The notes beneath the pieces are model-generated. The model ran no database searches. It was not told where the DNA came from and was given only the letters and a program-made list of their open reading frames with translations. Shown in pieces: positions 1 to 64,000 of a stretch of DNA of 64,000 nucleotides. Source of the stretch: Prochlorococcus sp. MIT 1314 (GTDB lineage Bacteria; Cyanobacteriota; Cyanobacteriia; PCC-6307; Cyanobiaceae); the NCBI RefSeq assembly GCF_034093315.1, contig NZ_CP139300.1, forward strand, positions 1,488,001 through 1,552,000. Direction: 5' to 3'. Position numbers and translations under genes: made by a program. The first letter of the stretch is position 1. Every line of letters begins with the position of its first letter.

Positions 1-90
1 CTCTCATATTCAGCGCTTTTTTTGTCAATTTGAATTCTTAAATTTTTTTTAAATTTTATGTGCCCTCGGTTTCTCTGAATTTAGTGAAAG

Positions 91-192
91 TTATTTCGCC
101 ACTGTAGGTTTTGTATAGAGGAATTTAACTTCCCAGTATACAATTCCTAAGAAAATAGCACTTGCAATAATAATTTCGGAAATAGCTAGCAT
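91..192 (-). CDS. Small single-helix membrane protein, 33 aa
   Basis: An ATG-initiated frame encodes 33 residues with one hydrophobic helix (about residues 3-20) followed by a short basic tail ending TKPTVAK. No domain is recognised. Picocyanobacteria carry many such one-helix proteins, which is the main reason to keep it. It lies divergent from the membrane protein that starts at 340. Nothing else is seen in positions 1-339. Confidence 0.4.
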   Translation of the reverse strand: MLAISEIIIASAIFLGIVYWEVKFLYTKPTVAK

Positions 193-339
193 TTTATTTA
201 TTAATAATATTTAAATTTTGGTATTAATTTACACAGAATGCAATAGGTACTAATTACATTCCTAATTTTAAAAAATCTTACTTAATAAAATAACGCATCA
301 AAATAATATAAAATTTTAAGTTAGATACTATTTTTATTC

Positions 340-774
340 GTGGGGAATTTTATAAATACATCAATTCTTATACCTTTGATACCTCTTGCTACGTCTTTAT
401 TTGTTTTTGTTTTATTGGCCAGTTTTAACAGGACAATTAATAGATTAACAAAACCAGTTACTGCACTTATTGCATTATCTTTATTAAGTCCTGCTTTTAT
501 AAGTTCCTTTTATTATTTTCAGAAAATTGAAGAGGAATTTCTTTTATCGAAATTTTTAAAATATTTTGAAGAAACAAATTTAGTTTTGCACCTCAATTTA
601 GTAAATGAAAAAATCATAATTTTTTTCTCATTAATAATGACATTGGTAATTGGTTTTTCTTTTTATAAGTTACCCAGGAGAAAAGGATATGTCTCATTGA
701 TGATTGGTCTTGGACTAATCTCTTCTTCGATAATGCTCTCAATATTACTACTAGATTTTTCAGCATTAACCTAA
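340..774 (+). CDS. Hypothetical multi-helix membrane protein
   Basis: This is a 144-aa protein with about four hydrophobic segments (near residues 7-28, 38-58, 91-108 and 118-140) separated by a charged loop. The start is a GTG; no in-frame ATG lies upstream. The N-terminal PLIPLATSLF stretch faintly recalls the first helices of NDH-1 antiporter-like subunits such as NdhF, but the protein is far too short to be one. No function is assigned. Confidence 0.55.
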   Translation: MGNFINTSILIPLIPLATSLFVFVLLASFNRTINRLTKPVTALIALSLLSPAFISSFYYFQKIEEEFLLSKFLKYFEETNLVLHLNLVNEKIIIFFSLIMTLVIGFSFYKLPRRKGYVSLMIGLGLISSSIMLSILLLDFSALT

Positions 775-1413
775 ACTGAATTTTATAATTGACAAAGCAT
801 GGTTAAGTTCTTGAACATAATTTAATTCATCTTGAGAAATTCTTTTAATGACTTGATGATTTGGATTGTTTTTTAAAGAATTTGAATAGGTTTAAAATGA
901 ATGCTTTTCTGTTTTTATGTTGTAAATCATGAGCATTGACTGGCGATAAAACAAACCATGACAAGTACAAGGCGTCTCACAAAAAATCTATAAATCCTAA
1001 ATTTATCTTCTAGTCTTTGCTTCATTTCTTTGAGATGCGAGTTTTGTTAACAGCTTAATAAAAATGTTTTTTCATCAAAAACATTGTTTTGTCATTTTTA
1101 ATACCAAGGGATTCTTTAAAATTGAGAACTAAAAGAAATGCAAAATAAGGAGATCTATCTATAGCCTCTAAAAAACAGAATCTTTGAAAATTCCTATTAG
1201 AATATTATGAAGTCAAGGAAGCTGACGATACTATTTAAAATTAAAGAATTCAAATTCTTCATGAACATCGCTTTTTTAACTATTATTATTTAGTTATTGG
1301 GCTATGTAGCTTTTAAATGATTAGTCAGAAATTAATATTGCTACTCTGATAATCATCATCTGCCATTGAAAAAAATTATTTTCATGTATTAATTGGATAG
1401 ATAAAAAATTTAT
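775..1413. other. Intergenic region with no convincing gene
   Basis: About 640 bases with no supported gene. The minus strand at about 771-893 holds an open stretch of roughly 40 codons (containing QDELNYVQELNHALS) that lacks any start codon and may be a gene remnant. A 28-codon plus-strand frame at 1207-1293 is too weak to call. Confidence 0.4.
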
Positions 1414-1554
1414 ATGATGATAAATGAAAAGATTGCAAATGCGAAAAAGAGGATTGATGAATTAGAAAGACTTATAAAATATTGGAATGAGTCAAAGCAG
1501 GGTGAGACAAAAATAGTTAATTTTCCAATCAAAATTGACAATAAAGCTTCCTAG
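1414..1554 (+). CDS. Small hypothetical protein, 46 aa
   Basis: The frame encodes a short charged helix (KKRIDELERLIKYWNES) and a polar C-terminus. The KRIDELE..IKYWN pattern looks like a coiled-coil or helical hairpin peptide of a kind common in picocyanobacteria. Two consecutive ATG codons are possible starts. Coding is inferred from composition only. Confidence 0.45.
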   Translation: MMINEKIANAKKRIDELERLIKYWNESKQGETKIVNFPIKIDNKAS

Positions 1555-1697
1555 ATATTGATAATTTACTGTGATTAGCTTTTTATGGATTTAAAGTCAT
1601 TAAATATCTTTGAGTATTCATATATATTTTTTAAATAGAGCAATTAAACCTATTCTCAAAAACAGTAAAGAAGAAATAACCTAAAAGAAAAATTCAT

Positions 1698-1811
1698 ATG
1701 AAAACATTTACAAAAGAATATTTATTTCCGATTAAATTTTTACCATGGATCTTTTGGGTGTTTTTATCTTTAGCGAGTATATATTTGTGTAAAATCGCCT
1801 GGGCAAGTTGA
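1698..1811 (+). CDS. Small single-helix membrane protein, 37 aa
   Basis: The frame begins with an ATG and encodes a basic N-terminus, then one aromatic-rich hydrophobic helix (about residues 11-33, with PWIFWVFLSLASIYL). No domain is recognised. It ends 14 bases before a convergent gene. Confidence 0.4.
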   Translation: MKTFTKEYLFPIKFLPWIFWVFLSLASIYLCKIAWAS

Positions 1812-1824
1812 GTGTAAAGTATTT

Positions 1825-2133
1825 TTAACTTCTTCTTAGCCAATCAGGCGCACCGCCAAACCAGTCAGATATATCATCTTCATTTGGGTTGAAATGATTT
1901 TCCCTATCGATTCCATCTATCCCAAATGATTGTAAAAGGTTATCAATCCCACCTTCGTTTTTTACACCATTCCTCCTAAAGCTATTAGCTTTCTTTAGCC
2001 AAAGAGAAATTGTAGAGTTGTGCTGTGCAAATTTCTCAACATATATTCTCTCTTCTAAAGAAATTGATTTGTCAAATGCAATTCTTTTGATTATGCCCTG
2101 GATCTTTAATCTTTTTTGATTACTCAAAATCAT
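1825..2133 (-). CDS. Hypothetical protein, 102 aa
   Basis: A 102-aa soluble protein, mostly helical, with a basic N-terminal half and an acidic C-terminus ending DWFGGAPDWLRRS. The Trp/Gly-rich tail is distinctive and would make a good search handle. There are no membrane segments and no recognised domain. Confidence 0.6.
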   Translation of the reverse strand: MILSNQKRLKIQGIIKRIAFDKSISLEERIYVEKFAQHNSTISLWLKKANSFRRNGVKNEGGIDNLLQSFGIDGIDRENHFNPNEDDISDWFGGAPDWLRRS

Positions 2134-2437
2134 CTTAGAACAAACTATTAATACAGTTATAGGAAGGAAGCTTAAGAAGATCTTGTCAATGTGAATTTCA
2201 ACAAATTTTTTATTTTAAAAGGTTTTTAGAAAGAAAAGTCTTAAGATGCTGAAAAAGCCATTAATTAAGTAATGCATTATACGTTTATTTATTTATGAAA
2301 CTTATAAATTTTATAAATTAGATAAGAAAAGCAAATTCAATCCACTCCTCAGTATGCTGATGCGGAGAAAATAAGAGACGAAATTATTGCTTTATAGTAA
2401 ACTTGTACTATAATTAGTACAGATGTATTATTAAGCT
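2134..2437. other. Intergenic region, nothing recognised
   Basis: About 300 AT-rich bases between divergent small genes. I see no open frame with a credible start and no strong terminator hairpin. The promoters of both neighbours probably lie here. Confidence 0.4.
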
Positions 2438-2644
2438 ATGAAAGTGATTTCATCTTCTCCTTACGCCCCTTTTAATTCTAAAGAGTGGAATTCTCTAGTA
2501 AGTAAAAATCAAAAGTTTGAAAATACTCCAATAAAGATTCAAAAGAAATTTTATAAAACTTTTATCTTAAAAAAGATTTATAAAAATGAACTTTTGCAAG
2601 ATAAAAATGAATCACATCAACAAATGAAACTTGTATTTGCGTAG
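2438..2644 (+). CDS. Hypothetical protein, 68 aa
   Basis: A basic 68-aa protein rich in Lys, Asn and Phe that starts with ATG. No domain, signal peptide or membrane helix is visible. It is followed 90 bases later by another small gene on the same strand. It could be a spurious frame in AT-rich DNA, so confidence is moderate. Confidence 0.4.
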   Translation: MKVISSSPYAPFNSKEWNSLVSKNQKFENTPIKIQKKFYKTFILKKIYKNELLQDKNESHQQMKLVFA

Positions 2645-2734
2645 AAAAATTTCAACAAACAATCTTTTTTGGAAAATTATTTTTACGAGATCCAATTTTT
2701 TGTTAGATTAGTATAAAGACAAGAAGGTTTTAAT

Positions 2735-3034
2735 TTGGCTGTAGATCGAGAACTTTTAAAAGAAGTTACCCAAGAACTTTGGAATACTGTAAAAAAATTA
2801 AGACCAGAAATTGATAGGCAAACTCGCCTTCAATTAGTTTTAAAGGCCTTATTGACTATCGGAGATTTGCCGGATCAAATGCAAGCTGCAATGGTAGTGG
2901 GTGTTTGCGCAGAAATGGATAAGAGTGATATTGAAAATGTTGAAAATAATTCTCAAACAAAAGAAACTAATAATACAAGCTTAGTTGACACTTCCACAAG
3001 AAGAAAAGTAGTTAGGAGAAGTTCAGCTAAATAA
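2735..3034 (+). CDS. Conserved picocyanobacterial hypothetical protein, 99 aa
   Basis: The start is TTG, with a purine-rich AGAAGG stretch about 6 bases upstream and no better ATG. Residues 1-65 are predicted helical, with motifs KEVTQELWNTVKKLRPEID and LPDQMQAAMVVGVCAEMD. The tail is Ser/Thr/Asn-rich and ends in a basic RRKVVRRSSAK stretch. A folded helical domain with a disordered basic tail could bind nucleic acid, but that is only inference. Confidence 0.65.
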   Translation: MAVDRELLKEVTQELWNTVKKLRPEIDRQTRLQLVLKALLTIGDLPDQMQAAMVVGVCAEMDKSDIENVENNSQTKETNNTSLVDTSTRRKVVRRSSAK

Positions 3035-3045
3035 TTTTAAAACAA

Positions 3046-3249
3046 TTATCCTTTGATTTTTTTTGATTCGTTTTTATTAAGTCGATTGAATAGATAATAT
3101 GAAATTACAAGCAAAAGAGGAACGAATATTGAATGCAAAGTCATCATTAATTCTGTTTGGCCCATTCCTATAAGATTTGAGTCGCTTGGTAGCTGCTCCG
3201 ACCACGTACCAACTAGGTGCCATGCTTGAGGAATTGATAAGAAAAACAT
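3046..3249 (-). CDS. Small membrane protein, 67 aa
   Basis: A 67-aa protein with a short extramembrane N-terminal part and one strong hydrophobic helix near residues 37-55 (IFVPLLLVISYYLF), then a basic tail ending KNESKKIKG. It is convergent with the preceding gene, with 11 bases between the stop codons. Function unknown. Confidence 0.55.
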   Translation of the reverse strand: MFFLSIPQAWHLVGTWSEQLPSDSNLIGMGQTELMMTLHSIFVPLLLVISYYLFNRLNKNESKKIKG

Positions 3250-3367
3250 ATAGGAGGTATTAGTTAGGTTTATGTTCAGATAAACATTATCATTAGTGAA
3301 AGTTTTTGCTCTGTTTATTCTTATTTCTTAACTAATCATTTTTAAAAATTTAAGAAAATTCTTGATT

Positions 3368-4897
3368 TTATAAATTTATTGTTTTAAGGAGAGCTGCAAA
3401 TGCTTTTTTGCCAATAATTCTTTCAGCCGCATAAGCGCCGCTTGCTGAGACAGCTGGAATCCCAATACCTGGAAATGTACTTGCTCCGCAAGTAAATAGA
3501 TTTTTCACTGGAGTTTTGCATCCTGGGAAAAGGCCTTTTGCAGCGGAAAGTGCTGGTCCGTAACTGCCGCAATAGGTATTAGTAAATTTTTTATGTGTAA
3601 TTGGGGTCCCTAGCATCTTTAAATTTATCCTCTCATCTATGTCAGGGATAAATTTTCGCACTGCATTTAGCAATATTGAACATCTTTCTTCTTTCAGATT
3701 TTTATATTTTAGTTCATTTGGATTTAGGTTTTCCCAAATTTCCCATGGCTCATTTGCAGGAGTATATCCATGAAGAACATGCTTTCCTTTTGGAGCCATG
3801 TTTTTATCTAAAACAGATGGGATTGAAAACACAGCTATATTTCTTTCTGCGGTAATACCTCTCTCCCAATCATCAACATAAATTGCATGTAGTGGCAAAT
3901 TTTCAAGACCATCAGCATCAAAGCCTAAATGGATATGAAGGAAAGAATCACATTTATTAGGATTCAATGCTTTTGGTTTCCATCTTTCTGAGATTTTATT
4001 TGGAATTAATTTTTTTAAATTCCAAGCATCAGTATTTACTACAACAGATTCACAACTATAAGTGGAACCATTTTCAAGGTTTATACCCGTGGCTAAATTT
4101 TTATTGAAGTTTATACTTTTAACTTTTGATGAGAGTATTAATTGTCCCCCATTTTTTTTGAATCCATTAATTAATGCTTTTACAATAGATTCACTGCCTC
4201 CTTTGGGATATTCAAGGTAGGATTTTGGTTCAAACCATTCATTAAATAAAGTAGCCATCGCAGCTGTATTGGTATGATGCATTGACATTCCACTTATCAA
4301 AAAGCTTAATAAGTCAACCCAATTTCTTAGAAAAGGATCTTCTAAGTGATTATCTACTAGATTCCCAAAGGCCTTATTAATTTTTGGTATTTGCTTGACA
4401 TTAGGTAAAAATTTTAAGGTTAAATTTATTAGCTCTAACAAATTTTTTGAGTCGGGCGAAAATGATAGTAGTGGTATCTCATTTATTATTTGGCTAAGGG
4501 GTTTTATTTCTGAAATAAATAATTCCCATTCTTTTAAAGATTTCTCCCCTCTCAAAGCTTTTATTATTTGCTTAAAAGGTTCTTCCCCAACATCAAGATT
4601 AAAATTGCCTTCGGGAACTATTACTTGCCAACTTTTGTACTGAAATAGTTCAACTTCTTCATCGAGTAATTTAAGAATTTGTCCTAGAGGATTAGTTGTT
4701 GGCCATTTACCTATACCACTCCATAAAGAAGGACCAGACTCAAAAGTGTACCCTTTTTTACTGAAACTATGAGCAACTCCTCCAGGTTTATAATGGGCCT
4801 CGCAGATAAGAACTTTTTTGCCAGATAAGGCTAAAATTGAACCACAACATAAGCCTCCTATACCACTCCCAACTATTATTACATCAAATTCTGACAT
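3368..4897 (-). CDS. CrtH-like FAD-dependent oxidoreductase (COG1233 type)
   Basis: A 509-aa flavoprotein of the phytoene desaturase / carotenoid isomerase family. The N-terminal dinucleotide fold shows GSGIGGLCCG at residues 10-19, an acidic residue at the end of strand 2 (CEAHYKPGG) and a second FAD contact near the C-terminus (CGASTFPGIGIPAVSASGAY). Family members isomerise, desaturate or saturate carotenoid or related isoprenoid double bonds at the membrane. The length fits the family. It is not clearly the main CrtH orthologue, whose N-terminus usually reads differently, so the substrate is open; a prolycopene-type or other isoprenoid substrate is possible. Confidence 0.8.
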   Translation of the reverse strand: MSEFDVIIVGSGIGGLCCGSILALSGKKVLICEAHYKPGGVAHSFSKKGYTFESGPSLWSGIGKWPTTNPLGQILKLLDEEVELFQYKSWQVIVPEGNFNLDVGEEPFKQIIKALRGEKSLKEWELFISEIKPLSQIINEIPLLSFSPDSKNLLELINLTLKFLPNVKQIPKINKAFGNLVDNHLEDPFLRNWVDLLSFLISGMSMHHTNTAAMATLFNEWFEPKSYLEYPKGGSESIVKALINGFKKNGGQLILSSKVKSINFNKNLATGINLENGSTYSCESVVVNTDAWNLKKLIPNKISERWKPKALNPNKCDSFLHIHLGFDADGLENLPLHAIYVDDWERGITAERNIAVFSIPSVLDKNMAPKGKHVLHGYTPANEPWEIWENLNPNELKYKNLKEERCSILLNAVRKFIPDIDERINLKMLGTPITHKKFTNTYCGSYGPALSAAKGLFPGCKTPVKNLFTCGASTFPGIGIPAVSASGAYAAERIIGKKAFAALLKTINL

Positions 4898-4932
4898 TAA
4901 ATATAAATTTTCATTCCTTCAAAACCTATATT

Positions 4933-5043
4933 CTAGATAAATGTATTGGTTGAAGCTGAAATACTAAGTACTACAGCGAAGAAAAATATGTAAGGAACTG
5001 CTTTGAGAGGTATGTATCCTTGTTTTTTAGAGATGAAATCCAT
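4933..5043 (-). CDS. Small single-helix membrane protein, 36 aa
   Basis: It starts MDFISKKQGYIPLK and then has one hydrophobic helix (AVPYIFFFAVVLSISA). The opening MDFI followed by two lysines is shared with another tiny minus-strand frame at 12171-12266, suggesting a micropeptide family. It lies about 35 bases upstream of the CrtH-like gene on the same strand and could share its transcript. Confidence 0.5.
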   Translation of the reverse strand: MDFISKKQGYIPLKAVPYIFFFAVVLSISASTNTFI

Positions 5044-5204
5044 CAGATTAATTACTTTTTGTAAATATTATAACGTGATTCTGTTCCATATGTGTACCGA
5101 AGCTTCTGTTTTTTAGAAATATTTCGAAACAAAGAAATATTTTTGAGAGGATTTTCTTACTAAGAACATTTTTTAAGAAGTTTGTTTAGTATTTAGTTCT
5201 TAGA

Positions 5205-5702
5205 TTGGAATCTATTATGAAGGACTTACCTGACATAAAGGAATTGAAATTATTAGAAAAAAATTCTCAAATTAATGGTAGCGGGATAGTTTATGAGGAA
5301 TTGTTAGGAATATGGAATTTTCAGTATGTATGGGGAAAAGAGTCAGATGAAATAAAAAATATACCCAGTTCGATTCTCCAAGTATTATCGGCAAGATTAG
5401 AATTAAAGAGGAAAAATAAAGAAGATCAAATAAATTATGAAATAAAAAATTCAATTAATTTCGGATTATTAAAGATTATTTTTATAGGCAGTGCAGAATT
5501 AAAAGGGCTTAGACCTTTGTTAACTTTTTATTTTGAAGAATTGAAAATTAGTATTAGTGAATATCCAATATTTAATAAGAAATTAAAAAAACCTGAAGAT
5601 AAAAAAATGCCTTTCTTCTCACTTGTAGGAATTAGCACTAAAGATAATTGGATGTGTGCACGAGGCAGGGGGGGAGGGCTCGCAATATGGTTCAAGTCTT
5701 AA
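5205..5702 (+). CDS. Conserved hypothetical protein, PAP/fibrillin-like pattern
   Basis: A 165-aa soluble protein. The GIWNFQYVWGKES stretch near residue 30, the central beta-rich part and the C-terminal RGRGGGLAIWFKS recall small lipocalin-like plastid-lipid-associated (fibrillin) proteins of cyanobacteria. That is a resemblance by eye, not an assignment. An internal ATG at codon 5 is an alternative start. The gene ends 2 bases before a convergent Nif11-like gene. Confidence 0.6.
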   Translation: MESIMKDLPDIKELKLLEKNSQINGSGIVYEELLGIWNFQYVWGKESDEIKNIPSSILQVLSARLELKRKNKEDQINYEIKNSINFGLLKIIFIGSAELKGLRPLLTFYFEELKISISEYPIFNKKLKKPEDKKMPFFSLVGISTKDNWMCARGRGGGLAIWFKS

Positions 5703-5703
5703 A

Positions 5704-5919
5704 TTAGTGGTATTCCCCTGGATGATCTACTTTCCTTACGATGACTTTATCAACTTTTTGTCCATTAAATCTTAAGAGATCATCTCCTGAAAAATCATAT
5801 CCTAAGCGTTGACCTATTAGTGCTATATCATCCGCTGTAGAGGATGATGTAACCTGCTTTTTTAAGTCTTCATCAGATTGCATCTTAATTAAAAATTTTC
5901 TTATTTCAGAAAAACTCAT
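5704..5919 (-). CDS. Nif11-domain small protein
   Basis: A 71-aa protein with the Nif11-type helical fold: an N-terminal amphipathic helix (SFSEIRKFLIKMQSDEDL), a central LKKQV...DDIALIGQRLGYDFS segment, then a short tail ending HPGEYH. Nif11 domains occur as free proteins and as leaders of ribosomal peptide natural products such as prochlorosins. This one has no Gly-Gly cleavage site and no Cys/Ser/Thr-rich core, so a precursor role is unlikely. Function unknown. Confidence 0.7.
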   Translation of the reverse strand: MSFSEIRKFLIKMQSDEDLKKQVTSSSTADDIALIGQRLGYDFSGDDLLRFNGQKVDKVIVRKVDHPGEYH

Positions 5920-5943
5920 TAGTATGTTTTTTGATTGATTTTA

Positions 5944-5996
5944 AATAATTTATAAAAATCTTGTTCTTTTTAAGAACAAGATTTTTATAAATTATT
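5944..5996. repeat. Perfect 25-bp inverted repeat (terminator-like hairpin)
   Basis: Positions 5944-5968 pair perfectly with 5972-5996 around a TTT loop. The stem core is AAAAATCTTGTTC with A-tracts and T-tracts flanking it on both strands, as in bidirectional intrinsic terminators. It lies between two divergent start codons, ending 12 bases before the ATG of the gene at 6008, which is an odd place for a terminator. Confidence 0.85.
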
Positions 5997-6007
5997 ATAC
6001 TATTTTT

Positions 6008-6325
6008 ATGACTTACTTATTCCTCTATGTAGTTGGCATACTTTTAATATGGTGGACATATCGTGTTGGTTGGCTTGAGGCGCTAAAAACAGTAGTTAAA
6101 GTTATAGTTCCATCTTTACTTATTATTTTATTTAACATAAAGGCTGGAAGATTACTTTTTAAAAGTCCTTTAATTGGTTTATTAAGCGCTTTGCCTACCT
6201 CTATTTTTATTTTTAGAGGTTCATTGCCTCTAGTTAGTTATATTAATAACTTGATTGAAAATAAAATCAATAATTATGATGATTCAGAAGTTATAGATAC
6301 TGATTCTGTCCCTTTAGATGATTAG
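6008..6325 (+). CDS. Hypothetical membrane protein, 105 aa
   Basis: Three hydrophobic segments (about residues 2-18, 28-45 and 54-72) are followed by an acidic tail (NYDDSEVIDTDSVPLDD). No family is recognised. The start codon lies 12 bases after a perfect 25-bp hairpin, so its mRNA leader would be strongly structured and might act as an attenuator. Confidence 0.6.
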   Translation: MTYLFLYVVGILLIWWTYRVGWLEALKTVVKVIVPSLLIILFNIKAGRLLFKSPLIGLLSALPTSIFIFRGSLPLVSYINNLIENKINNYDDSEVIDTDSVPLDD

Positions 6326-6331
6326 ATTAAT

Positions 6332-6724
6332 TTAATCAAAGCCAAGAAATAATTCTTTATGTACAACAAGAACATCAAATAAAGTTGTGCCATGAGAAGG
6401 ACTTAATGGAATTTTATCTATACTGAGTGCTTCTGCGCAAATTAAATGAGCATCCCATTTTGTATCGTGATCACTTATTTCAATTGACCACTCGATTACT
6501 TTTTTGAAATGATCTGGCATCTCTGAACCAATTTTTCTGCAAATTTGACATAGAACTGATAAAAGAGGAGGTTTTGATGGCCTTTTTAAATCTTTAATAA
6601 GACTTGGTTGTGTAAAAACGCTTGTATAGCGGATGTAGTCTATTAGTTCATATTCTTCTTTAGTAAGACCTGCTTTATCTAAGGCTCTTTCAAATTCTTC
6701 TATGGGAGTTATGGGCCTATCCAA
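6332..6724 (-). CDS. Conserved hypothetical protein, 130 aa
   Basis: A soluble 130-aa protein, mostly helical, with motifs EFERALDKAGLTKEEYELID at the N-terminus, CQICRKIG in the middle and HLICAEALSIDKIPLSPSHG near the C-terminus. The CxxC pair could bind a metal, but only one such pair is present. It sits 4 bases downstream of tatA on the same strand and is probably co-transcribed. I do not recognise the family. Confidence 0.65.
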   Translation of the reverse strand: MDRPITPIEEFERALDKAGLTKEEYELIDYIRYTSVFTQPSLIKDLKRPSKPPLLSVLCQICRKIGSEMPDHFKKVIEWSIEISDHDTKWDAHLICAEALSIDKIPLSPSHGTTLFDVLVVHKELFLGFD

Positions 6725-6728
6725 GATA

Positions 6729-7019
6729 TCAGTTGTTGCCGCTTTCTTTTTTTGAAAGATTTTTATTTTCTGAATCTAGTTTTTCTTGGTATATTTCATT
6801 TTTTTGATTGCTTTTTAAAGATTTAGTCGATTCCTCTTTGTATTCTTCGTTCATAACTTGATCGATTTCATTTTGAAATTCATTCGATGCTTTTTTAAGA
6901 CTTTTCAAAGTTTTGCCAAGTTGTTTTCCTAATTCTGGCAGCTTTTTGGGACCAAAAATTAAAAGAGCTAAGATAAGTATTACAGTAACTTCAGGCAAAC
7001 CTACACCAAAAATATTCAT
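6729..7019 (-). CDS. tatA: Sec-independent translocase TatA/E
   Basis: A 96-aa TatA-family pore subunit of the twin-arginine pathway, which exports folded proteins across the thylakoid or plasma membrane. It has an N-terminal transmembrane helix (about residues 8-21), the conserved FGPKKLPELGKQLGKTLK hinge and amphipathic helix, and an acidic-basic C-terminal tail. Length and layout are typical. A hypothetical gene follows 4 bases downstream. Confidence 0.9.
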   Translation of the reverse strand: MNIFGVGLPEVTVILILALLIFGPKKLPELGKQLGKTLKSLKKASNEFQNEIDQVMNEEYKEESTKSLKSNQKNEIYQEKLDSENKNLSKKESGNN

Positions 7020-7429
7020 AGCTGATAACTAGTTAACTAACGAGGAAGTATACTATTAAATATAGTCAAATCATTTAATAATTTCATTCTTGGAAATAGC
7101 TTTATTAATATTAAAAAATTTTGACAAATATTATTGTTATTAATACCCCTTTAAAAAAAACTAGCCACAGTAATTGATAATCACTCAATTTCAATTTTTT
7201 TTGATACCAATTTATGAGATCTTTGTGTTTTTCGATTAGTTTTCTGATTCGCATTGAGATATTTTTTATTATCACTTATTTTATATTAATTTTTTATTAT
7301 CATTAATTTTAGAGAAATCTTAGATTTAACTCAGATTAGAATAATCTAAGAAATTTGAATCTTATTTTTCTAAACTAATTTTTTTGCTCAATTATTTAAA
7401 CTAATTTTTGAATATCTAATTTCTTTAAA
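7020..7429. other. AT-rich intergenic region, no gene called
   Basis: About 410 bases upstream of both tatA (minus) and a secreted small protein (plus). The DNA is poly-A/T rich. A 31-codon hydrophobic frame near 7214 lacks a ribosome-binding site and is not called. The divergent promoters presumably lie here, but no motif stands out. Confidence 0.4.
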
Positions 7430-7669
7430 ATGAAGTCCTTATTTGTGTTTTTTTACCTAATATTTTTAATTTATCCAGCTAAAGCGGTTACTACAAAAAT
7501 GTTTAAAGTATTGGATACATGTGCAAGATATCGACTTGGTGAGATTGATGCTGATCAAGCTATGGAAAAACTAAAATTAAAATTAACGAATTCTTCTACA
7601 AAAAGGCCAAAGGATTTAGTAAGCAAATATTGTTCAGTTTTTACTCCAAATGAAAAAATTGAATTTTAA
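7430..7669 (+). CDS. Small exported hypothetical protein
   Basis: A 79-aa precursor with a clear signal peptide (MKSLFVFFYLIFLIYPAKA, cleavage expected after residue 19). The mature part is about 60 residues, basic, with two cysteines (DTCARYRLGE and SKYCSVF) that could form one disulfide. The family is not recognised. It should act in the periplasm or thylakoid lumen. Confidence 0.65.
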   Translation: MKSLFVFFYLIFLIYPAKAVTTKMFKVLDTCARYRLGEIDADQAMEKLKLKLTNSSTKRPKDLVSKYCSVFTPNEKIEF

Positions 7670-7969
7670 TCTTAGTAATACATTTTTAATTATTCTTCTT
7701 TGAATAATCTTTAACTTTGTTTTCGACTTCTTTGAATTTTTTAAAATTAGTTAATTTTAAATTAAAATAAATCCAAAAAATAATAGGAAATAAAGAAATA
7801 TAAATTTTTAATTACATAGTTGTGAGTTAATAAATTCACTTTAGTTTATTTCAATCATTTTTTAGTATCTTTTAAAACTAAAAAAAGTGACTTTATACTT
7901 TATTTTTTTACTTTGAAGGCCACAAAAAAATCAAGTTAACCTTTAAAATAAAACTTTATAAGAATTATT
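7670..7969. other. Intergenic region, nothing recognised
   Basis: Three hundred AT-rich bases between two plus-strand genes. I found no supported frame, no hairpin followed by a T-run, and no recognisable RNA motif. Confidence 0.4.
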
Positions 7970-8419
7970 GTGCAGATCGGAGATAAGATTCCAGAATTTT
8001 CTTTACTGGATCAAAATGGAATTAAAAGATCAAATAAGGGATTAAAAAATCCTCTAGTTTTATTTTTTTATCCAAAAGATGATACGCCAGGTTGCACCAT
8101 AGAAGTTTGCGGATTTAGAGATAAGTATGACTTATTTAAAGTTTTGGGCGCGCAAGTTTGGGGAGTAAGTAATGGAAGCACCTCAAGTCATTTGGCATTT
8201 GCCAATAAAAATAAGTTACAGTATCCACTACTTTGCGATACGAATGACTCTCTTAGGAAAACTTTTAAAGTTCCTAAAGTATTAGGTTTTATGGATGGCA
8301 GAGTAACTTACGTTATCGATAGAAAAGGGACAGTAAGGCACATTTTTAGAGATTTATTGAATGGTCCTGAGCACATCAAAGAGGCGATTAGAGTACTTAA
8401 GGAAATTCAAAATCAATAA
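7970..8419 (+). CDS. bcp: Thioredoxin-dependent peroxiredoxin, Bcp/PrxQ type
   Basis: A 149-aa atypical 2-Cys peroxiredoxin that reduces H2O2 and alkyl hydroperoxides using thioredoxin. The active-site segment TPGCTIEVCGFRD holds the peroxidatic Cys42 and resolving Cys47, the five-residue spacing that defines the PrxQ/Bcp class. The C-terminal half keeps the family pattern (VTYVIDRKGTVRHIF). The start is GTG. Confidence 0.92.
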   Translation: MQIGDKIPEFSLLDQNGIKRSNKGLKNPLVLFFYPKDDTPGCTIEVCGFRDKYDLFKVLGAQVWGVSNGSTSSHLAFANKNKLQYPLLCDTNDSLRKTFKVPKVLGFMDGRVTYVIDRKGTVRHIFRDLLNGPEHIKEAIRVLKEIQNQ

Positions 8420-8486
8420 ATTATTATTCACAGAATTCTAGATTAATAAGTTTTGTTTTATTATAGTTCCAGCATTTATTTAATCT

Positions 8487-8759
8487 ATGAAGAAAATGGG
8501 AATGGAAGCTGTTGATCTTGCTATTCAAAATGGAGTTGATCTTGACGGTACTCCGATCCCTCCAAAAATGCTAGATCTATATAACAGAATAATGGATGAG
8601 GAGAATAAAAGACAAAGGAGTGGTGTTAAAAAATCAATGAGAAATAGATGCGTCAAAACTGGTTCTAAGCATTTTGATAAAGAAACATTGAATCAATTAT
8701 TAATTGACTCAGGATGGGAAGGTCTCAAAGAAAAGGAAATTTTATTTTTTTATAACTAA
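8487..8759 (+). CDS. Conserved hypothetical protein, 90 aa
   Basis: A basic, helical 90-aa protein: EAVDLAIQNGVDLDGTPIPPKMLDLYNRIMD at its N-terminus, a highly basic middle (KKSMRNRCVKTGSKHF) and a C-terminus ending LLIDSGWEGLKEKEILFFYN. No membrane segments. It follows bcp by 67 bases and might be co-transcribed. Function unknown. Confidence 0.6.
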   Translation: MKKMGMEAVDLAIQNGVDLDGTPIPPKMLDLYNRIMDEENKRQRSGVKKSMRNRCVKTGSKHFDKETLNQLLIDSGWEGLKEKEILFFYN

Positions 8760-8870
8760 AAACAAAAGGATTTTTTAAAATCTACTTCTAAAAGTATTTA
8801 TCGAAATTTTTTTACTTAAATTAAGAAACTGATAACTAATTAAATATTTTTTTAAATCTAATTTTTTGTA

Positions 8871-9215
8871 TTATTTAAACCATCCTTTTTTGTTAGAGGA
8901 CATTATTTTCTCTTTTTCAGCTTTTCTTTTATTACTTGCTTTTTTGAAAGCCAAGTTGGCTTCTATAACCGTAACTATTGATATAAAAAAAAGACCAGAA
9001 ATCCCAATTATTTGTTCACTTTGAGAAGGTTCTGAATCTCCTTGTAGAAAAAAACCTAAAGCGAACCATGCAGTACTAGCACTGATGGTAAAAAAATAGG
9101 GTTTCCATCTTCTTTGATATAAGTAACCCGATCCTAAACCAGGAAGAAAATTTAAAAAAGAAGCTACCCACCCTTTTGAAGATGCAAGTACTTCTTCTCT
9201 TGAAGGAGAAGACAT
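8871..9215 (-). CDS. Hypothetical membrane protein, TM2-like
   Basis: A 114-aa protein with the pattern FLNFLPGLGSGYLYQRRWKP followed by two more hydrophobic segments (about residues 42-57 and 67-88) and a lysine-rich C-terminal tail. The LPGLGxGYLY signature is like that of small TM2/DUF-type helical-hairpin proteins. It lies downstream of a tiny membrane protein gene on the same strand. Confidence 0.55.
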   Translation of the reverse strand: MSSPSREEVLASSKGWVASFLNFLPGLGSGYLYQRRWKPYFFTISASTAWFALGFFLQGDSEPSQSEQIIGISGLFFISIVTVIEANLAFKKASNKRKAEKEKIMSSNKKGWFK

Positions 9216-9220
9216 TTATA

Positions 9221-9322
9221 TTAGGTATTTATTAAATGTGAATTTATATAAGCAAAAGATATTGCTGCACAAATGACCCAACTAAAAGGTAGGAACATTC
9301 TTATTTTTTCTTTATTATTCAT
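9221..9322 (-). CDS. Small single-helix membrane protein, 33 aa
   Basis: An ATG-initiated frame with a basic N-terminus (MNNKEKIRMF), one hydrophobic helix (LPFSWVICAAISFAYI) and a short polar tail. It ends 5 bases before the membrane protein gene at 8871-9215 on the same strand, which supports a shared transcript. Confidence 0.5.
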   Translation of the reverse strand: MNNKEKIRMFLPFSWVICAAISFAYINSHLINT

Positions 9323-9390
9323 ATTTTAATTATGGAAAATATTTTTAAAATCTGTGGATTTAATGGATATCTTAAAACTAAAAGAATTAA

Positions 9391-9414
9391 AAAAGACGGT
9401 TAAAAACCGTCTTT
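9391..9414 (-). terminator. Intrinsic terminator
   Basis: A 9-bp stem (AAAGACGGT pairing with ACCGTCTTT) with a 5-nt loop is followed on the minus strand by a T-run. It lies 29 bases after the stop codon of the minus-strand gene at 9443-9679 and should end that transcript. Confidence 0.85.
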
Positions 9415-9442
9415 GAAAAAAAGTAATTTCTCTAAAAATAAA

Positions 9443-9679
9443 TTATTTATTTTTTGAGGATGAGAGTACTTTAAGTTCTTTCTTTACTTCTTTTTCCCTC
9501 TCTTCAAGATGTTTTAGTTGAGCCTTAAAAGCATCTTCAAGTCTTACTTTTTGTGTTGTAATTTCATCAAGCTCTTCTTGATGTTGGTTTTTCTTTAACT
9601 CCTTCATTTCACTATCGGAAATAACATATACTGGGCGATATGAAGGTGTTTCAAAAAGAAGATCAAACATTGAATACAT
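9443..9679 (-). CDS. Coiled-coil hypothetical protein, 78 aa
   Basis: The N-terminus is globular or extended (MYSMFDLLFETPSYRPVYVI). From about residue 25 onward the protein is a highly charged continuous helix with coiled-coil character (EELDEITTQKVRLEDAF, HLEEREKEVKKELK). It is monocistronic with its own strong terminator, which suggests substantial expression. Family not recognised. Confidence 0.6.
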   Translation of the reverse strand: MYSMFDLLFETPSYRPVYVISDSEMKELKKNQHQEELDEITTQKVRLEDAFKAQLKHLEEREKEVKKELKVLSSSKNK

Positions 9680-9883
9680 AAGTGACCTTTGAATTAGTAC
9701 AAATTTAATATCTGATAATTCTTTGAAATATGAAAGGATAAATACCGAAGATATTGATACGGCAAATACACCGAATTACGGTTTACCTAACATAACCGCA
9801 TAGTATTTACCGGTCAAAATTTAAGATATGTTTTAAAGTATTAGAGAGATAATTCTAAAAATATAAATTAAGAAGAACTAAAA

Positions 9884-10312
9884 ATGGATTTAAAAATTAC
9901 TAAAACATTAGTAATACCATCCAAGGAAATTAAGTGGCGATTTTCCAGATCTTCAGGTCCTGGAGGGCAGAATGTAAATAAAATTGAAAGCAGAGTAGAG
10001 ATTATTTTTAATTTAGAAGATTCAAAAGTACTAAATGATTATCAGAAAGCAATTCTCAAGATTAATTTGAAAAATAAATTAGTGAAAAATATTTTATGTT
10101 TAGCGGTTCAAGAACATAGAAACCAATTGTTAAATAGGCAGTTAGCCTTAATGAAATTTAGTTCAATCATAAAAGATGGCTTAAATAAACCATTTAAATT
10201 TAGAAAATCTACAAAACCTACTAAAGTATCGCAAAAGAAAAGAATTGATTTTAAGAAAAAACGTGGCGAATTGAAAAAAAGTAGGCGAAAAGAAAAAATA
10301 TATCAAGTATGA
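9884..10312 (+). CDS. arfB: ArfB/YaeJ-like peptidyl-tRNA hydrolase (ribosome rescue)
   Basis: A 142-aa class-I release-factor-like protein without codon-recognition domains. The catalytic GGQ motif sits at residues 27-29 in SRSSGPGGQNVNKIESRV. The C-terminal 30 residues are strongly basic, as in YaeJ/ArfB, whose tail enters the empty mRNA channel of stalled ribosomes so that the GGQ loop can release the nascent chain. Length matches the family (about 140 aa). Confidence 0.88.
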   Translation: MDLKITKTLVIPSKEIKWRFSRSSGPGGQNVNKIESRVEIIFNLEDSKVLNDYQKAILKINLKNKLVKNILCLAVQEHRNQLLNRQLALMKFSSIIKDGLNKPFKFRKSTKPTKVSQKKRIDFKKKRGELKKSRRKEKIYQV

Positions 10313-10380
10313 GAAAAATAAATATTTCCCTCGTAAATTGTAATGAAAGCATATGATTAATTTAATTTCATTTTGGTTTA

Positions 10381-10629
10381 TTGAATTCGAATAATGATTT
10401 TTGGTTAATTGACTCCAATTTTGTAGGGGTGATGCGTTTTTATAAAGATAAAGAGCCTTCTGAGAAATCTATTGCTTATATGTTTATTGAAGAAGGAATT
10501 ATTATGGGAATTCATGGAGAAAATCCTCCATTAATGAAAACTAGAAAAAAAATTGTTATTGAAGAAGCAAGATTATTATGGCAAAAATTGTTAAATCAAG
10601 GTTGGCAAAAAACTAATAAAAAATGGTGA
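10381..10629 (+). CDS. DUF1651-like small protein
   Basis: An 82-aa protein matching the picocyanobacterial pattern that ends GENPPLMKTR...EARLLWQKLLNQGWQ. A paralogue at 20411-20665 shares KEPPLMTT...AREIYERLISQGWKK. The start is TTG. No function is known for the family; the ending Gly-Trp motif is its signature. Confidence 0.65.
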   Translation: MNSNNDFWLIDSNFVGVMRFYKDKEPSEKSIAYMFIEEGIIMGIHGENPPLMKTRKKIVIEEARLLWQKLLNQGWQKTNKKW

Positions 10630-10658
10630 GGAAATTCAAAAATAAATTTTTTTTAATT

Positions 10659-10823
10659 TCAGAAAATAAATGAACCTTTAGGGTATAGCCTGGAAATTTT
10701 TTTCTGCTGTAAATATTTCTTATTTTTGATGTCTTTTTCATATCTTCTCAACATCATTATATAGTTTGTAACTCCAAAAATCACTAATAAGAAAATAAAT
10801 CTTATTCCTGCCTCAAAGTTCAT
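10659..10823 (-). CDS. Small membrane protein, 54 aa
   Basis: I chose the ATG at 10823, giving MNFEAGIRFIFLLVIFGV with one N-terminal helix and a basic tail (RRYEKDIKNKKYLQQKK). A longer frame starting at 10865 would add 14 polar residues and disturb the membrane-helix N-terminus. Function unknown. Confidence 0.45.
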   Translation of the reverse strand: MNFEAGIRFIFLLVIFGVTNYIMMLRRYEKDIKNKKYLQQKKISRLYPKGSFIF

Positions 10824-10885
10824 ATGAATATTAAGCTTTATTTTAATCTGACAATTACTAATCAAAAATCAATCGGTATTTATAT

Positions 10886-11746
10886 CTAATTAAAACGTCT
10901 AGTAAAAATCTTTTTTGATTTTACTGTATAAAAAATACATAACAAAAGTAATATTAAAATTGCACTAAAGCTTCCGATTGGGTTCGGAACATTTTGTGTA
11001 AAAGGCCCTGCTAAAAAAGAAGGTGTATTTTCTTTGAATTCTATTAATCCGTTATTTAATAAAAACCAAATGCCCACAAGTCCTCCATGAATTCCTATGC
11101 AATTCCATAAAGAACCTTTATCTCTAATTTTTACTAATGATAGAAATATCCCAAGTAAAATAAATCCCAAACGTAATCCTGCTATGTCCCAAAAGATCTC
11201 ATTTGATAAATTATGAACGAAGCTAAAAATTATAGCTTGCAAAGCTATTGATATTTTTGTACCATATTCAAATATTAATTCTTCTAGTAACCAGCCTCTA
11301 AAAATTATTTCCTCTGCGAATCCAACACCTAATCCCAGTACAATAGAATTTAACAATATTATTGGCGAGAATTCACCTATCCAAGAAATATAATTTTTTT
11401 GCAATAGTGGTACCAGAATTAGAATTATTAAAAGTAAAGCAAATAGAATACCTTGAGAAAAATTGACAAAGTTTTTTAAGAATTTGTCTTTTGTTATCCC
11501 AAGAATTATCCAAGCACTTGATTTGTTTCGTTTGATATAAAACCAATATGGAAGTAAAAGGATAAAAAGTAAGAAAGTAATAATAGTACCAATTAAGGAT
11601 AAATTTTGTTTTTCAAAATTAAACAATAAAAGTGGCTGAGATAAAGCCCAGCCAATGCCATAAAGAATAGGAATAAAAAATATAGTGGATAAAAATCTTG
11701 GTCTTAAAAGAAAAAAACTTCTAATTAGTATCATTACATTTTTCAT
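10886..11746 (-). CDS. CPBP-family intramembrane metalloprotease
   Basis: A 286-aa polytopic protein with about eight hydrophobic segments. It contains the CPBP (CAAX protease / bacteriocin-processing, Abi) motifs: EEIIFRGW at residues 145-152 supplies the Glu-Glu and Arg, and FSFVHNL puts the metal-binding His at 178. Family members cleave substrates in the membrane; in bacteria the substrates are mostly unknown. It probably shares a transcript with the 65-aa gene just upstream. Confidence 0.85.
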   Translation of the reverse strand: MKNVMILIRSFFLLRPRFLSTIFFIPILYGIGWALSQPLLLFNFEKQNLSLIGTIITFLLFILLLPYWFYIKRNKSSAWIILGITKDKFLKNFVNFSQGILFALLLIILILVPLLQKNYISWIGEFSPIILLNSIVLGLGVGFAEEIIFRGWLLEELIFEYGTKISIALQAIIFSFVHNLSNEIFWDIAGLRLGFILLGIFLSLVKIRDKGSLWNCIGIHGGLVGIWFLLNNGLIEFKENTPSFLAGPFTQNVPNPIGSFSAILILLLLCIFYTVKSKKIFTRRFN

Positions 11747-11763
11747 TTTAATTTGAATATTAA

Positions 11764-11961
11764 TTAACCCCAGCCTTTGCCTTTTATTATTCTAACTACT
11801 TGTTCAAAAAGTTCTAGCTTTTTCTTTTTACTATAGTTTATGTTATTTGAAAGAATAGATAAATCTTTATAAAATTGCCGAGTTATTTTATCTTCTTTGT
11901 CACTAGGCCATAGTAAGTCTGAGCCCTCTTCATATTCTTCTTTATATCTCTCTTTAATCAA
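11764..11961 (-). CDS. Hypothetical protein, 65 aa
   Basis: A charged, soluble 65-aa protein (EEYEEGSDLLWPSDKEDK at the N-terminus, then helices ending VVRIIKGKGWG). It lies 17 bases upstream of the CPBP protease on the same strand, so the two are probably one operon. No domain recognised. Confidence 0.5.
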   Translation of the reverse strand: MIKERYKEEYEEGSDLLWPSDKEDKITRQFYKDLSILSNNINYSKKKKLELFEQVVRIIKGKGWG

Positions 11962-12051
11962 ATGTTTTTTTATATCGTAATAATTTAAATTTTACTTATT
12001 GCAAATGCTTAAAAGTGATGTTTATTAAATTTGTGTATTTATTTAAAATTT

Positions 12052-12141
12052 ATGCTGATTAATCTTTCAACTTTAATTTTTACATTATTATCTCCATTGC
12101 TTATTTTTGCAGTAATAGTATCTGTTTACTTATTTCATTAG
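12052..12141 (+). CDS. Putative 29-aa membrane micropeptide
   Basis: An ATG-initiated frame that is almost entirely hydrophobic (LSTLIFTLLSPLLIFAVIVS). One-helix peptides like this are common in Prochlorococcus, some of them photosystem or cytochrome subunits, but nothing identifies this one. It could be chance in AT-rich DNA. Confidence 0.3.
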   Translation: MLINLSTLIFTLLSPLLIFAVIVSVYLFH

Positions 12142-12170
12142 TAAGTATTTATAAAATAAACTGAATTAAT

Positions 12171-12266
12171 TTAAGGGTGTATTATGCCTACTTTTTCTAA
12201 TGCAAATGATAAAATTGCAATTAACGCCATTAGAGTTAAGATCTTGTTCTTTTTGATGAAATCCAT
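12171..12266 (-). CDS. Putative 31-aa membrane micropeptide
   Basis: It begins MDFIKKNKILTLMALIAILS, the same MDFI-plus-lysines opening as the frame at 4933-5043, then a single hydrophobic helix. The shared N-terminus supports a small paralogous family. It is convergent with the 29-codon frame at 12052. Confidence 0.4.
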   Translation of the reverse strand: MDFIKKNKILTLMALIAILSFALEKVGIIHP

Positions 12267-12340
12267 AATGACTATTAATAATCTATTTATTAAATTCTTA
12301 TATAGAATAATAAATAATTAAAATCATTATATCAATTACG

Positions 12341-12481
12341 ATGGAGCCAATATATGTAGGAGATTTAATTCCCTCAATAGCTTCTTTTAAAAAGATTATT
12401 CTAAAATATCATAAAGGTATAAAAGAAGGGGAATTTTATGAAGAACCTATTGGCCAAGATTTTAATTACCCTGATTGGTAA
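12341..12481 (+). CDS. Small hypothetical protein, 46 aa
   Basis: An ATG-initiated frame: MEPIYVGDLIPSIASFKKII, then charged residues ending IGQDFNYPDW. It stops 2 bases before the ATG of the next small gene, arguing that the pair is translated together. Function unknown. Confidence 0.45.
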   Translation: MEPIYVGDLIPSIASFKKIILKYHKGIKEGEFYEEPIGQDFNYPDW

Positions 12482-12483
12482 AT

Positions 12484-12666
12484 ATGCTTACTACAAAAAT
12501 AACTTTTGCCTTGGCAGATTGGATTAGAGAGTGGCGTAAGTGCCGGGATAAGAATCCTTCTATTGATGAATGTCTAAAATTTGTTGAGTGGAAATTGGAA
12601 GATTATAAACTTTCTGATAGTGATAAAAGAATAATTGAATCTATTTTGCTCTATGAATCTGAATAA
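12484..12666 (+). CDS. Small hypothetical protein, 60 aa
   Basis: I chose the ATG at 12484 rather than the TTG at 12475, because the TTG would overlap the upstream stop codon. The protein is helical and charged (ALADWIREWRKCRDKNPSID, then KRIIESILLYESE). It resembles other short picocyanobacterial proteins rich in Trp and charged residues. Function unknown. Confidence 0.5.
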   Translation: MLTTKITFALADWIREWRKCRDKNPSIDECLKFVEWKLEDYKLSDSDKRIIESILLYESE

Positions 12667-12800
12667 CTAACGATTATAGACTTTAATTTTTATATTTATC
12701 TATAAAAAACAAAGGATCATTAAAATCCTCTTACAAATTAAGAAAAAAGTAAATCAGCATATTTACGGATTTACTGAAAATATAAAAAGGAGTAATTTAT

Positions 12801-13101
12801 AAATGTTGAGTTCGGAGGCAATCTAAATGATTGATAGTCCGCCTGAAATTTAGCAAATTCCAAAATATAGGAAGCGTATTCCTGAGAATGGGATTATTCG
12901 AAAATTAAAGTTCAATCAATTAGTCTGATAAGACTTCGCTTTATAATTACTAGCGACAATAGGGACCTAAATTATCGAGAGAAATCCCCGAATTCACGTA
13001 TTCTAGGTTTATGAGTAAATAGACTTTAAAATATGTAATTTTATATCCTGTAAGAAGGAAATCAAATATTAAAAAGGACTGTACAAGCAGTCCTTTTTTT
13101 G
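12801..13101 (+). ncRNA. Candidate structured non-coding RNA
   Basis: About 300 bases without an open frame, less AT-rich than the surrounding spacers, ending in a strong plus-strand terminator. Several local stems are visible: CAATC/GATTG at 12826-12840, an AGTC/GACT hairpin near 12920 and CGCT/AGCG near 12940-12955. The size would fit 6S RNA or another housekeeping RNA. I see no RNase P core motif, no tmRNA tag and no SRP tetraloop region. The 5' end is a guess. Confidence 0.4.
13071..13101 (+). terminator. Intrinsic terminator
   Basis: An 11-bp stem (AAAAAGGACTG pairing with CAGTCCTTTTT) with a 6-nt loop runs into a T-tract. It closes the candidate ncRNA. A-tracts on the left arm mean it can also act on the minus strand. 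Confidence 0.85.
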
Positions 13102-13175
13102 TTTAACAAAATACTTCTAAATTAGACTTCTTTTTGGATAATATGGATAAATAAAGTGATTAAAAATATTTCAAA

Positions 13176-14126
13176 ATGAAAGATCAAGTCTTGTTTCCAA
13201 AAATTGAAGTACGTGAAAAGGGGTTTTTACAAGTAAGTGATATTCATACTATTTATTGGGAAAGATCTGGTAATCCAAAAGGCAAAAAAATTCTTGTTAT
13301 TCATGGAGGTCCAGGAGGAGGAAGTCAACCAAGATATAGAAGATATTTTGACCCAGATAAATTCGATATCATTCAATTTGACCAAAGAGGTTGCGGTTCT
13401 TCAACTCCTTTCTCCGAATTAAAAGAAAATACGACTAATCATTTAGTTGATGATATTGAGAAATTAAGGATCCTTTTAAAAATAGATACTTGGCATTTGT
13501 TTGGTGGATCTTGGGGCTCAACACTTTCACTTATATATGCTATTAAAAATCCCTCAAGAGTTATCAGCTTAACTTTGCGTGGAATATTTTTATGTAGAAA
13601 ATCTGAATTGTTATGGTTCTATCAATATGGTGCAAGTGAGATATTCCCCGATGAATTTGAAGAATATATTTCTGTAATACCAAAAGAAGAAAGAAATGAT
13701 TTAATAAGTTCTTTTTATAAATATCTAACATCATCAGATGCAAATCTTAGATCAAAAGCAGCGGCAGCTTGGACAAAATGGGAACTCTCAACAAGTCATT
13801 TAATAAATAAAAAATTTGATTTTGATAAGTCTGCAGTTAATTCTTTTTCAGATGCTTTTGCAAGGATCGAATGCCATTATTTTATTAATAATATTTTCTT
13901 AGAGGATGATTTTATTTTGAAAAATATAAAAACAATAGAATCGATTCCAATAAAAATAATTCAGGGTAGGTATGACGTAGTATGTCCTGTTAGGAGTGCT
14001 TGGGATCTAAATAAAAAATTAAAGAATTCTGAATTAATTATTGTTGATGATGCTGGTCATTCAATGAGTGAAAAAGGTATTACTGTCGAATTAATAAAAG
14101 CTGTAAAAGGAATTCAAAATCTCTAA
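13176..14126 (+). CDS. pip: Proline iminopeptidase
   Basis: A 316-aa alpha/beta-hydrolase of peptidase family S33 that removes N-terminal proline from peptides in the cytoplasm. The oxyanion-hole segment HGGPGGGS lies at residues 43-50 and the nucleophile elbow GGSWGST puts Ser at 112. The catalytic Asp is expected in GRYDVVCP (near 268) and His in DDAGHSMSE (near 295). DQRGCGSS is the family hallmark. Length is normal. Confidence 0.92.
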   Translation: MKDQVLFPKIEVREKGFLQVSDIHTIYWERSGNPKGKKILVIHGGPGGGSQPRYRRYFDPDKFDIIQFDQRGCGSSTPFSELKENTTNHLVDDIEKLRILLKIDTWHLFGGSWGSTLSLIYAIKNPSRVISLTLRGIFLCRKSELLWFYQYGASEIFPDEFEEYISVIPKEERNDLISSFYKYLTSSDANLRSKAAAAWTKWELSTSHLINKKFDFDKSAVNSFSDAFARIECHYFINNIFLEDDFILKNIKTIESIPIKIIQGRYDVVCPVRSAWDLNKKLKNSELIIVDDAGHSMSEKGITVELIKAVKGIQNL

Positions 14127-14149
14127 AAGAGAAAATAATCCTTTATAAA

Positions 14150-14323
14150 TTAAAGGCCATTATCTTCAATATTTTGTGCAATACTCCTAAGAAGTTCGAC
14201 GATATCAGAATCTTCGCATTTAGTATCTTCTTTGAGCAAAATGCACTCGTCTCTAATACTTACATTAGTACTCCACCATATACCTGAACTATTGGTATCG
14301 TCCCATTCAAATCTTTCAGACAT
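14150..14323 (-). CDS. Small acidic hypothetical protein, 57 aa
   Basis: The frame starts MSERFEWDDTNSSGIWWSTN and continues with an acidic helix ending LLRSIAQNIEDNGL. The Trp-Trp and two cysteines are notable. It lies between pip (convergent) and the photolyase gene (same strand). Codon use looks native; function unknown. Confidence 0.5.
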   Translation of the reverse strand: MSERFEWDDTNSSGIWWSTNVSIRDECILLKEDTKCEDSDIVELLRSIAQNIEDNGL

Positions 14324-14450
14324 AATTAATAAAATCTAATAAATACATTAAAGCTTGCATTAGTTCATCGTGTATTTATATATTTAATATAAAAATTTAA
14401 AAAACTTTCCTAGTCACTAAAAGGAATCTATAAATTTCTGACAATAAAAT

Positions 14451-15947
14451 TTATAAATCTAATTTCAGTTCGTATTGTTTTTCTTTTTCCTCAGAAACAG
14501 TTTTTTTATTATTTATATTTTTTCTAAGCCTTTTTCTAGAGCCATGCTTTAAATAAATTTCTTTTGAGATATCCCAATATCCATCCTTTTTTGTGATTTC
14601 CTGAATTTTCTTCTTTGCAGTTTTAGTGCTATTTGGGATGTCAATTATTGGTCTTATGTAATTAATTTGTTCATATTCTTCTTGATTAAATCTAGATAAT
14701 AGCCATGGTTCATGAATGAAATTAAGTGATATATTCTTTAATTCTGGTATCCATTTTTTTATAAATTTTCCTTGAGGATCATGATCTTTTCCCTGCTTAA
14801 TAGGATTATAAATTCTATTGGTATTTATAGAAGTAGTTCCAGATTGCATTTGGCATTGGTTCCAATGTATTCCAGGCTCATAATCTACAAATTTATTTGC
14901 TAATTCGGAACCTGAATCTTGCCATGGTAGCCATAAATTATAGCTAGCAAAAGACATTAACATCGCTCGCATCCTGAAGTTAATCCATCCATTGAAATTT
15001 AATGAACGCATACATGCATCTATAAAAGGAAAGCCCGTATTACCTGAACTCCATGAATAAAGTAATTCATTATTTTTTTCTCTAATATTTTTAAAAAAAG
15101 GATGGAATTCCCTAAACTCTAGTTCTGGTTCATTTTCAAGTTTCTGAATAAAATGACAATGCCAAGTTAATCTGCTTTTTAACATCCTGGAATTATTGTT
15201 TTTTGATATATTTGCCTTTTTAAAAATTTCTTTTAATGAAATACATCCCCAACAAAGATATGGGGATAGTCTTGTACAACTATCAAATGATTTTTCAGGG
15301 CTAGATATATCTTTTGAATAAGAATCTAATTTATTACTAAAGAAGTATTGCATTCTCTCTAAACCTTTCTTTCTTCCACCTTTCATTCTTCCTGGACAAG
15401 TTTCTTTTTTAAAGGTAAAAATTTCGTCTGAGGGTATTTCTTCAATATTAAAGTGAATAGAATTAATCCTTAATGGAGCTTTAAGTAAGTTTTTTTCGGA
15501 ATTTTTTTGCCACTTTTTAGACCAATTATTCCTATCTAAATTTCCTCTAAAAACTGAAAATTGTAGAAATTCCTTCCAAATAATATTTTTGGTTAAAGCC
15601 CATTCTCTTACTTTTTGATCTCTTTTATAAGTAAGCCAATCTCCGGTTTCTTGATGGCTATATATACCTTTGATTTTAAATTTTGAACTAATTTCATCAA
15701 AAATATTAATAACATTCCCAGTTCTAATAATTAATGGTTGTCCAATCTCAGCAAGTGCATTTCTTAAATCTATTAAACTTTCTTTGCAAAATTGCCATTG
15801 TCTATCTGAATGAGTATTTTGGCTCCAAATATCTAACTCAATAATGTAAATAGGTAAAATATCATTATCTTTTATAGCCTCACAGAGAGCTTCGTTATCA
15901 AAAATTCTTAAATCTTTCTTAAACCATAAGATATTTATTTCTTTCAT
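14451..15947 (-). CDS. Cryptochrome/photolyase-family flavoprotein
   Basis: A 498-aa protein. The N-terminal Rossmann-like antenna domain opens INILWFKKDLRIFDNEAL, the standard photolyase start. The C-terminal helical FAD domain shows SPYLCWGCISLKEI, WHCHFIQKLENEP, TGFPFIDACMRSLNFNGWIN and FRMRAMLMSFASYNLWLPW. Family members repair UV-induced pyrimidine dimers with blue light or act as light sensors. The pattern deviates from classical CPD photolyase PhrB (for example a Cys in place of the usual Gly in the DAxMR motif), so the lesion or a sensory role is uncertain. The basic tail after residue 460 may contact DNA. Confidence 0.85.
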   Translation of the reverse strand: MKEINILWFKKDLRIFDNEALCEAIKDNDILPIYIIELDIWSQNTHSDRQWQFCKESLIDLRNALAEIGQPLIIRTGNVINIFDEISSKFKIKGIYSHQETGDWLTYKRDQKVREWALTKNIIWKEFLQFSVFRGNLDRNNWSKKWQKNSEKNLLKAPLRINSIHFNIEEIPSDEIFTFKKETCPGRMKGGRKKGLERMQYFFSNKLDSYSKDISSPEKSFDSCTRLSPYLCWGCISLKEIFKKANISKNNNSRMLKSRLTWHCHFIQKLENEPELEFREFHPFFKNIREKNNELLYSWSSGNTGFPFIDACMRSLNFNGWINFRMRAMLMSFASYNLWLPWQDSGSELANKFVDYEPGIHWNQCQMQSGTTSINTNRIYNPIKQGKDHDPQGKFIKKWIPELKNISLNFIHEPWLLSRFNQEEYEQINYIRPIIDIPNSTKTAKKKIQEITKKDGYWDISKEIYLKHGSRKRLRKNINNKKTVSEEKEKQYELKLDL

Positions 15948-16033
15948 AATTTTTTCTATTAATCCTAGAAAAATAAGATTAAGTTTGTAGGTAAAAAATA
16001 TAAAAAATTTTAGAATAACTAAAAATCAAAAAA

Positions 16034-16657
16034 ATGAAAATAACAAACAAGCTTTGGGAGGATAATTATGAGATTGCTTTACAAAGTTTAAATACAAAAT
16101 TTGTTCAAGGTTTAAAGAATGGAAGTCTCCCTAAAAATATATTTCAAGAATATTTAGCTCAAGATTATTTCTTTTTAGAGACTTTTGCTAAGGCTTATGG
16201 TCTTGCTGTTTCCAAATCAAAAGATAAGTACTCAATAAGGAAGTTAAGTGAACTTTTAATGGGCGTTTCAGAGGAGTTAATACTTCATGAAACGTATGCA
16301 AAAGAATGGGATATTGATTTGTCTAATAACTATATAAAAAAAGCCACTAAAAATTATACAGATTTTCTTGATGATACTTCCAAAAGACTTAGCTCCGTTG
16401 AAATAATGTTTGCAATGACTCCATGTATGCGACTATATTCTTGGATAGGAAAAAGTTTGTATAAGGAGGATTTTGACATTAAATATAAAGAATGGATAAT
16501 TACTTATTCTGATGAGAGCTTTGAAAAGCTAGCAGATTCACTTGAAAATCTTATTGAGACTAATAAAGAAACATATGATATTAATCAGGCAAAATATTTA
16601 TACAGGAGAGCTATGGAATTGGAGTTAGATTTTTTTAATGCATATTCAGATTTCTGA
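16034..16657 (+). CDS. tenA: TenA-family thiaminase II / aminopyrimidine hydrolase
   Basis: A 207-aa all-helical TenA/THI-4 protein. Matching family features are the QDYFFLETFAKAYG segment near residue 45, EELILHETYAKEW near 85 and the C-terminal RRAMELELDFFNAY, which carries the conserved Glu. TenA salvages degraded thiamin by hydrolysing aminopyrimidine intermediates to HMP. The next gene is thiD, whose product phosphorylates HMP, so the two form a thiamin salvage pair 49 bases apart. The catalytic Cys common in TenA is not obvious in its usual place. Confidence 0.88.
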   Translation: MKITNKLWEDNYEIALQSLNTKFVQGLKNGSLPKNIFQEYLAQDYFFLETFAKAYGLAVSKSKDKYSIRKLSELLMGVSEELILHETYAKEWDIDLSNNYIKKATKNYTDFLDDTSKRLSSVEIMFAMTPCMRLYSWIGKSLYKEDFDIKYKEWIITYSDESFEKLADSLENLIETNKETYDINQAKYLYRRAMELELDFFNAYSDF

Positions 16658-16706
16658 TTTAAATTAAAATTTATTTATAGTACTTTCAAAAACGAGTTAA
16701 GAAATT

Positions 16707-17486
16707 ATGTATTCTAAAATTGCACTTTCGATAGGCGGTAGTGACTCCGGGGGTGGAGCAGGCATACAGGCTGACTTGAGAACTTTCATGGCCCTTAAAG
16801 TACATGGATGTTCTGTTATTACATGTATTACCGCACAAAATAGTATAGAGGTTACATGCGTTCAAACAGTAGAGAAGAATACTTTATTAAGTCAGTTAGA
16901 TACTTTATTTGCTGATTTTGGTATTGATGCCTTAAAAACTGGAATGTTATTAAATGAAAGGATAATTAATGATACTGCTTCAAAATTAAATACATATAAA
17001 ATAACCAAAATTATTGACCCAGTAATGGTTACAAGAACTGGTTCTAAATTACTGGAAGATTCTGCTATTAATGCTTATAAAAAACTCTTATTACCAATTG
17101 CTGATTTGGTAACTCCAAATATTTATGAAGCAAATCTACTTGCTGGTTTAGAAATAAGGAGTAAAGAAGATATCGAAAATTCAGCAATAAAAATTGTTGG
17201 TCTTGGAGCTAAAGCGGTACTTATAAAAGGTGGCGGTTTAAAAGATATGAAAGGCAAGGATTTCTTCCTTGACTCAAATGGTAGAAAAGAGTGGTTATTT
17301 AATAATTTTATAAATACAAAAAATACCCACGGTAGCGGATGTACTTTGAGTGCGGCTATTTGTGCTTACAAGGCTTTAGGTTTTGATCTATTTGATTCCA
17401 TACAAAAAGCTAAATTATTTGTTGAGAAATCTTTAGACAATTCTTATAAAATAGGATCTGGCCCTGGTCCCTTAGGTCATTATTAA
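16707..17486 (+). CDS. thiD: Hydroxymethylpyrimidine/phosphomethylpyrimidine kinase
   Basis: A 259-aa ribokinase-superfamily enzyme that phosphorylates HMP and HMP-P for thiamin synthesis. The N-terminus IGGSDSGGGAGIQADLRTF contacts substrate, TPNIYEANLLAG is a family motif, and NTHGSGCTLSAAI near residue 210 supplies the anion hole and catalytic base. Length is normal. It follows tenA on the same strand and probably shares its transcript. Confidence 0.93.
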   Translation: MYSKIALSIGGSDSGGGAGIQADLRTFMALKVHGCSVITCITAQNSIEVTCVQTVEKNTLLSQLDTLFADFGIDALKTGMLLNERIINDTASKLNTYKITKIIDPVMVTRTGSKLLEDSAINAYKKLLLPIADLVTPNIYEANLLAGLEIRSKEDIENSAIKIVGLGAKAVLIKGGGLKDMKGKDFFLDSNGRKEWLFNNFINTKNTHGSGCTLSAAICAYKALGFDLFDSIQKAKLFVEKSLDNSYKIGSGPGPLGHY

Positions 17487-17504
17487 TTATTTATAGAAGT
17501 GGAA

Positions 17505-17690
17505 TTAGAACCACCATTTTCTATAGGGTTTTTTTAAAAATAAGATTTCTTCAGTCTCCCATCCTCCTTCCAACCACTCAAGATGCTCAAGTAATAAAGA
17601 CTCACTTTCTCTTTTGCTTAATTGACCAATTCTATTAGCAATACCATCGAACCTGACTTTCATCAATTCCTCAATCTTGATGTTATTCAT
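17505..17690 (-). CDS. Small hypothetical protein, 61 aa
   Basis: A charged helical protein (EELMKVRFDGIANRIGQLSK, then LLLEHLEWLEGGWETEEILF) with a basic aromatic end (KKPYRKWWF). It is convergent with thiD. No domain recognised; composition looks coding. Confidence 0.5.
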   Translation of the reverse strand: MNNIKIEELMKVRFDGIANRIGQLSKRESESLLLEHLEWLEGGWETEEILFLKKPYRKWWF

Positions 17691-17872
17691 AGGTTAAATA
17701 ATAAATTTTTTCTACTCTTACTTGTATACATTTTCTTGTCAACGATTTAATTTTATTTGTTTACTAGCAGTTCTTAAATATGTATTAAATACAACTTTTT
17801 AAAATAGATAGTAATTAAGACTTATTCACATAGATTTAATCAAAGACTAATTTATATAAAAATACTTTAACT

Positions 17873-18016
17873 ATGAATAAAGAAGAAACAGTAAAGCAAA
17901 AAACTATTTTAAATGTAGGCTATTGTGAAACGACCTCTGAATGGCTTAATAGAATCATTACTGAACTGGCAGATGAAAATAAAAATTTTGTAGATTTGTC
18001 AGTTATTTGTGCTTAA
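17873..18016 (+). CDS. Small hypothetical protein, 47 aa
   Basis: An ATG-initiated frame: MNKEETVKQKTILNVGYCET, then TSEWLNRIITELADENKNF and a short hydrophobic end. A TTGAAAA/TTTTCAA hairpin follows at 18020-18037 but lacks a T-run. Function unknown; coding inferred from composition. Confidence 0.45.
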   Translation: MNKEETVKQKTILNVGYCETTSEWLNRIITELADENKNFVDLSVICA

Positions 18017-18097
18017 GTTTTGAAAACTTGTTTTCAAGTTAAGTTATTTACAAGCTGCTACTTTTCGTAATAGGGATTTTAAAATTATTTTTGTAAA

Positions 18098-18565
18098 GTG
18101 AACCCTAATCAAAAAAGTTTAGAAATAATTAAACAATTTAATTTATCTCCTCATTCTGAAGGTGGATGGTTCAGGGAGATTGTAAGGAGTAATAGTTATC
18201 TAACTAGGGAAGATGGTCAAAGTAGAAATTTCATAACAGGAATTTATTATCTTTTGGAGAGAGATGCAAAAAGTGCGTGGCATAGAGTAAAAAATGCAGA
18301 TGAAATTTGGATTTATCTAAGGGGTGATCCTCTAAATTTATATTGCCTAGATGATGACAATAAGTTAATAAGAAATTTAATTTTAAATTCTAATAATCCA
18401 GTAGAAATGATCCCATCTGGATATTGGCAAGCGGCAAAAAGTACAGGAGAATTTACTTTAGTGAGTTGTTGTGTAGGACCTGGGTTTGATTTTAAGGATT
18501 TTGAATTACTCAGAAATACAAATCATACTTCTAGATTAGATAAAGCAACTAATGATCTTATTTAA
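18098..18565 (+). CDS. DUF985-family cupin
   Basis: A 155-aa single-domain cupin of the DUF985 (Cupin_5) family. It shows the LSPHSEGGWFREI opening near residue 15, ITGIYYLLERDAKSAWHRVK with a metal-type His, ADEIWIYLRGDPL and SGYWQAAKSTGEFTLVSCCVGPGF. Members form metal-binding beta-barrels; the reaction is not established. The start is GTG. Confidence 0.85.
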   Translation: MNPNQKSLEIIKQFNLSPHSEGGWFREIVRSNSYLTREDGQSRNFITGIYYLLERDAKSAWHRVKNADEIWIYLRGDPLNLYCLDDDNKLIRNLILNSNNPVEMIPSGYWQAAKSTGEFTLVSCCVGPGFDFKDFELLRNTNHTSRLDKATNDLI

Positions 18566-18637
18566 GACATTTTTTAAGTTTATATCTTTGAAATTTTCCT
18601 TTAGATTTATAGTGCTACTTAATCTACTTATCATGGA

Positions 18638-19015
18638 ATGAATCAAAATTATCTCAAAACAATTGGTATTAAGGATAAATCAAGAAAAGATTCATATTTA
18701 GTAAATGTAAATCAGGTTGATGGATTAAAAGGGATTCTTAATAAGGATTTTGATGAGTGGTCTAATTTTGATAGTTGGGAAAGTATTTCAGTTCAGCAAT
18801 GGGTTTTTTCTAGGGCTTTGGACGTTTACAGAGGTATGAAAATTGATATTAAATGCGATTGTTGTGAACATAATGATTCAATCACAAGTAATTTTGAAGG
18901 CATTAAAAAAGAAAAATGTTTTGCTAAAAAAAGTGCTTACATGATTAAAAAAGTTGTAGCTGAAATTGTATTAGCTAAGGCAAGAAGAGAAAGTGATGGA
19001 ACATATTCTGCGTAA
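18638..19015 (+). CDS. Hypothetical protein with CxCC cluster
   Basis: A 125-aa soluble protein. The centre holds IDIKCDCCEHND, a cysteine-histidine cluster that could bind zinc, and a fourth Cys follows in KKEKCFAKK. The C-terminal part is a basic helix (MIKKVVAEIVLAKARRES). The ATG chosen overlaps another just upstream (ATGGAATG). Family not recognised. Confidence 0.55.
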   Translation: MNQNYLKTIGIKDKSRKDSYLVNVNQVDGLKGILNKDFDEWSNFDSWESISVQQWVFSRALDVYRGMKIDIKCDCCEHNDSITSNFEGIKKEKCFAKKSAYMIKKVVAEIVLAKARRESDGTYSA

Positions 19016-19052
19016 GATTCATAAATATCTTTGGGATGTAGAATCTTTTTAC

Positions 19053-19235
19053 TTACCAGTGAAAATTATCAGAAGAACCAATTGTTAAATTTCTTGTGGA
19101 CATCTTGTGGAACTTAAAGTGTACGGAATCACTGAACTCCTTTTCATCTGAGTAATTCACAAGATCTAGTGGGTCGATATTTTCATCGAACCATGCATCA
19201 TATTCAATATGGTTAGGTTCGGCAAAGTAACTCAT
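19053..19235 (-). CDS. Small hypothetical protein, 60 aa
   Basis: An acidic N-terminal part (FAEPNHIEYDAWFDENIDPL) is followed by a more polar end (SSDNFHW). No domain recognised. It is convergent with the CxCC protein gene; coding is likely but not certain. Confidence 0.45.
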   Translation of the reverse strand: MSYFAEPNHIEYDAWFDENIDPLDLVNYSDEKEFSDSVHFKFHKMSTRNLTIGSSDNFHW

Positions 19236-19406
19236 AACTAATTAATAGCTACCAAAAAATTTATAAACGGTACATGCGATACCAAATAAAGATTCTTTCC
19301 TACCGAATTAATATTGAAAAAGGCTTAAAAATCTAAATTTAAAGATAATTTAAATGCTTTTTAAATGATGGTTTTTAAATTGAAATTAAATTCATGATTT
19401 TTATTT

Positions 19407-19727
19407 ATGGCTTTCTATCACGTTCATGGACTTATTCCAGACGGAATTTCTCAGTCCGAAGGTTACAAGATGTTTGAGCAGTATATTGCTTCAGGTGCAC
19501 CTATGGATAATTTTGATGGATTTGAATTGGTAAGTAGATTCCATGCTCCTGAAACAGGAGAGGTCTTTGTTACTTTTAAGGCTCATAATCACTTAGCAAT
19601 ATCTCAACATTTTGGAGTGTGGAGAGCTAAATTTGGTCTTGATTGGAATATCACTGCTGTTTTAAACGACGATGAGGTTATTCAAAGAAATAAACAAGTT
19701 GCTGAGGCTGTTGCCGCAATGGGATAA
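19407..19727 (+). CDS. DUF3303-like protein
   Basis: A 106-aa ferredoxin-like (dimeric alpha/beta barrel type) small protein. The N-terminus FYHVHGLIPDGISQSEGYKM, the FDGFELVSRFHAPETGEVFV core and FGVWRAKFGLDWNITAVL match the DUF3303 pattern; a second member lies at 20093-20380. No activity is known. It has its own terminator directly downstream. Confidence 0.7.
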   Translation: MAFYHVHGLIPDGISQSEGYKMFEQYIASGAPMDNFDGFELVSRFHAPETGEVFVTFKAHNHLAISQHFGVWRAKFGLDWNITAVLNDDEVIQRNKQVAEAVAAMG

Positions 19728-19755
19728 TTCAATTGATTGACAGTCGATCTAGAAT

Positions 19756-19779
19756 AAGGAGCAACTAGCTCCTTTTTTT
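19756..19779 (+). terminator. Intrinsic terminator
   Basis: AAGGAGC pairs with GCTCCTT around a 5-nt loop and runs into a T-run that ends immediately before the next ATG at 19780. It should end the DUF3303 transcript. A promoter for the following gene must then overlap or lie upstream of it, or the DUF3764 gene depends on read-through. Confidence 0.8.
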
Positions 19780-20058
19780 ATGTCTCTTGAGACTACTGTT
19801 TATATATTCAAAATAAGCGTCCCTTTTGAGGAATGGGCTGCAGTTTATGACAGCAAAGAAAACATACAAATGAATAAAGAACGTGGAATTATTTGCTTAT
19901 ATAAAGGTGTAAAGAAAGATGATTCAACCAGTGTAATTCTTATTGAACAAGGTGAAGAAGGTAAATCAATAGATATGTTTGAAGACCCAGGAGTGAAACC
20001 ATTAATTGAGAGTGCTGGTCATATTTATGATTCAACCGTTATTACTAGTTACTTTTAA
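19780..20058 (+). CDS. DUF3764-family protein
   Basis: A 92-aa small alpha/beta protein. The VYIFKISVPFEEWAAVYDSK opening, the ERGIICLYKGVKKDDSTSV middle and FEDPGVKPLIESAGHIYDS match the DUF3764 pattern of picocyanobacteria. The start codon directly follows the T-run of the upstream terminator, so little or no leader is available. Function unknown. Confidence 0.7.
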   Translation: MSLETTVYIFKISVPFEEWAAVYDSKENIQMNKERGIICLYKGVKKDDSTSVILIEQGEEGKSIDMFEDPGVKPLIESAGHIYDSTVITSYF

Positions 20059-20092
20059 ATTATTTTTTCTAAGATAGATCGTACTTAATTTT

Positions 20093-20380
20093 TTGCTTAT
20101 GCTGTTTCTTATTTCTTATAAATTTAATGATGCAAATGCCCAAGAGAAGGGTTCAAAAATGCTAAAGGAATGGTACGACAAAGGAGGGCCACAAAATAGA
20201 CCAGAGGGGTATGACGTTAAATCTTGGATTTTCTTACCTCAACATGGCAATGGTTACTCTGTTGTAGATGCTGATTCTTTAGAAACTATTTGGCGACAGT
20301 GGCAACCTTGGAGAGAATTATTGGAGTTTACTATTGAACCTTGTGCAGATTTAGATCAAACAGTAGCTCTATATTGTTAA
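20093..20380 (+). CDS. DUF3303-like protein, second copy
   Basis: A 95-aa protein: MLFLISYKFNDANAQEKGSK, then GYDVKSWIFLPQHGNGYSVV and WRQWQPWRELLEFTIEPCAD. It is related in layout to the DUF3303-like gene at 19407 but diverged. It likely forms a dimeric ferredoxin-like fold; no activity known. Confidence 0.7.
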   Translation: MLMLFLISYKFNDANAQEKGSKMLKEWYDKGGPQNRPEGYDVKSWIFLPQHGNGYSVVDADSLETIWRQWQPWRELLEFTIEPCADLDQTVALYC

Positions 20381-20410
20381 ACAAACGCGTTCTAGTTTTA
20401 CTTTTTATTA

Positions 20411-20665
20411 ATGGCTAAATCTCATTGGTTGATTAATCCAAAAAAAACAGAAGTAAAAAGATTTATAAAAAACAATAAAAGCATAGATGGTGTTTTTGAG
20501 TATATGTTTGTAGATACTGGAGAGATAGTTGGTGTATTAGGGAAAGAACCACCTTTAATGACAACTACAGTTTCTGTTGATATAGAATTAGCCAGAGAGA
20601 TTTATGAAAGGTTAATCTCTCAGGGATGGAAGAAAACTGAGGAAGTTTGGCCAAAAAAAGAGTGA
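20411..20665 (+). CDS. DUF1651-like protein, second copy
   Basis: An 84-aa protein paralogous to the gene at 10381. It shares the signature GKEPPLMTT...ELAREIYERLISQGWKKTEEVW. It follows a DUF3303 gene by 30 bases and probably shares its transcript. Function unknown. Confidence 0.68.
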   Translation: MAKSHWLINPKKTEVKRFIKNNKSIDGVFEYMFVDTGEIVGVLGKEPPLMTTTVSVDIELAREIYERLISQGWKKTEEVWPKKE

Positions 20666-20877
20666 TAGTTTCCCCTCTTTTTAGATCTAATGTAAATTAT
20701 TAAGAAAAGACCTGTGCATAAGGTATTTGTACATTCATTAAAGCTATATCAATTTTTTTAAAGTTATTAATCTAGAACTTTATGAATTAAGAAAAATATA
20801 GTTGTCTGAAGTCTTGATCAACAAGACTTTCAGCAAGTCTATTTTGAGTGTTTTGTTTTTTGGAGTCTAAATCTTTT

Positions 20878-20967
20878 TTAAATAGTTGCTTTTTTCCCTT
20901 TAGCGATCATTACTACTGGTACTAAAAGATAAGTAAAGAAAGATATTAGGAAAATGTCTATGTTCAT
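20878..20967 (-). CDS. Membrane micropeptide, 29 aa (KGKK-ended)
   Basis: A tiny frame: MNIDIFLISFFTYLLVPVVM, then IAKGKKATI. It aligns with a 31-aa frame at 23023-23118 (MNLNTFLF...LPLVMIFKGKK), so two paralogues share the N-terminus, helix and basic end. Directly after the run AAAAAAG a second open frame of about 34 codons continues in the +1 frame (KKQLFKKDLDSKKQNTQN...), so a frameshift is possible. Confidence 0.5.
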   Translation of the reverse strand: MNIDIFLISFFTYLLVPVVMIAKGKKATI

Positions 20968-20975
20968 GGATTTCA

Positions 20976-21203
20976 CTATAAATTTTTTAAATCTTGCTCT
21001 ATTTTCTCAAGTTTTTTGTTAAGTTCTGTTTTCTCCTTTAATAGAGCTTTTTTCTTTAATTGAAGTTCTTTGTTAAATGGAGAATTAAAGTACTTTTTGT
21101 AAGCGAGAAAAAATACAGCAAGTGCTACAACAATACCAATCGCGCCAGTTATTAGTATGGGCGAAGATGGAAAATCGTAAAATGGTACAGAGATTAAAAT
21201 CAT
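20976..21203 (-). CDS. Membrane-anchored coiled-coil protein in hli operon
   Basis: A 75-aa protein with a hydrophobic segment at about residues 15-35 (LITGAIGIVVALAVFFLA) and a long charged helix after it (KKKALLKEKTELNKKLEKIE). Its ATG abuts the stop codon of the upstream hli gene, so it is probably translated with it. It may organise or anchor HLI proteins in the thylakoid; that is inference from position. Confidence 0.65.
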   Translation of the reverse strand: MILISVPFYDFPSSPILITGAIGIVVALAVFFLAYKKYFNSPFNKELQLKKKALLKEKTELNKKLEKIEQDLKNL

Positions 21204-21464
21204 TTAAACGAAACCTGGAATTATTTGACCTGTTGTTAAGTAAGCTCCGACAGCGGCAATTAATCCAAGCATTGCGAATCTGCCATTAAGAGTTTCTGCA
21301 ACAACTTTTTCTTTTTCGATTGTTTTAACTTTGGTGTTTGAATTTGTCATTGGATTTGAAGTTAAATAGTTTAAATTTTCTTTTTGAAATTGCTTGGTTA
21401 GGTAAGCAACGAGGATAGCTGTGAAGGATATGATTACAGCTAAAAATACTGAAAGAGGAGACAT
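21204..21464 (-). CDS. hli: High-light-inducible protein (HLI/Scp)
   Basis: An 86-aa thylakoid protein with a chlorophyll a/b-binding-like helix: ETLNGRFAMLGLIAAVGAYL at the C-terminus, carrying the conserved Glu, Asn and Arg that ligate chlorophyll, followed by TTGQIIPG. An additional N-terminal helix precedes it. I chose the ATG at 21464 because it overlaps the stop of the upstream hli gene (TAATG), a typical coupling arrangement. HLIPs bind chlorophyll and protect photosystem assembly under stress. Confidence 0.9.
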   Translation of the reverse strand: MSPLSVFLAVIISFTAILVAYLTKQFQKENLNYLTSNPMTNSNTKVKTIEKEKVVAETLNGRFAMLGLIAAVGAYLTTGQIIPGFV

Positions 21465-21673
21465 TAGAAAATACCTGGAATTATTTGGCCTGTAGTTACA
21501 TAAGCTCCCAAAAGTGCAACTAAACCGATCATTGCCCAACGACCATTAACTTTTTCTGCGTTTTGAGGATATCCATCGTAAGAAACAGATTGATCAACAT
21601 AAGGACGGGGTTCAGTTGGAAAAATATTTTGCCTTCCGCCTGATTCTGTAGTTATGTATGAAGAATTAGCCAT
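21464..21673 (-). CDS. hli: High-light-inducible protein (HLI/Scp)
   Basis: A 69-aa single-helix HLIP. A polar N-terminus (TTESGGRQNIFPTEPRPYVD) is followed by EKVNGRWAMIGLVALLGAYV, with the ExxNGR chlorophyll-binding signature, and the TTGQIIPG end shared with its neighbour. It is first in a three-gene operon with coupled stops and starts. It acts in the thylakoid in photoprotection and pigment-protein assembly. Confidence 0.93.
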   Translation of the reverse strand: MANSSYITTESGGRQNIFPTEPRPYVDQSVSYDGYPQNAEKVNGRWAMIGLVALLGAYVTTGQIIPGIF

Positions 21674-21886
21674 TAGTTAAATAATTTAATTGTTAACAAA
21701 CGTAACATTATTATTAACTAATGTAAAGAGAAAGGTTTTAAATATCCGTATTTCGGTATTTTATAAGCTTTATTGATACATATCTGTAACAGTAAGTAAT
21801 TTTTAAAGTTGAAGCTAATAATTAAAAGATCATGGAGATATGAAAAAGCTTCCTCGGATTTGTTTTCGATTGATCAAAATTAAATA

Positions 21887-22036
21887 ATGACAGATCCTAT
21901 CCTTTACTTATCAATGTTCCTTGGACTGGGAGGCGTTTATGTCTTGATTGCCTCTTTCAATGATGATGACGATGACAGTGATGATGATGGTGAAAAGTAT
22001 TTATTAAATCTCGAGTATGCAAAGGCGGGAAGATAG
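21887..22036 (+). CDS. Small acidic membrane protein, 49 aa
   Basis: An N-terminal hydrophobic helix (LYLSMFLGLGGVYVLIASF) is followed by a striking acidic run of Asp residues (NDDDDDSDDDGEK) and a short tail. The acidic stretch may bind divalent cations. It lies in the otherwise empty spacer between the hli operon and the SIMPL gene. Confidence 0.5.
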   Translation: MTDPILYLSMFLGLGGVYVLIASFNDDDDDSDDDGEKYLLNLEYAKAGR

Positions 22037-22235
22037 CCTTAATAATACAAAAATACTTCTTGCGGATTGTCATTTAGTTTGGCAATATTAGTAACCGACT
22101 TCAAAATTGGCACATCAACATAAGATGTTTCCATTAATGGCCAGATAGAACTGAAGAAATAAAAGTCAGGGATTTTTCTAATATTTTTCTTTTGGTTCAG
22201 CTGTTAAAAAGCTCCTACAAACATACTGATAGACA

Positions 22236-23021
22236 ATGAAAATTATTAAGAGACTCAGGTCGCTGCCGGGCGATTCTCTGGGCATTATACGCCGCACTCC
22301 GCCACTTGTTTTCGCAATGGCTGTCTTATCTCTCGGAGGTTTTATAGGCGCCTCCACGGTCCTTGTGAGAGGGTTCAGAACGGTTGAGAATACTATCACT
22401 GTTACAGGTGCAAGTACTGAAAGTTTTGAGAGTGATATTGCAAAATGGTCAGTCCAGGTAAAGACCTCAGGTAAAACTCAGATTGACTCATTTACCAAGC
22501 ACAAGGAGTCTATTAATAAGACAATGGAATTCCTTAAAGCCAATGGAATTGAGGACAGCGTAAAGCAGGATGTTTATCTTGGCCCTGCGAGTATCAGTGA
22601 ATATAAAACTAGGAATCCCAAGACTAATGAAATCATTAGAACTGAATGGATTACTTATCAGAATATTGAGATTGAAAGTAGGGATGTTTATAAGATCCAA
22701 AAGACTCATAGTCAGATAACAGAATTGCTTGGGAAAGGAGTAAGGGTGAAACCAAGCCGACCTGAATTTACCTATTCAAAGCTTGCTGATAAAAGAGTAG
22801 ACATGCTTGCCAAGGCTGCGAAGGATGCCCGAATCAGGGCTGAAGCTATCGCTCTAGAGGCAGGCTCTGAAGTAGGTGGTTTAAAGAGAGTGAATACTGG
22901 AGTTTTTCAAATAACTGTTCCGAATTCCACCAAGGTAAGTAGTTGGGGATCTTATGACACCACCACTATCAAGAAAGATATCACTGCGGTTATGGGAGTA
23001 ACTTTCGCTGTTAAGAAGTAA
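22236..23021 (+). CDS. SIMPL (DUF541) domain protein, membrane-anchored
   Basis: A 261-aa protein: basic N-terminus (IKRLRSLPGDSLGIIRR), one transmembrane helix (about residues 25-45), then a SIMPL/DUF541 domain beginning VENTITVTGASTESFESDIA and containing RVDMLAKAAKDARIRAEAIA, the usual family helix. SIMPL proteins are periplasmic and have been linked to oxidative stress and signalling, without a defined reaction. The 5' part is clearly richer in G+C than neighbours (CTGCCGGGCGATTCTCTGGG), suggesting transfer or a younger arrival. Confidence 0.85.
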   Translation: MKIIKRLRSLPGDSLGIIRRTPPLVFAMAVLSLGGFIGASTVLVRGFRTVENTITVTGASTESFESDIAKWSVQVKTSGKTQIDSFTKHKESINKTMEFLKANGIEDSVKQDVYLGPASISEYKTRNPKTNEIIRTEWITYQNIEIESRDVYKIQKTHSQITELLGKGVRVKPSRPEFTYSKLADKRVDMLAKAAKDARIRAEAIALEAGSEVGGLKRVNTGVFQITVPNSTKVSSWGSYDTTTIKKDITAVMGVTFAVKK

Positions 23022-23022
23022 C

Positions 23023-23118
23023 TTAGTGAGTCTTCTTTTTGCCTTTAAAAATCATAACTAAAGGCAGACCAATAAGCATCAGACTTCCATCGATAAATAA
23101 GAAAGTATTCAGATTCAT
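23023..23118 (-). CDS. Membrane micropeptide, 31 aa (KGKK-ended)
   Basis: The frame encodes MNLNTFLFIDGSLMLIGLPL, then VMIFKGKKKTH. Its ATG overlaps the TGA of the upstream 63-aa gene (ATGA at 23115-23118), a classic translational-coupling arrangement that supports it being real. It is a paralogue of the micropeptide at 20878-20967. Confidence 0.58.
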   Translation of the reverse strand: MNLNTFLFIDGSLMLIGLPLVMIFKGKKKTH

Positions 23119-23306
23119 TTATCCATTCCTTCGGGGGTATCCCAATTAAGGGGGATACCTTTTTTTACTGGTTCTTTTTTCATATCATCCATATCTTTTT
23201 TGATTTTGTTGTAGTAGGCCAGCTCTTCTGGATCATCAGAACCCAGACCATAATTCATGGTCGCTGCAAGATAAATTCTGTGCATCCGGTATGACGATAG
23301 TGGCAT
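23115..23306 (-). CDS. Small hypothetical protein, 63 aa
   Basis: A soluble protein: MPLSSYRMHRIYLAATMNYG, then DPEELAYYNKIKKDMDDMKK and GIPLNWDTPEGMDK. It is the first gene of a two-gene unit whose second member is a coupled micropeptide. Codon use is less AT-biased than neighbours, like the adjacent SIMPL gene, so both may have arrived together. Confidence 0.6.
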   Translation of the reverse strand: MPLSSYRMHRIYLAATMNYGLGSDDPEELAYYNKIKKDMDDMKKEPVKKGIPLNWDTPEGMDK

Positions 23307-23380
23307 TACTTAAGACAAGCTATTTGAAATTATAAGATTGTTTTTATCCGCATTGCTTATCTTCACCATTAATACAGTAT

Positions 23381-23497
23381 CTGGTTGCTTCGGTATTTAG
23401 TCTCATTTCACATGAAATTACCATTAAGGTTTTTAAGCAAAAATATCCAAATTCAGAAGATATTTACGTCATTCAGGACTTATTCAAAAAATCTTGA
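23381..23497 (+). pseudogene. Start-less copy of the YPNxEDIYVIQDLF small-protein family
   Basis: An open stretch ends KVFKQKYPNSEDIYVIQDLF and then KKS and a stop. It matches the intact 51-aa gene at 51280-51435 (FKNKYPNAEDIYVIQDLFKR). Back to the in-frame stop at 23333 there is no ATG, GTG or TTG; the first plausible codon is a CTG at 23381. It is either a decayed copy or uses a rare start. Confidence 0.45.
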
Positions 23498-23550
23498 TCT
23501 TATTTAACTAAAATCATATTTTATCTAAACTAAATTATTTAAATAAATTA

Positions 23551-23576
23551 GGAATCAAAAAAATTTAGAGGAACTA
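23551..23576 (+). promoter_or_regulatory. Island promoter motif, copy 1
   Basis: GGAATCA, 13 nt, then GAACTA, ending 33 nt before the ATG of the TPR gene at 23610. A perfect match to the two-block element shared by nine units in this island. Proposed -35 and -10 boxes of an alternative sigma factor. Confidence 0.75.
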
Positions 23577-23609
23577 TACATACTCAAATACTTATAAATA
23601 AAACTTGAA

Positions 23610-24347
23610 ATGACCTTAAAAAAAGGATGGGGTTATTGGAAATATGAAGGTGAAGAAGCAGAACGAAATGGCGACTTTAATAAGGCTTTGGAACTTTATT
23701 CTTTGGCGATTATAGAATGTCCATCTAATGAAGATGCATTTATTTCTAGAGGTTATGTCAAATGTGATCTTCGTGAATTTGACGGTGCAATCGATGATTT
23801 TACTGAAGCAATTGAGATAAACCCTAGAAACAAATATGGTTATATAAATAGAGCTTATGTTAATTTGCAATTTGAAAATTTTGAAGATGTTCTGATTGAT
23901 TCAACAAAGGCTTTAGAAATTGACTATTCGGATAAAGATGCATTTGTTAATAGAGGTATGGCAAATCTATTTCTTAATAATTTTGATGATGCTATACAAG
24001 ACGCAACTGAATCTATCTATCTTGATAAATATGATAAGGGTTACTTCATTAGAGGATTAGCTAAATATAGGAAAAGAGATTTTAATAAGGCAATATTTGA
24101 CTTTTCGAATGCAATTAATTATCGTTCCGGTTTTTCATGGCAGTGTCTTTTTTTTAGAGCTGTTGCACGCTCAAGAAACAATAATTATGAGGATGCTTTA
24201 GATGATTTCAAATCATTTATTGGTAAAAACGAAATGAGAAGAATTCAATTATTTAAAGATAATCTTGCTCAAAATAAAGATATTTTGAATGATATTCCTG
24301 AGGAAATGATTAGTCTTATAAGGCTTAATATTGGAAATTATTTTTAA
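23610..24347 (+). CDS. TPR-repeat protein, 245 aa
   Basis: A cytoplasmic protein (no signal peptide) with about six tetratricopeptide repeats from residue 8 to 210; typical units are FNKALELYSLAIIECPSNED and FDGAIDDFTEAIEINPRNKY. TPRs form helical superhelices that bind other proteins. The last 30 residues (FKDNLAQNKDILNDIPEEMI) match the ending of the TPR gene at 36360, suggesting a paralogous family with a conserved C-terminal cap. It is preceded by the island promoter motif. Confidence 0.85.
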   Translation: MTLKKGWGYWKYEGEEAERNGDFNKALELYSLAIIECPSNEDAFISRGYVKCDLREFDGAIDDFTEAIEINPRNKYGYINRAYVNLQFENFEDVLIDSTKALEIDYSDKDAFVNRGMANLFLNNFDDAIQDATESIYLDKYDKGYFIRGLAKYRKRDFNKAIFDFSNAINYRSGFSWQCLFFRAVARSRNNNYEDALDDFKSFIGKNEMRRIQLFKDNLAQNKDILNDIPEEMISLIRLNIGNYF

Positions 24348-24352
24348 GCAAT

Positions 24353-24562
24353 TTATTTGTTTTTTATTGCAATTACTAAATCCATCACAGCCCTTACGCC
24401 CTCTATAAGGATTTTTATTTCAGAAGGACCAACATTCTCAACATTATTTTCCTCTTTATTTATATATTCTATTATCTCATCTATATCTTCTGACATTTGT
24501 CTTAGCCTCAATTTTATATCAATTTTTTTTTCTCTTATGCTGCCTTTGTGCCATTTTGCCAT
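24353..24562 (-). CDS. Small coiled-coil hypothetical protein, 69 aa
   Basis: A mostly helical, highly charged protein (REKKIDIKLRLRQMSEDIDE, then SEIKILIEGVRAVMDLVIAI). The strand choice is supported by a perfect island promoter motif 29 nt upstream of the ATG, located within the 3' end of the next gene. The opposite strand is also open here but has no such signal. Function unknown. Confidence 0.65.
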   Translation of the reverse strand: MAKWHKGSIREKKIDIKLRLRQMSEDIDEIIEYINKEENNVENVGPSEIKILIEGVRAVMDLVIAIKNK

Positions 24563-24586
24563 TTTCTGAATTTAAAAGGATCAAAT

Positions 24587-25162
24587 TTATATAGTTCTCT
24601 TTTTTTTAAGATGATTCCATTCATAATTAGTTAAAAATATCAACTTATCTCCATATTTAAAATTTTTGAGCAATTTATAATTTTCTTTGCTTAAGAAATT
24701 ATGTTTTGCCTTGAACTTTCTTCCCTTAAATGAGATTTCATTTTCAAGAATTCCTGTTTTAATATTTATAAATTTTTTTTCTTGAAATAAATTATCTTCC
24801 CATCCCCAACCCCAAATTATTTTTTCCCCTTCAAATTTAATAAAGTCTTTAGCCTTTTTTGTTTTTTGGTTTTGTAATTCTCTAACTGAGTACCTTATAA
24901 GATTCTTGGGGGAATTTCTATATCCGAAGAAATCATGAAGTGTTCCATCTTCAAAAATTCTTTTAGAAATTTTAAGATGCGGATTTTTAAAATTATTGCC
25001 AGAAAGTTTGTTTTCTTCAATTAATTTCTTTTCAAGATTGATTTTGATTAAATATTTATTCGGTAATTCAAGATCCAATTTTTTATTAATATTTTCATAT
25101 TTTTCAGAAATATGATTATATTCATGTGTTTCTTCAAAATGAAATTCTATAACTGCACTCAT
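24587..25162 (-). CDS. Hypothetical island protein, 191 aa
   Basis: A basic soluble protein of unknown family. Notable segments are IFEDGTLHDFFGYRNSPKN near residue 90 and KFEGEKIIWGWGWEDNLFQE near residue 130, with a beta-rich look between. It has no signal peptide and no helix cluster. It carries its own perfect island promoter motif, so it belongs to the presumed regulon. Confidence 0.6.
   Translation of the reverse strand: MSAVIEFHFEETHEYNHISEKYENINKKLDLELPNKYLIKINLEKKLIEENKLSGNNFKNPHLKISKRIFEDGTLHDFFGYRNSPKNLIRYSVRELQNQKTKKAKDFIKFEGEKIIWGWGWEDNLFQEKKFINIKTGILENEISFKGRKFKAKHNFLSKENYKLLKNFKYGDKLIFLTNYEWNHLKKKRTI
24592..24618 (-). promoter_or_regulatory. Island promoter motif, copy 2
   Basis: On the minus strand: GGAATCA, 14 nt, GAACTA, ending 29 nt before the ATG at 24562. 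Perfect match. It sits inside the last codons of the 191-aa gene, so it is not ordinary spacer sequence. Confidence 0.75.
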
Positions 25163-25187
25163 TTTAAATTTATTATTTCCTAATTAT

Positions 25188-25214
25188 TAGTTCTCTGTTT
25201 TGTAAGATGATTCC
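25188..25214 (-). promoter_or_regulatory. Island promoter motif, copy 3
   Basis: On the minus strand: GGAATCA, 14 nt, GAACTA, ending 25 nt before the ATG at 25162. Perfect match, divergent from copy 4. Confidence 0.75.
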
Positions 25215-25240
25215 TTTCTAACAAGAAGTGAAAAGTTCCA

Positions 25241-25266
25241 GGAATCAATTTTTGATTTCAGAACTA
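25241..25266 (+). promoter_or_regulatory. Island promoter motif, copy 4
   Basis: GGAATCA, 13 nt, GAACTA, ending 31 nt before the ATG at 25298. Perfect match. Copies 3 and 4 lie back to back, 26 nt apart, each facing its own gene. Confidence 0.75.
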
Positions 25267-25297
25267 TTTAATAACTAGATTTAATAATTTATTTTTT

Positions 25298-26044
25298 ATG
25301 GAAAATGCATCAAATGAACTTGCTTTAACCTTTCAAAATCTGGGTTATTCAAGACATCAAAAGGGTGAATATAAAGATGCCTGCGAAGATTATTTGAGAT
25401 CAATTGAAATTAATCCAAATAATGGAAAGACCCATTATCTTATGGGTTTAAGTCTGACAAAACTTGGACTTTATGATGATGCAATTTCAAGATTCGAAAA
25501 AGCTATAGATGTTGATAAGAATAATTCATCAATTTATTATTATAACTTGGCTAAATTAAAGTTTAAACAAAAGGATTTTCAAGGAGCAATTAAAGGTTAT
25601 ACCTCATTTATTGATAACGATACTAAGCTTAAGGAAACTGATGTGATTTATCTCAAAGCTTATTTTGAAAGAGCAAATGCAAATAGAAATTTGAATAATA
25701 GATTTGAAGCTATCCTCGATTGGGCTTATGTTGTTGAACTAGTAAAATTAAGAAATCAGCTGACATTGGAAGATGAAGATATATATGAAAAATCAAATGA
25801 TTTTGGTGATTTTCTTAGAATGAAAAATGAAAGAAATTTTAGAGATCATGAAATTTATGCTGAAGCTTCATATCAATTATCAAGGGAAAGAATTTCAGAT
25901 CTAAGAACCCACGAAGAATTAAAGAAATTATCAACTATTGATAAATTAGCTTTGTTTGATGATCTTGAAATGTATGAAGAATGGATTAAATCAGAATATA
26001 GTCCAAAGGCTTTAAAGAAAAAAAAGAGAAATAGGGAGATATAA
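25298..26044 (+). CDS. TPR-repeat protein, 248 aa
   Basis: About four TPR units in the first 150 residues (KGEYKDACEDYLRSIEINPN, LYDDAISRFEKAIDVDKNN, FQGAIKGYTSFIDND). The C-terminal 100 residues are charged and helical without clear repeats and end in a very basic KALKKKKRNRE tail, which could bind nucleic acid or a membrane surface. No signal peptide. Driven by a perfect island motif. Confidence 0.8.
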   Translation: MENASNELALTFQNLGYSRHQKGEYKDACEDYLRSIEINPNNGKTHYLMGLSLTKLGLYDDAISRFEKAIDVDKNNSSIYYYNLAKLKFKQKDFQGAIKGYTSFIDNDTKLKETDVIYLKAYFERANANRNLNNRFEAILDWAYVVELVKLRNQLTLEDEDIYEKSNDFGDFLRMKNERNFRDHEIYAEASYQLSRERISDLRTHEELKKLSTIDKLALFDDLEMYEEWIKSEYSPKALKKKKRNREI

Positions 26045-26057
26045 TCTCGAGAATTAT

Positions 26058-26756
26058 TTAAATACTATCGATTTTTATTTTTCTAAAAGCTTCCTTAAAA
26101 TATAAATCTTCACATATTGGATTTATATTGGGGTCTAATTCTAAACCTCTGTTCAAATCATTAATTGCACCAGTGTAATCTTCTAATTTTAATCCTCTAA
26201 TATCTGATCTTTTGAAGTATAGATCTGCTTTAAATGGATGAATTTTAATTGCTAAAGATAGGTCTTTTTCTGCACCATGAAATTCTCCTAACATTTCCTT
26301 AACTAATGCACGTTTTTCAAATAGATAATGATCATCAGGATTTAATAAAATTGCTATACCGTAATCATCTATTGCACCTTCAAAGTCAAGTAAATTCTCC
26401 TTTGTTATTGCTCTTAATTCATAAGCATCTTTATTATTTGGATTTAATTTAATTACTTCATTGAAATCTGATAATGCAGATTTATATTCTTTCAAAGCAA
26501 GTTTAGCTGAGCCTCTCTCGATAATAAAAAAATAACTTTTTGGATTTAACAAAATAGCAATATTTAAATCATCGATTGCACTTCTATAATTTAATTGATC
26601 TATAAAACAAATAGACCGATAATAATATCCACAAGTTTTGTAAGGTATAGATATTATTGCATCTGAATATTTTTTAATAGCCTCATCATAATTTCCATTA
26701 AATTCTTCCTCAAGACCTTCACTGATTAAAAATTCATATCTATATATATTGGACAT
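26058..26756 (-). CDS. TPR-repeat protein, 232 aa
   Basis: Six near-regular TPR units fill almost the whole protein (NYDEAIKKYSDAIISIP, NYRSAIDDLNIAILLNPKS, EYKSALSDFNEVIKLNPNN, DFEGAIDDYGIAILLNPDD, EFHGAEKDLSLAIKIHP, DYTGAINDLNRGLELDPNI). It is cytoplasmic and convergent with the TPR gene at 25298, with 13 bases between them. Its own island motif lies upstream. Confidence 0.85.
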   Translation of the reverse strand: MSNIYRYEFLISEGLEEEFNGNYDEAIKKYSDAIISIPYKTCGYYYRSICFIDQLNYRSAIDDLNIAILLNPKSYFFIIERGSAKLALKEYKSALSDFNEVIKLNPNNKDAYELRAITKENLLDFEGAIDDYGIAILLNPDDHYLFEKRALVKEMLGEFHGAEKDLSLAIKIHPFKADLYFKRSDIRGLKLEDYTGAINDLNRGLELDPNINPICEDLYFKEAFRKIKIDSI

Positions 26757-26786
26757 TTTGTATAAGTTAAAAAGTATATATATACC

Positions 26787-26813
26787 TAGTTCCGAGTTCT
26801 AAATATTGATTCC
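26787..26813 (-). promoter_or_regulatory. Island promoter motif, copy 5
   Basis: On the minus strand: GGAATCA, 14 nt, GAACTA, ending 30 nt before the ATG at 26756. Perfect match. Confidence 0.75.
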
Positions 26814-26830
26814 TTATCTATCCATAAATA

Positions 26831-27673
26831 TTAAAAAGTTTTATTTTGAAAAACAAATTCACCATTTTCTGAAAAATCAATTTCATTTATTAAATAACTC
26901 AATATATGAACTTCAATATCTTTTTTTGTTTTGCTAATGAATTCTAAATAAGCATTTAAAAAATCATTTGCATAAATGCATCCATCAAAGTCATCATCTG
27001 ACATAGTTTTTTTTGCCTCCCACCAATTAATTTTCTTTTTATCATTTGCTAATTTCTCAGCCCAATTATTTTTTATTAATCTTAGATTTTTAAAAAAAGT
27101 TTCAATTGATTCATAAAGTTTTATTTTACTTATGAATGAAAGCTCGATTATATCCTTACCCGTATATTCTCCATTATATTTCCATGCGCATCTTAAACAT
27201 AGAAAAAAATGTGCCTCAATAAATTCTTGTTTTAATTTTAATGATTTATGGTAATCCTTCTTCAATTCTACGAATTCTAACTCATCTAGGAATACGCTTC
27301 CTTTTTTTAAGTCTTTTTTATTGGTTTTAAACCATTTAGATAATTGAGCTAATTCATGAAATTTGGGTATCTTATTATTTTCCAAATAATATTCATTTAA
27401 AATCAAATTCTCATCTATTATTTCAATTATTGAATTCATATTCCATAAAAAAAGATCATAAATATCTTCACTTTCTTTTATGAAATTATCTTCCTCAGGT
27501 GATGCATGAAGCCAATCTATTTCTTCTAAATCTCTTATAAAAGAATAAGTTTTATCTTTTTTTATAATTTTCTCAAGATCATAAACAAAAATCGAATTCT
27601 TTTCATTTAAAAAAAGATCTCTTTGAAAATAATTAAAAGGATTAATATTTTCTTTTTTTAATTCTGATTTCAT
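26831..27673 (-). CDS. Hypothetical island protein, 280 aa
   Basis: A soluble, helix-rich acidic protein of unknown family. Segments that may help identify it: DLEEIDWLHASPEEDNFIKE near residue 50, AHFFLCLRCAWKYNGEYTG near 165 and WWEAKKTMSDDDFDGCIYAN near 220. It lies downstream of the MoxR-VWA pair on the same strand but has its own island motif (one mismatch) at the end of the VWA gene, so it can be expressed separately. A role with the MoxR-VWA pair is plausible from position. Confidence 0.6.
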   Translation of the reverse strand: MKSELKKENINPFNYFQRDLFLNEKNSIFVYDLEKIIKKDKTYSFIRDLEEIDWLHASPEEDNFIKESEDIYDLFLWNMNSIIEIIDENLILNEYYLENNKIPKFHELAQLSKWFKTNKKDLKKGSVFLDELEFVELKKDYHKSLKLKQEFIEAHFFLCLRCAWKYNGEYTGKDIIELSFISKIKLYESIETFFKNLRLIKNNWAEKLANDKKKINWWEAKKTMSDDDFDGCIYANDFLNAYLEFISKTKKDIEVHILSYLINEIDFSENGEFVFQNKTF

Positions 27674-27697
27674 TAGTTTTTTTATTCTTTTACTATT

Positions 27698-27723
27698 TAG
27701 TCATCGTTTTCTATATTGATTCC
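27698..27723 (-). promoter_or_regulatory. Island promoter motif, copy 6 (one mismatch)
   Basis: On the minus strand: GGAATCA, 13 nt, TGACTA (consensus GAACTA, one mismatch), ending 24 nt before the ATG at 27673. It overlaps the last codons of the VWA gene. Confidence 0.6.
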
Positions 27724-28898
27724 AAATTACTTTTATTAAGTCTTATAACCTCTCCAAAAGTAAAATATTCACTTTCTTGGCCTCCAGGAGTAATCACCCA
27801 AAGAACAGGTAATTCAGGAGTTTTAATTGGTAAATAAGCGAAGCCATCGGTTAAATATATACATACTGCATCTTTTTGAAAAGTATTAATTTTTTCTACT
27901 TCTTCAAAGAAAGGATCAAAACTAGTAAAACCTCCACCTTCTGGACCAGGAATATCTTTTTCTTTATCAATATCAAAAGGACCATATAATTCAGTATCTG
28001 CGTACCAAAGTTTGCATACTAAATTTGGGTAAGAATTAACAATTCCACTAAGTTCACTTAAGAACTTTTCTAATTCTTCTGTTGATACAGAGCCACTTGT
28101 ATCTATACAGCAAAAAATAAATACTGTCTCACCTTTTAATTCCTCAACATAAATTTCATTATGAATAAATCTTCTATCAAATCCTTCAAAATCATTTGGA
28201 GTTCTAACTAGAAATCTCCATAAATGAGCTTTCCAGTTTATTTCTGGCTTAGTTATTTCATCACAATGCCTTTTGAAGGATTCAGGAATATTTTTCTGAT
28301 CAGATTGCTTTGCTACTAAAAGAGAATCACTTATTGCTTTTTTCCAAAATTGCTTTTTTGCATTTTGTTTATTTAACTCGTCTAATTCATCTAATTGTTT
28401 ATTAGCTTTATTCGAATTAACCTTGTTATTTTCATGTACTAAATCATCAATAGGTAGATTTATTTTCTCTTTCTTTTTGAGTAATATTTCATAAATCTCT
28501 TCTACTTTTAGACTTTCTAAATCTTCATCTCTTATAGCATTAGCAGGTAATTTTACTGAAGGCTCTGATGCAATCATGCCATTGACAACTATATCCGCCG
28601 CAATATTGAAAATATAATTATCTCTCTCGCCCTGTCTCGAGCAATGTAATAGAGCCATATGTAAAAGCTCATGCAGAAAAATTGCATCCCTTTCTTTAGG
28701 TTTGAAATTAATATAATTTTGAGGATGAAAAAATATCTTTTGACCATCAGTCGCAGCTATAGGAAATTCTTTAGTAAATTCAATTTCTGCATACATTGAA
28801 AGTGAGGCGAAAAATGGAGAAGATTGCCTTAGTCTTAAACGTGTAGCACTTATGTAATTAAATAATTCTGAAGTATCTTTTTCTTTTTTATTTTTCAT
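27711..28898 (-). CDS. VWA-domain protein with HExxH metallopeptidase-like N-terminus (DUF2201 type)
   Basis: A 395-aa protein. The N-terminal domain holds HELLHMALLH with a zinc-type HExxH at residues 76-80 and NIAADIVVN shortly after, as in DUF2201 proteins. The C-terminal von Willebrand A domain has the MIDAS motif DTSGS at 266-270 and later YLTDGFAYL. Such proteins work with MoxR-type AAA+ ATPases in assembling or remodelling complexes. Its ATG overlaps the stop of the upstream MoxR gene (ATGA), so the two are translated together. Confidence 0.85.
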   Translation of the reverse strand: MKNKKEKDTSELFNYISATRLRLRQSSPFFASLSMYAEIEFTKEFPIAATDGQKIFFHPQNYINFKPKERDAIFLHELLHMALLHCSRQGERDNYIFNIAADIVVNGMIASEPSVKLPANAIRDEDLESLKVEEIYEILLKKKEKINLPIDDLVHENNKVNSNKANKQLDELDELNKQNAKKQFWKKAISDSLLVAKQSDQKNIPESFKRHCDEITKPEINWKAHLWRFLVRTPNDFEGFDRRFIHNEIYVEELKGETVFIFCCIDTSGSVSTEELEKFLSELSGIVNSYPNLVCKLWYADTELYGPFDIDKEKDIPGPEGGGFTSFDPFFEEVEKINTFQKDAVCIYLTDGFAYLPIKTPELPVLWVITPGGQESEYFTFGEVIRLNKSNLESI

Positions 28899-29917
28899 TT
28901 AATAATCAACTCCTGATAATTTTTTAAATATTTCTGCATTTGAGGATCGCCCATTACAACTTTTGCTAGAGAGGTAAGTTGTTTTTTTTCTTTAAAATTG
29001 GCAACTATATCAGACGCAAATACCTGGATCCATTCAGGAGTTGTATTTTTGAAAAGCCACTGAAAAACTTCTTTCACCTCTTCCGCTTTATCAGCTCTTT
29101 TAGTTAGGCCTGTTATGGTTGCCCATTGTGTTGATACCTGTTTGGGGAAATTTATTTTTTCTCCATTGCCTTTGATTATTTGAGCAAGATTAGGAAGGTT
29201 TTTATATACATTTAAAAATGAATTAAATTCTTCAGCTGCACCATCTCCAATTGCAGTATTAATTGGAAGATTAAGTTTAAATAAGTTGCTTGCCATTTCC
29301 CAGGATCTTGGAGATGGCCATGCCTTTTCCTCAAAATTTACTTTATGCAGTAAGGTAGGTCTGAATCCAAGAAAACTTATTATTTCTTCTGGTAAATCTT
29401 TTTTAAGAGCGTGAGATTTAAAACAAGAAAAATTTACATCTACATCTAAATGAAGAAAGCGATTATTTAGAGGTGTAGGCATTTCAAAGACTGATGCACG
29501 ATCTTCCTTCCTATTACCAGCGGCCCAAATAAGCCAATCTTTAGGAACCCTATAATTGCCAATTTTCCTATCAAGTATCAGTTGTTGTGCTACGCCCTGC
29601 ATTGCAGGAGGTGCCATATTTATTTCATCAAGAAATAATATACCTTTTCCTGCTTTTGGAAGAAATTCTGGAGGATACCATTTAGAAATACCTATTTCTG
29701 TTTTGCTTTTAGGATGAATTGCTACAGGAAGTCCTCTAAGATCAGTAGGAGCTAATTGACTGAGTCTTAAATCAATAAAATCATATCCTTTATTTTTTGC
29801 GGCCTGGCTTACAATACTTGATTTTCCTATCCCAGGAGGACCCCATATCATTGCACTTATAGTTAGTTCTTCAGAAATTAATCTTTCTAGAAACGCAGTT
29901 AATTGGGATGGAGTCAT
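28895..29917 (-). CDS. MoxR-type AAA+ ATPase
   Basis: A 340-aa AAA+ ATPase. Walker A is GPPGIGKSS near residues 26-34, Walker B ILFLDEINMAPPAMQ near 93-107 and the sensor-1 region WLIWAAGNRKED follows. I chose the ATG at 29917: the frame extends to 29986, but the island promoter motif lies between the two starts and would be inside the longer version. MoxR ATPases act as chaperones for metal insertion and complex maturation, usually beside a VWA partner, as here. Confidence 0.88.
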   Translation of the reverse strand: MTPSQLTAFLERLISEELTISAMIWGPPGIGKSSIVSQAAKNKGYDFIDLRLSQLAPTDLRGLPVAIHPKSKTEIGISKWYPPEFLPKAGKGILFLDEINMAPPAMQGVAQQLILDRKIGNYRVPKDWLIWAAGNRKEDRASVFEMPTPLNNRFLHLDVDVNFSCFKSHALKKDLPEEIISFLGFRPTLLHKVNFEEKAWPSPRSWEMASNLFKLNLPINTAIGDGAAEEFNSFLNVYKNLPNLAQIIKGNGEKINFPKQVSTQWATITGLTKRADKAEEVKEVFQWLFKNTTPEWIQVFASDIVANFKEKKQLTSLAKVVMGDPQMQKYLKNYQELIIK

Positions 29918-29944
29918 TAATAAAAAAATAAATTTATCTATTAA

Positions 29945-29971
29945 TAGTTCTTTTCTTTCAAACGTGATTCC
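29945..29971 (-). promoter_or_regulatory. Island promoter motif, copy 7
   Basis: On the minus strand: GGAATCA, 14 nt, GAACTA, ending 27 nt before the ATG at 29917. Perfect match; it drives the MoxR-VWA unit. Confidence 0.75.
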
Positions 29972-29995
29972 AAATAATTTCCTCAAATATAATTA

Positions 29996-32917
29996 GTGTT
30001 ATTATTTTTAAATACTTATAGTAAGAAATTTAATGGTCTATATCAGATGATTAAAAGTGCAAAAAATATAGGCTTTATTTTCGTTTTAATTTCAATTACT
30101 GTTTTAACTGGAAGATTTTTTTTAAACTCTAAAAATAATTTTATAAATACTGAAAGAACCAATATTGAAAGAAGGACTATTTATGAAAAGCTTAAACCAT
30201 TACTAGATAAAGCAAAATTAGCTTCTGATCAAGGCGATTATTTAAAGGTTATTAATATACTTAAACAAATAAACCAAAAAATTAATATTCTTAATGATTC
30301 AGAACTCCAAAAAAATATCTATAGAGGTAAAAACCTTAATGCTATAGCTCAAAATTATCAAGCTATTGGATATTTTAAAGAGGCTGAGGATTCTTATCTT
30401 AAAGCTGCAAAAGTTTATTTAGATATTCCTTTTAAAGAGAATTCTCAATATGTTTTAGAAAACTATTTATATTTATCTAATCTATATTCCGAAATAGAGG
30501 ATTATGATAGAGGTATAGCAACTTTGCTGATCGCAAATAATTTAATAGAGGAACAAATTGGAAAAAAAATACCTGAAAGTTATATTATTGCTGGGGAAAT
30601 TGGAGAATTATATTTAGATAAAGGTGAATTTCTAAGCGCAGAAGTTTTTATTGAAGCCGCGATAAAAGGTTTAGAGGAACTTAATATAAATCATGAAATG
30701 AAAAGTAAGTATCAACTTGAATTGGCAGATTTATATATAAGACAAAAAAAGTATATAGAGTCTGAAAAACTACTTAGCCAGTTAATCAAAAAAAAATACT
30801 ATAAAAATCCAAATATTTTTATAGCATTATCAAATGTTTTATTGTCTCAAGGCAAATTTAATGAAGCTGAAAAAATTGCACTCCAGCTAATAAAAGAAAA
30901 TAAAGAAAATTATAATCTTAAAAGTAATCCAGATTATCCATATCTAGTAGCAAATATTGCTTACATTTATGATTATCAAAAACTTTTTTTAAAATCTCAA
31001 CCATATCACCTTAGCTTACTTAATCCTGATTATGATCTCTCATATTTAGATAATGATTTTAAAATATCAATATTGAACAATGTAGCTCATAATTTATTGA
31101 GTTTAGGATCCTATGAAGAAGCTGAACGTTTGCTTAATTTTGCAATTGAAGCTAACAAAATTAGATTCTCAGATGCGGATGAAAAATATATAAAGCCATT
31201 ATCTAATCTTTCACTACTTTATTATCTTCAAGGAAGACAAGATGAATCAAATAAATATGGATATCAAGCTTTACAAAAGACTTTTGAATCTATGCAAAAA
31301 AGAGTCCAAGAATTGAATATTTTGGATAGACAAAATTTTATTTCTGATTCATATCAGAAATTTCATTTATTTCCTTTTGCATTTATTGAAAAAGATAGCT
31401 CTTATAAAAACTTGGCATTCTTTTCAAGAATAAATTATCAGGGTTTATTACAGGATATAGAAAGTAGACAAAATAGATTAAAAATTCTTGATCCTGAAAT
31501 TAAGCAGTTAAGAAATAATCTAAAACTTATAGAAAGTAAATTATCTTCAAATAAAACCTTAAACTATGAAAAATTTAGAAGAGAACTATTCTCAAGGAAA
31601 ATCGAACTTGAAAAATCTTTAAATGTATTATTACCTAAATTAAATCCAATAATTTATGACGCCGAGGATATAGCAAGTGTAATCCCAAAAGATTCTGTAT
31701 TAATTGAATATCAAAAGTATGATAGTGCAAAAAAAGAACCTTTTAAGAATTTAAAACCCAAGGAAAAATATTTAGCTTTGATTCTTTCTCCTGATGGAAA
31801 TATTTCATCTTTTGATTTGGGTTCTGCGGAAGTTATTGAATCAATGATAAATGCTGCAACTAAAGCTACTAAATTAAAATCAAATAATGCTTTGCAAAAA
31901 TGGAGAGAAGTTAGTGATCTTATTATAAAACCTCTTACTGAAGAAATTAATCAAAAAGATAGATTAATCATTTCGCCTGATTCTGCCCTAAATAAAGTTG
32001 CATATTCTGCATTGGGATCACCTTTAAGCGAGAACTTATTAAATGATGATTTTCAAGTAAATTTAATTACCGCAGGTAGAGATTTATTGGAGATTAATCA
32101 AGCAAATTCTCATAAAAGTACTATGCCCATTGTTATTGCAAATCCTGATTTTGGAAAACCAAAGTCAAATATCAGGAGATTTAAAAATATAAAAAGCGAT
32201 TTTTATAAAAGAACTGAAACCGAAATATTAGAGTATAAATTAGACCTAAAAGGTACCTCATCACAATCATGGAAACTTCTTCCTTTCTCCAAACTAGAGG
32301 GACAAGATATTAAAGAAATAATTAATGCACAACTTTTTATGAATGAAGAAGCAAAAGCTTCATTGATATTTGAAAATAATATTTCTCCAAAAATTATTCA
32401 CATAGCAAGTCATTCTTTTTATCATGATGCTTATTATGATTCAGCAATTGAAGACTATAATAAAAATCCGCTTAATCGAACCGGAATAGTATTTGCAGGA
32501 GCAAATTTAAATTTTGAAAATGATAATGATGATGGATTTTTAACTGCGTTAGAAATTTCAAGACTTGATCTTAGAGGGACTGAATTATTTGTTGTATCCG
32601 GTTGTGAATCTGCAATGGGAGACTTAAGAATTGGAGAAGGTATTTATGGTTTAAAAAGATCTATTGCAGTAGCAGGGGCTCAATCAAGTTTGCTTTCTTT
32701 ATGGAATATAAGAGATGATTCAACGGCGATATTTATGACTTCTTTTTATAAAAGACTTAAGAAAGGGGAAACAAAATCTGAGGCTTTATATAGCACTCAA
32801 AGAGATTTTAGAGAGGGTAAAATCAAAAGCAGTAATCCTGAATTATATGATTGGAGTAAGCCATTTTATTGGGCGCCTTTTCAATTAAGTGGGGATTGGA
32901 AGTCTATAGAATTATAA
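29996..32917 (+). CDS. Membrane-anchored TPR-CHAT caspase-like protease
   Basis: A 973-aa protein. A transmembrane helix at about residues 25-45 (IGFIFVLISITVLTGRFF) is followed by many TPR units to about residue 450, a linker and a C-terminal CHAT domain. The CHAT catalytic pair is visible: His806 in IIHIASHSFYHD and Cys870 in VVSGCESAMGD, with LSLWNIRDDSTAIFM downstream as in the family. CHAT proteases are caspase relatives activated by partner proteins. The first start is GTG; an ATG at 30047 gives a tighter N-terminus. No island motif precedes it. It converges on the DUF1822-like gene. Confidence 0.88.
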   Translation: MLLFLNTYSKKFNGLYQMIKSAKNIGFIFVLISITVLTGRFFLNSKNNFINTERTNIERRTIYEKLKPLLDKAKLASDQGDYLKVINILKQINQKINILNDSELQKNIYRGKNLNAIAQNYQAIGYFKEAEDSYLKAAKVYLDIPFKENSQYVLENYLYLSNLYSEIEDYDRGIATLLIANNLIEEQIGKKIPESYIIAGEIGELYLDKGEFLSAEVFIEAAIKGLEELNINHEMKSKYQLELADLYIRQKKYIESEKLLSQLIKKKYYKNPNIFIALSNVLLSQGKFNEAEKIALQLIKENKENYNLKSNPDYPYLVANIAYIYDYQKLFLKSQPYHLSLLNPDYDLSYLDNDFKISILNNVAHNLLSLGSYEEAERLLNFAIEANKIRFSDADEKYIKPLSNLSLLYYLQGRQDESNKYGYQALQKTFESMQKRVQELNILDRQNFISDSYQKFHLFPFAFIEKDSSYKNLAFFSRINYQGLLQDIESRQNRLKILDPEIKQLRNNLKLIESKLSSNKTLNYEKFRRELFSRKIELEKSLNVLLPKLNPIIYDAEDIASVIPKDSVLIEYQKYDSAKKEPFKNLKPKEKYLALILSPDGNISSFDLGSAEVIESMINAATKATKLKSNNALQKWREVSDLIIKPLTEEINQKDRLIISPDSALNKVAYSALGSPLSENLLNDDFQVNLITAGRDLLEINQANSHKSTMPIVIANPDFGKPKSNIRRFKNIKSDFYKRTETEILEYKLDLKGTSSQSWKLLPFSKLEGQDIKEIINAQLFMNEEAKASLIFENNISPKIIHIASHSFYHDAYYDSAIEDYNKNPLNRTGIVFAGANLNFENDNDDGFLTALEISRLDLRGTELFVVSGCESAMGDLRIGEGIYGLKRSIAVAGAQSSLLSLWNIRDDSTAIFMTSFYKRLKKGETKSEALYSTQRDFREGKIKSSNPELYDWSKPFYWAPFQLSGDWKSIEL

Positions 32918-32921
32918 AAAT

Positions 32922-34121
32922 TTATAAGCATTTATTATTATTTATTACTGTAGATTTCGCTTTCTCAATAATTTTTGAATCAGGTGCTTTTTCTGAAAAA
33001 AGAAGTGCCAAAGCCATATCTTGCTCTTTTTTAAGTTTATTATTTATATTTTTTATCCAAGCAGATTTACTACTCCCAATCTTTTTGATTTCATTAGAAA
33101 GCTTTTTAAATGATTTTTGCGGACTAGCTTTTAAGGTTATATCTAAATATTCCTCGGAAGATATACCATTCTGCGCGAAGCTAATAAGATATTCTTCATT
33201 TGGCTCTACAGGTTTAATTGGCCATTGAATTGGTTTATATGATTTTTTATTGGAGTTAATTTCTCTTGACCAGATAATTTCCCCATTCTTTGAAATTATA
33301 ATTTTTTCAACTTTAGTTTTTGGAAAAATTAAGGGTTTATCAAAAGATAAATTAACAATATTTTTTGTACCATCAAATGATGAATTGGGACTTAATAAAC
33401 AAATTTTTATATTATTTTCCTCAGAACTACTTCTTGTATATATAGGCTCTAATTTATTTGCTGAAATAGAGGCAAGATTATAAAGTAATCTTGGTTTGAA
33501 AAGGGATGGTGTGGCAAATATACCAGCTAGAATTAATAGACCTAAACTTAATTTTTTTCTATGAAAAATTAAATTATCTAATAAATTTATTCTTATTTTA
33601 CTTCCTCTTAATCCTTCTCTGGATAGAGCTTCTAAATCTAGAATTTGAATCATTGAAAGAAATCTATTTATGCCACCTTTAAAAGAGTTAATTGGAATAT
33701 TTACATATTTATTTTTTGGATTAGGTTCTTTAATTAGGTTCTTAAATTCTTTTTCAGTAATTAATCCAGGGAATTCGATTAAACCATTTTCTTCATCTAT
33801 GCTCATCGCAAGAATTAATTGAGGAGCTGAGTTCTTTTTGTACCATCTTTTCAAAGGAATAATTGCCTCATCAGAACTTATTCCTGTAATTACTATTTGA
33901 ATATAAAACTTGTTTATCTCAACTAAACAATCTAAATCTTTAATACTTGAAATTAATTTGACTTCAAGATTTAAGTTTTCATCAGAAATAACTTTTTTCA
34001 AAGCAACTATAGAAGCTTGATCAAGACTTTTTACTTTTTCTATATCTATAGACACTGCACTATCAGAGATAGGTTTTGCCTCAAAGAAATTATCATCAGA
34101 ATTAGTCAATTTTCCCTTCAT
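32922..34121 (-). CDS. Membrane protein, DUF1822/DUF928-like
   Basis: A 399-aa protein. The N-terminal 160 residues recall DUF1822 (DEAIIPLKRWYKKNSAPQLI, then FPGLITEKEFKNL). One hydrophobic helix lies near residues 193-210 (LSLGLLILAGIFATP). The C-terminal part recalls DUF928 (KIIISKNGEIIWSREI, PVEPNEEYLISFAQ). Both families are found in cyanobacteria near sigma-like regulators and CHAT proteins. Its ATG overlaps the stop of the upstream sigma-like gene (ATGA). I infer a membrane partner, perhaps an anti-sigma-like regulator. Family assignment is by eye and tentative. Confidence 0.55.
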   Translation of the reverse strand: MKGKLTNSDDNFFEAKPISDSAVSIDIEKVKSLDQASIVALKKVISDENLNLEVKLISSIKDLDCLVEINKFYIQIVITGISSDEAIIPLKRWYKKNSAPQLILAMSIDEENGLIEFPGLITEKEFKNLIKEPNPKNKYVNIPINSFKGGINRFLSMIQILDLEALSREGLRGSKIRINLLDNLIFHRKKLSLGLLILAGIFATPSLFKPRLLYNLASISANKLEPIYTRSSSEENNIKICLLSPNSSFDGTKNIVNLSFDKPLIFPKTKVEKIIISKNGEIIWSREINSNKKSYKPIQWPIKPVEPNEEYLISFAQNGISSEEYLDITLKASPQKSFKKLSNEIKKIGSSKSAWIKNINNKLKKEQDMALALLFSEKAPDSKIIEKAKSTVINNNKCL

Positions 34122-35476
34122 TTTTTAATCAAATAATTGACGGTATCCTGCAAAATAGATGTATTTTTATTTGATTGTCTTTTAGTAATATATTCAATCA
34201 AACTATTTATAACTTTATCTATTTCTAAAGGACTTGTTTTCATCCCTTTAAATTCCTTAAGATCCTTTAGTTTTAATGCTGTTTTAAGTGAGATTTTTTC
34301 TGCTAAGGTTTTTTCTTTTAATAATTTACTAACCCACCCTTGCTTATGGTTGCATTTCTTTGCTATGTCTCTTTGGCTATATCCTTTTGAATATAGTTGC
34401 CATGCCAATTTTCTATCTTTATCTCTAAGCCATATTATTTTTTCTTTTTTAAAAATAATTTCTAAGGTATCTTTTGCTAATTCTTTTGATAGTTTCTTAA
34501 TTAGATATATTTGTCTTTCTTCTTTAATTTGATCCTCATTGCTAGATGCTTCGTATTTTTTTTCTAAAAGAAATTGTTTAATTGATGGCATAGATTCAGG
34601 AGACTTTAATCCTTTCTCATATTTTCTGATTGCAGCAGCAATACATTCCAAATTATCTAATGTACTTTGTTTGGGATTTAAGGTATTAATAAATGCCTGA
34701 TTAGGTACCCAACCACTAATCCTTCCATACTTTTTTTTGTATGCTGCTTTGGCCTTCTTATAATTGATAAGATAACTTTTGTGAAGACTAATAATCTCAT
34801 CATTATTTATTTTTAAGGTATTAAATTCCTTGCAGGCTTCTAAAATCCTTTTTGTACTCGTATCAGCAATTAAAGACCAGTCACTTTGTAATCTTAAATT
34901 ACATTTAACCAGATATTTTTTTAGGCTAGTCTCTGATTTGATTTGATGAGTAGTCCAGGTGTCTAGGCTAGATAATTTTTTATTGAAGGTTTTTATTATT
35001 TTTGCAGAGAATGGATATAAATTATTAGAGGTTATGATTGATAAACTTCGCCAATTAAAAGGTTTTTTAAATTTTTTGTCGTTTACTGATGAAGTTTTTA
35101 TAAATTTTTCTCCTCTATCATTCAATACATATGAAAGCATTGTTAGATAATCTATTTCATGTAATTCCTTATGCTTTTTATAGAGATAATCTATATTTTT
35201 CTTTATAGGATCACTTAACCTGCATCTTATACATAAGATTGGATAAATGCTTTCTGAAAACTTTTTACTCAGTTCTAATAACATATTATCCGATGCTTTA
35301 GATTTGATTTCAGAAACTATATTGTTTTTATCAAGATATTTACTGCAGACATTAAAGTTCTTTTCTTTTATATCTTTTCCGAAAGAATTTAAATAAATTA
35401 AGGTTTCGTAAGGTGTGTTCAATATTGACGAGAAATTTAAATTCTGACTAAGTATACAATTAATTTTCATTTTCAA
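34118..35476 (-). CDS. Sigma-70-like regulator of the long cyanobacterial ECF-like type
   Basis: A 452-aa protein. The middle (SSLDTWTTHQIKSETSLKKY, then LQSDWSLIADTSTKRI, residues 169-211) resembles the core of long cyanobacterial sigma-like proteins that sit next to DUF1822 genes. A helix-turn-helix at residues 357-386 (YSKGYSQRDIAKKCNHKQGW, then VSKLL) fits sigma region 4. It should bind promoter -35 boxes if it is a sigma factor. It is coupled to the membrane protein gene downstream and lacks the island motif itself, so it is not obviously autoregulated. It could instead be a plain DNA-binding regulator. Confidence 0.62.
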   Translation of the reverse strand: MKMKINCILSQNLNFSSILNTPYETLIYLNSFGKDIKEKNFNVCSKYLDKNNIVSEIKSKASDNMLLELSKKFSESIYPILCIRCRLSDPIKKNIDYLYKKHKELHEIDYLTMLSYVLNDRGEKFIKTSSVNDKKFKKPFNWRSLSIITSNNLYPFSAKIIKTFNKKLSSLDTWTTHQIKSETSLKKYLVKCNLRLQSDWSLIADTSTKRILEACKEFNTLKINNDEIISLHKSYLINYKKAKAAYKKKYGRISGWVPNQAFINTLNPKQSTLDNLECIAAAIRKYEKGLKSPESMPSIKQFLLEKKYEASSNEDQIKEERQIYLIKKLSKELAKDTLEIIFKKEKIIWLRDKDRKLAWQLYSKGYSQRDIAKKCNHKQGWVSKLLKEKTLAEKISLKTALKLKDLKEFKGMKTSPLEIDKVINSLIEYITKRQSNKNTSILQDTVNYLIKK

Positions 35477-35497
35477 GTAGATGACTTAAATAAAATT

Positions 35498-35523
35498 GGA
35501 ATCAAAAGATATTTTCAGAACTA
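35498..35523 (+). promoter_or_regulatory. Island promoter motif, copy 8
   Basis: GGAATCA, 13 nt, GAACTA, ending 28 nt before the TTG start at 35552. Perfect match. It lies between the sigma-like gene and the two-gene TPR unit and points only at the latter. Confidence 0.75.
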
Positions 35524-35551
35524 AATAGGATTAGTTAATTATTAAACTATC

Positions 35552-36367
35552 TTGGTACAAACAACATTAAAATATGCATATAGTGAAAATCAAGATTTAT
35601 TTGGATCTTTTCTGAATGAGTCTTCAGTTAAGCTTGGTCATCAGGACTATTTTGGGGCTATTGAAGCTGTTACTAAAGCTATAAATTTAAATAATAAATA
35701 TCCAATTCCATTTATCAGGAGAGCAGGGATAAGATACAAGATTAAAGATTATAAAAATGCAAATTATGATTTAAGAGAAGCTTTTAAATTGAAAAAAAAT
35801 TGTCCAGAAAATTATTTATTTAGAGCTTACTTCTTAGCTTATTCGATAAATAAAAACCTTGAAAATAGTAAAGATGCCTTTATTAATTTAGAAAAAGCTA
35901 TAAATCTGAGGAATTCATCAAAAGCAGAAATATGGCCAATTGAGATTTATTTTTTATATGAAAAAAAGGGCGACTTTTTAAAAGAGTCAGGTAAATATGA
36001 TCATGCAATTTTTGAATATTCAAAAGCGATTGGATCATATATTAGTGATCCAATTTCTAATGCGAGACTGCATTCTAAAAGAGGCTGGTTAAACTATCAT
36101 GAAAGAAATTATGCATATGCAATAAATGATTTTTCTATAGCAATAAAGAAAGCTAAACAAATAGATAAATATCATTACTTCATGGCAAGAGGATTTTCTC
36201 TGATAAAGATTAATAATCTCGAAGCTGCTTTTGACGATTTTAAAAATGCTTTGGAATGTAATCAACTTGCAATTGAATTTTATAAAGATTTTTTTTTGAA
36301 TTTTGTTGAACGAGAAATTTGTAATTTGCTACAGGTTTATTTTGAAATAAGGCTAAAAAATGATTAA
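35552..36367 (+). CDS. TPR-repeat protein, 271 aa
   Basis: About six TPR units (DYFGAIEAVTKAINLNNKYP, DYKNANYDLREAFKLKKN, KYDHAIFEYSKAIGSY, NYAYAINDFSIAIKKA, NLEAAFDDFKNALECN). The start is TTG, supported by the promoter motif spacing. It overlaps the next TPR gene by 8 bases, so both come from one mRNA with coupled translation. No signal peptide. Confidence 0.82.
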   Translation: MVQTTLKYAYSENQDLFGSFLNESSVKLGHQDYFGAIEAVTKAINLNNKYPIPFIRRAGIRYKIKDYKNANYDLREAFKLKKNCPENYLFRAYFLAYSINKNLENSKDAFINLEKAINLRNSSKAEIWPIEIYFLYEKKGDFLKESGKYDHAIFEYSKAIGSYISDPISNARLHSKRGWLNYHERNYAYAINDFSIAIKKAKQIDKYHYFMARGFSLIKINNLEAAFDDFKNALECNQLAIEFYKDFFLNFVEREICNLLQVYFEIRLKND

Positions 36368-37034
36368 AAAGAAATTTTATAAATTATCACCCTCTATCAA
36401 AGCTGAAAAGATAGCAACAAGAGCAAAGAATTGTGATGATGAAGTAAATTATAAATATGCAATTATGGAGATATCTAAAGCTCTAGAAGTAAACGATGAA
36501 TGTGAAACTACATATTTTATAAGAGGAGATTTATACTCCCAAATGGATGGATATCATGATCAAGCTATTAGCGACTTTACTAAGGCAATTGAATTAGATC
36601 CAAATGATTTCGCAAAATATAATGCTAGGGGAAGGGCATATCTAAAAGCAGAAAAATATGAAAATGCCATTAATGATTTTACAAAAGTAATTGAGATGAG
36701 TATGTCAACTTTACTGATGGACTCTTCTTCAGTTTTTGAAGAGAGAGGTTTTGCATTTTTAAAATGCGGATTTTTTGGTAAAGCAATTAGTGATTTTTCA
36801 GAATCATTGAAAGATTCCGAAGATGAGATTAAGTTTTTGTGCAGAGCTATGGCATTAGCTAAAAATGATAATTATGATGGAGCATTAAATGACTTGATAG
36901 CAGCATCAAATATTAACGGTAATTGCCTAAAGGAGAATAAAAACTTTTTATCCGATTTTCCAAAAGATTTTAAAGCAATTTTATTTATACATTTCCCTAA
37001 AAAATATCTTGATGATTTGAATTTATCTATTTAA
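36360..37034 (+). CDS. TPR-repeat protein, 224 aa
   Basis: Four to five TPR units (HDQAISDFTKAIELDPNDF, KYENAINDFTKVIEMS, FFGKAISDFSESLKDS). The C-terminal segment (LKENKNFLSDFPKDFKAILF) resembles the ending of the TPR protein at 23610, so the two appear to be paralogues. It is second in a unit with the TPR gene at 35552. Confidence 0.82.
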   Translation: MIKKKFYKLSPSIKAEKIATRAKNCDDEVNYKYAIMEISKALEVNDECETTYFIRGDLYSQMDGYHDQAISDFTKAIELDPNDFAKYNARGRAYLKAEKYENAINDFTKVIEMSMSTLLMDSSSVFEERGFAFLKCGFFGKAISDFSESLKDSEDEIKFLCRAMALAKNDNYDGALNDLIAASNINGNCLKENKNFLSDFPKDFKAILFIHFPKKYLDDLNLSI

Positions 37035-37043
37035 ATTAAAGAT

Positions 37044-37526
37044 TTATTTTGAAATCTCAGAAGAAGATTTCTCTCTAAAACTTTTAAAGGCAGGATTGTT
37101 TTGTGCAATATCTATTTTATGTTGGGCTACAGGCAACTCATTGAAAAGAATATGATAAGAGGCTATCAGTCCTATCGATATAGTACTTATAACTCCAGGT
37201 GCGGAAGTCAGGTTGATAAAAAATAAAATAATTCCAACTGCAAAGAAAATATTAAAAATATAAAAATTTCTCATAAAGTTGATTTTCATTAAGAGAGGAG
37301 TTGAATGTCTAAGCCAAGACATACTGAATATGCATATTGGATAATTGAATAAATAAATCAAGTAAATAAATTCCTTGAATCTAAAGGCTAGTATTATAGG
37401 AACTATTATTGCTGCAGCAGTGGTTACTGTTGAAAGTAAGTTCCCAATAAATAATTTAAAGGAATAATTAGTCACTGCATCCATATATTTTTTGGCCGCC
37501 CTGTCTTCCTCTTTAGTGAAATTCAT
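37044..37526 (-). CDS. Hypothetical membrane protein, 160 aa
   Basis: Four hydrophobic segments (about residues 22-48, 52-66, 85-104 and 108-125) between a charged N-terminus (KEEDRAAKKYMDAVTNYSFK) and a polar C-terminal tail with HKIDIAQNNPAFKSFREK. Family not recognised. It is convergent with the TPR unit and has no island motif upstream, unlike its divergent neighbour. Confidence 0.6.
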   Translation of the reverse strand: MNFTKEEDRAAKKYMDAVTNYSFKLFIGNLLSTVTTAAAIIVPIILAFRFKEFIYLIYLFNYPICIFSMSWLRHSTPLLMKINFMRNFYIFNIFFAVGIILFFINLTSAPGVISTISIGLIASYHILFNELPVAQHKIDIAQNNPAFKSFREKSSSEISK

Positions 37527-37531
37527 AATAA

Positions 37532-37558
37532 AGAATCATCAATACCTATTCAGAACTA
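37532..37558 (+). promoter_or_regulatory. Island promoter motif, copy 9 (one mismatch)
   Basis: AGAATCA (one mismatch to GGAATCA), 14 nt, GAACTA, ending 27 nt before the ATG at 37586. Confidence 0.6.
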
Positions 37559-37585
37559 AAGATATCTACAAATAATATTATTTAA

Positions 37586-38446
37586 ATGACATTTCAGGAT
37601 TTTCTGAGAAACTCTTCAGTTTATTTTTCAATTATTTCTTTAATAATTTCAATAACTTTGCTTGGATTTTACATAAGAAATAGGTCTCAGTTATTCATGC
37701 CTGATGAATATAAAACTATTAAGCGTATCGTAAGCAAAGTTGCAGATAGTAATAATCTTGGAAACCATCCAATTACTTTTACAATTATTTCTGGCAGCAG
37801 GGTCTACTGGATAGCAAAATCTTTAGGTGTATGTTCTGAGGATTTTTGTTACTTTATGAGGAATATAAATCCATTTATTCAGTATAAAGGAAAGTCGGCT
37901 GAGGAATTGAATGAAGCTATTCGTCAGACATACATTGTAAATGGAATAGAAGCCTACGCTTGGCCTAATGGGACAGTGGCAATTAGTCGTTCATCTTTCA
38001 GAAGTGCTTCTGACAGGGAATCTTATCTTGCTTTTGTAATTGGCCATGAAATTAGTCATATATTAAATAATGATAGTTTTCAGAATTCTCTTCGTACCAG
38101 TAAAGAGGGATTAGGTTTAAAACCAAAAAAAAAGACACTCATTGGCTATGGCATTTCCAGAGAAGCTGAAAGTAAAGCAGATATTAAATCCGCAGAGATG
38201 CTAATAAATGCAGGCTATTTAAAAGAAACTCCAGTGGAGGCTCATGATTTTTTTGCAAGGCTTAATGGGTATGGCTATGCAACTGAGAAGGATAGCAGTC
38301 ACCCAGGGTATGAGGAGAGGAGAAAAAATCTTAAAAAGTTCATAGCCAAATATAAAGAAAAAGATTCAGATAATTCAAATAGAACAAATGGTAAGTGGAT
38401 TTATAACAGGAAAGAAAATACTCTGACTTTCAAAGTTCAGTATTAG
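37586..38446 (+). CDS. M48-family membrane metalloprotease
   Basis: A 286-aa protein. One N-terminal transmembrane helix (about residues 15-30) is followed by a peptidase M48 domain. The zinc motif HEISH is at residues 154-158 (VIGHEISHILNND); the third ligand is expected in SREAESKADIKSAEM near 190-200. The end region (DSSHPGYEERRKNLKKF) is typical of M48 enzymes. Family members degrade or trim envelope proteins. It is the last unit with the island motif, placing a protease in the presumed regulon. Confidence 0.87.
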   Translation: MTFQDFLRNSSVYFSIISLIISITLLGFYIRNRSQLFMPDEYKTIKRIVSKVADSNNLGNHPITFTIISGSRVYWIAKSLGVCSEDFCYFMRNINPFIQYKGKSAEELNEAIRQTYIVNGIEAYAWPNGTVAISRSSFRSASDRESYLAFVIGHEISHILNNDSFQNSLRTSKEGLGLKPKKKTLIGYGISREAESKADIKSAEMLINAGYLKETPVEAHDFFARLNGYGYATEKDSSHPGYEERRKNLKKFIAKYKEKDSDNSNRTNGKWIYNRKENTLTFKVQY

Positions 38447-38520
38447 TAATTTTTTGCTGAAGTTAATTTATTTATGAAGAAAAATTTGTGATCGTTTTAT
38501 ACGTCCAATCCCTTTAAATA

Positions 38521-38540
38521 CCCCCCCCCAAGGGGGGGAG
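38521..38540. repeat. Poly-C/poly-G hairpin between convergent genes
   Basis: Nine C, two A and seven G form a very stable 7-bp hairpin in otherwise AT-rich DNA, midway between the stop codons of the M48 protease and the integrase. There is no T-run, so it is not a standard terminator, but it may block transcription or be a slippage-prone recombination scar. Confidence 0.7.
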
Positions 38541-38548
38541 TTATTAAT

Positions 38549-39484
38549 TTAAAAACTTAATTGATAGTGACTGTATCTCATCAACATTTTTATATCTCTG
38601 TGACCACTGCATGCACTTATCTCCAGAGCATTCATTCCTGAACTCCACATTCTGCTTATAGCTATATGTCTTAAATCATGAAATCTTAGATTTTCTAAAC
38701 CTGCTTTCTTCCTTGCTCTATCAAATCCATTTCTTGCAGATCCCTTTGTCAGGTTTATTACACTTCCCTCTTTGCTTTTAAAGCTTTTGAGAAGTTCTTT
38801 TGCTTTATGGGGTAAAGGAACCATTCTCATGGAACTGGAACTTTCTCTTGCCGCACATTCCTTTCTTTGGATATGAAGTCTGTTGTTCTTTAAATCGATA
38901 TTTCTCCAGTTCAGGCTTAAAAGTTCTGAGCGGCGAAAGCCAGTGATCAGTGCAAGCTTTGTGAGTCTCAGATGATTTGGGTTGGTCATTTGAGACAGTT
39001 CATGTAAAAGTCTTTTCTCGTCTTGATCAGTGAAAAATGGTGCTCTAGCATCTCCAGTCCCTCTCACTCTCAGTTGCCTTGCGGGGTTATCTTTTATCCC
39101 AGCTCCTCTTTCATCTCTTGCCCAGTCAATCAATACTCTCAATATCCTCAGTTCCCGCATCACTATATTTGGTTTCACCTTAAGTAATCTTTCATCTCGC
39201 CAGACGGCAAAATGCCTTATCTGCAGGTCTTTCAGAGGAATATCTCCAAGCCAGCTTTCTGCTGTCACTCTAAGGGGATATTTTTCATTATCCGCACTTC
39301 GGTGCATAAGCAGAGGACCATTTATATAGTCATTGATTGCCTCTCCCAGGGTGACGGGGATGTCATTTAAAACCCTTTTTGTTCTCTCTTCGACTGCATC
39401 TGCCCAGGATTCCGCCAAGTCTTTGGAAAGAAATGTTTTTGACCTCGGGCCTACATAATTCTTCTTTAATGCAAAATAAGACAC
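38549..39484 (-). CDS. Tyrosine recombinase / integrase
   Basis: A 311-aa site-specific recombinase. An N-terminal SAM-like core-binding domain is followed by the catalytic domain. The active-site residues are visible: Arg184 in TGFRRSELLSLNW, His269 and Arg272 in HDLRH, His295 in SGHRD and Tyr304 in MRYSHY. It is complete and probably active. Enzymes of this type integrate picocyanobacterial elements at tRNA genes. A tRNA-like remnant lies 2.3 kb away and repeats of TGGTCA flank its start. Codon use is less AT-biased than the island to its left. Confidence 0.93.
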   Translation of the reverse strand: MSYFALKKNYVGPRSKTFLSKDLAESWADAVEERTKRVLNDIPVTLGEAINDYINGPLLMHRSADNEKYPLRVTAESWLGDIPLKDLQIRHFAVWRDERLLKVKPNIVMRELRILRVLIDWARDERGAGIKDNPARQLRVRGTGDARAPFFTDQDEKRLLHELSQMTNPNHLRLTKLALITGFRRSELLSLNWRNIDLKNNRLHIQRKECAARESSSSMRMVPLPHKAKELLKSFKSKEGSVINLTKGSARNGFDRARKKAGLENLRFHDLRHIAISRMWSSGMNALEISACSGHRDIKMLMRYSHYQLSF

Positions 39485-39490
39485 TCGAAA

Positions 39491-39510
39491 TGTGGTCAGA
39501 TAGTGGTCAA
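39491..39510 (+). repeat. Tandem TGGTCA repeat upstream of the integrase
   Basis: TGTGGTCA and AGTGGTCA lie 11 bases apart, just before the integrase start codon. The second copy extends to TAGTGGTCAA, which recurs exactly at 41685-41694. Such short repeats can be recombinase arm sites or operator sites. Confidence 0.5.
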
Positions 39511-39572
39511 TTTATATATCCTTTATGAAATTATTGATAGTCTTAAATAAAAGAGGATTGATTAGTTTTTGA

Positions 39573-41639
39573 ATGTCTTCTGGAATATCGCCTAAAAAAG
39601 AATATTCTGGAAAGGCTGTTGATCAGAGTATTGATAATTTAAAACCGCTTGAGGATTATTTTGAAAAGAAGCCAAATCTGAATAATGAACAAAAACATGC
39701 TGCTTCATCTCCAGAAAAAAATATACTTGTACTTGCTGGAGCTGGTTGCGGAAAGACGAAAACAATTATTGCTCGTGCAGAGTATCTAATAGAAAATCTC
39801 TCTCCCGCTAATAAGGTTCATATCTTAACTTTTACAAGGAAAGCCTCCGCTGAAATTGTGCAGAGAGTCAAAAGTAGTCTTGGAGAAAAAGCAGAGGGTT
39901 TAAAAGCAACAACATTTCATACTTGGTGTATGTCACTAATTAGAAAAAGTCCAGATCTTTTTGGATGTAGGGATTTCTCAGTTATAGATAGAGATGATCA
40001 ACTGAGTATATTTAAATTTATTAGAGCAGCTTCAAAATTAGCAAAGGAGCCAAAACTTCCAAGAGCGGGAGACTTATTAGACGCATATTCCTTTACAAGA
40101 AATATTGGAGGCACTTTAAAATCAACATTCGAAGAAAATTTTCCTTCATCAATGGGTCTCTTTGAACAAGTAAAAGAAATTGTAATTGCTTATGAAAAGA
40201 GAAAAGAGAACTCAAAATATTTAGATTATGACGATATTTTGGAAGTTGTGGCTAATCAAATTATTAACCACTCTGATATTAGAGATTGGGTTGCTTCTCA
40301 ACAAAGTGATTTATTAATTGATGAGTTTCAAGATACAAATCCACTTCAATGGAAATTAATTAATCCTTTAATCAATAAGATTAATCTATTTTGTGTAGGG
40401 GATGATGCTCAATCTATTTATGGCTTCAGAGGGGCAGATTTTGAAAATATCCATAAGTTTAAAGAAAATGTCGAAAATTCTACTATTTTAAAATTAAACA
40501 AAAACTACAGATCAACTCAGGAGATACTAGATTTATCAAATTGGCTTTTGGATCAAAGTCATCTTTCATATAAGAAAAAATTAATTGCAGATAGAGGTTC
40601 AGGGATAAAACCTCAAGTTCATACTTTTTTAAATGAATGGGATCAAGCTGGTTGGATAGCGGATGATCTTAAAAGGGTTTATGCAGAGGGAAATAAATGG
40701 AGAGAGAATATGATTTTAACTAGGACTGGATACTCGGCACGAAGTATTGAAAGAGCATTGATTGAAGCTAAAATTCCCTATGTTTTTATTGGAGGTAGAA
40801 AATTACTAGAATCAGCACACGTCAGAGATGTTTTATCTTGTTTAAAAGTTGTTGCTAATCCTAAAGATGATTTAGGTTGGATAAGATTTCTCAAGTTATG
40901 GCCAGGCATTGGTGATGTAAAGGCTTCTAACTTATTAAAAGAACTAGAGACATGTAAAGATATCAAAGAATGTACTGAAAAAATAAAAAATGATAGAACG
41001 ATCCCAAAACAAATTCCTTATCTTCTTGAAGATGTAAGTAAATGTGAGACTCCAAGAACCGCATTTAGAGAATCTGTTATTGGATTAAGAGAGGTATTAG
41101 AACAAAATTACAAAGGCAACAATTGGGAAAAAAGAGTTAAGGATTTTTCAGTAGTCGAGCAACTTACCGAAAAGTCAAATTCAATTCTTGAATTTATTGA
41201 AGCATATATTCTTGAACCAATTTATGAGTCTGAACTTCTTCCTTTAGAGCCAGTTAAAGATGCTGTAACTGTCATAACAATACACTCTGCAAAAGGTGCC
41301 GAATCAAAAAGATGTTATGTAATTAACGTTTCCCCTGGAATGTACCCTTTAACAAGAACACTTAATGATGATTCAGAAGTTGAGGAGGAAAGAAGAGTTT
41401 TATATGTTGCTTTAACAAGAGCAAAAGATGAATTGATAATTACAAGATCATTTAATGAGTCAGCGGCATCTGCGCAAAAAGGCAAAGATGATAAAAATGA
41501 TCTATATTTTCTTGCAAACCTTGAGGATGACTTAATAGAAAATGAAGATCATAGATATTTAGACTCTGAAAATCAATTTAGTGAATCTAAACTGACTAAA
41601 TCAAGAAATAAACCTTCGACTAGTGTGGATCTTGAATAA
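39573..41639 (+). CDS. UvrD/PcrA-type SF1A DNA helicase
   Basis: A 688-aa 3'-5' helicase with all main motifs: Q/Walker A AGAGCGKTKT (55-64), Ia THILTFTRKA-type segment, II DEFQDTNPLQ, III GDDAQSIYGFRGAD, IV NKNYRS, V TIHSAKGAE and VI RRVLYVALTRAKDEL. The core is slightly shorter than housekeeping UvrD. It is divergent from the integrase, and accessory UvrD-like helicases are frequent in defence islands and mobile elements. It is probably not the housekeeping copy. Confidence 0.92.
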   Translation: MSSGISPKKEYSGKAVDQSIDNLKPLEDYFEKKPNLNNEQKHAASSPEKNILVLAGAGCGKTKTIIARAEYLIENLSPANKVHILTFTRKASAEIVQRVKSSLGEKAEGLKATTFHTWCMSLIRKSPDLFGCRDFSVIDRDDQLSIFKFIRAASKLAKEPKLPRAGDLLDAYSFTRNIGGTLKSTFEENFPSSMGLFEQVKEIVIAYEKRKENSKYLDYDDILEVVANQIINHSDIRDWVASQQSDLLIDEFQDTNPLQWKLINPLINKINLFCVGDDAQSIYGFRGADFENIHKFKENVENSTILKLNKNYRSTQEILDLSNWLLDQSHLSYKKKLIADRGSGIKPQVHTFLNEWDQAGWIADDLKRVYAEGNKWRENMILTRTGYSARSIERALIEAKIPYVFIGGRKLLESAHVRDVLSCLKVVANPKDDLGWIRFLKLWPGIGDVKASNLLKELETCKDIKECTEKIKNDRTIPKQIPYLLEDVSKCETPRTAFRESVIGLREVLEQNYKGNNWEKRVKDFSVVEQLTEKSNSILEFIEAYILEPIYESELLPLEPVKDAVTVITIHSAKGAESKRCYVINVSPGMYPLTRTLNDDSEVEEERRVLYVALTRAKDELIITRSFNESAASAQKGKDDKNDLYFLANLEDDLIENEDHRYLDSENQFSESKLTKSRNKPSTSVDLE

Positions 41640-41684
41640 ATAAACTTTAATTCTCTTTATTCATGATTAATTGAAACTCCCAAA

Positions 41685-41712
41685 TAGTGGTCAAATGTTG
41701 CTTAAATTGACC
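41685..41712 (+). repeat. Repeat of TAGTGGTCAA with an inverted GGTCAA/TTGACC pair
   Basis: TAGTGGTCAA repeats the sequence at 39501-39510. GGTCAA at 41689-41694 is matched by TTGACC at 41707-41712 across 12 nt, forming an imperfect core-type inverted repeat. This would suit a recombinase crossover site between the integrase gene and the tRNA-like remnant. Confidence 0.4.
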
Positions 41713-41760
41713 GGACAAATCACGGAGAATTAATCAAAAAATTAGCTATGGCTTGTAAAC

Positions 41761-41829
41761 CTAGTGCTGCACTAGAGCTAATAAGTGCTTTAGGAGCATT
41801 AGGTCGCAGGTTCTAAACCTGCAGCTCAT
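41761..41829 (+). other. Degraded tRNA-like element, possible attachment site
   Basis: GGTCGCAGGTTC at 41802-41813 is identical to a standard variable-loop/T-arm start. The T-stem GCAGG/CCTGC closes a 7-nt loop TTCTAAA. An upstream AGTGC/GCATT stem closes TTTAGGA, which reads like an anticodon loop with UAG. GAGCT (41775) pairs with AGCTC (41823). No proper D-arm or acceptor stem exists, so it is a remnant or mimic, as expected at an integration site. Confidence 0.35.
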
Positions 41830-41949
41830 TTTGATAAGCTGGATTATTTTTATGATTATCTTTTTGGACGTTGATAAGTGTATAAATTCCAGGCAAAAAA
41901 TAATATCTTGGCTTAATCTTGAAGTACTTTATTGAATTAAGTTTTTGTT

Positions 41950-42882
41950 TTGATAGATATTCCTAAATGGCATCAGTTCATGAGACCTTTATTAGAGGTT
42001 TTAAAGGAAAATGGCGAAATGCCGCGTCAAGAAGCTATTGATGCTGTTGTTGATAAAGTTAGGTTAAGCGAAGAGCAACTAGGCGTATTAAATGAAGGTA
42101 ATGGAAAATCTAAAGCTCGTGGAAGAGTTGGTTGGGCTTCATCTTATCTGAGAGTAGCAGGTGCTTTAGATGGGCCCAGAAGAGGTTATTTTGCCCTTGG
42201 GAAAAATGCAGAAAGACTTTTAAATCTAAATAGACAACTAACTCAGGCTGATTTAAAACAAATCCCGGAATATCTTGAACATCAGGCAAGAAAAGCTGAA
42301 AGAAGACTTAATGGCACTGATTATGTAGAAAATGAAAATGATGATTTAAATGATGATACTCCGCAAGATTTAATTGATAGGGGTATTAAAAGACTTCGTT
42401 CTCAGCTTATAGATGATCTTCTAGAACAAATTAAAGCAATTAGCCCTGCCTCCTTCGAAAGTTTAATTTTGCAAGTTCTTGCTCAAATGGGTTATGGGGG
42501 AGGTGATCCAAAAAGAATACAAGGGGTACCAAGAGGCCCAGATGGAGGGATTGATGGGAAAATTGATGAGGATAAATTAGGTTTAGATCAGATTTATATT
42601 CAGGCAAAGAGATATTCCGAAAATTCTGTTGGAAGACCTACTGTTCAAAGTTTCTTAGGGGCGATGACTGGGGGAGGTTGTAGGAAAGGAGTTTTTGTTA
42701 CGAGTAGTACTTTCACTTCTGAGGCAAAAAAATTTGCAGATGGATTAAATGATGTCCGTCTGGTTTTGATTGATGGTGTAGATTTAGCAAAATTAATGAT
42801 TGAACATTCTGTAGGAGTTCAAGTCAAAGAGACGATTAAAGTTGCCAAGATTGATCAAGATTTTTTTAGTGGGGATGAGTAA
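41950..42882 (+). CDS. Mrr-type restriction endonuclease
   Basis: A 310-aa protein. The N-terminal Mrr_N winged-helix-like domain (WHQFMRPLLEVLKENGEMPR) is followed by a PD-(D/E)xK nuclease: GPDGGIDG puts the metal Asp at 202, YIQAKRY gives the QxK at 218-220, and SFESLILQVLAQMGYGGGD is the conserved first helix. Mrr enzymes cut modified or foreign DNA (type IV restriction). The start is TTG. It heads a group of DNA-targeting genes. Confidence 0.9.
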   Translation: MIDIPKWHQFMRPLLEVLKENGEMPRQEAIDAVVDKVRLSEEQLGVLNEGNGKSKARGRVGWASSYLRVAGALDGPRRGYFALGKNAERLLNLNRQLTQADLKQIPEYLEHQARKAERRLNGTDYVENENDDLNDDTPQDLIDRGIKRLRSQLIDDLLEQIKAISPASFESLILQVLAQMGYGGGDPKRIQGVPRGPDGGIDGKIDEDKLGLDQIYIQAKRYSENSVGRPTVQSFLGAMTGGGCRKGVFVTSSTFTSEAKKFADGLNDVRLVLIDGVDLAKLMIEHSVGVQVKETIKVAKIDQDFFSGDE

Positions 42883-42891
42883 AGAATAAAT

Positions 42892-45228
42892 TTAATTCAA
42901 ATTATTTTTAATACTTTTGAAAAATTCTATAAGCTTTTTGAATCCTGAGCTATACATACTATTACCTCTGTCATCTAGCTCCTTATTTTCAGGGACCGAT
43001 AACCAATGATCCTTAAGTTGATTTAAATCCTCATTCCTAACTAATTCATCGACTGATGAATATTCAGGTTTCATCTTTAATAATTCATTTGTTATTTTAT
43101 AAACCGCACTCGTATATTTACCAATTGTGCTTTCACTTAGTCCCGTGTCTTTTCTCATCCATTCAGAAAATGGTGCATCATACATGAAAGTTTTTGCAAA
43201 ACTCAATCTATTCCAAATTTTTATATCGATATTTGAATAAAAGGCATCTAAATTAATTGAACTAAAAACTTCTTCATTAATAAATTTAAAAATTCTTTCA
43301 GTAGGAACTTTTCCTTGTGCAATTTCTTGAAATTCTGCAATTATTCTTTCATCACTCATTCCTAGAGCTGATAAAACGGTAACAATTTGCTTGAATGCAT
43401 TTTCTTGGATAGAACTTTTATCCTCTTCATCTAATACAACGGGCAAAATTATATATCCAAATTTTTTATTTTTTGATAATCTCATCGCTCTCCCTGCTGC
43501 TTGAACAATATCAACTTTGCTATGTTTGGGATCAGCAAAAAGAACAGCATCAACTTCTGGAATATCAACTCCTTCGGTTAAACATCTTGCATTTGTAATT
43601 AAGCTTGGTTCTTCATATGTGAATCTATTTATTACTTCTGACCTTATGCCAGTGCTAAATTTCCCCGAGATATGAAAAGAATGCAAATAACCATATTTTT
43701 CGCTTAATTTATTAACTTCTTCATTTAATTTGCAAAAATCTTTTGCCCTTTTGATATTTCTATGAAAAGAAATAATATGCTTTATATTTTTTTCTTTTAT
43801 TATCTTTCTTAAGGTTATCAACGCTGCAAATGTTGAAGCATCTGCCTCGAAAGACCATAATCTATTATCCGAAGATAATATTGCATTATTATCTATAAGT
43901 TCTTGTATCTGTTTTTTAGAAATTATGGTTGAATAGATTCGATAATCAGAGAGTATAGGGGGATTTTGTTCTAGGGCAGATTTAAATGAAAATTGATCAA
44001 CAACTTTCCCATAAATTTCTTCATCATCCATTGAAACAATATTCTCAGAATCGCCTTTAAAAACTCTTTCTGTAGCTGTCATAAATAATCTTTTTTTTAT
44101 CAAAATGTTTGCATCATAAAGAAGTTGAGCAAAAGGTTTATTTTTATTCCCAACTGTTTTATGCGCTTCATCAAAAATGCCAATATCAAAAATAATATTT
44201 GATTTTTCTACTGACTCAATTAATTTTTTACCGCTTTGATAAGTAGTAATGACAATTTTAATTTTTTGGGAATTTTTTTGAAGAAAATCAGAAATTACTT
44301 CTTTATCAGTGTTTACTTCAATTCCTAAATCAAATGTATTTATTGCAGGATCATCTAAATTTTTAACATCATCATCACTACAAACAGCTATCCAATCAAT
44401 CTCGATACCTTCACACATAAATTCTCGGGCCCAAGTTTTTAAAGTTTGCTTCACAAGTTGAAGACTAGGAACAACTATTAGTGCATTATTTCCTTTCATA
44501 TATCTAAAGAACCAATATCCAGTCAAACTTTTTCCTGATCCACAGGGATGAATTAATTTACCTCTTGATTTATTTTTAAAATAAGAAAGACAGTTCTCAA
44601 GAGCTATTTTTTGATGTTCTCTAGGTTCGTACTTGTTAAGGGTTACTTTCTGATTATCTAAAATTGAATGGAAATTTTTAAATTCTTCATTGCCTAATTG
44701 TGAAAAATCGGAATACGTTATAAAGCCTAATTTTTCTTTATGAACAGTAGAAATTTTTTTACTTACTTCTAACGCAGATGAACTTATTATCCTGTGTCTG
44801 ATTTTTTGGTAAGTTACATCTCTTTCAGTAATACTAAAAAAAGTACTTACTTCGTCATAAGAAATATTCTTATGGAAATCATCATGATACTTGCATTGAA
44901 TTGCCCAAATATTGCCTTCATTTGATTCCGCTATAAAATCAACACCAATTTCCGGCCTTTGTAAATCTAATGAATCAAAAACTTTATGAGGGACATTAGA
45001 GTGATGCCATAAATTAGTTAATTTACTAGAAAAAATTGGATTATTTATGAAATATAGGGAAGTTAATAATTCAAATACATCACCCTTCTTTTTATTGTTT
45101 ACTGGATCAGATCCAAGTTTACTAATCTGAGTAGAAAATTCATCCCAATTATGAGATGAAAGCACCAATTCTTTTGTTTCATGCTTTTTAAAAATATCAA
45201 TATCTTGTACTGATTTTGCAGAAAGCAT
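42892..45228 (-). CDS. Nuclease-helicase fusion (Mrr-like domain plus SF2 helicase)
   Basis: A 778-aa protein. The N-terminal 190 residues form a restriction-endonuclease-like domain: Glu53 (KGDVFELLTSLYF), Asp97 (PEIGVDFIA) and QCK at 111-113. A DEAH-type SF2 helicase follows, with Walker A HPCGSGKS at 227-234, DEAH in IFDEAHKTVG, and motif VI AAGRAMRLSKN. The layout matches standalone helicase-nucleases and the restriction subunit of type ISP or III-like systems. No dedicated methylase is adjacent; the MmeI-like enzyme is 6.5 kb away and self-sufficient. Confidence 0.87.
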   Translation of the reverse strand: MLSAKSVQDIDIFKKHETKELVLSSHNWDEFSTQISKLGSDPVNNKKKGDVFELLTSLYFINNPIFSSKLTNLWHHSNVPHKVFDSLDLQRPEIGVDFIAESNEGNIWAIQCKYHDDFHKNISYDEVSTFFSITERDVTYQKIRHRIISSSALEVSKKISTVHKEKLGFITYSDFSQLGNEEFKNFHSILDNQKVTLNKYEPREHQKIALENCLSYFKNKSRGKLIHPCGSGKSLTGYWFFRYMKGNNALIVVPSLQLVKQTLKTWAREFMCEGIEIDWIAVCSDDDVKNLDDPAINTFDLGIEVNTDKEVISDFLQKNSQKIKIVITTYQSGKKLIESVEKSNIIFDIGIFDEAHKTVGNKNKPFAQLLYDANILIKKRLFMTATERVFKGDSENIVSMDDEEIYGKVVDQFSFKSALEQNPPILSDYRIYSTIISKKQIQELIDNNAILSSDNRLWSFEADASTFAALITLRKIIKEKNIKHIISFHRNIKRAKDFCKLNEEVNKLSEKYGYLHSFHISGKFSTGIRSEVINRFTYEEPSLITNARCLTEGVDIPEVDAVLFADPKHSKVDIVQAAGRAMRLSKNKKFGYIILPVVLDEEDKSSIQENAFKQIVTVLSALGMSDERIIAEFQEIAQGKVPTERIFKFINEEVFSSINLDAFYSNIDIKIWNRLSFAKTFMYDAPFSEWMRKDTGLSESTIGKYTSAVYKITNELLKMKPEYSSVDELVRNEDLNQLKDHWLSVPENKELDDRGNSMYSSGFKKLIEFFKSIKNNLN

Positions 45229-45381
45229 TTCTTCAAAACTTTTTAATTAATATACATAGAAACAAATATAAAAACAAAAAACATTCTACAAGAAATTTAG
45301 AATTTATTTATGCAAAGTGATAAGGCCTAAAGACTATAATTTATATATTTTTTGTATTTTCTTACAAATTCCAAATAAAAA

Positions 45382-45406
45382 AAGGAGCTAATTGCCCCTT
45401 TTTTTA
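45382..45406. terminator. Bidirectional intrinsic terminator
   Basis: AAGGAGC pairs with GCCCCTT (one G-T) around a 5-nt loop, with A/T runs on both sides. It lies 15 bases after the stop of the minus-strand RecB-Upf1-like gene and should end that unit before the next gene. Confidence 0.75.
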
Positions 45407-45420
45407 TATTGACTGTCAAT

Positions 45421-48400
45421 TTAACTATTACCGGATCTCATAAGTCTTATCAAACGATTTAATTTTTCAACTTCTTCGCTTGTTTTACAAAAACTTTTAG
45501 CAAGTGATGGCGAACCAACAATTATCGACAATATTTTGGCTCTAGATATCGCAACATTTAGACGATTAGGTTCCAATAGAAAATCAAGTCCGCGAGGAGC
45601 ATCTTCTCCTGAACTAGAAGTTAGTGAGAATATAGAAATTAATGCTTCTTGTCCTTGAAAGTTATCAACTGTTCCAATATTTAATTTTTTGTTTAACTTA
45701 CGCTTTAAGTAGTTAACTTGAACATTAAAGGGAGCAATAATGAGGATATCTTCTTCTGAGATAAATTTTTCTTTGTCGGTGGCTAATTTATATTTTGATG
45801 ATAAAAGTAGTTTTATAAGTTGTTTAATTTTTTCTGCTTCTTCTTCTGATTTTAAAGAGCAATCTTGATGTCTTACAGGGATAAACATGACACCTGAATC
45901 AGGATAGACTTTTTTATCTTTTTCTATATAAGCTTGATCCCAAATGATTTTATTTTCACTATTTTTAGTATTTGGTTTAAGCTTCCCTTGGTAAAAAAGT
46001 TCCGATACAACATTATTAATATTAGGTGCCATTCGCCAGCTTATTGGTAGAAAGATACCTTTATTACTTGGAATAACTTCTAATCCGTTCATGAGAAATT
46101 GTAAACATGATTGTCCAGAATTATTTGGATGACTTGCCTTAGTAGGCATTGCTAATTGCTGAGTATCTCCTACCAAAAGAATTGATTTAGAGTGTTTTGC
46201 GATTGTTAGTAAATTTGCTAAAGCGTATTGCCCTGCTTCATCAACCACTAATAGATCAAATATAGAATCAAACTCTTTACTACAGAATTTAGTGGTTGTT
46301 GCACCCATCACAGATACATAGTTGCTTATCTTTTTTGGTGGAAGTGTTATGACATTACTATTTGAAAATATTTCATCTTCTCTAGTGTCACATTTAACTA
46401 TTTTTTGATTGATATTAAGATCTTGAAAAATAGTATCTATTTTTAAAAGCAAATTATCGATTACTTTATGACTATTAGATGTAATTGCGACTCTATAACC
46501 TTTTTGTACTAAGTCAGTAATAACCTTACTTGATAATGTTGTTTTACCTGTACCAGGGGGTCCCTGTATTGCGAATAATATTTCGTTATTTTTAAAAATA
46601 AAATCTGAAATATATTTATTAATATTGGCAAGATCTTTTTGAATTTTTTCGTTAACTGGGATTAATTCAGGCAATATATCTCTTTCTAAAAGTTTAATTA
46701 TTGTTGGCGAGATTGTACTATCACCTCTTACCCACTTTTTTGCCTGATCTAAAAGACTTCTTCTTATACCGCTAGTAAAGTAAGCTTCCTCTACTTTTAT
46801 TAAACATTCATCAATTGCAAGATTCTTTCCAAGTATTCTTTTACTTTCTTTGAATTTTATAGAGCCTTTCTCACAATCAAGTCCATAAGGTTGCACTTTT
46901 AGATTTCTTTCACTTTTTGGTAGATATAATCTTAAGCCCCAGGAATTGTTTGCATCTTTTTCTAATTTAATAGGCTGTTCTGGATTAAAGGAATATTCAA
47001 TATCTTCTGAACTTTCAACTAAACGTGCTTCAGCAATAACTTCATCATCTTTTAAAAGTGATGATGGATTAACAAAAGATTGCTCAAGCCTATCAAAATA
47101 TCTCCAATAATTAACATCCTGCTCACGAACTAAAAAGCCCAATAAAGAAGCTAAAACTTTTTGTGTTTCCCAACTCCATCCTCTTGGATTAGGTGAAATT
47201 GTTCTGATTTTTTTTTGGTTATTATTGAAATCTTGGATTGGAATTTCATTAAATAATATTGAAGCTTCAATATCAATTTCTCTTGGTTGCTCTTCCTTTT
47301 TTTTCTCTTGAATAATATTTTGTTCTTCAATATTTAAGTCTGATTTTAATTTTAAAAGCCATTTATTAAGTTTATAAGTAGAGACCAAATCATCCTTGTT
47401 ATAAAGTCTTATCTCTTCAAGTATTGGACTTAAACCATCTTCAAGTTTGCCTGGTAAAGAAGGCTCGCCAGAATTCTTCCAAAGTTCATATGCCACCATT
47501 GATTCTTCAGCGGATTGCATATCCTCTGTTCTGTTCATGTATAGTTTTTCAACCTTTTTGATTGAGTAGCTTTCTTCACCAAGAATGATTGTGTTCTGAA
47601 CGACTGGCTGGAGATCTATTAATAAATTATTCCTAAGCCAATCAGTTATTTCAGTCATTCGAGTTAAATAGTTTTGTTGAAGATCTCGTAACGCTACTTT
47701 TTCGTAATTTGCATAATGATAAATATGAAGATCAGGGAATTTCTTACGTCTTTTCTCTACCCAATCTACAAATTTTTCAAAACTCAGTTTCTCTTCCTCA
47801 TCTGTATGCGCCCACCAGTAAAAGTCCTTTATTTCATTATTTTCATCAAGGTAAACCACACCAAATAAATATTCGCGCTTTGTTCCGCGTACAAAATCAC
47901 GAGCTCCTTCTAAGTCAAACCATATATCTCCTTTACTAGGCTTGGGAAGTTTAAAAAGTCCAAAGGAATTGTTCAAATCTTTCAAAATATATTCTGGAAT
48001 ATTTTCATTTTTTCTTGGTTTAATTTGGATCGCAGCTTGCTTCCTTAATCGCTCAAGAATCTCTGGATTTATCCCCGGTATTTTTGTATTAGGTTTTATG
48101 GCAGCAAGTTGATCTATGGATAATATTCCCTCAGACCTAAGCTTGTTACGTTGGGTCTTTAACATGTTGTGCACCAATATTAGATCCCTTTTTTTCTTAA
48201 GCCTTTCAGTAATAAATTCTGTCCAATTTGAATGATCACCAGGAATATCTTCAGGTTCTTTATTTGGATCAAAATTTCTTAGAAAAGTCTTATATTCATT
48301 TTTTTTAAATTGATACCAATCCCAAAATTTATGAACTTCAAAGCATTCGAAAGATCCACCCCCAAGATAAATTTCAAATGTTTTAGGAAGAAATCCAAGA

Positions 48401-48873
48401 GTTTCATCAAGTAAGTCACAATAACAAAGAGCCTGAATTATAAATTTGATATTCACATTTGATGCGAGTTTGCATTCGATCGGTACATAACTAAAAGATC
48501 CAAGTTTCGATGCGATTTCTACTCTTTTAAGCAGATCAACTGCTCCTCTTATTTGATCATTATTAAAACTAGCTTGATATATAAAATCATAACCATGGAT
48601 CATTGCATCAAAAGATTCTTTATAGTCTGCGTTTGATTGTTTACCTTTAAGTCTTTTAACTTGAAAATTTTTGTTTAGTAAATTTTTTATTAATGTCTCT
48701 TCATGTCTAATTCCATCGTTTTTGAGTATTTCATTAAATGGATCTTGTTTAAGCTTTTCTCCTTTAAATAGTTTGCGACGATCTAATTCATTCCACCAAG
48801 CAGCTAAGGGACTTTGACAATACAATGCTAATTCACCTGGAGTGAAAGATCTTATTCTTGATTGATTAATCAT
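45421..48873 (-). CDS. RecB-like nuclease / RNase H-like / Upf1-like helicase fusion
   Basis: A 1150-aa multidomain enzyme of the TM0106 type. The N-terminal RecB-like PD-(D/E)xK nuclease includes VPIECKLAS near residue 130. A second nuclease-like domain begins IWFDLEGARDFVRG near 315 (an RNase H or exonuclease fold). The C-terminal SF1B helicase has Walker A QGPPGTGKTT near 770, DEAGQYALANLL near 876, GDTQQLAMP and IGTVDNFQGQEA. It probably processes branched or foreign DNA. It overlaps the upstream 113-aa gene by 8 bases, so the two work together. Confidence 0.88.
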   Translation of the reverse strand: MINQSRIRSFTPGELALYCQSPLAAWWNELDRRKLFKGEKLKQDPFNEILKNDGIRHEETLIKNLLNKNFQVKRLKGKQSNADYKESFDAMIHGYDFIYQASFNNDQIRGAVDLLKRVEIASKLGSFSYVPIECKLASNVNIKFIIQALCYCDLLDETLGFLPKTFEIYLGGGSFECFEVHKFWDWYQFKKNEYKTFLRNFDPNKEPEDIPGDHSNWTEFITERLKKKRDLILVHNMLKTQRNKLRSEGILSIDQLAAIKPNTKIPGINPEILERLRKQAAIQIKPRKNENIPEYILKDLNNSFGLFKLPKPSKGDIWFDLEGARDFVRGTKREYLFGVVYLDENNEIKDFYWWAHTDEEEKLSFEKFVDWVEKRRKKFPDLHIYHYANYEKVALRDLQQNYLTRMTEITDWLRNNLLIDLQPVVQNTIILGEESYSIKKVEKLYMNRTEDMQSAEESMVAYELWKNSGEPSLPGKLEDGLSPILEEIRLYNKDDLVSTYKLNKWLLKLKSDLNIEEQNIIQEKKKEEQPREIDIEASILFNEIPIQDFNNNQKKIRTISPNPRGWSWETQKVLASLLGFLVREQDVNYWRYFDRLEQSFVNPSSLLKDDEVIAEARLVESSEDIEYSFNPEQPIKLEKDANNSWGLRLYLPKSERNLKVQPYGLDCEKGSIKFKESKRILGKNLAIDECLIKVEEAYFTSGIRRSLLDQAKKWVRGDSTISPTIIKLLERDILPELIPVNEKIQKDLANINKYISDFIFKNNEILFAIQGPPGTGKTTLSSKVITDLVQKGYRVAITSNSHKVIDNLLLKIDTIFQDLNINQKIVKCDTREDEIFSNSNVITLPPKKISNYVSVMGATTTKFCSKEFDSIFDLLVVDEAGQYALANLLTIAKHSKSILLVGDTQQLAMPTKASHPNNSGQSCLQFLMNGLEVIPSNKGIFLPISWRMAPNINNVVSELFYQGKLKPNTKNSENKIIWDQAYIEKDKKVYPDSGVMFIPVRHQDCSLKSEEEAEKIKQLIKLLLSSKYKLATDKEKFISEEDILIIAPFNVQVNYLKRKLNKKLNIGTVDNFQGQEALISIFSLTSSSGEDAPRGLDFLLEPNRLNVAISRAKILSIIVGSPSLAKSFCKTSEEVEKLNRLIRLMRSGNS

Positions 48874-49207
48874 ATTCTGCCTCCAAAATCTCTTTGTTTA
48901 AAAAACTTTCTAATTCATTCTTGAGAACACTTTTGATAAACAATTCAAAATTCCTTTCAATTTTTTCTGTTATGGGAATAATATTAATTGTGACTAATTC
49001 TCTCCCATTTTTCTTAGTAGAACTTTTAAATAGTTTTAATCCATAATCTAGTAATAATTCTTTGACAATTCTCTCGAAATCTAATTGATTAATTTTAGAT
49101 TCCATCGAATTTTCAATTAATTGTTGTTTATTTAGAGTTACAAGATGATTCACATGTTCTTTTAATTTGAATTCATCTTCCAGGGATAAATCAATTTCGC
49201 GATACAT
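48866..49207 (-). CDS. Hypothetical partner of the nuclease-helicase, 113 aa
   Basis: A charged, soluble protein with an LNKQQLIENSMESKINQLDF helix and a KELLLDYGLKLFKSSTKKNG segment. It is translationally coupled (8-base overlap) to the 1150-aa nuclease-helicase, suggesting a shared function. A vague similarity in layout to the 121-aa protein at 50300 was noticed but is not secure. Confidence 0.55.
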   Translation of the reverse strand: MYREIDLSLEDEFKLKEHVNHLVTLNKQQLIENSMESKINQLDFERIVKELLLDYGLKLFKSSTKKNGRELVTINIIPITEKIERNFELFIKSVLKNELESFLNKEILEAEYD

Positions 49208-49566
49208 AAAAAAAATATTAGCTTCTTTACTACTAACCGATATGAGATCTTCTTGATTTCGATTCCTGGGATAACAACATAAAGGACTCTATTTTAAATT
49301 TTTCATGCTAATTTTTGTATAATAAAAATTTAAATTTTTTATTTAAATAAGAAATTTATATTTTTAGTTACAACTTGCAAAAGCAGAAAAATATTTAGAA
49401 AATTTATTTCTTGAAAGTTTTATTTTGTAAAATTTTGTTGACACTAAAATCTAATATATTCAAAATTTTTTGACATTTAATATTGAATTTTAAAAATATC
49501 CCGTATCTTAATTAGGTTTTGTTTGCCTCAATTAAATTACTTTTTTAGTTATTTCCATTTTTAGGG
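49208..49566. other. AT-rich intergenic region, nothing recognised
   Basis: About 360 bases, nearly all A/T, between two minus-strand units. No supported frame. A GGAATCG near 49260 resembles the first block of the island motif but has no second block, and lies 53 nt from the start codon. Confidence 0.4.
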
Positions 49567-50313
49567 TTAGAAAATAAAACACATTGGATCGGTGATAAAT
49601 TTAAGTTTTAATTTCCAACTAAAATTAGGTGCTTTATAACCGTTCATTTTTGCTTGTTCATAATAATTACATGATTCTCTAAGTTCACCAGCGGCATATT
49701 TTCTTCTGGCATTTGCAATAAGAACTTTATTTTCTGTATTCTTTAGAAAATCTTCAGAAATATTTGGTAAACAGTTTTCTTTAACCCACAAAGTTGCTCT
49801 TTCACTTTTGTTTTCGATTGCTTTCTTCCAATCAGAACAAGCACCCTCAGCATCACCAATATTTGATTTAAGAATTCCTCTAATAGCATATGCATTTTTT
49901 AATTCAATATCTTTATTGATTGCTCTTGAATAATCTTTTATAGAACTTAATTGATGTCCAAGTTTCCAATTCACGATTGCTCGATTATATGAAGCTATAC
50001 CATGATTAGGATTAATTTCTAATGCTCTATTCAAATCATCCCAAGCTCCAGGGTTATCTTTAATCTGATGTCTTGAGAATGCTCTGTTGAGAAATGCGTA
50101 AAAATTGTTTGGGTTTAGTCTTATTGCCTCAGTAAAATATTCAATTGCTAGTTGATGATTATCAAAGTCACTTTGTATATAACCATCTAAAAGTAGTTCT
50201 CTTGATCTTTCTAAATCCACGACATTCTTATTATTTGTTGCAAATATTTCATATGGCACCGAAAGCAAAAAAATTAAGAAAGATATTAGAAAAATTGGTC
50301 TAATTTTTTTCAT
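49567..50313 (-). CDS. Exported TPR-repeat protein, 248 aa
   Basis: A clear N-terminal signal peptide (KKIRPIFLISFLIFLLSVPY, then EIFA) sends the protein across the membrane. TPR units follow: HQLAIEYFTEAIRLNPNNF, NPGAWDDLNRALEINPNH, QLSSIKDYSRAINKDIEL, DAEGACSDWKKAIENK. Two or more cysteines late in the chain (SCNYYEQ, MCFIF) may form disulfides. Unlike the TPR proteins at 23-37 kb it is exported and lacks the island motif. It overlaps the upstream gene by 14 bases. Confidence 0.8.
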   Translation of the reverse strand: MKKIRPIFLISFLIFLLSVPYEIFATNNKNVVDLERSRELLLDGYIQSDFDNHQLAIEYFTEAIRLNPNNFYAFLNRAFSRHQIKDNPGAWDDLNRALEINPNHGIASYNRAIVNWKLGHQLSSIKDYSRAINKDIELKNAYAIRGILKSNIGDAEGACSDWKKAIENKSERATLWVKENCLPNISEDFLKNTENKVLIANARRKYAAGELRESCNYYEQAKMNGYKAPNFSWKLKLKFITDPMCFIF

Positions 50314-50665
50314 GGATTCTTACTTTTTTAGTAGATCGATTATTTATTATTAGATCGATTAATCTTTGGGATTCAAGTTTAACCTCAGGGAAAATATTCT
50401 TTTGAAATAATTTATGCATTTTTTCGGATAAATATCCAAACGCGATCACTACATGATCTGTATTATGCCTTTGAATAATTTGTCTTGATATTTTCATTCC
50501 ATGTTTGCTTAAATACTTCTTTATAAAATAAAAATTGTTTTCAGAGTCAAATTTAAGAAGCATTAGTTCTTTAAACATTTCTTCTTTGTTTAGTTTGGAA
50601 ATTTTAAGTTCGAATTTTTTTAATTCCAGTTCTATTTCATGGGGCATTGCAGTTACTCGGTCCAT
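50300..50665 (-). CDS. Hypothetical protein, 121 aa
   Basis: A helical, basic protein (EIELELKKFELKISKLNKEE, then YFIKKYLSKHGMKISRQIIQ). A second ATG at 50647 would shorten it by 6 residues. It overlaps the exported TPR gene downstream, so they form one unit. Function unknown. Confidence 0.5.
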   Translation of the reverse strand: MDRVTAMPHEIELELKKFELKISKLNKEEMFKELMLLKFDSENNFYFIKKYLSKHGMKISRQIIQRHNTDHVVIAFGYLSEKMHKLFQKNIFPEVKLESQRLIDLIINNRSTKKVRIHEKN

Positions 50666-50675
50666 AATATAAAAA

Positions 50676-51239
50676 TTGACTTATTTAGATTTAACCGATT
50701 TAAATACTTTTTTATTCCTATCCAGGCATATCAAAATATTTACTGTTCCAAAAAATAATTTTTATTACTTTAAAAAAATAGTTATTGAATATTTTTTAAT
50801 GTTGGTTAGTCCTTTACAAAGAAAAGAATTTGAGAATTGGATCGGCAATTCTTCTATAAAAGAACCTGAAAGAAAAAACTTTTTTAATTGGATAGTAAAT
50901 AGTCCAGTACAGATTCATATTCTAAGAATACCTCCAGTAAGATGCTCTATAAAAAAAGGTTGGTGTATAGGTTATTACAACGGATATGTCTTTGACATAA
51001 CGGTATCTATCGATAATTTTGATTGGATGAATTATATCAACAAAGAGTACAAATATATTTCTATCGATTCAGAGGTAATTAATTACTTAAATTGGATTGG
51101 AGATATTCCAACTAGTCGTTTTTCTATAGATCAGCGAACTGGATATTTTGATAAAAAAGCACATAAAAAAATAAGTGTATATTTAATTAAAGAGGATGAA
51201 AAATTTTATGAGATAGAGGCAGATAAACAAGCAAGTTAA
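50676..51239 (+). CDS. Hypothetical protein, 187 aa
   Basis: A soluble protein of unknown family. Two imperfect internal repeats stand out: FENWIGNSSIKEPERKNFF and FNWIVNSPVQIHI. The C-terminal half (DQRTGYFDKKAHKKISVYLI) is probably beta-rich. The first start is TTG at 50676; an ATG at 50802 would remove 42 residues. It is divergent from the preceding unit by only 10 bases. Confidence 0.5.
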   Translation: MTYLDLTDLNTFLFLSRHIKIFTVPKNNFYYFKKIVIEYFLMLVSPLQRKEFENWIGNSSIKEPERKNFFNWIVNSPVQIHILRIPPVRCSIKKGWCIGYYNGYVFDITVSIDNFDWMNYINKEYKYISIDSEVINYLNWIGDIPTSRFSIDQRTGYFDKKAHKKISVYLIKEDEKFYEIEADKQAS

Positions 51240-51279
51240 CTAATTGATGTTATTTATTAATTAAGCAAGCCTATTCATA

Positions 51280-51435
51280 ATGAAAAAATATTTAATTTCT
51301 GGTTTAGTTGATACTTATAGAATCAAATTAAATTTGTTTGCTACATCTCCAAATAGTGCAGTAAGTATTTTTAAAAATAAATATCCAAATGCAGAGGATA
51401 TTTATGTGATACAAGATTTATTTAAGAGAAAATAA
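51280..51435 (+). CDS. Small protein, YPNxEDIYVIQDLF family, 51 aa
   Basis: An ATG-initiated frame that begins MKKYLISGLVDTYRIKLNLF and ends with FKNKYPNAEDIYVIQDLFKR. The conserved end recurs in a start-less copy at 23381-23497, so this is a small gene family present at both ends of the island. Function unknown. Confidence 0.6.
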   Translation: MKKYLISGLVDTYRIKLNLFATSPNSAVSIFKNKYPNAEDIYVIQDLFKRK

Positions 51436-51738
51436 TATATTAATTTCTTTTAAAAGTTCGAATGAGGTTCGAATGGAATTTTTTGTAAAAAATAAAACCC
51501 TTGCTATTGCTAGCAAATTGCATCTCGCGCACTTTTCATTAGCCAGTAGTTAGTTTTCTTTTGTGGCATGGGATATCGGCGAAAATATAGGTTTGAATAA
51601 AGTGTGAATAACTATTTCAGATATGAATTTATTTTCCAAAAAGTTCCTATTTAGGAAAGTGATGGGTGAAAAAAAAGATTTTTACACAAAGAACGCTATT
51701 TTAAAATAAGAACTTTCAAACTTCTTTAACTTTTAGGA
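51436..51738. other. Intergenic region with a short tandem repeat
   Basis: About 300 bases upstream of the MmeI-like gene. GTTCGAATG occurs twice at 51456-51464 and 51467-51475. The sequence resembles the T-arm core of tRNAs, but no stem surrounds it. No supported frame and no terminator seen. Confidence 0.4.
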
Positions 51739-54498
51739 ATGAGATATTCATGGCGTGAGATTAGAATAAATGCTTATAAGTTTTCGAAAGATTGGGCGGG
51801 TAAAGGTTATGAAAAGGGACAAAAACAAATTTTCTACTACGAATTCTTTCAGATTTTTGGAATTAAATTCCAGCGTGTTGCACTTTTCGAAAAATATGTA
51901 AAAAAGCTAAATAACAAAAAAGGATTCATTGATCTTTTCATGCCTGGTAAAATGCTTGTTGAACAAAAAAGCAAAGGTGGCAACTTAATTGATGCTCATG
52001 ATCAAGCGATAGAATATTTTGAAGGATTGAAAGATCATGAGTTACCCGATTATGTTTTATTGTCTGATTTTCAGAATTTTGAACTATATAATCTTGTAGA
52101 AAAATCAGTTTCCAAATTTAAACTTTCAGAATTATCTGAACATATTGAAAAGTTTGGCTTCATAGTAGGAGTTGAAAAAAAAGTATTTCAAGATCAAGAT
52201 CCAGTAAATATTAAAGCAGCCTCACTTATAAGTGATCTGTATGATGAGTTATCAATTTCTGGATATCGAGGGGAAGAACTCGGACAATTTTTGATAAGGA
52301 TTGTTTTTTGTCTTTTTGCTGACGACACAGGTATTTTCGAACAAAGAGGTCAATTCTATGAATTTATCGATACGAAAACAAAAGAAGATGGTTCAGATAC
52401 TGGAGAGTTTCTATCAAAACTTTTTGAGGTATTAAATACTCCTTTAGATGCAAGATACAACACTCTGGATGATGATATTAATCAATTCCAATACGTTAAT
52501 GGGGAATTATTTGCCGAAAGATTAAGAATACCCTCCTTTAATTTTGAAATGCGACAAAAGTTACTTAAGGCTTCAGCTTTTGACTGGTCTCAAATTTCTC
52601 CAGCAATTTTTGGCTCACTATTTCAAACTGTCATGGAAAATGAAAATAAAAACTTAAGAAGGAAAATTGGTGCACACTACACGACTGAAAGAAACATATT
52701 AAAAGTTATTAAACCTTTATTTATGGATGAATTATGGACAGAGTTTTTAAAATTAAAACAACGGAAAGATAGCGGTAGGAAAAAAGATTTAAAGTTATTC
52801 CAAAAAAAATTGTCTGAATTGAAATTTCTTGATCCTGCTTGTGGGTGTGGCAATTTTCTTATTATTTCCTATAGAGAGCTGCGAAAACTTGAAATTGAAA
52901 TTATCAGAGAAATATATACTCATGAAGAGGGTTCTGTTCAACTAGCATTTGATGCAAAATCATTATCAATGATTGATGTAGATCAATTTTATGGATTTGA
53001 ATTAGAAGGATTTCCATCAAAAATTGCAGAAGTTGCAATGTGGATGATGGATCATCTTATGAACAATCAACTTAGTTTGGAATTTGGTCAGACATTCATA
53101 AGACTTCCTCTTTCAAAATCGCCACAAATATTTAATTGCGATGCATTAGAAATTAATTGGAATGACTTTTTGGGTTATGAAAAATGCAATTATATTTTTG
53201 GTAATCCGCCTTTTGTTGGTCAAAAGTTTCAAAGTGAGTCTCAAAGAAAACAATTACAAAGAATCTGTAAAACAGCAAAATGTGGGAAAACTATTGATTA
53301 TGTCAGCGCTTGGTTTTTAAAAGCTTCTGAATTTATGAACAAAGGAAATTGTCAAATAGCTTTTGTTGCAACAAATTCAATTTCTCAAGGAGAGCAAGTT
53401 TCACAATTATGGCCAAATCTTTTTCGGGAATATAAAGTACTGATAAATTTTGCACATAGAACTTTCGCATGGGGTTCAGATGCTAGAGGAAAAGCTAACG
53501 TTCACGTTGTAATAATTGGTTTAATAAATGAGTCAAATGAATCTAAGAAGAAAAGCCTATACTCTTATGATGATATTGAAGGTGATCCAACTATATCATT
53601 TCATAAAAAAATTTCTCCTTACCTTATTGATGCTTCAAAGTTAAATAATCCAAATATAACAGTCAAAACATCTACTAAACCTATCAATGGTCTTCCAATT
53701 TTGAAATGTGGTTCTAAACCAGTCGACGGCGGTAATTATATTTTTAAGGATGGTGAGAAAGATTTATTTATAAATAAAGAACCTCTAGCACAAAAATTCA
53801 TAAAACCTTTTATTGGTAGTAAAGAATTTATTAATGGCGGGCAGAGATGGATACTTACGCTAAAGGATGCTATGCCTAATCAAATTTCTGAAATGCCTAA
53901 TGTCAAAGATCGCATTCAAAAAGTAAAGGAATTTAGATTATCTAAAACAAGGGAGGCTACAAAAAAACAGGCAGCAACTCCGTTGCTTTTTGAAGATAAC
54001 GTTTTACCAACCTCGCCTTTTCTTGCTGTTCCCCAATGCAGTGCAAACAAAAGAGAATACATTCCTATTGGATGGCTCGAACCTCCAATTATTCCTAGTG
54101 ATAAATTAAGAATTATCCTTAATGCCAAAAAATATATTTTTTCAATATTAGTATCTTCAATGCATATGTCTTGGGTAAGACATTTTGGGGGAAGAATTAA
54201 AAGTGATTTTCAGTATTCGGTTCATATTTTATATAATAATTTCCCCCTTCCTAAAAATTTAGACAACCATATAAATAAATTGAACTTATCAGCTGATGAA
54301 ATTTTAAAAGAAAGAAATCATTTCCCAAATATTCCTCTTTCAGATTTATACGACCCTATTTCAATGCCAACTGACTTAAAGAAGTCACATATTAAAAATG
54401 ATAAATTAGTCGAAAAAATATATAGAAAAAAACCTTTTAAATCAGATCTTGAAAGAGCTGAATATTTACTAAATTTGTATGAAAAACTTTATTGCTAG
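51739..54498 (+). CDS. MmeI-like type IIL restriction-modification enzyme
   Basis: A 919-aa single-chain enzyme. The N-terminal nuclease has D65-X9-E75-Q-K77 in FIDLFMPGKMLVEQKSKG, the spacing described for MmeI. A helical connector leads to the N6-adenine methyltransferase with SAM motif FLDPACGCGNF (363-373) and catalytic NPPF (489-492). The C-terminal region after about 620 is the target-recognition domain. The length equals that of MmeI. Such enzymes methylate one strand for protection and cut about 20 bases away, with specificity set by the recognition domain. It needs no partner gene. Confidence 0.9.
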   Translation: MRYSWREIRINAYKFSKDWAGKGYEKGQKQIFYYEFFQIFGIKFQRVALFEKYVKKLNNKKGFIDLFMPGKMLVEQKSKGGNLIDAHDQAIEYFEGLKDHELPDYVLLSDFQNFELYNLVEKSVSKFKLSELSEHIEKFGFIVGVEKKVFQDQDPVNIKAASLISDLYDELSISGYRGEELGQFLIRIVFCLFADDTGIFEQRGQFYEFIDTKTKEDGSDTGEFLSKLFEVLNTPLDARYNTLDDDINQFQYVNGELFAERLRIPSFNFEMRQKLLKASAFDWSQISPAIFGSLFQTVMENENKNLRRKIGAHYTTERNILKVIKPLFMDELWTEFLKLKQRKDSGRKKDLKLFQKKLSELKFLDPACGCGNFLIISYRELRKLEIEIIREIYTHEEGSVQLAFDAKSLSMIDVDQFYGFELEGFPSKIAEVAMWMMDHLMNNQLSLEFGQTFIRLPLSKSPQIFNCDALEINWNDFLGYEKCNYIFGNPPFVGQKFQSESQRKQLQRICKTAKCGKTIDYVSAWFLKASEFMNKGNCQIAFVATNSISQGEQVSQLWPNLFREYKVLINFAHRTFAWGSDARGKANVHVVIIGLINESNESKKKSLYSYDDIEGDPTISFHKKISPYLIDASKLNNPNITVKTSTKPINGLPILKCGSKPVDGGNYIFKDGEKDLFINKEPLAQKFIKPFIGSKEFINGGQRWILTLKDAMPNQISEMPNVKDRIQKVKEFRLSKTREATKKQAATPLLFEDNVLPTSPFLAVPQCSANKREYIPIGWLEPPIIPSDKLRIILNAKKYIFSILVSSMHMSWVRHFGGRIKSDFQYSVHILYNNFPLPKNLDNHINKLNLSADEILKERNHFPNIPLSDLYDPISMPTDLKKSHIKNDKLVEKIYRKKPFKSDLERAEYLLNLYEKLYC

Positions 54499-54525
54499 GC
54501 GTTCGAGTCATATTTATAGTTTTGT

Positions 54526-55305
54526 TCATGCAGCTTTAAGGCCATTTTTTTGTGCCAAAGAAAAGGATTTGGTGCCCTGCAGTCTTAAAAGTCGCGGAAT
54601 ATTATTAGCCACAATCCCTATTTTGTTTGTCGGGAGCAGGGCGGCCATGAGATCAGATTTCTCCTGATCTTCGTAACCTGCAGCGGTTAGCACTTGCAGG
54701 TTTGGGAATATATCATCATGACGATCTTGGCTTGTATCAATAAGCTCATCTTGCTTGCCACCCATTGAAAAAATTACGATAAAGTTTTTCGGTATTTTGC
54801 CTTCTTTGTTTGCTTTTTTAAAATCAGATACCTGCTTGGAATAAGTGTAAAATAAAATATTTGGATTGTTCTCAGCAATATCAAGCCAATCTAAAAGATA
54901 TCGGTAAGAGAAAAAGTCGCCAGCATCGTGAATTCTGACAGCTTTTCCTCCTGAAGTGACCCACCAGTCAAAGTCCTGTCTAGTTTCCCAGTCAAAAGAA
55001 TGTGCCTCGCCTGTTGGTCTAAATTTTTTCGCTTTGAGTTCATTTTGGAGTTTTTGCTTCCAGGCAAATGGGTCACTCATATACTCTTCCAAGTTTTTTG
55101 TGTGCGCGTTGACGACAGGTCTAAACGTATATCGCCCAGTCCTTGCGTAACACAACGCTGCACAAATCCCAGCATTGGGACAGGTTTTTATACGGCCGAA
55201 CTTGTCACTTTTGGCCACCAATGCGGGAATTGACCATACAAAAATACCCAGACCTGCAAGTTCAGAGTTGCCTTTTCGGAGTAGGTCCCGTTTTTGTGTG
55301 CTCAT
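54526..55305 (-). CDS. Phage Gp88-like protein
   Basis: A 259-aa soluble protein with a pattern known from phage Gp88-type proteins: KTCPNAGICAALCYARTGRY near residue 40 (Cys cluster, metal-binding look), VRIHDAGDFFSYRYLLDWLD and NILFYTYSKQVSDFKKANKE. No activity is established for the family. It is richer in G+C than the neighbours, supporting a phage or mobile-element origin, and it lies between the restriction gene and the tRNA boundary. Confidence 0.75.
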   Translation of the reverse strand: MSTQKRDLLRKGNSELAGLGIFVWSIPALVAKSDKFGRIKTCPNAGICAALCYARTGRYTFRPVVNAHTKNLEEYMSDPFAWKQKLQNELKAKKFRPTGEAHSFDWETRQDFDWWVTSGGKAVRIHDAGDFFSYRYLLDWLDIAENNPNILFYTYSKQVSDFKKANKEGKIPKNFIVIFSMGGKQDELIDTSQDRHDDIFPNLQVLTAAGYEDQEKSDLMAALLPTNKIGIVANNIPRLLRLQGTKSFSLAQKNGLKAA

Positions 55306-55450
55306 GTACTTATAGTTGTGTCTTTGGGTGAGCGGTGGAGTTTATTTTTTTTCGGATATTAGGATTAATTTAATCTATATTTTAATTAGTAACTTTATAA
55401 GGTTAACAATTTCTTAAAAAAATAAAACCCCACTGCGCATGTACAAAAAC

Positions 55451-55657
55451 CTAATTAATTTTCTTATGGCTATATAAATGATTAGGTCTTCCATTACCAT
55501 TTTTTTGATCTTGTCTGATTATTATTTCTTCTGAAAATAAGTGCCTCAATATTCTTCGTGTATGTTGCTCACTAAAGCCTATATTATTTGAAATATCTTT
55601 TAAATCTAAATAATCGTTTTTCTGTTTTAATAATTCTAAAATTTTATGTCGACATAT
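55451..55657 (-). pseudogene. Remnant of a winged helix-turn-helix regulator
   Basis: An open stretch of about 68 codons reads ILELLKQKNDYLDLKDISNN and IGFSEQHTRRILRHLFSEEI, then a wing (GNGRPNHLYSH), as in ArsR/MarR-like regulators. A stop codon lies immediately upstream and there is no ATG, GTG or TTG in a suitable place. The upstream cut coincides with the palindrome ATATCTAGATAT. It looks like a truncated gene at the island edge. Confidence 0.5.
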
Positions 55658-55729
55658 CTAGATATATCTGGCTAATAATCAATTTTAATCAATTTCTTAT
55701 AACTTCTATTGTAGCAATGCTTTTGGCCA

Positions 55730-55801
<72 letters not shown>

Positions 55802-55810
55802 AATTTAAAG

Positions 55811-55892
55811 TGGGCCGGGTTGGATTTGAACCAACGTAGGCAGAGCCAGCGGATTTACAGTCCGCCCCCTTTAACCACTCGGGCACCGACCC
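55811..55892 (-). tRNA. trnY: tRNA-Tyr (GTA)
   Basis: A class II tRNA with a long variable arm. The acceptor stem GGGTCGG pairs with CCGGCCC, the anticodon loop CTGTAAA carries GTA, and the T-arm reads TTGGTTCAAATCCAA. It lies 9 bases upstream of tRNA-Thr, so the two are co-transcribed. CCA is not encoded. Confidence 0.95.
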
Positions 55893-55991
55893 CCACTATT
55901 TGAACTTATCAGTTAATGGACACTTTGTGTGAAATTGTTTTGGTTTTTTTGTTTCTTTCTAGATAGCATTTGTAAAGAAAAGACTTTATTG

Positions 55992-56435
55992 ATGATGAAT
56001 ATTTTATTGATAAATGGCCCAAATTTAAATTTATTGGGAACTAGAGAACCTGAAATATATGGTAAAAAAACATTGAGTGATCTAGAAAAAGATTTAACTA
56101 AAGTTGCTAAAGAAAAGAGTATTAATCTTGAATGCTTTCAAAGTAATCATGAAGGAGAAATAGTAGATAAAATTCAGGAGTCTGTTAAAAATATCCAAGG
56201 TATTCTTATAAATGCTGGCGCTTTTACTCATACCTCGATTTCTATTCGTGATGCTTTAATTGGATCAAAAATTCCATTTGTAGAGTTACATATTTCAAAT
56301 ATTTATAGTAGAGAAGACTTTCGTAAAGAATCTTTTCTTACAGATAAAGCCATAGGAATAATTAGTGGCTTCGGCATATCAAGTTATTCCCTAGCTCTTG
56401 AGGGTATTATTGGGTATTTAAGTAGTAAAGATTAA
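55992..56435 (+). CDS. aroQ: 3-dehydroquinate dehydratase, type II
   Basis: A 147-aa shikimate-pathway enzyme that dehydrates 3-dehydroquinate. The signature [20 protein letters not shown] is at the N-terminus with the catalytic Tyr; [28 protein letters not shown] and [14 protein letters not shown] follow, with catalytic His in the last. I chose the ATG at 55992 because earlier in-frame GTG codons add a non-homologous hydrophobic stretch. It abuts miaE (TAAATG). Confidence 0.93.
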
Positions 56436-57044
56436 ATGCTAGTCGATTTTAAAAGGCCTTCTTCACAAATTAAATATTTATCCTCATTAACCTCAGATGA
56501 GTGGATCAAACTCGCATTATCTAATCCAAAAGATATTCTTATAGACCATGCTCATTGTGAAAGAAAAGCAGCTGGAGTAGCTATTCAATTGATGTTTAGA
56601 TATCCATCAGAACCAAATCTGGCAGAAGTTCTAAGTCCAATTGCGAGAGAGGAATTAGAGCATTTTGAAAAAATACTTTATTTTTTAAAGGATCTTGGTC
56701 ATTCTCTTGAGTCCTTAAAACCTCCTCCATATGGTGCCGAGTTGTCAAAGAATATAAGAAAGGAAGAGCCTAATAGAATGCTTGATAGTTTCTTAATCGC
56801 AGGACTGATTGAAGCAAGAAGTCATGAAAGATTAGGTTTGCTAGCTCTTAATTGTGAAGACGAATCCTTTAAAGCCCTTTATGAGTCTCTGCTTGAGAGT
56901 GAGGCAAGACATTTTGGAGTTTATTGGAAATTAGCGCAAACTAAATTTCCTAAAGACCAAACTTTTATAAGGTTACAGGAATTATCTAAAATTGAGTCAG
57001 AAATTCTTGCTGAGACTTTTATGATGCCAAGGGTTCATAGCTAA
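56436..57044 (+). CDS. miaE: tRNA-(ms2io6A) hydroxylase, MiaE type
   Basis: A 202-aa di-iron ferritin-like enzyme. Ligand motifs are visible: DHAHCERKAAGVA, REELEHFEKIL, EARSHERLGLLAL and ESEARHFGVYWKL. MiaE hydroxylates the isopentenyl group of modified A37 in tRNA. Its start abuts the aroQ stop, so the two share a transcript. Confidence 0.9.
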   Translation: MLVDFKRPSSQIKYLSSLTSDEWIKLALSNPKDILIDHAHCERKAAGVAIQLMFRYPSEPNLAEVLSPIAREELEHFEKILYFLKDLGHSLESLKPPPYGAELSKNIRKEEPNRMLDSFLIAGLIEARSHERLGLLALNCEDESFKALYESLLESEARHFGVYWKLAQTKFPKDQTFIRLQELSKIESEILAETFMMPRVHS

Positions 57045-57061
57045 AAATAATAAGATTAAGA

Positions 57062-57817
57062 ATGTTAATAAAAAAAATTTTTGCAGTTTTTAAAGGTTAC
57101 AAAAATGATTCAGCATCATTGACCATCGTTGGTGTTGGCCCTGGAGATCCATCGCTTTTAACAATTGCTGCCGTGGATACAATAAAAAAAGCTAAAGTTA
57201 TAGTTTTTCCAATATCAGATGATAATAAAAAGAGTTTTGCCGCAGAAATAGTCAAGAAATATACGAAATTTAAAAAAAATATACCTATTATCTTTCCAAT
57301 GGCAAGGAAGGATTTTGATCCTGATGAAATATGGTCTAATGCTGTAGAGAAAATTGTGAAATTTATAAAAAATGGTGAATCAGTTGTTTTACTTTGTCTT
57401 GGAGATACTTCATTATTTGCAAGTTCTTCGAATATTTTGAGGATAATAAAGCATAATTATCCAGAAATCACTACCAAAACCATACCTGGTATTTCCTCTG
57501 TGTCAGCGGCAGCGGCTTTGAATGATTTTGATTTAGTGAAAAAAAACGAGACCTTGATCATTAAGGAATGCCCTTCTTCAAATTTAGAAATAACCTCACT
57601 AATAAGGGAATGCAAAGGAAAGAGAATAGTGTTGGTTATTATGAAAGTTGGGAAAAGATGGAATTTAGTCAGAGATATTTTAAAAAAAGAGCATATCATC
57701 AATACAACATTAATAGCTTTAAGTGTTGGTATGCCTGATCAAATTATTCAATATGCTTCACAGTACAAAGAGGCTTTTATGCCTTATTTTTCATTAATTT
57801 TGATAAGATTCGATTAA
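57062..57817 (+). CDS. cobI: Precorrin-2 C20-methyltransferase
   Basis: A 251-aa SAM-dependent methyltransferase of corrin biosynthesis (cobalamin pathway). The N-terminal IVGVGPGDPSLLTIAA is the SAM loop; LLCLGDTSLFASSSNILRI and KTIPGISSVSAAAALNDF are family segments that carry the substrate site. The overlapping stop-start (TAATG) links it to the following DUF1823 gene. Confidence 0.9.
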   Translation: MLIKKIFAVFKGYKNDSASLTIVGVGPGDPSLLTIAAVDTIKKAKVIVFPISDDNKKSFAAEIVKKYTKFKKNIPIIFPMARKDFDPDEIWSNAVEKIVKFIKNGESVVLLCLGDTSLFASSSNILRIIKHNYPEITTKTIPGISSVSAAAALNDFDLVKKNETLIIKECPSSNLEITSLIRECKGKRIVLVIMKVGKRWNLVRDILKKEHIINTTLIALSVGMPDQIIQYASQYKEAFMPYFSLILIRFD

Positions 57818-58302
57818 TGAATAAAACAGAAAATTTTGCAGAAAATCAATTTACTTGGCAAATATGTAAGAAATTATTATTGATCGTTCTTGAAGATAAG
57901 GTTAGTGATGTTTTTGTTTGCGAATTAGTTTGGGAAAGACTTTTTTATATTAGAGATTCACCTACAAATGATTGGGTCTCTAGTTTATTAACTCCTACTT
58001 ATTGGTCAGGAAAATTTGTAAAAGCTCCTCAAATCATTTCAGAGCGAAACGCATCAGTACATTTGACTCGGTCTATCCCAAAGGAATATAAGCAGGGATT
58101 GAAAAATTTTCTTAATTTTAAGGGCTATAGGATTAATGAACTCTATCCAAGGAGAACTAGAAGAGCGACCGCAGTAAATTGGTTGATCTATTGGGCTCTT
58201 GAAAATGATTGCTTTTCAAATAATGATGTTGAGATACCAAGGCCTAGTTCACCACCTTCTAATCCAGTAAAGGGACATTTTGGTGATCCAGAAATCAAAT
58301 AA
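57817..58302 (+). CDS. DUF1823-family protein
   Basis: A 161-aa conserved cyanobacterial protein. It has the IPKEYKQGLKNFLNFKGYRI and ELYPRRTRRATAVNWLIYWA segments typical of DUF1823 and a Pro-rich tail (IPRPSSPPSNPVKGHFGDPE). Function unknown. It sits between cobI and der in what looks like a conserved order. Confidence 0.75.
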   Translation: MNKTENFAENQFTWQICKKLLLIVLEDKVSDVFVCELVWERLFYIRDSPTNDWVSSLLTPTYWSGKFVKAPQIISERNASVHLTRSIPKEYKQGLKNFLNFKGYRINELYPRRTRRATAVNWLIYWALENDCFSNNDVEIPRPSSPPSNPVKGHFGDPEIK

Positions 58303-58376
58303 GTTTCTCTGAATAAGGTAAATGATTCTATTAAAGGTATAGTTGTAATGGATAGTACTTTCTTTGGAGAGAAGAA

Positions 58377-59750
58377 TTGATTCTCCCTACAATAGCAATT
58401 ATCGGAAGACCTAACGTTGGGAAATCTACCTTAGTTAATCGTCTTTGCCAAAGTAATGATGCAATAGTGTTTGATAAGCCTGGTGTCACAAGAGATAGAA
58501 CTTATCAAAATGCTTCATGGGGAGGTAAGGAATTTCAAATAGTTGATACTGGAGGTTTAGTTTTTGATGATGATAGTGAATTTCTCCCAGAGATAAGAAC
58601 GCAAGTTTTCTTGGCACTAGAAGAGGCTTCACTCGCTTTACTGGTGGTAGATGGAAATCAAGGAGTTACTGATGGTGATTTGTCAATCGCAAAATGGTTG
58701 AGAAACTCAAGCTGTAAAACAATTGTTGCTGTTAATAAATGCGAATCGACTACTCTTGGAATCTCTTTAGCTTCAGAGTTCTGGAAATTAGGATTGGGTG
58801 AACCTTATCCTGTTTCGGCTATTCATGGTTCAGGTACTGGAGATCTTTTAGATCTCGTTATTGGTGAACTTCCTGAAAATAATATCCTTGATGATGAAGA
58901 AAAGATAATGATGTCAATTATTGGTAGGCCTAATGTTGGTAAATCTAGTTTGTTAAATTCAATCTGTGGAGAAAAAAGAGCAATAGTTAGTGACATTAGT
59001 GGTACTACAACTGATTCAATAGATACGCTTATTAAAAAAGGTGATAATCATTGGAAAATTATTGATACTGCAGGGATTAGAAGAAAGAAAAATGTTAAAT
59101 ACGGCACTGAATTCTTTGGTATTAATAGGGCTTTTAAATCTATAGATAGAAGTGATGTTTGTGTTTTAGTTATAGATGCTATTGATGGAGTAACTGATCA
59201 AGACCAGAAGCTGGCTGGGCGCATAGAAGAACAAGGCAGAGCTTGCATTATTGTTGTAAATAAATGGGATCTTGTAGAAAAAAATAGTTCAACAATTTAT
59301 CAAGTAGAAAAAGAACTTAGATCTAAACTTTATTTTTTACACTGGTCAAAAATGATTTTTATATCTGCCCTAACTGGTCAAAGAGTTGATAATATTTTTG
59401 AGCATGCTCTTAATGCTGTAAATCAACATAGAAGAAGAGTTACAACATCTGTAGTTAATGAAGTACTTAAAGAATCAATCAGTTGGAAAAGTCCTCCAAC
59501 TAAGAGAAGCGGCAAGCAAGGTAGGCTTTATTACGGTACTCAAGTAAAGAACAAACCTCCCACTTTTACTCTTTTTGTAAATGACCCTAAATTATTCGGA
59601 ATAACTTATAGAAGATATATTGAAAAACAAATTAGAGTAAATTTAGGTTTTGAAGGAACACCCCTCATTTTACTTTGGAGAGGAAAACAGCAAAGAGCTT
59701 TAAATAAAGAAGTCGAAAGAGAAAATATTGAGTTAATTCAAAAAGATTAA
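58377..59750 (+). CDS. der: Ribosome assembly GTPase Der (EngA)
   Basis: A 457-aa protein with two tandem GTPase domains and a C-terminal KH-like domain. The first G1 is [10 protein letters not shown] at about residues 9-18; the second is [10 protein letters not shown] near 183. NKCES and NKWDL are the two G4 motifs. Der acts in maturation of the 50S subunit. The start is TTG. It overlaps the following transporter gene by 1 base. Confidence 0.95.
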
Positions 59751-60664
59751 TGAATTTGCTTACCAAATTTTCTGTTGGTCAATACGTTCATGGTAATAGC
59801 AGTTGGCTAAGAATTATAGATAGTAGATTAAAAATAATTATGGTAATGATATTTTTAATCACTCCAATTTGGGCAGGTCCAATATGGAGATTGAGTTTAG
59901 TGGGTTTTTTACTATTAATTACTTTTTTAAGTTTATTGCCATCTAGAGTATGGTGGCGATCATTATTTTTTCTCTCATGTTTGTCAATATTAATTGGATG
60001 TATATCAATACTTGCCTCGTCTGATATTCAATCTCTTGATGGCTACTTAAGAAATCCCAATGAGTTGCAAGTAGTACTGGAAAGCCAAAAAGAATGGAAT
60101 ATTTTGCAAATTCCTTCGCAGAAGATATGGTTTATTAATTTTGGTCCCTACAACTTATCAAGAAAAGCTTTTGAATTAGGAATAAAAACCTCAACCTTGA
60201 TTTTTACCGTTATTCATAGTGTTAATTTGATGCTTTTAACCACATTGCAAGAAGACATTGTATGGGGATTAAGTTGGTTTATGTATCCATTAAGAAAGAT
60301 TGGATTGCCTACTAGTAAGTGGCTTTTTCAGTTGTTAATTGCATTACGTTTTATTCCTCTAGTGCAGGAAGAATTTCAAAATATCATTAAATCAGTGTCA
60401 GTTAGATCAATAAATTTGCGAAGTTTAGGACTAAAGAAATCCTTTAATGTTTTATTAATCTTAGTGGAAAGGTTATTTCAAAATATATTCCTGAGAATTG
60501 ATCAAGGCGCAGAATCATTGCTTTCTAAGAAAGAAATTATTATAAAAACTAATAGATTTAGAACTTTTTATCCTTCTAAATCTATTAGTGTAATTGTTAA
60601 TACATTATCGATATGTTTTGTTTGCATAGCAATTTTTCTTAGAAAACAGTATGGTGCATTATAA
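59750..60664 (+). CDS. ecfT: Energy-coupling factor transporter membrane subunit (EcfT/CbiQ family)
   Basis: A 304-aa membrane protein: SWLRIIDSRLKIIMVMIFLI near the start, several transmembrane helices and ALRFIPLVQEEFQNIIKSVS-type coupling helices with the Ala-Arg-Gly-like region (SVRSINLRSLGLKKSF). EcfT connects ATPase subunits to a vitamin-binding S component. The transported vitamin is not shown here. Confidence 0.85.
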   Translation: MNLLTKFSVGQYVHGNSSWLRIIDSRLKIIMVMIFLITPIWAGPIWRLSLVGFLLLITFLSLLPSRVWWRSLFFLSCLSILIGCISILASSDIQSLDGYLRNPNELQVVLESQKEWNILQIPSQKIWFINFGPYNLSRKAFELGIKTSTLIFTVIHSVNLMLLTTLQEDIVWGLSWFMYPLRKIGLPTSKWLFQLLIALRFIPLVQEEFQNIIKSVSVRSINLRSLGLKKSFNVLLILVERLFQNIFLRIDQGAESLLSKKEIIIKTNRFRTFYPSKSISVIVNTLSICFVCIAIFLRKQYGAL

Positions 60665-60682
60665 ATAATTTAATATTTAAGT

Positions 60683-60949
60683 TTGAGTTCCGAGCGTTAT
60701 TTAAATCATCCAACATTTGGTATGTTGTACCAAGTCTCTCCTGGAAATGATGGAAGAGATATTTATGCAACCTTATATGCACAAAAAATGTTTTTTTTGG
60801 TGGAAATCAAACAGAGAGAAGTTATCTTTGAAGTTATACCTTATTTAGATGCCCGTAATCAGGCCGAAGTAAATCTTCAAAAAGCTAGAAGAAAAGGATC
60901 TGAAGATCTATCTAAATGGGAAAATTTATTCAAACAAACTTTCCTTTAA
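60683..60949 (+). CDS. pipX: PII-interacting protein PipX
   Basis: An 88-aa Tudor-like coactivator. The SERYLNHPTFGMLYQV opening, LYAQKMFFLVEIKQ and FEVIPYLDARNQAEVNLQKA match PipX. It binds either the nitrogen signal protein PII or the regulator NtcA, so it links nitrogen status to gene expression. The start is TTG. It is followed 3 bases later by pipY. Confidence 0.93.
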   Translation: MSSERYLNHPTFGMLYQVSPGNDGRDIYATLYAQKMFFLVEIKQREVIFEVIPYLDARNQAEVNLQKARRKGSEDLSKWENLFKQTFL

Positions 60950-60952
60950 AAG

Positions 60953-61588
60953 GTGAACCCTTCAAATTATTTAAAAATAAAAAATAAAATCCCATCAAAT
61001 GTAAATATTCTTGCAGTAAGTAAAGGATTTAAAAGTCAAGAAATCAAGACTATTCAAAATATAGGTCAGAATGATTTTGGTGAGAGTAAGTTTCAAGAGG
61101 CTTTTGAGAAGCAATTAATCCTAAAAGATCTTAAACAAATAAGATGGCACTTTATTGGACGAATACAAAGTAATAAGGTTAGAAAGATAGTGAAAAATTT
61201 TAAATATATTCATTCAGTAGATTCATTTGAAAAGTTGCAAAAAATTTCTAATATTTCATTTGAAGAGAAGAAAAATCCATTAATAATGCTGCAGGTTAAG
61301 TTTAGTAATGACCCTACTAAAGGAGGTTTTAATCCTGAACTTTTAATATTGAAATGGAGAGAAATTAAAGAATTGAAAAATATCACAATAACCGGTTTGA
61401 TGACTATTAATCCTAAAGGACTTAGCTCTAAAGAAAAATTAGCATTGTTTAAAAAATGTCGCTCTCTAGCGGATTCACTTCAACTGCCAGATTGTTCAAT
61501 GGGAATGTCAGGGGATTGGGAGGAAGCTATTGACGCTGGATCCACTTGGTTAAGATTAGGATCTTTAATTTTTGGAGATAGATCTTAA
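60953..61588 (+). CDS. pipY: PLP-homeostasis protein PipY (YggS/PLPBP family)
   Basis: A 211-aa pyridoxal-phosphate-binding alanine-racemase-like fold. The ILAVSKGFKSQEI segment carries the PLP lysine; WHFIGRIQSNKVRKI, TGLMTINPKG and GMSGDWEEAI are family motifs. It buffers PLP and affects amino-acid metabolism. The pipX-pipY pairing is conserved in cyanobacteria. The start is GTG. Confidence 0.92.
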   Translation: MNPSNYLKIKNKIPSNVNILAVSKGFKSQEIKTIQNIGQNDFGESKFQEAFEKQLILKDLKQIRWHFIGRIQSNKVRKIVKNFKYIHSVDSFEKLQKISNISFEEKKNPLIMLQVKFSNDPTKGGFNPELLILKWREIKELKNITITGLMTINPKGLSSKEKLALFKKCRSLADSLQLPDCSMGMSGDWEEAIDAGSTWLRLGSLIFGDRS

Positions 61589-61737
61589 TTAGTTATTTTT
61601 TATAAAAATCTTATCTATAAACTTGCAGTAAAGTACAAGTAACGTTATTTAAGTATAGGTAGTTTATTCATTTAAAAAATGAATCTATTACTTAAGGTTC
61701 TTATACCTTAGTAATCAATTTCAAGAGGATTTAAAAG

Positions 61738-62313
61738 GTGTCACTTATTTCTAAATTAAAGGCAGTTGTTGCAGGGGATGAGTATCTCGATGATGATTTT
61801 GATGAGTTGGATTATGCATCAGAGGATGAATTAAATGATATTAATGATTTCAAACAAAATCAAAGAAATTCTAATGCCCTAGCAAGTTCAAATCCATTCG
61901 ATTTTATGAATAACAACAGATCATCAAAAGTAGTTGGAATGCCAGGGATCTCCAATTCATCTTCAGAAGTAAGCTTAATGGAGCCAAGAAGTTTCGATGA
62001 GATGCCTCAAGCTATACAATCATTAAGAGAGAGAAAAACTGTAATTCTTAATTTAACCATGATGGATCCTGATCAGGCGCAAAGAGCGGTTGATTTTATT
62101 GCTGGGGGGACATATGCAATTGATGGGCATCAAGAGAGAGTGGGTGAAAGTATTTTTCTTTTTGCTCCAAGTTGTGTAAATGTAACTAGTTCTTCTCCAG
62201 AAGAAGCTTCTCCTTCTAATGTGTCTACGAATAATACATCACAATATAGTTTGGAAAAAAACACTGCTCCTGAACCAGCATGGGGTAATTCTAAATTAAG
62301 TGCTTATTCATGA
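61738..62313 (+). CDS. sepF: Cell division protein SepF
   Basis: A 191-aa FtsZ-membrane linker. An N-terminal amphipathic start ([11 protein letters not shown]) is followed by an acidic disordered part and the SepF domain ([18 protein letters not shown], then [20 protein letters not shown] and GERVGE-like ending). The C-terminal tail is Ser/Thr-rich. The start is GTG. Confidence 0.9.
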
Positions 62314-62320
62314 TTAATCT

Positions 62321-63133
62321 GTGACTCATAAAATTGCGATTATTGGTTTTGGAAATATTGCAAAAGCTATAATTACACCTTTATTAGATAAAAAATTAAT
62401 TAAGCCAGAAAACGTTTATTGTGTTGTAAATTCAAAGAAAAGTTTAGAACATATAAAAGAAAATTATAAATATAATATAAATATTTTTGATTCAAGTTCT
62501 AAAGACTCAAAAATAGTTTGGGATTGTAAAGTTAAACTTCTTTCAGTCAAACCCCAGCATCTTAAAGATATTGCTGAGGCAGATAATATAAAAACCAAGG
62601 ACAATTTATTAGTTTCAATTCTTGCGGGAGTTTCAATAAATCGACTTACTCAAAAATTTCCAAACCATAAATGTGTGAGAGTTGTTACGAATATTCCAAT
62701 AACTGTAGGAAAGGGTTTAACAGGAATTGCATGGGGTGAAAAAATCACAAAAGATCAGAAACAATTTACAAAAGAATTATTTCAAAATACTAGTAAGATT
62801 TATGAATTTACTGAAGATTCCCTTGATATATTTTTAGCTTTAACTTCATCAGGTCCTGCAATTATTGCTTTAATTATAGAAGCACTAAGTGATGGTGGTT
62901 TGAGTGGTGGATTACCAAAAATGCTTTCTGAAGAACTTGTTATGGAGATGATACTAGGAACTATCAGTCTAATAAAAGAAGAAAAACTAACTACTTCTGA
63001 TGTTAAAAATTTAGTAACCTCTCCAGGCGGAACTACTATTTCTGCTTTAAGGGTTTTAGAGAAAAAGAGTATAAGGTCGGCATTAATTGAATCAATAGTT
63101 TCGGCTAGAAATCGAAGTAAAGATTTTAGTTAG
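62321..63133 (+). CDS. proC: Pyrroline-5-carboxylate reductase
   Basis: A 270-aa NAD(P)H-dependent enzyme for the last step of proline synthesis. The N-terminal IAIIGFGNIAKAIITPLL is the nucleotide-binding site, SVKPQHLKDI and VVTNIPITVGKG follow, and SPGGTTISALRVLEKK near the end is the family signature. The start is GTG, 8 bases after the sepF stop. Confidence 0.93.
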   Translation: MTHKIAIIGFGNIAKAIITPLLDKKLIKPENVYCVVNSKKSLEHIKENYKYNINIFDSSSKDSKIVWDCKVKLLSVKPQHLKDIAEADNIKTKDNLLVSILAGVSINRLTQKFPNHKCVRVVTNIPITVGKGLTGIAWGEKITKDQKQFTKELFQNTSKIYEFTEDSLDIFLALTSSGPAIIALIIEALSDGGLSGGLPKMLSEELVMEMILGTISLIKEEKLTTSDVKNLVTSPGGTTISALRVLEKKSIRSALIESIVSARNRSKDFS

Positions 63134-64000
63134 TTTTTGCAATTATTTCTTAAGTTCATATAAGCTTTCTCAAGCGAATTTATATTTTTAGAAATTGTAT
63201 ACCTTTCAAGTACTCTCTCTCTAGCTTTCTTCCCAAGATCTTTTGTGAATGAAGGGTGTTCTACCAGAATTGGGATTATAGTTTTTAGTTGTTCAGCCAC
63301 ATTATCAGTTGAAATTACTATTCCTGCTCCATTATCCAAAACTTCACCATCAGCACCAGCATCTGTTGCTACGCATGCAGTACCAGTAGACATTGCCTCT
63401 AGAAGTGATAATGACAAACCCTCTACTAAGCTTGGTAAGAAAAATACTTCTGCTATTTGCATTATCGCTACTCTAGTTTCTAAATCTAATTCGGCACCCC
63501 ACCAAATTAATTGCTCTTTACTAATGTTAGAAAAACTATTTTCAAGTGTTGACTTCATTGGTCCATCTCCAACAATAACTAATTTGCAATTATTTTTTTT
63601 TGTTTGGCGCCAAGAACGTAAAAGTGATTCGATATTTTTCTCACTTGCAATCCTTCCCATATATAAAAAGATTCTTGCATTGCCAAGCTTATTTTTTACC
63701 TCATCATATTTTTTGTTTCTTTCGCAAAAAGGTTCCCAAATATTTTCATCAACTCCGTTTGGGATAATTATTTGTTTTTCTTTTGGTACTCCAAATTTCT
63801 CAAGAACATTTTTCTGAGGTTCTGAGAAAACGACTATTTTGTCGAACTTGGATAGAGATGGAGCATATAGTTGATATGTTAGTTGTTGAGTGCTTGCAGT
63901 TAAATTTCTATTATTAGCGTCGAATGCTGGGTGAAATGTTCCTATAAGTGGGACATTAACTTCATTACAAATCTCTGGGAGTCTAAAATCTAAAGGAGAT
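63130..64000 (-). CDS. Glycosyltransferase family 4-like protein (5' part outside window)
   Basis: The visible 290 residues form most of a GT-B glycosyltransferase. GTFHPAFDANNRNLTASTQQ is part of the N-terminal domain; YMGRIASEKNIESLLRS, GDGPMKSTLE and PSLVEGLSLSLLEAMSTGTA are the donor-binding domain with the E-x7-E pattern. The frame is open to the window edge, so the start is missing. It probably adds a sugar to a lipid or polysaccharide. Its stop overlaps the proC stop by 3 bases (convergent). Confidence 0.88.
   Translation of the reverse strand, partial: SPLDFRLPEICNEVNVPLIGTFHPAFDANNRNLTASTQQLTYQLYAPSLSKFDKIVVFSEPQKNVLEKFGVPKEKQIIIPNGVDENIWEPFCERNKKYDEVKNKLGNARIFLYMGRIASEKNIESLLRSWRQTKKNNCKLVIVGDGPMKSTLENSFSNISKEQLIWWGAELDLETRVAIMQIAEVFFLPSLVEGLSLSLLEAMSTGTACVATDAGADGEVLDNGAGIVISTDNVAEQLKTIIPILVEHPSFTKDLGKKARERVLERYTISKNINSLEKAYMNLRNNCKN

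What the first reader, a model, noticed from the sequence alone, without database searches (positions are those of the whole stretch)
23551..37558. Nine-copy two-block promoter motif defines an island-specific regulon
GGAATCA-N13/14-GAACTA occurs upstream of nine units, each in the direction of its gene: 23551-23576 (+), 24592-24618 (-), 25188-25214 (-), 25241-25266 (+), 26787-26813 (-), 27698-27723 (-, second block TGACTA), 29945-29971 (-), 35498-35523 (+) and 37532-37558 (+, first block AGAATCA). Seven are perfect. The second block always ends 24-33 nt before the start codon. Two copies lie inside the 3' end of a neighbouring gene, so this is not shared spacer. A rough chance estimate with an assumed 31% GC gives far less than one perfect pair in 64 kb on both strands. 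Nothing similar was seen in the rest of the window. The layout is that of -35/-10 boxes for a non-housekeeping sigma factor. Controlled genes would be five TPR proteins, MoxR-VWA, an M48 protease and three unknown proteins.
Basis: partly seen in the sequence, partly recalled or inferred. Interest (0 to 1): 0.94.

Follow-up and report, generated by a model that had tools for sequence, protein, structure and literature searches.

The report
Private promoter code of a swappable cassette
A 15 kb stretch of a Prochlorococcus genome, replaced by other DNA in relatives, carries seven perfect copies of one promoter-like signal with none elsewhere in that genome, and a protein encoded in the same stretch, likely a sigma factor, would read the signal to switch on most of the stretch's own genes.

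Summary
The motif is real and far beyond chance. The seven perfect copies here are the only ones in the 1.70 Mb genome. They lie in a cassette (about 23334-38560) that three compared Prochlorococcus genomes replace with other DNA between the same borders. Of 266 genomes, 15 of 18 with a strong match to the 34118-35476 protein have at least four relaxed sites, against 3 of 244 without it. After block 2, 68 non-redundant sites show T at +9 (54) and A/G at +10 (55), an initiator-like signature that puts GGAATCA near -35. Second-block variants follow clades of the protein. The protein looks like a remote sigma-70 relative: TIGR02937 matches 20 of 22 family members weakly, and all 50 listed fold matches are sigma factors, with modest Z. 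Beside it lie a one-TM candidate anti-sigma, partly DUF1822-like, and a TPR-CHAT protein with its His/Cys pair. Cargo differs between genomes. Best reading: a cassette-borne sigma, held by a membrane inhibitor and perhaps freed by CHAT proteolysis, drives the cassette's cargo. Inhibition and cleavage are inferred; there are no RNA data.

The parts
23334..38560 (.). Exchangeable cassette: DNA between the conserved left border and the integrase
   Evidence: blastn to G041, G203 and G022 aligns only up to 23333/23334 and again from 38561 (38481 in G022); between lie 11-14 kb with no tblastn match to the 14 cassette proteins tested
23551..23576 (+). Promoter-like site, perfect, predicted start 23586 (CA at -1/+1)
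23610..24347 (+). TPR protein, 245 aa
   Evidence: Pfam TPR_1 E 9.3e-23
24592..24618 (-). Promoter-like site, perfect, inside the 3' end of the 191-aa gene, predicted start 24582 (TG)
24356..24562 (-). 69-aa ORF behind that site (coordinates without stop codon)
   Evidence: relatives at the same position behind sites in L127 and L066
25188..25214 (-). Promoter-like site, perfect, predicted start 25178 (GA)
24587..25162 (-). 191-aa protein, no Pfam match
25241..25266 (+). Promoter-like site, perfect, predicted start 25276 (CT)
25298..26044 (+). TPR protein, 248 aa
   Evidence: Pfam TPR_2 E 2.1e-18
26787..26813 (-). Promoter-like site, perfect, predicted start 26777 (TA)
26058..26756 (-). TPR protein, 232 aa
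   Evidence: Pfam TPR_2 E 1.3e-22
27698..27723 (-). Weak site (TGACTA), two mismatches, AA at the predicted start
   Evidence: position only
26831..27673 (-). 280-aa protein, no Pfam match
29945..29971 (-). Promoter-like site, perfect, predicted start 29935 (TA)
28895..29917 (-). MoxR-like AAA protein, 340 aa from the ATG after the site
   Evidence: Pfam AAA and AAA_5; start
27711..28898 (-). DUF2201 protein (putative metallopeptidase plus VWA-like), 395 aa, overlapping the MoxR gene by 4 bases
   Evidence: Pfam DUF2201_N E 3.8e-25, DUF2201 E 2.6e-15
29996..32917 (+). TPR-CHAT protein, 973 aa as listed (an in-frame ATG lies at 30047), N-terminal hydrophobic segment, His802 and Cys870
   Evidence: Pfam CHAT E 7.6e-53; His and Cys in 23 of 23 aligned CHAT proteins; start codons
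32922..34121 (-). Candidate membrane anti-sigma, 399 aa, one predicted TM (190-208), two Cys (241, 398) invariant in 23 aligned sequences
   Evidence: N-terminal part resembles DUF1822 by profile, probability 88%; no Pfam match of its own
34118..35476 (-). Sigma-like protein (SIG), 452 aa as listed, probably from the TTG at 35422
   Evidence: TIGR02937 E 3.1e-4, below cut-off; fold; profile of relatives starts at 35422, residues 1-18 have pLDDT under 50, start codons
35498..35523 (+). Promoter-like site, perfect, predicted start 35533 (TA)
35552..36367 (+). TPR-like protein, 271 aa
   Evidence: Pfam TPR_2 E 1e-9
36360..37034 (+). TPR protein, 224 aa, overlapping the gene before it
   Evidence: Pfam TPR_2 E 7.3e-16
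37044..37526 (-). 160-aa protein with predicted TM segments, no site of its own
37532..37558 (+). Promoter-like site, one mismatch (AGAATCA), predicted start 37568 (TA)
37586..38446 (+). M48 peptidase, 286 aa, one N-terminal TM
   Evidence: Pfam Peptidase_M48 E 1.7e-14
38549..39484 (-). Tyrosine-type integrase at the right border
   Evidence: Pfam Phage_integrase E 1.2e-23; relatives beside SIG islands in G245, G111, G267 at 82-92% identity

Best explanation
The repeats are most likely the -35 and -10 boxes of promoters that a sigma-70-like protein (34118-35476), encoded in the same exchangeable cassette, would read, so that the cassette likely carries its own transcription programme. Shown by computation: perfect sites are confined to this cassette in this genome, stand before most of its transcription units (8 good and 1 weak site for 12 units), recur in other species together with the protein's gene, vary by clade with it, and carry an initiator-like T-purine. 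Inferred and untested: that the protein joins core polymerase and reads these boxes; that the neighbouring one-TM protein (32922-34121) holds it at the membrane; that a signal makes the TPR-CHAT protein (29996-32917), perhaps with the M48 peptidase, cut that inhibitor; that the freed sigma then turns on TPR, MoxR-VWA and peptidase cargo. In eight relatives a site in the 3' end of the sigma gene points towards the inhibitor gene, which would give negative feedback.
Confidence: 0.75

Rival explanations
1. The two blocks are an operator for a classical DNA-binding regulator (perhaps the HTH protein 34118-35476 itself), and transcription uses the housekeeping sigma factor.
For: SIG has an HTH match in 15 of 22 members (PF13936) and its sigma match is weak; two blocks about two helical turns apart suit a dimer or activator.
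Against: The blocks are unlike each other and not palindromic. The T-purine start signature is tied to block 2 for both spacers. The positions between block 2 and the T-purine show no conserved TATAAT-like hexamer.
Confidence: 0.15
2. The promoters are real but belong to another sigma factor of the cell, and the SIG gene is linked only because it is part of the same cassette.
For: The genome has five canonical sigma matches over the cut-off elsewhere; G005 and G073 keep good sites without SIG.
Against: Sites are rare or absent in genomes without SIG though such sigma factors are general; perfect sites occur nowhere else in this genome; block variants follow SIG clades.
Confidence: 0.06
3. The motif is a repeat of a mobile or recombination system (a cargo exchange tag), not a promoter.
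For: Sites lie in an exchangeable cassette beside an integrase, and cargo differs between genomes.
Against: Only the blocks, the spacer length and the start signature are kept; the distance to the start codon is tight; sites inside SIG stand at a constant offset before the inhibitor gene in seven genomes.
Confidence: 0.04

Closest known systems
CASP-sigma / Csx30 / Csx29 of type III-E CRISPR (PMC10028731; passages read)
   Same: A TPR-CHAT protein, an inhibitor of a sigma factor and a sigma factor with sites in its own locus; there the CHAT protease Csx29 cleaves the inhibitor Csx30.
   Different: No Cas gene among the 19 ORFs scanned here; the inhibitor candidate has a TM segment; SIG is larger than an ECF sigma; cleavage is untested here. 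Homology of the parts was not tested beyond the CHAT domain.
EACC2-caspase / ECF sigma / DUF1822 neighbourhoods (PMC8195603; passages read)
   Same: A sigma-like gene next to a DUF1822-type gene and caspase-like proteins; relatives of SIG in large cyanobacteria are followed by DUF1822 proteins.
   Different: The window protein has no Pfam DUF1822 match, only a profile resemblance of its N-terminal part, and it has a TM segment. The passages read call DUF1822 a TPR protein and give no promoter or anti-sigma role.
RseA / DegS / sigma-E type regulated proteolysis (mentioned in passages of PMC10028731; otherwise recalled)
   Same: A one-TM inhibitor candidate encoded with its sigma, a protease that may act across the membrane, a GGAA-type -35 box (recalled).
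   Different: Sites confined to one exchangeable cassette; CHAT instead of DegS; no sequence relation tested.
MoxR-VWA ternary conflict systems (PMC8195603)
   Same: MoxR and VWA genes side by side as cargo.
   Different: The MoxR protein barely matches the bpMoxR model (E 0.07) and the VWA partner is of the DUF2201 type.

Membership tests
Sigma-70 family | Recognised by a curated sigma-70 model above its cut-off | tested here: not met
   TIGR02937 20.4 bits against 42.9 for the window protein. The model does match 20 of 22 members at E up to 0.1, best 7.6e-8.
Sigma-70 family | Sigma-2 fold | tested here: inconclusive
Sigma-70 family | C-terminal HTH (sigma-4 like) | tested here: inconclusive
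   Weak HTH matches at 351-390, in 15 of 22 members for PF13936; helices at 353-404 in the model.
Sigma-70 family | Directs core RNA polymerase to its promoters | not testable with these tools
   Needs in vitro transcription or an in vivo reporter.
ECF sigma factors | Regions 2 and 4 separated by less than 50 residues (definition from a passage of PMC11119718) | tested here: not met
   In the model the sigma-2 like part ends near 195 and the HTH starts near 353. I therefore do not file SIG as an ECF.
DUF1822 | Pfam PF08852 match | tested here: not met
   No match of the 399-aa protein at E 0.1. Profile to five proteins from DUF1822 loci: 88% probability over 140 columns, N-terminal part only.
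Anti-sigma factor (functional class) | Encoded beside the sigma gene with one membrane segment | tested here: met
   4-base overlap with SIG; one predicted TM.
Anti-sigma factor (functional class) | Binds and inhibits the adjacent sigma | not testable with these tools
   No complex prediction or binding assay available.
CHAT proteases | CHAT domain with His/Cys pair | tested here: met
   Pfam CHAT E 7.6e-53; His802 and Cys870 aligned in 23 of 23.
Type III-E CRISPR CASP systems | Cas7-11 effector and CRISPR array at the locus | tested here: not met
   No Cas model among Pfam matches of the 19 ORFs scanned; an array search was not run.

The most novel reading that the evidence does not exclude
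A CRISPR-free, caspase-like gated transcription module: an exchangeable cassette carries its own sigma factor, a membrane inhibitor, a CHAT protease that frees the sigma, and a private promoter code that tags its cargo genes, so cargo can be swapped between Prochlorococcus lineages and stays under the same switch while the code co-diverges with the sigma.
Probability: 0.42. Interest if true: 0.9.

Novelty: new variant of a known kind. Interest (0 to 1): 0.8.

Why it matters
Prochlorococcus is the textbook case of a genome stripped of regulators; a passage of one survey says that 14 Prochlorococcus species hold sigma factors of a single family, A.1 (PMC11119718). A cassette that brings its own sigma factor and promoter code would show how such a genome adds a regulated function without rewiring. 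It would give DUF1822-like proteins a testable role, tie CHAT proteins to transcription outside CRISPR, and offer natural sigma/promoter pairs (GAACTA, AAACTA, GAACAA) for work on specificity.

Tried and rejected

Literature: searches showed me no paper on this promoter or on a sigma island of Prochlorococcus; the library lacks most subscription journals. Passages only were read of PMC8195603, PMC10028731, PMC11119718 and PMC2758279; all other papers were seen as listings.

Rows dropped or left out: one search reduced 90 sites to 68 by leaving out sites whose flanks are 70% or more identical to one kept; one search's heterogeneity test left out genomes with fewer than three sites (G297, G231, G300); searches used 44 of the 93 target ORFs, chosen by eye as non-redundant and outside the window genome; the listing was cut by the tool, so the places of sites are known only for listed genomes; the two genomes G236 and G333 were not examined further.
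Full report
Observation. GGAATCA-N13/14-GAACTA occurs seven times in the window and in none of 100 shuffles. A search of the complete genome (one contig, 1,704,447 bases) finds the same seven and no others. With mismatches, nine one-mismatch matches exist in the genome (three with N13, six with N14); the AGAATCA copy at 37532-37558 is the only one of them in the cassette. The TGACTA copy (27698-27723) is one of many two-mismatch matches. Each site points at its gene and ends 24-33 nt before the start codon.

Where it sits. Compared with three genomes without SIG (G041, G203, G022), the window aligns only up to 23333/23334 and again from 38561 (38481 in G022). The 11-14 kb between give no tblastn match to the cassette proteins tested and no site of the relaxed pattern. 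G111 has the same left border (SIMPL protein 97% identical) and a relative of the integrase (84%), with another SIG island between them. All window sites lie between these borders, so in this genome the perfect sites and the cassette coincide. The genus is named: of 17 loci with relatives of SIG, 16 are Prochlorococcus and one is Cyanobium.

Co-occurrence. Among 266 genomes of the genus a profile of SIG relatives finds 22 positives, 18 strong (E 5e-120 or better) and four weak. For the relaxed pattern GGAATCA-N13/14-NAACTA, 15 of 18 strong genomes have at least four sites, 0 of 4 weak ones (one each), and 3 of 244 negatives; Mann-Whitney p 8e-12 and Fisher p 7e-19 for strong against none. The genomes are related, so these p-values overstate independence. 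The three exceptions among negatives (G013, G236, G333) are 50, 82 and 82% complete. G005 and G073 (88 and 96% complete) hold single perfect sites without SIG; G073 has a CHAT gene and a peptidase gene beside its site. In an earlier search of 197 relatives, 25 had at least one perfect site, including single matches in large genomes of other families that I take as chance.

Promoter geometry. From 21 genomes, 90 sites were reduced to 68. Position 9 after block 2 is T in 54 of 68 and position 10 is A or G in 55 of 68; information is 0.67 and 0.47 bits, position 4 has 0.52, the other 22 of the first 25 positions at most 0.29. The T holds for spacer 13 (17 of 23) and spacer 14 (37 of 45), so it is in register with block 2. 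If position 10 is +1, GAACTA spans -15 to -10 and GGAATCA starts at -36 or -35. In the window five of the eight good sites show T-purine; the others have CA, GA and CT.

Co-variation. Counting [AG]GAATCA sites, the second block is only GAACAA in G285 (3 of 3) and G289 (6 of 6); its first base is not G in G011 (4 of 8), G070 (6 of 9), G297 (1 of 1) and once in G270 (1 of 9); it is only GAACTA in G000, G245, G049, G107, G231 and G217. For the 15 genomes with at least three sites, both kinds of heterogeneity exceeded all 2000 permutations; related genomes share sites, so this too overstates independence. The long branches of G285 and G289 are not placed with confidence in the tree. A blind dyad search recovers the blocks in the window, in L132 and in L131, the last two as GAACA. 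In the remote SIG lineage (G003, G009, G278) there is no GGAATCA site; two GAAACT-N13-GAACA sites per genome stand 26-34 nt before an ORF, conserved among these close relatives, and the printed sequence after them continues with T-purine at the same distance; shuffles reach the same number, so this is suggestive only.

Neighbours. The 399-aa gene overlaps SIG by 4 bases, has one predicted TM and two Cys behind it that are invariant in 23 sequences; its N-terminal part resembles DUF1822 by profile. In 8 of 18 strong-SIG genomes (G049, G107, G231, G212, G217, G267, G270, G289) a site lies in the 3' end of SIG, six of them with AGAATCA; in the seven whose inhibitor gene is whole, the start codon stands at offset 51. 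CHAT proteins keep His802 and Cys870 in 23 of 23, and 17 of 23 show an N-terminal hydrophobic segment by a simple hydropathy rule. M48 relatives occur in seven islands (G000, G245, G011, G070, G297, G285, G081) and relatives of a PF04228-type peptidase in eight (G111, G300, G202, G212, G217, G267, G270, G289), never both in the sequence fetched; G049, G107, G231, G251, Cyanobium, G003, G009 and G278 showed neither. Only one of the PF04228-type proteins was itself scanned with Pfam.

Cargo. One search lists 98 sites, 93 with an ORF of at least 40 codons starting within 130 nt: 69 at offsets 22-36, 21 at 41-51, three beyond. Of 44 target ORFs scanned, 8 match TPR_2, and single members match DnaB_C, DNA ligase, HNH and zinc-ribbon models; 15 pass a crude signal-peptide rule. 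G000, G245, G011, G013 and G070 carry MoxR and VWA relatives, the other islands tested do not.

Mechanism and confidence. Sites are promoters read by SIG: about 0.75. Inhibition by the 399-aa protein: inferred, about 0.65. Release by CHAT: inferred, about 0.45. What the cargo does is not settled; TPR, MoxR-VWA, nuclease-like and secreted-looking products next to Mrr- and ResIII-type genes would fit a stress or defence response. The bold reading is a caspase-like gated, CRISPR-free relative in design of CASP-sigma, carried on a swappable cassette.

Noticed in passing
L075 6756-6779 and 13206-13229; L076 5774-5797 and 12209-12232; L135 11941-11964 and 18355-18378: Islands with a remote SIG relative lack GGAATCA sites but hold two conserved GAAACT-N13-GAACA sites before ORFs; a possible co-diverged promoter form.
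   Followed up: partly
window 37586-38446; L072 13175-13933: Islands carry either an M48 peptidase or a secreted PF04228-type peptidase beside SIG/CHAT, never both in the sequence fetched.
   Followed up: partly
L124, L128, L131 and others, sites with offsets 41-51: Targets fall into two leader-length classes; in several longer leaders the printed sequence shows a small inverted repeat. Not folded.
   Followed up: no
window 39573-45228: Right of the integrase lie UvrD-like helicase, Mrr-type endonuclease and ResIII/Mrr-type genes, a restriction-like neighbourhood.
   Followed up: no
window 38519-38538: A run of C followed by a run of G (a short perfect inverted repeat) lies between the M48 gene and the integrase, just inside the right border.
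   Followed up: no
window 22236-23021: The SIMPL gene at the left border is found in 4 of 8 checked relatives and twice in G041.
   Followed up: partly
L077 4735-9746: In a large cyanobacterium a SIG relative is followed by a DUF1822 gene and a CHAT-CHASE2 gene, an HD-domain gene precedes it.
   Followed up: partly
L072 9797-9823: G073 (96% complete) keeps a CHAT gene, a PF04228-type peptidase gene and one perfect site but no SIG was found; a possible relic.
   Followed up: no
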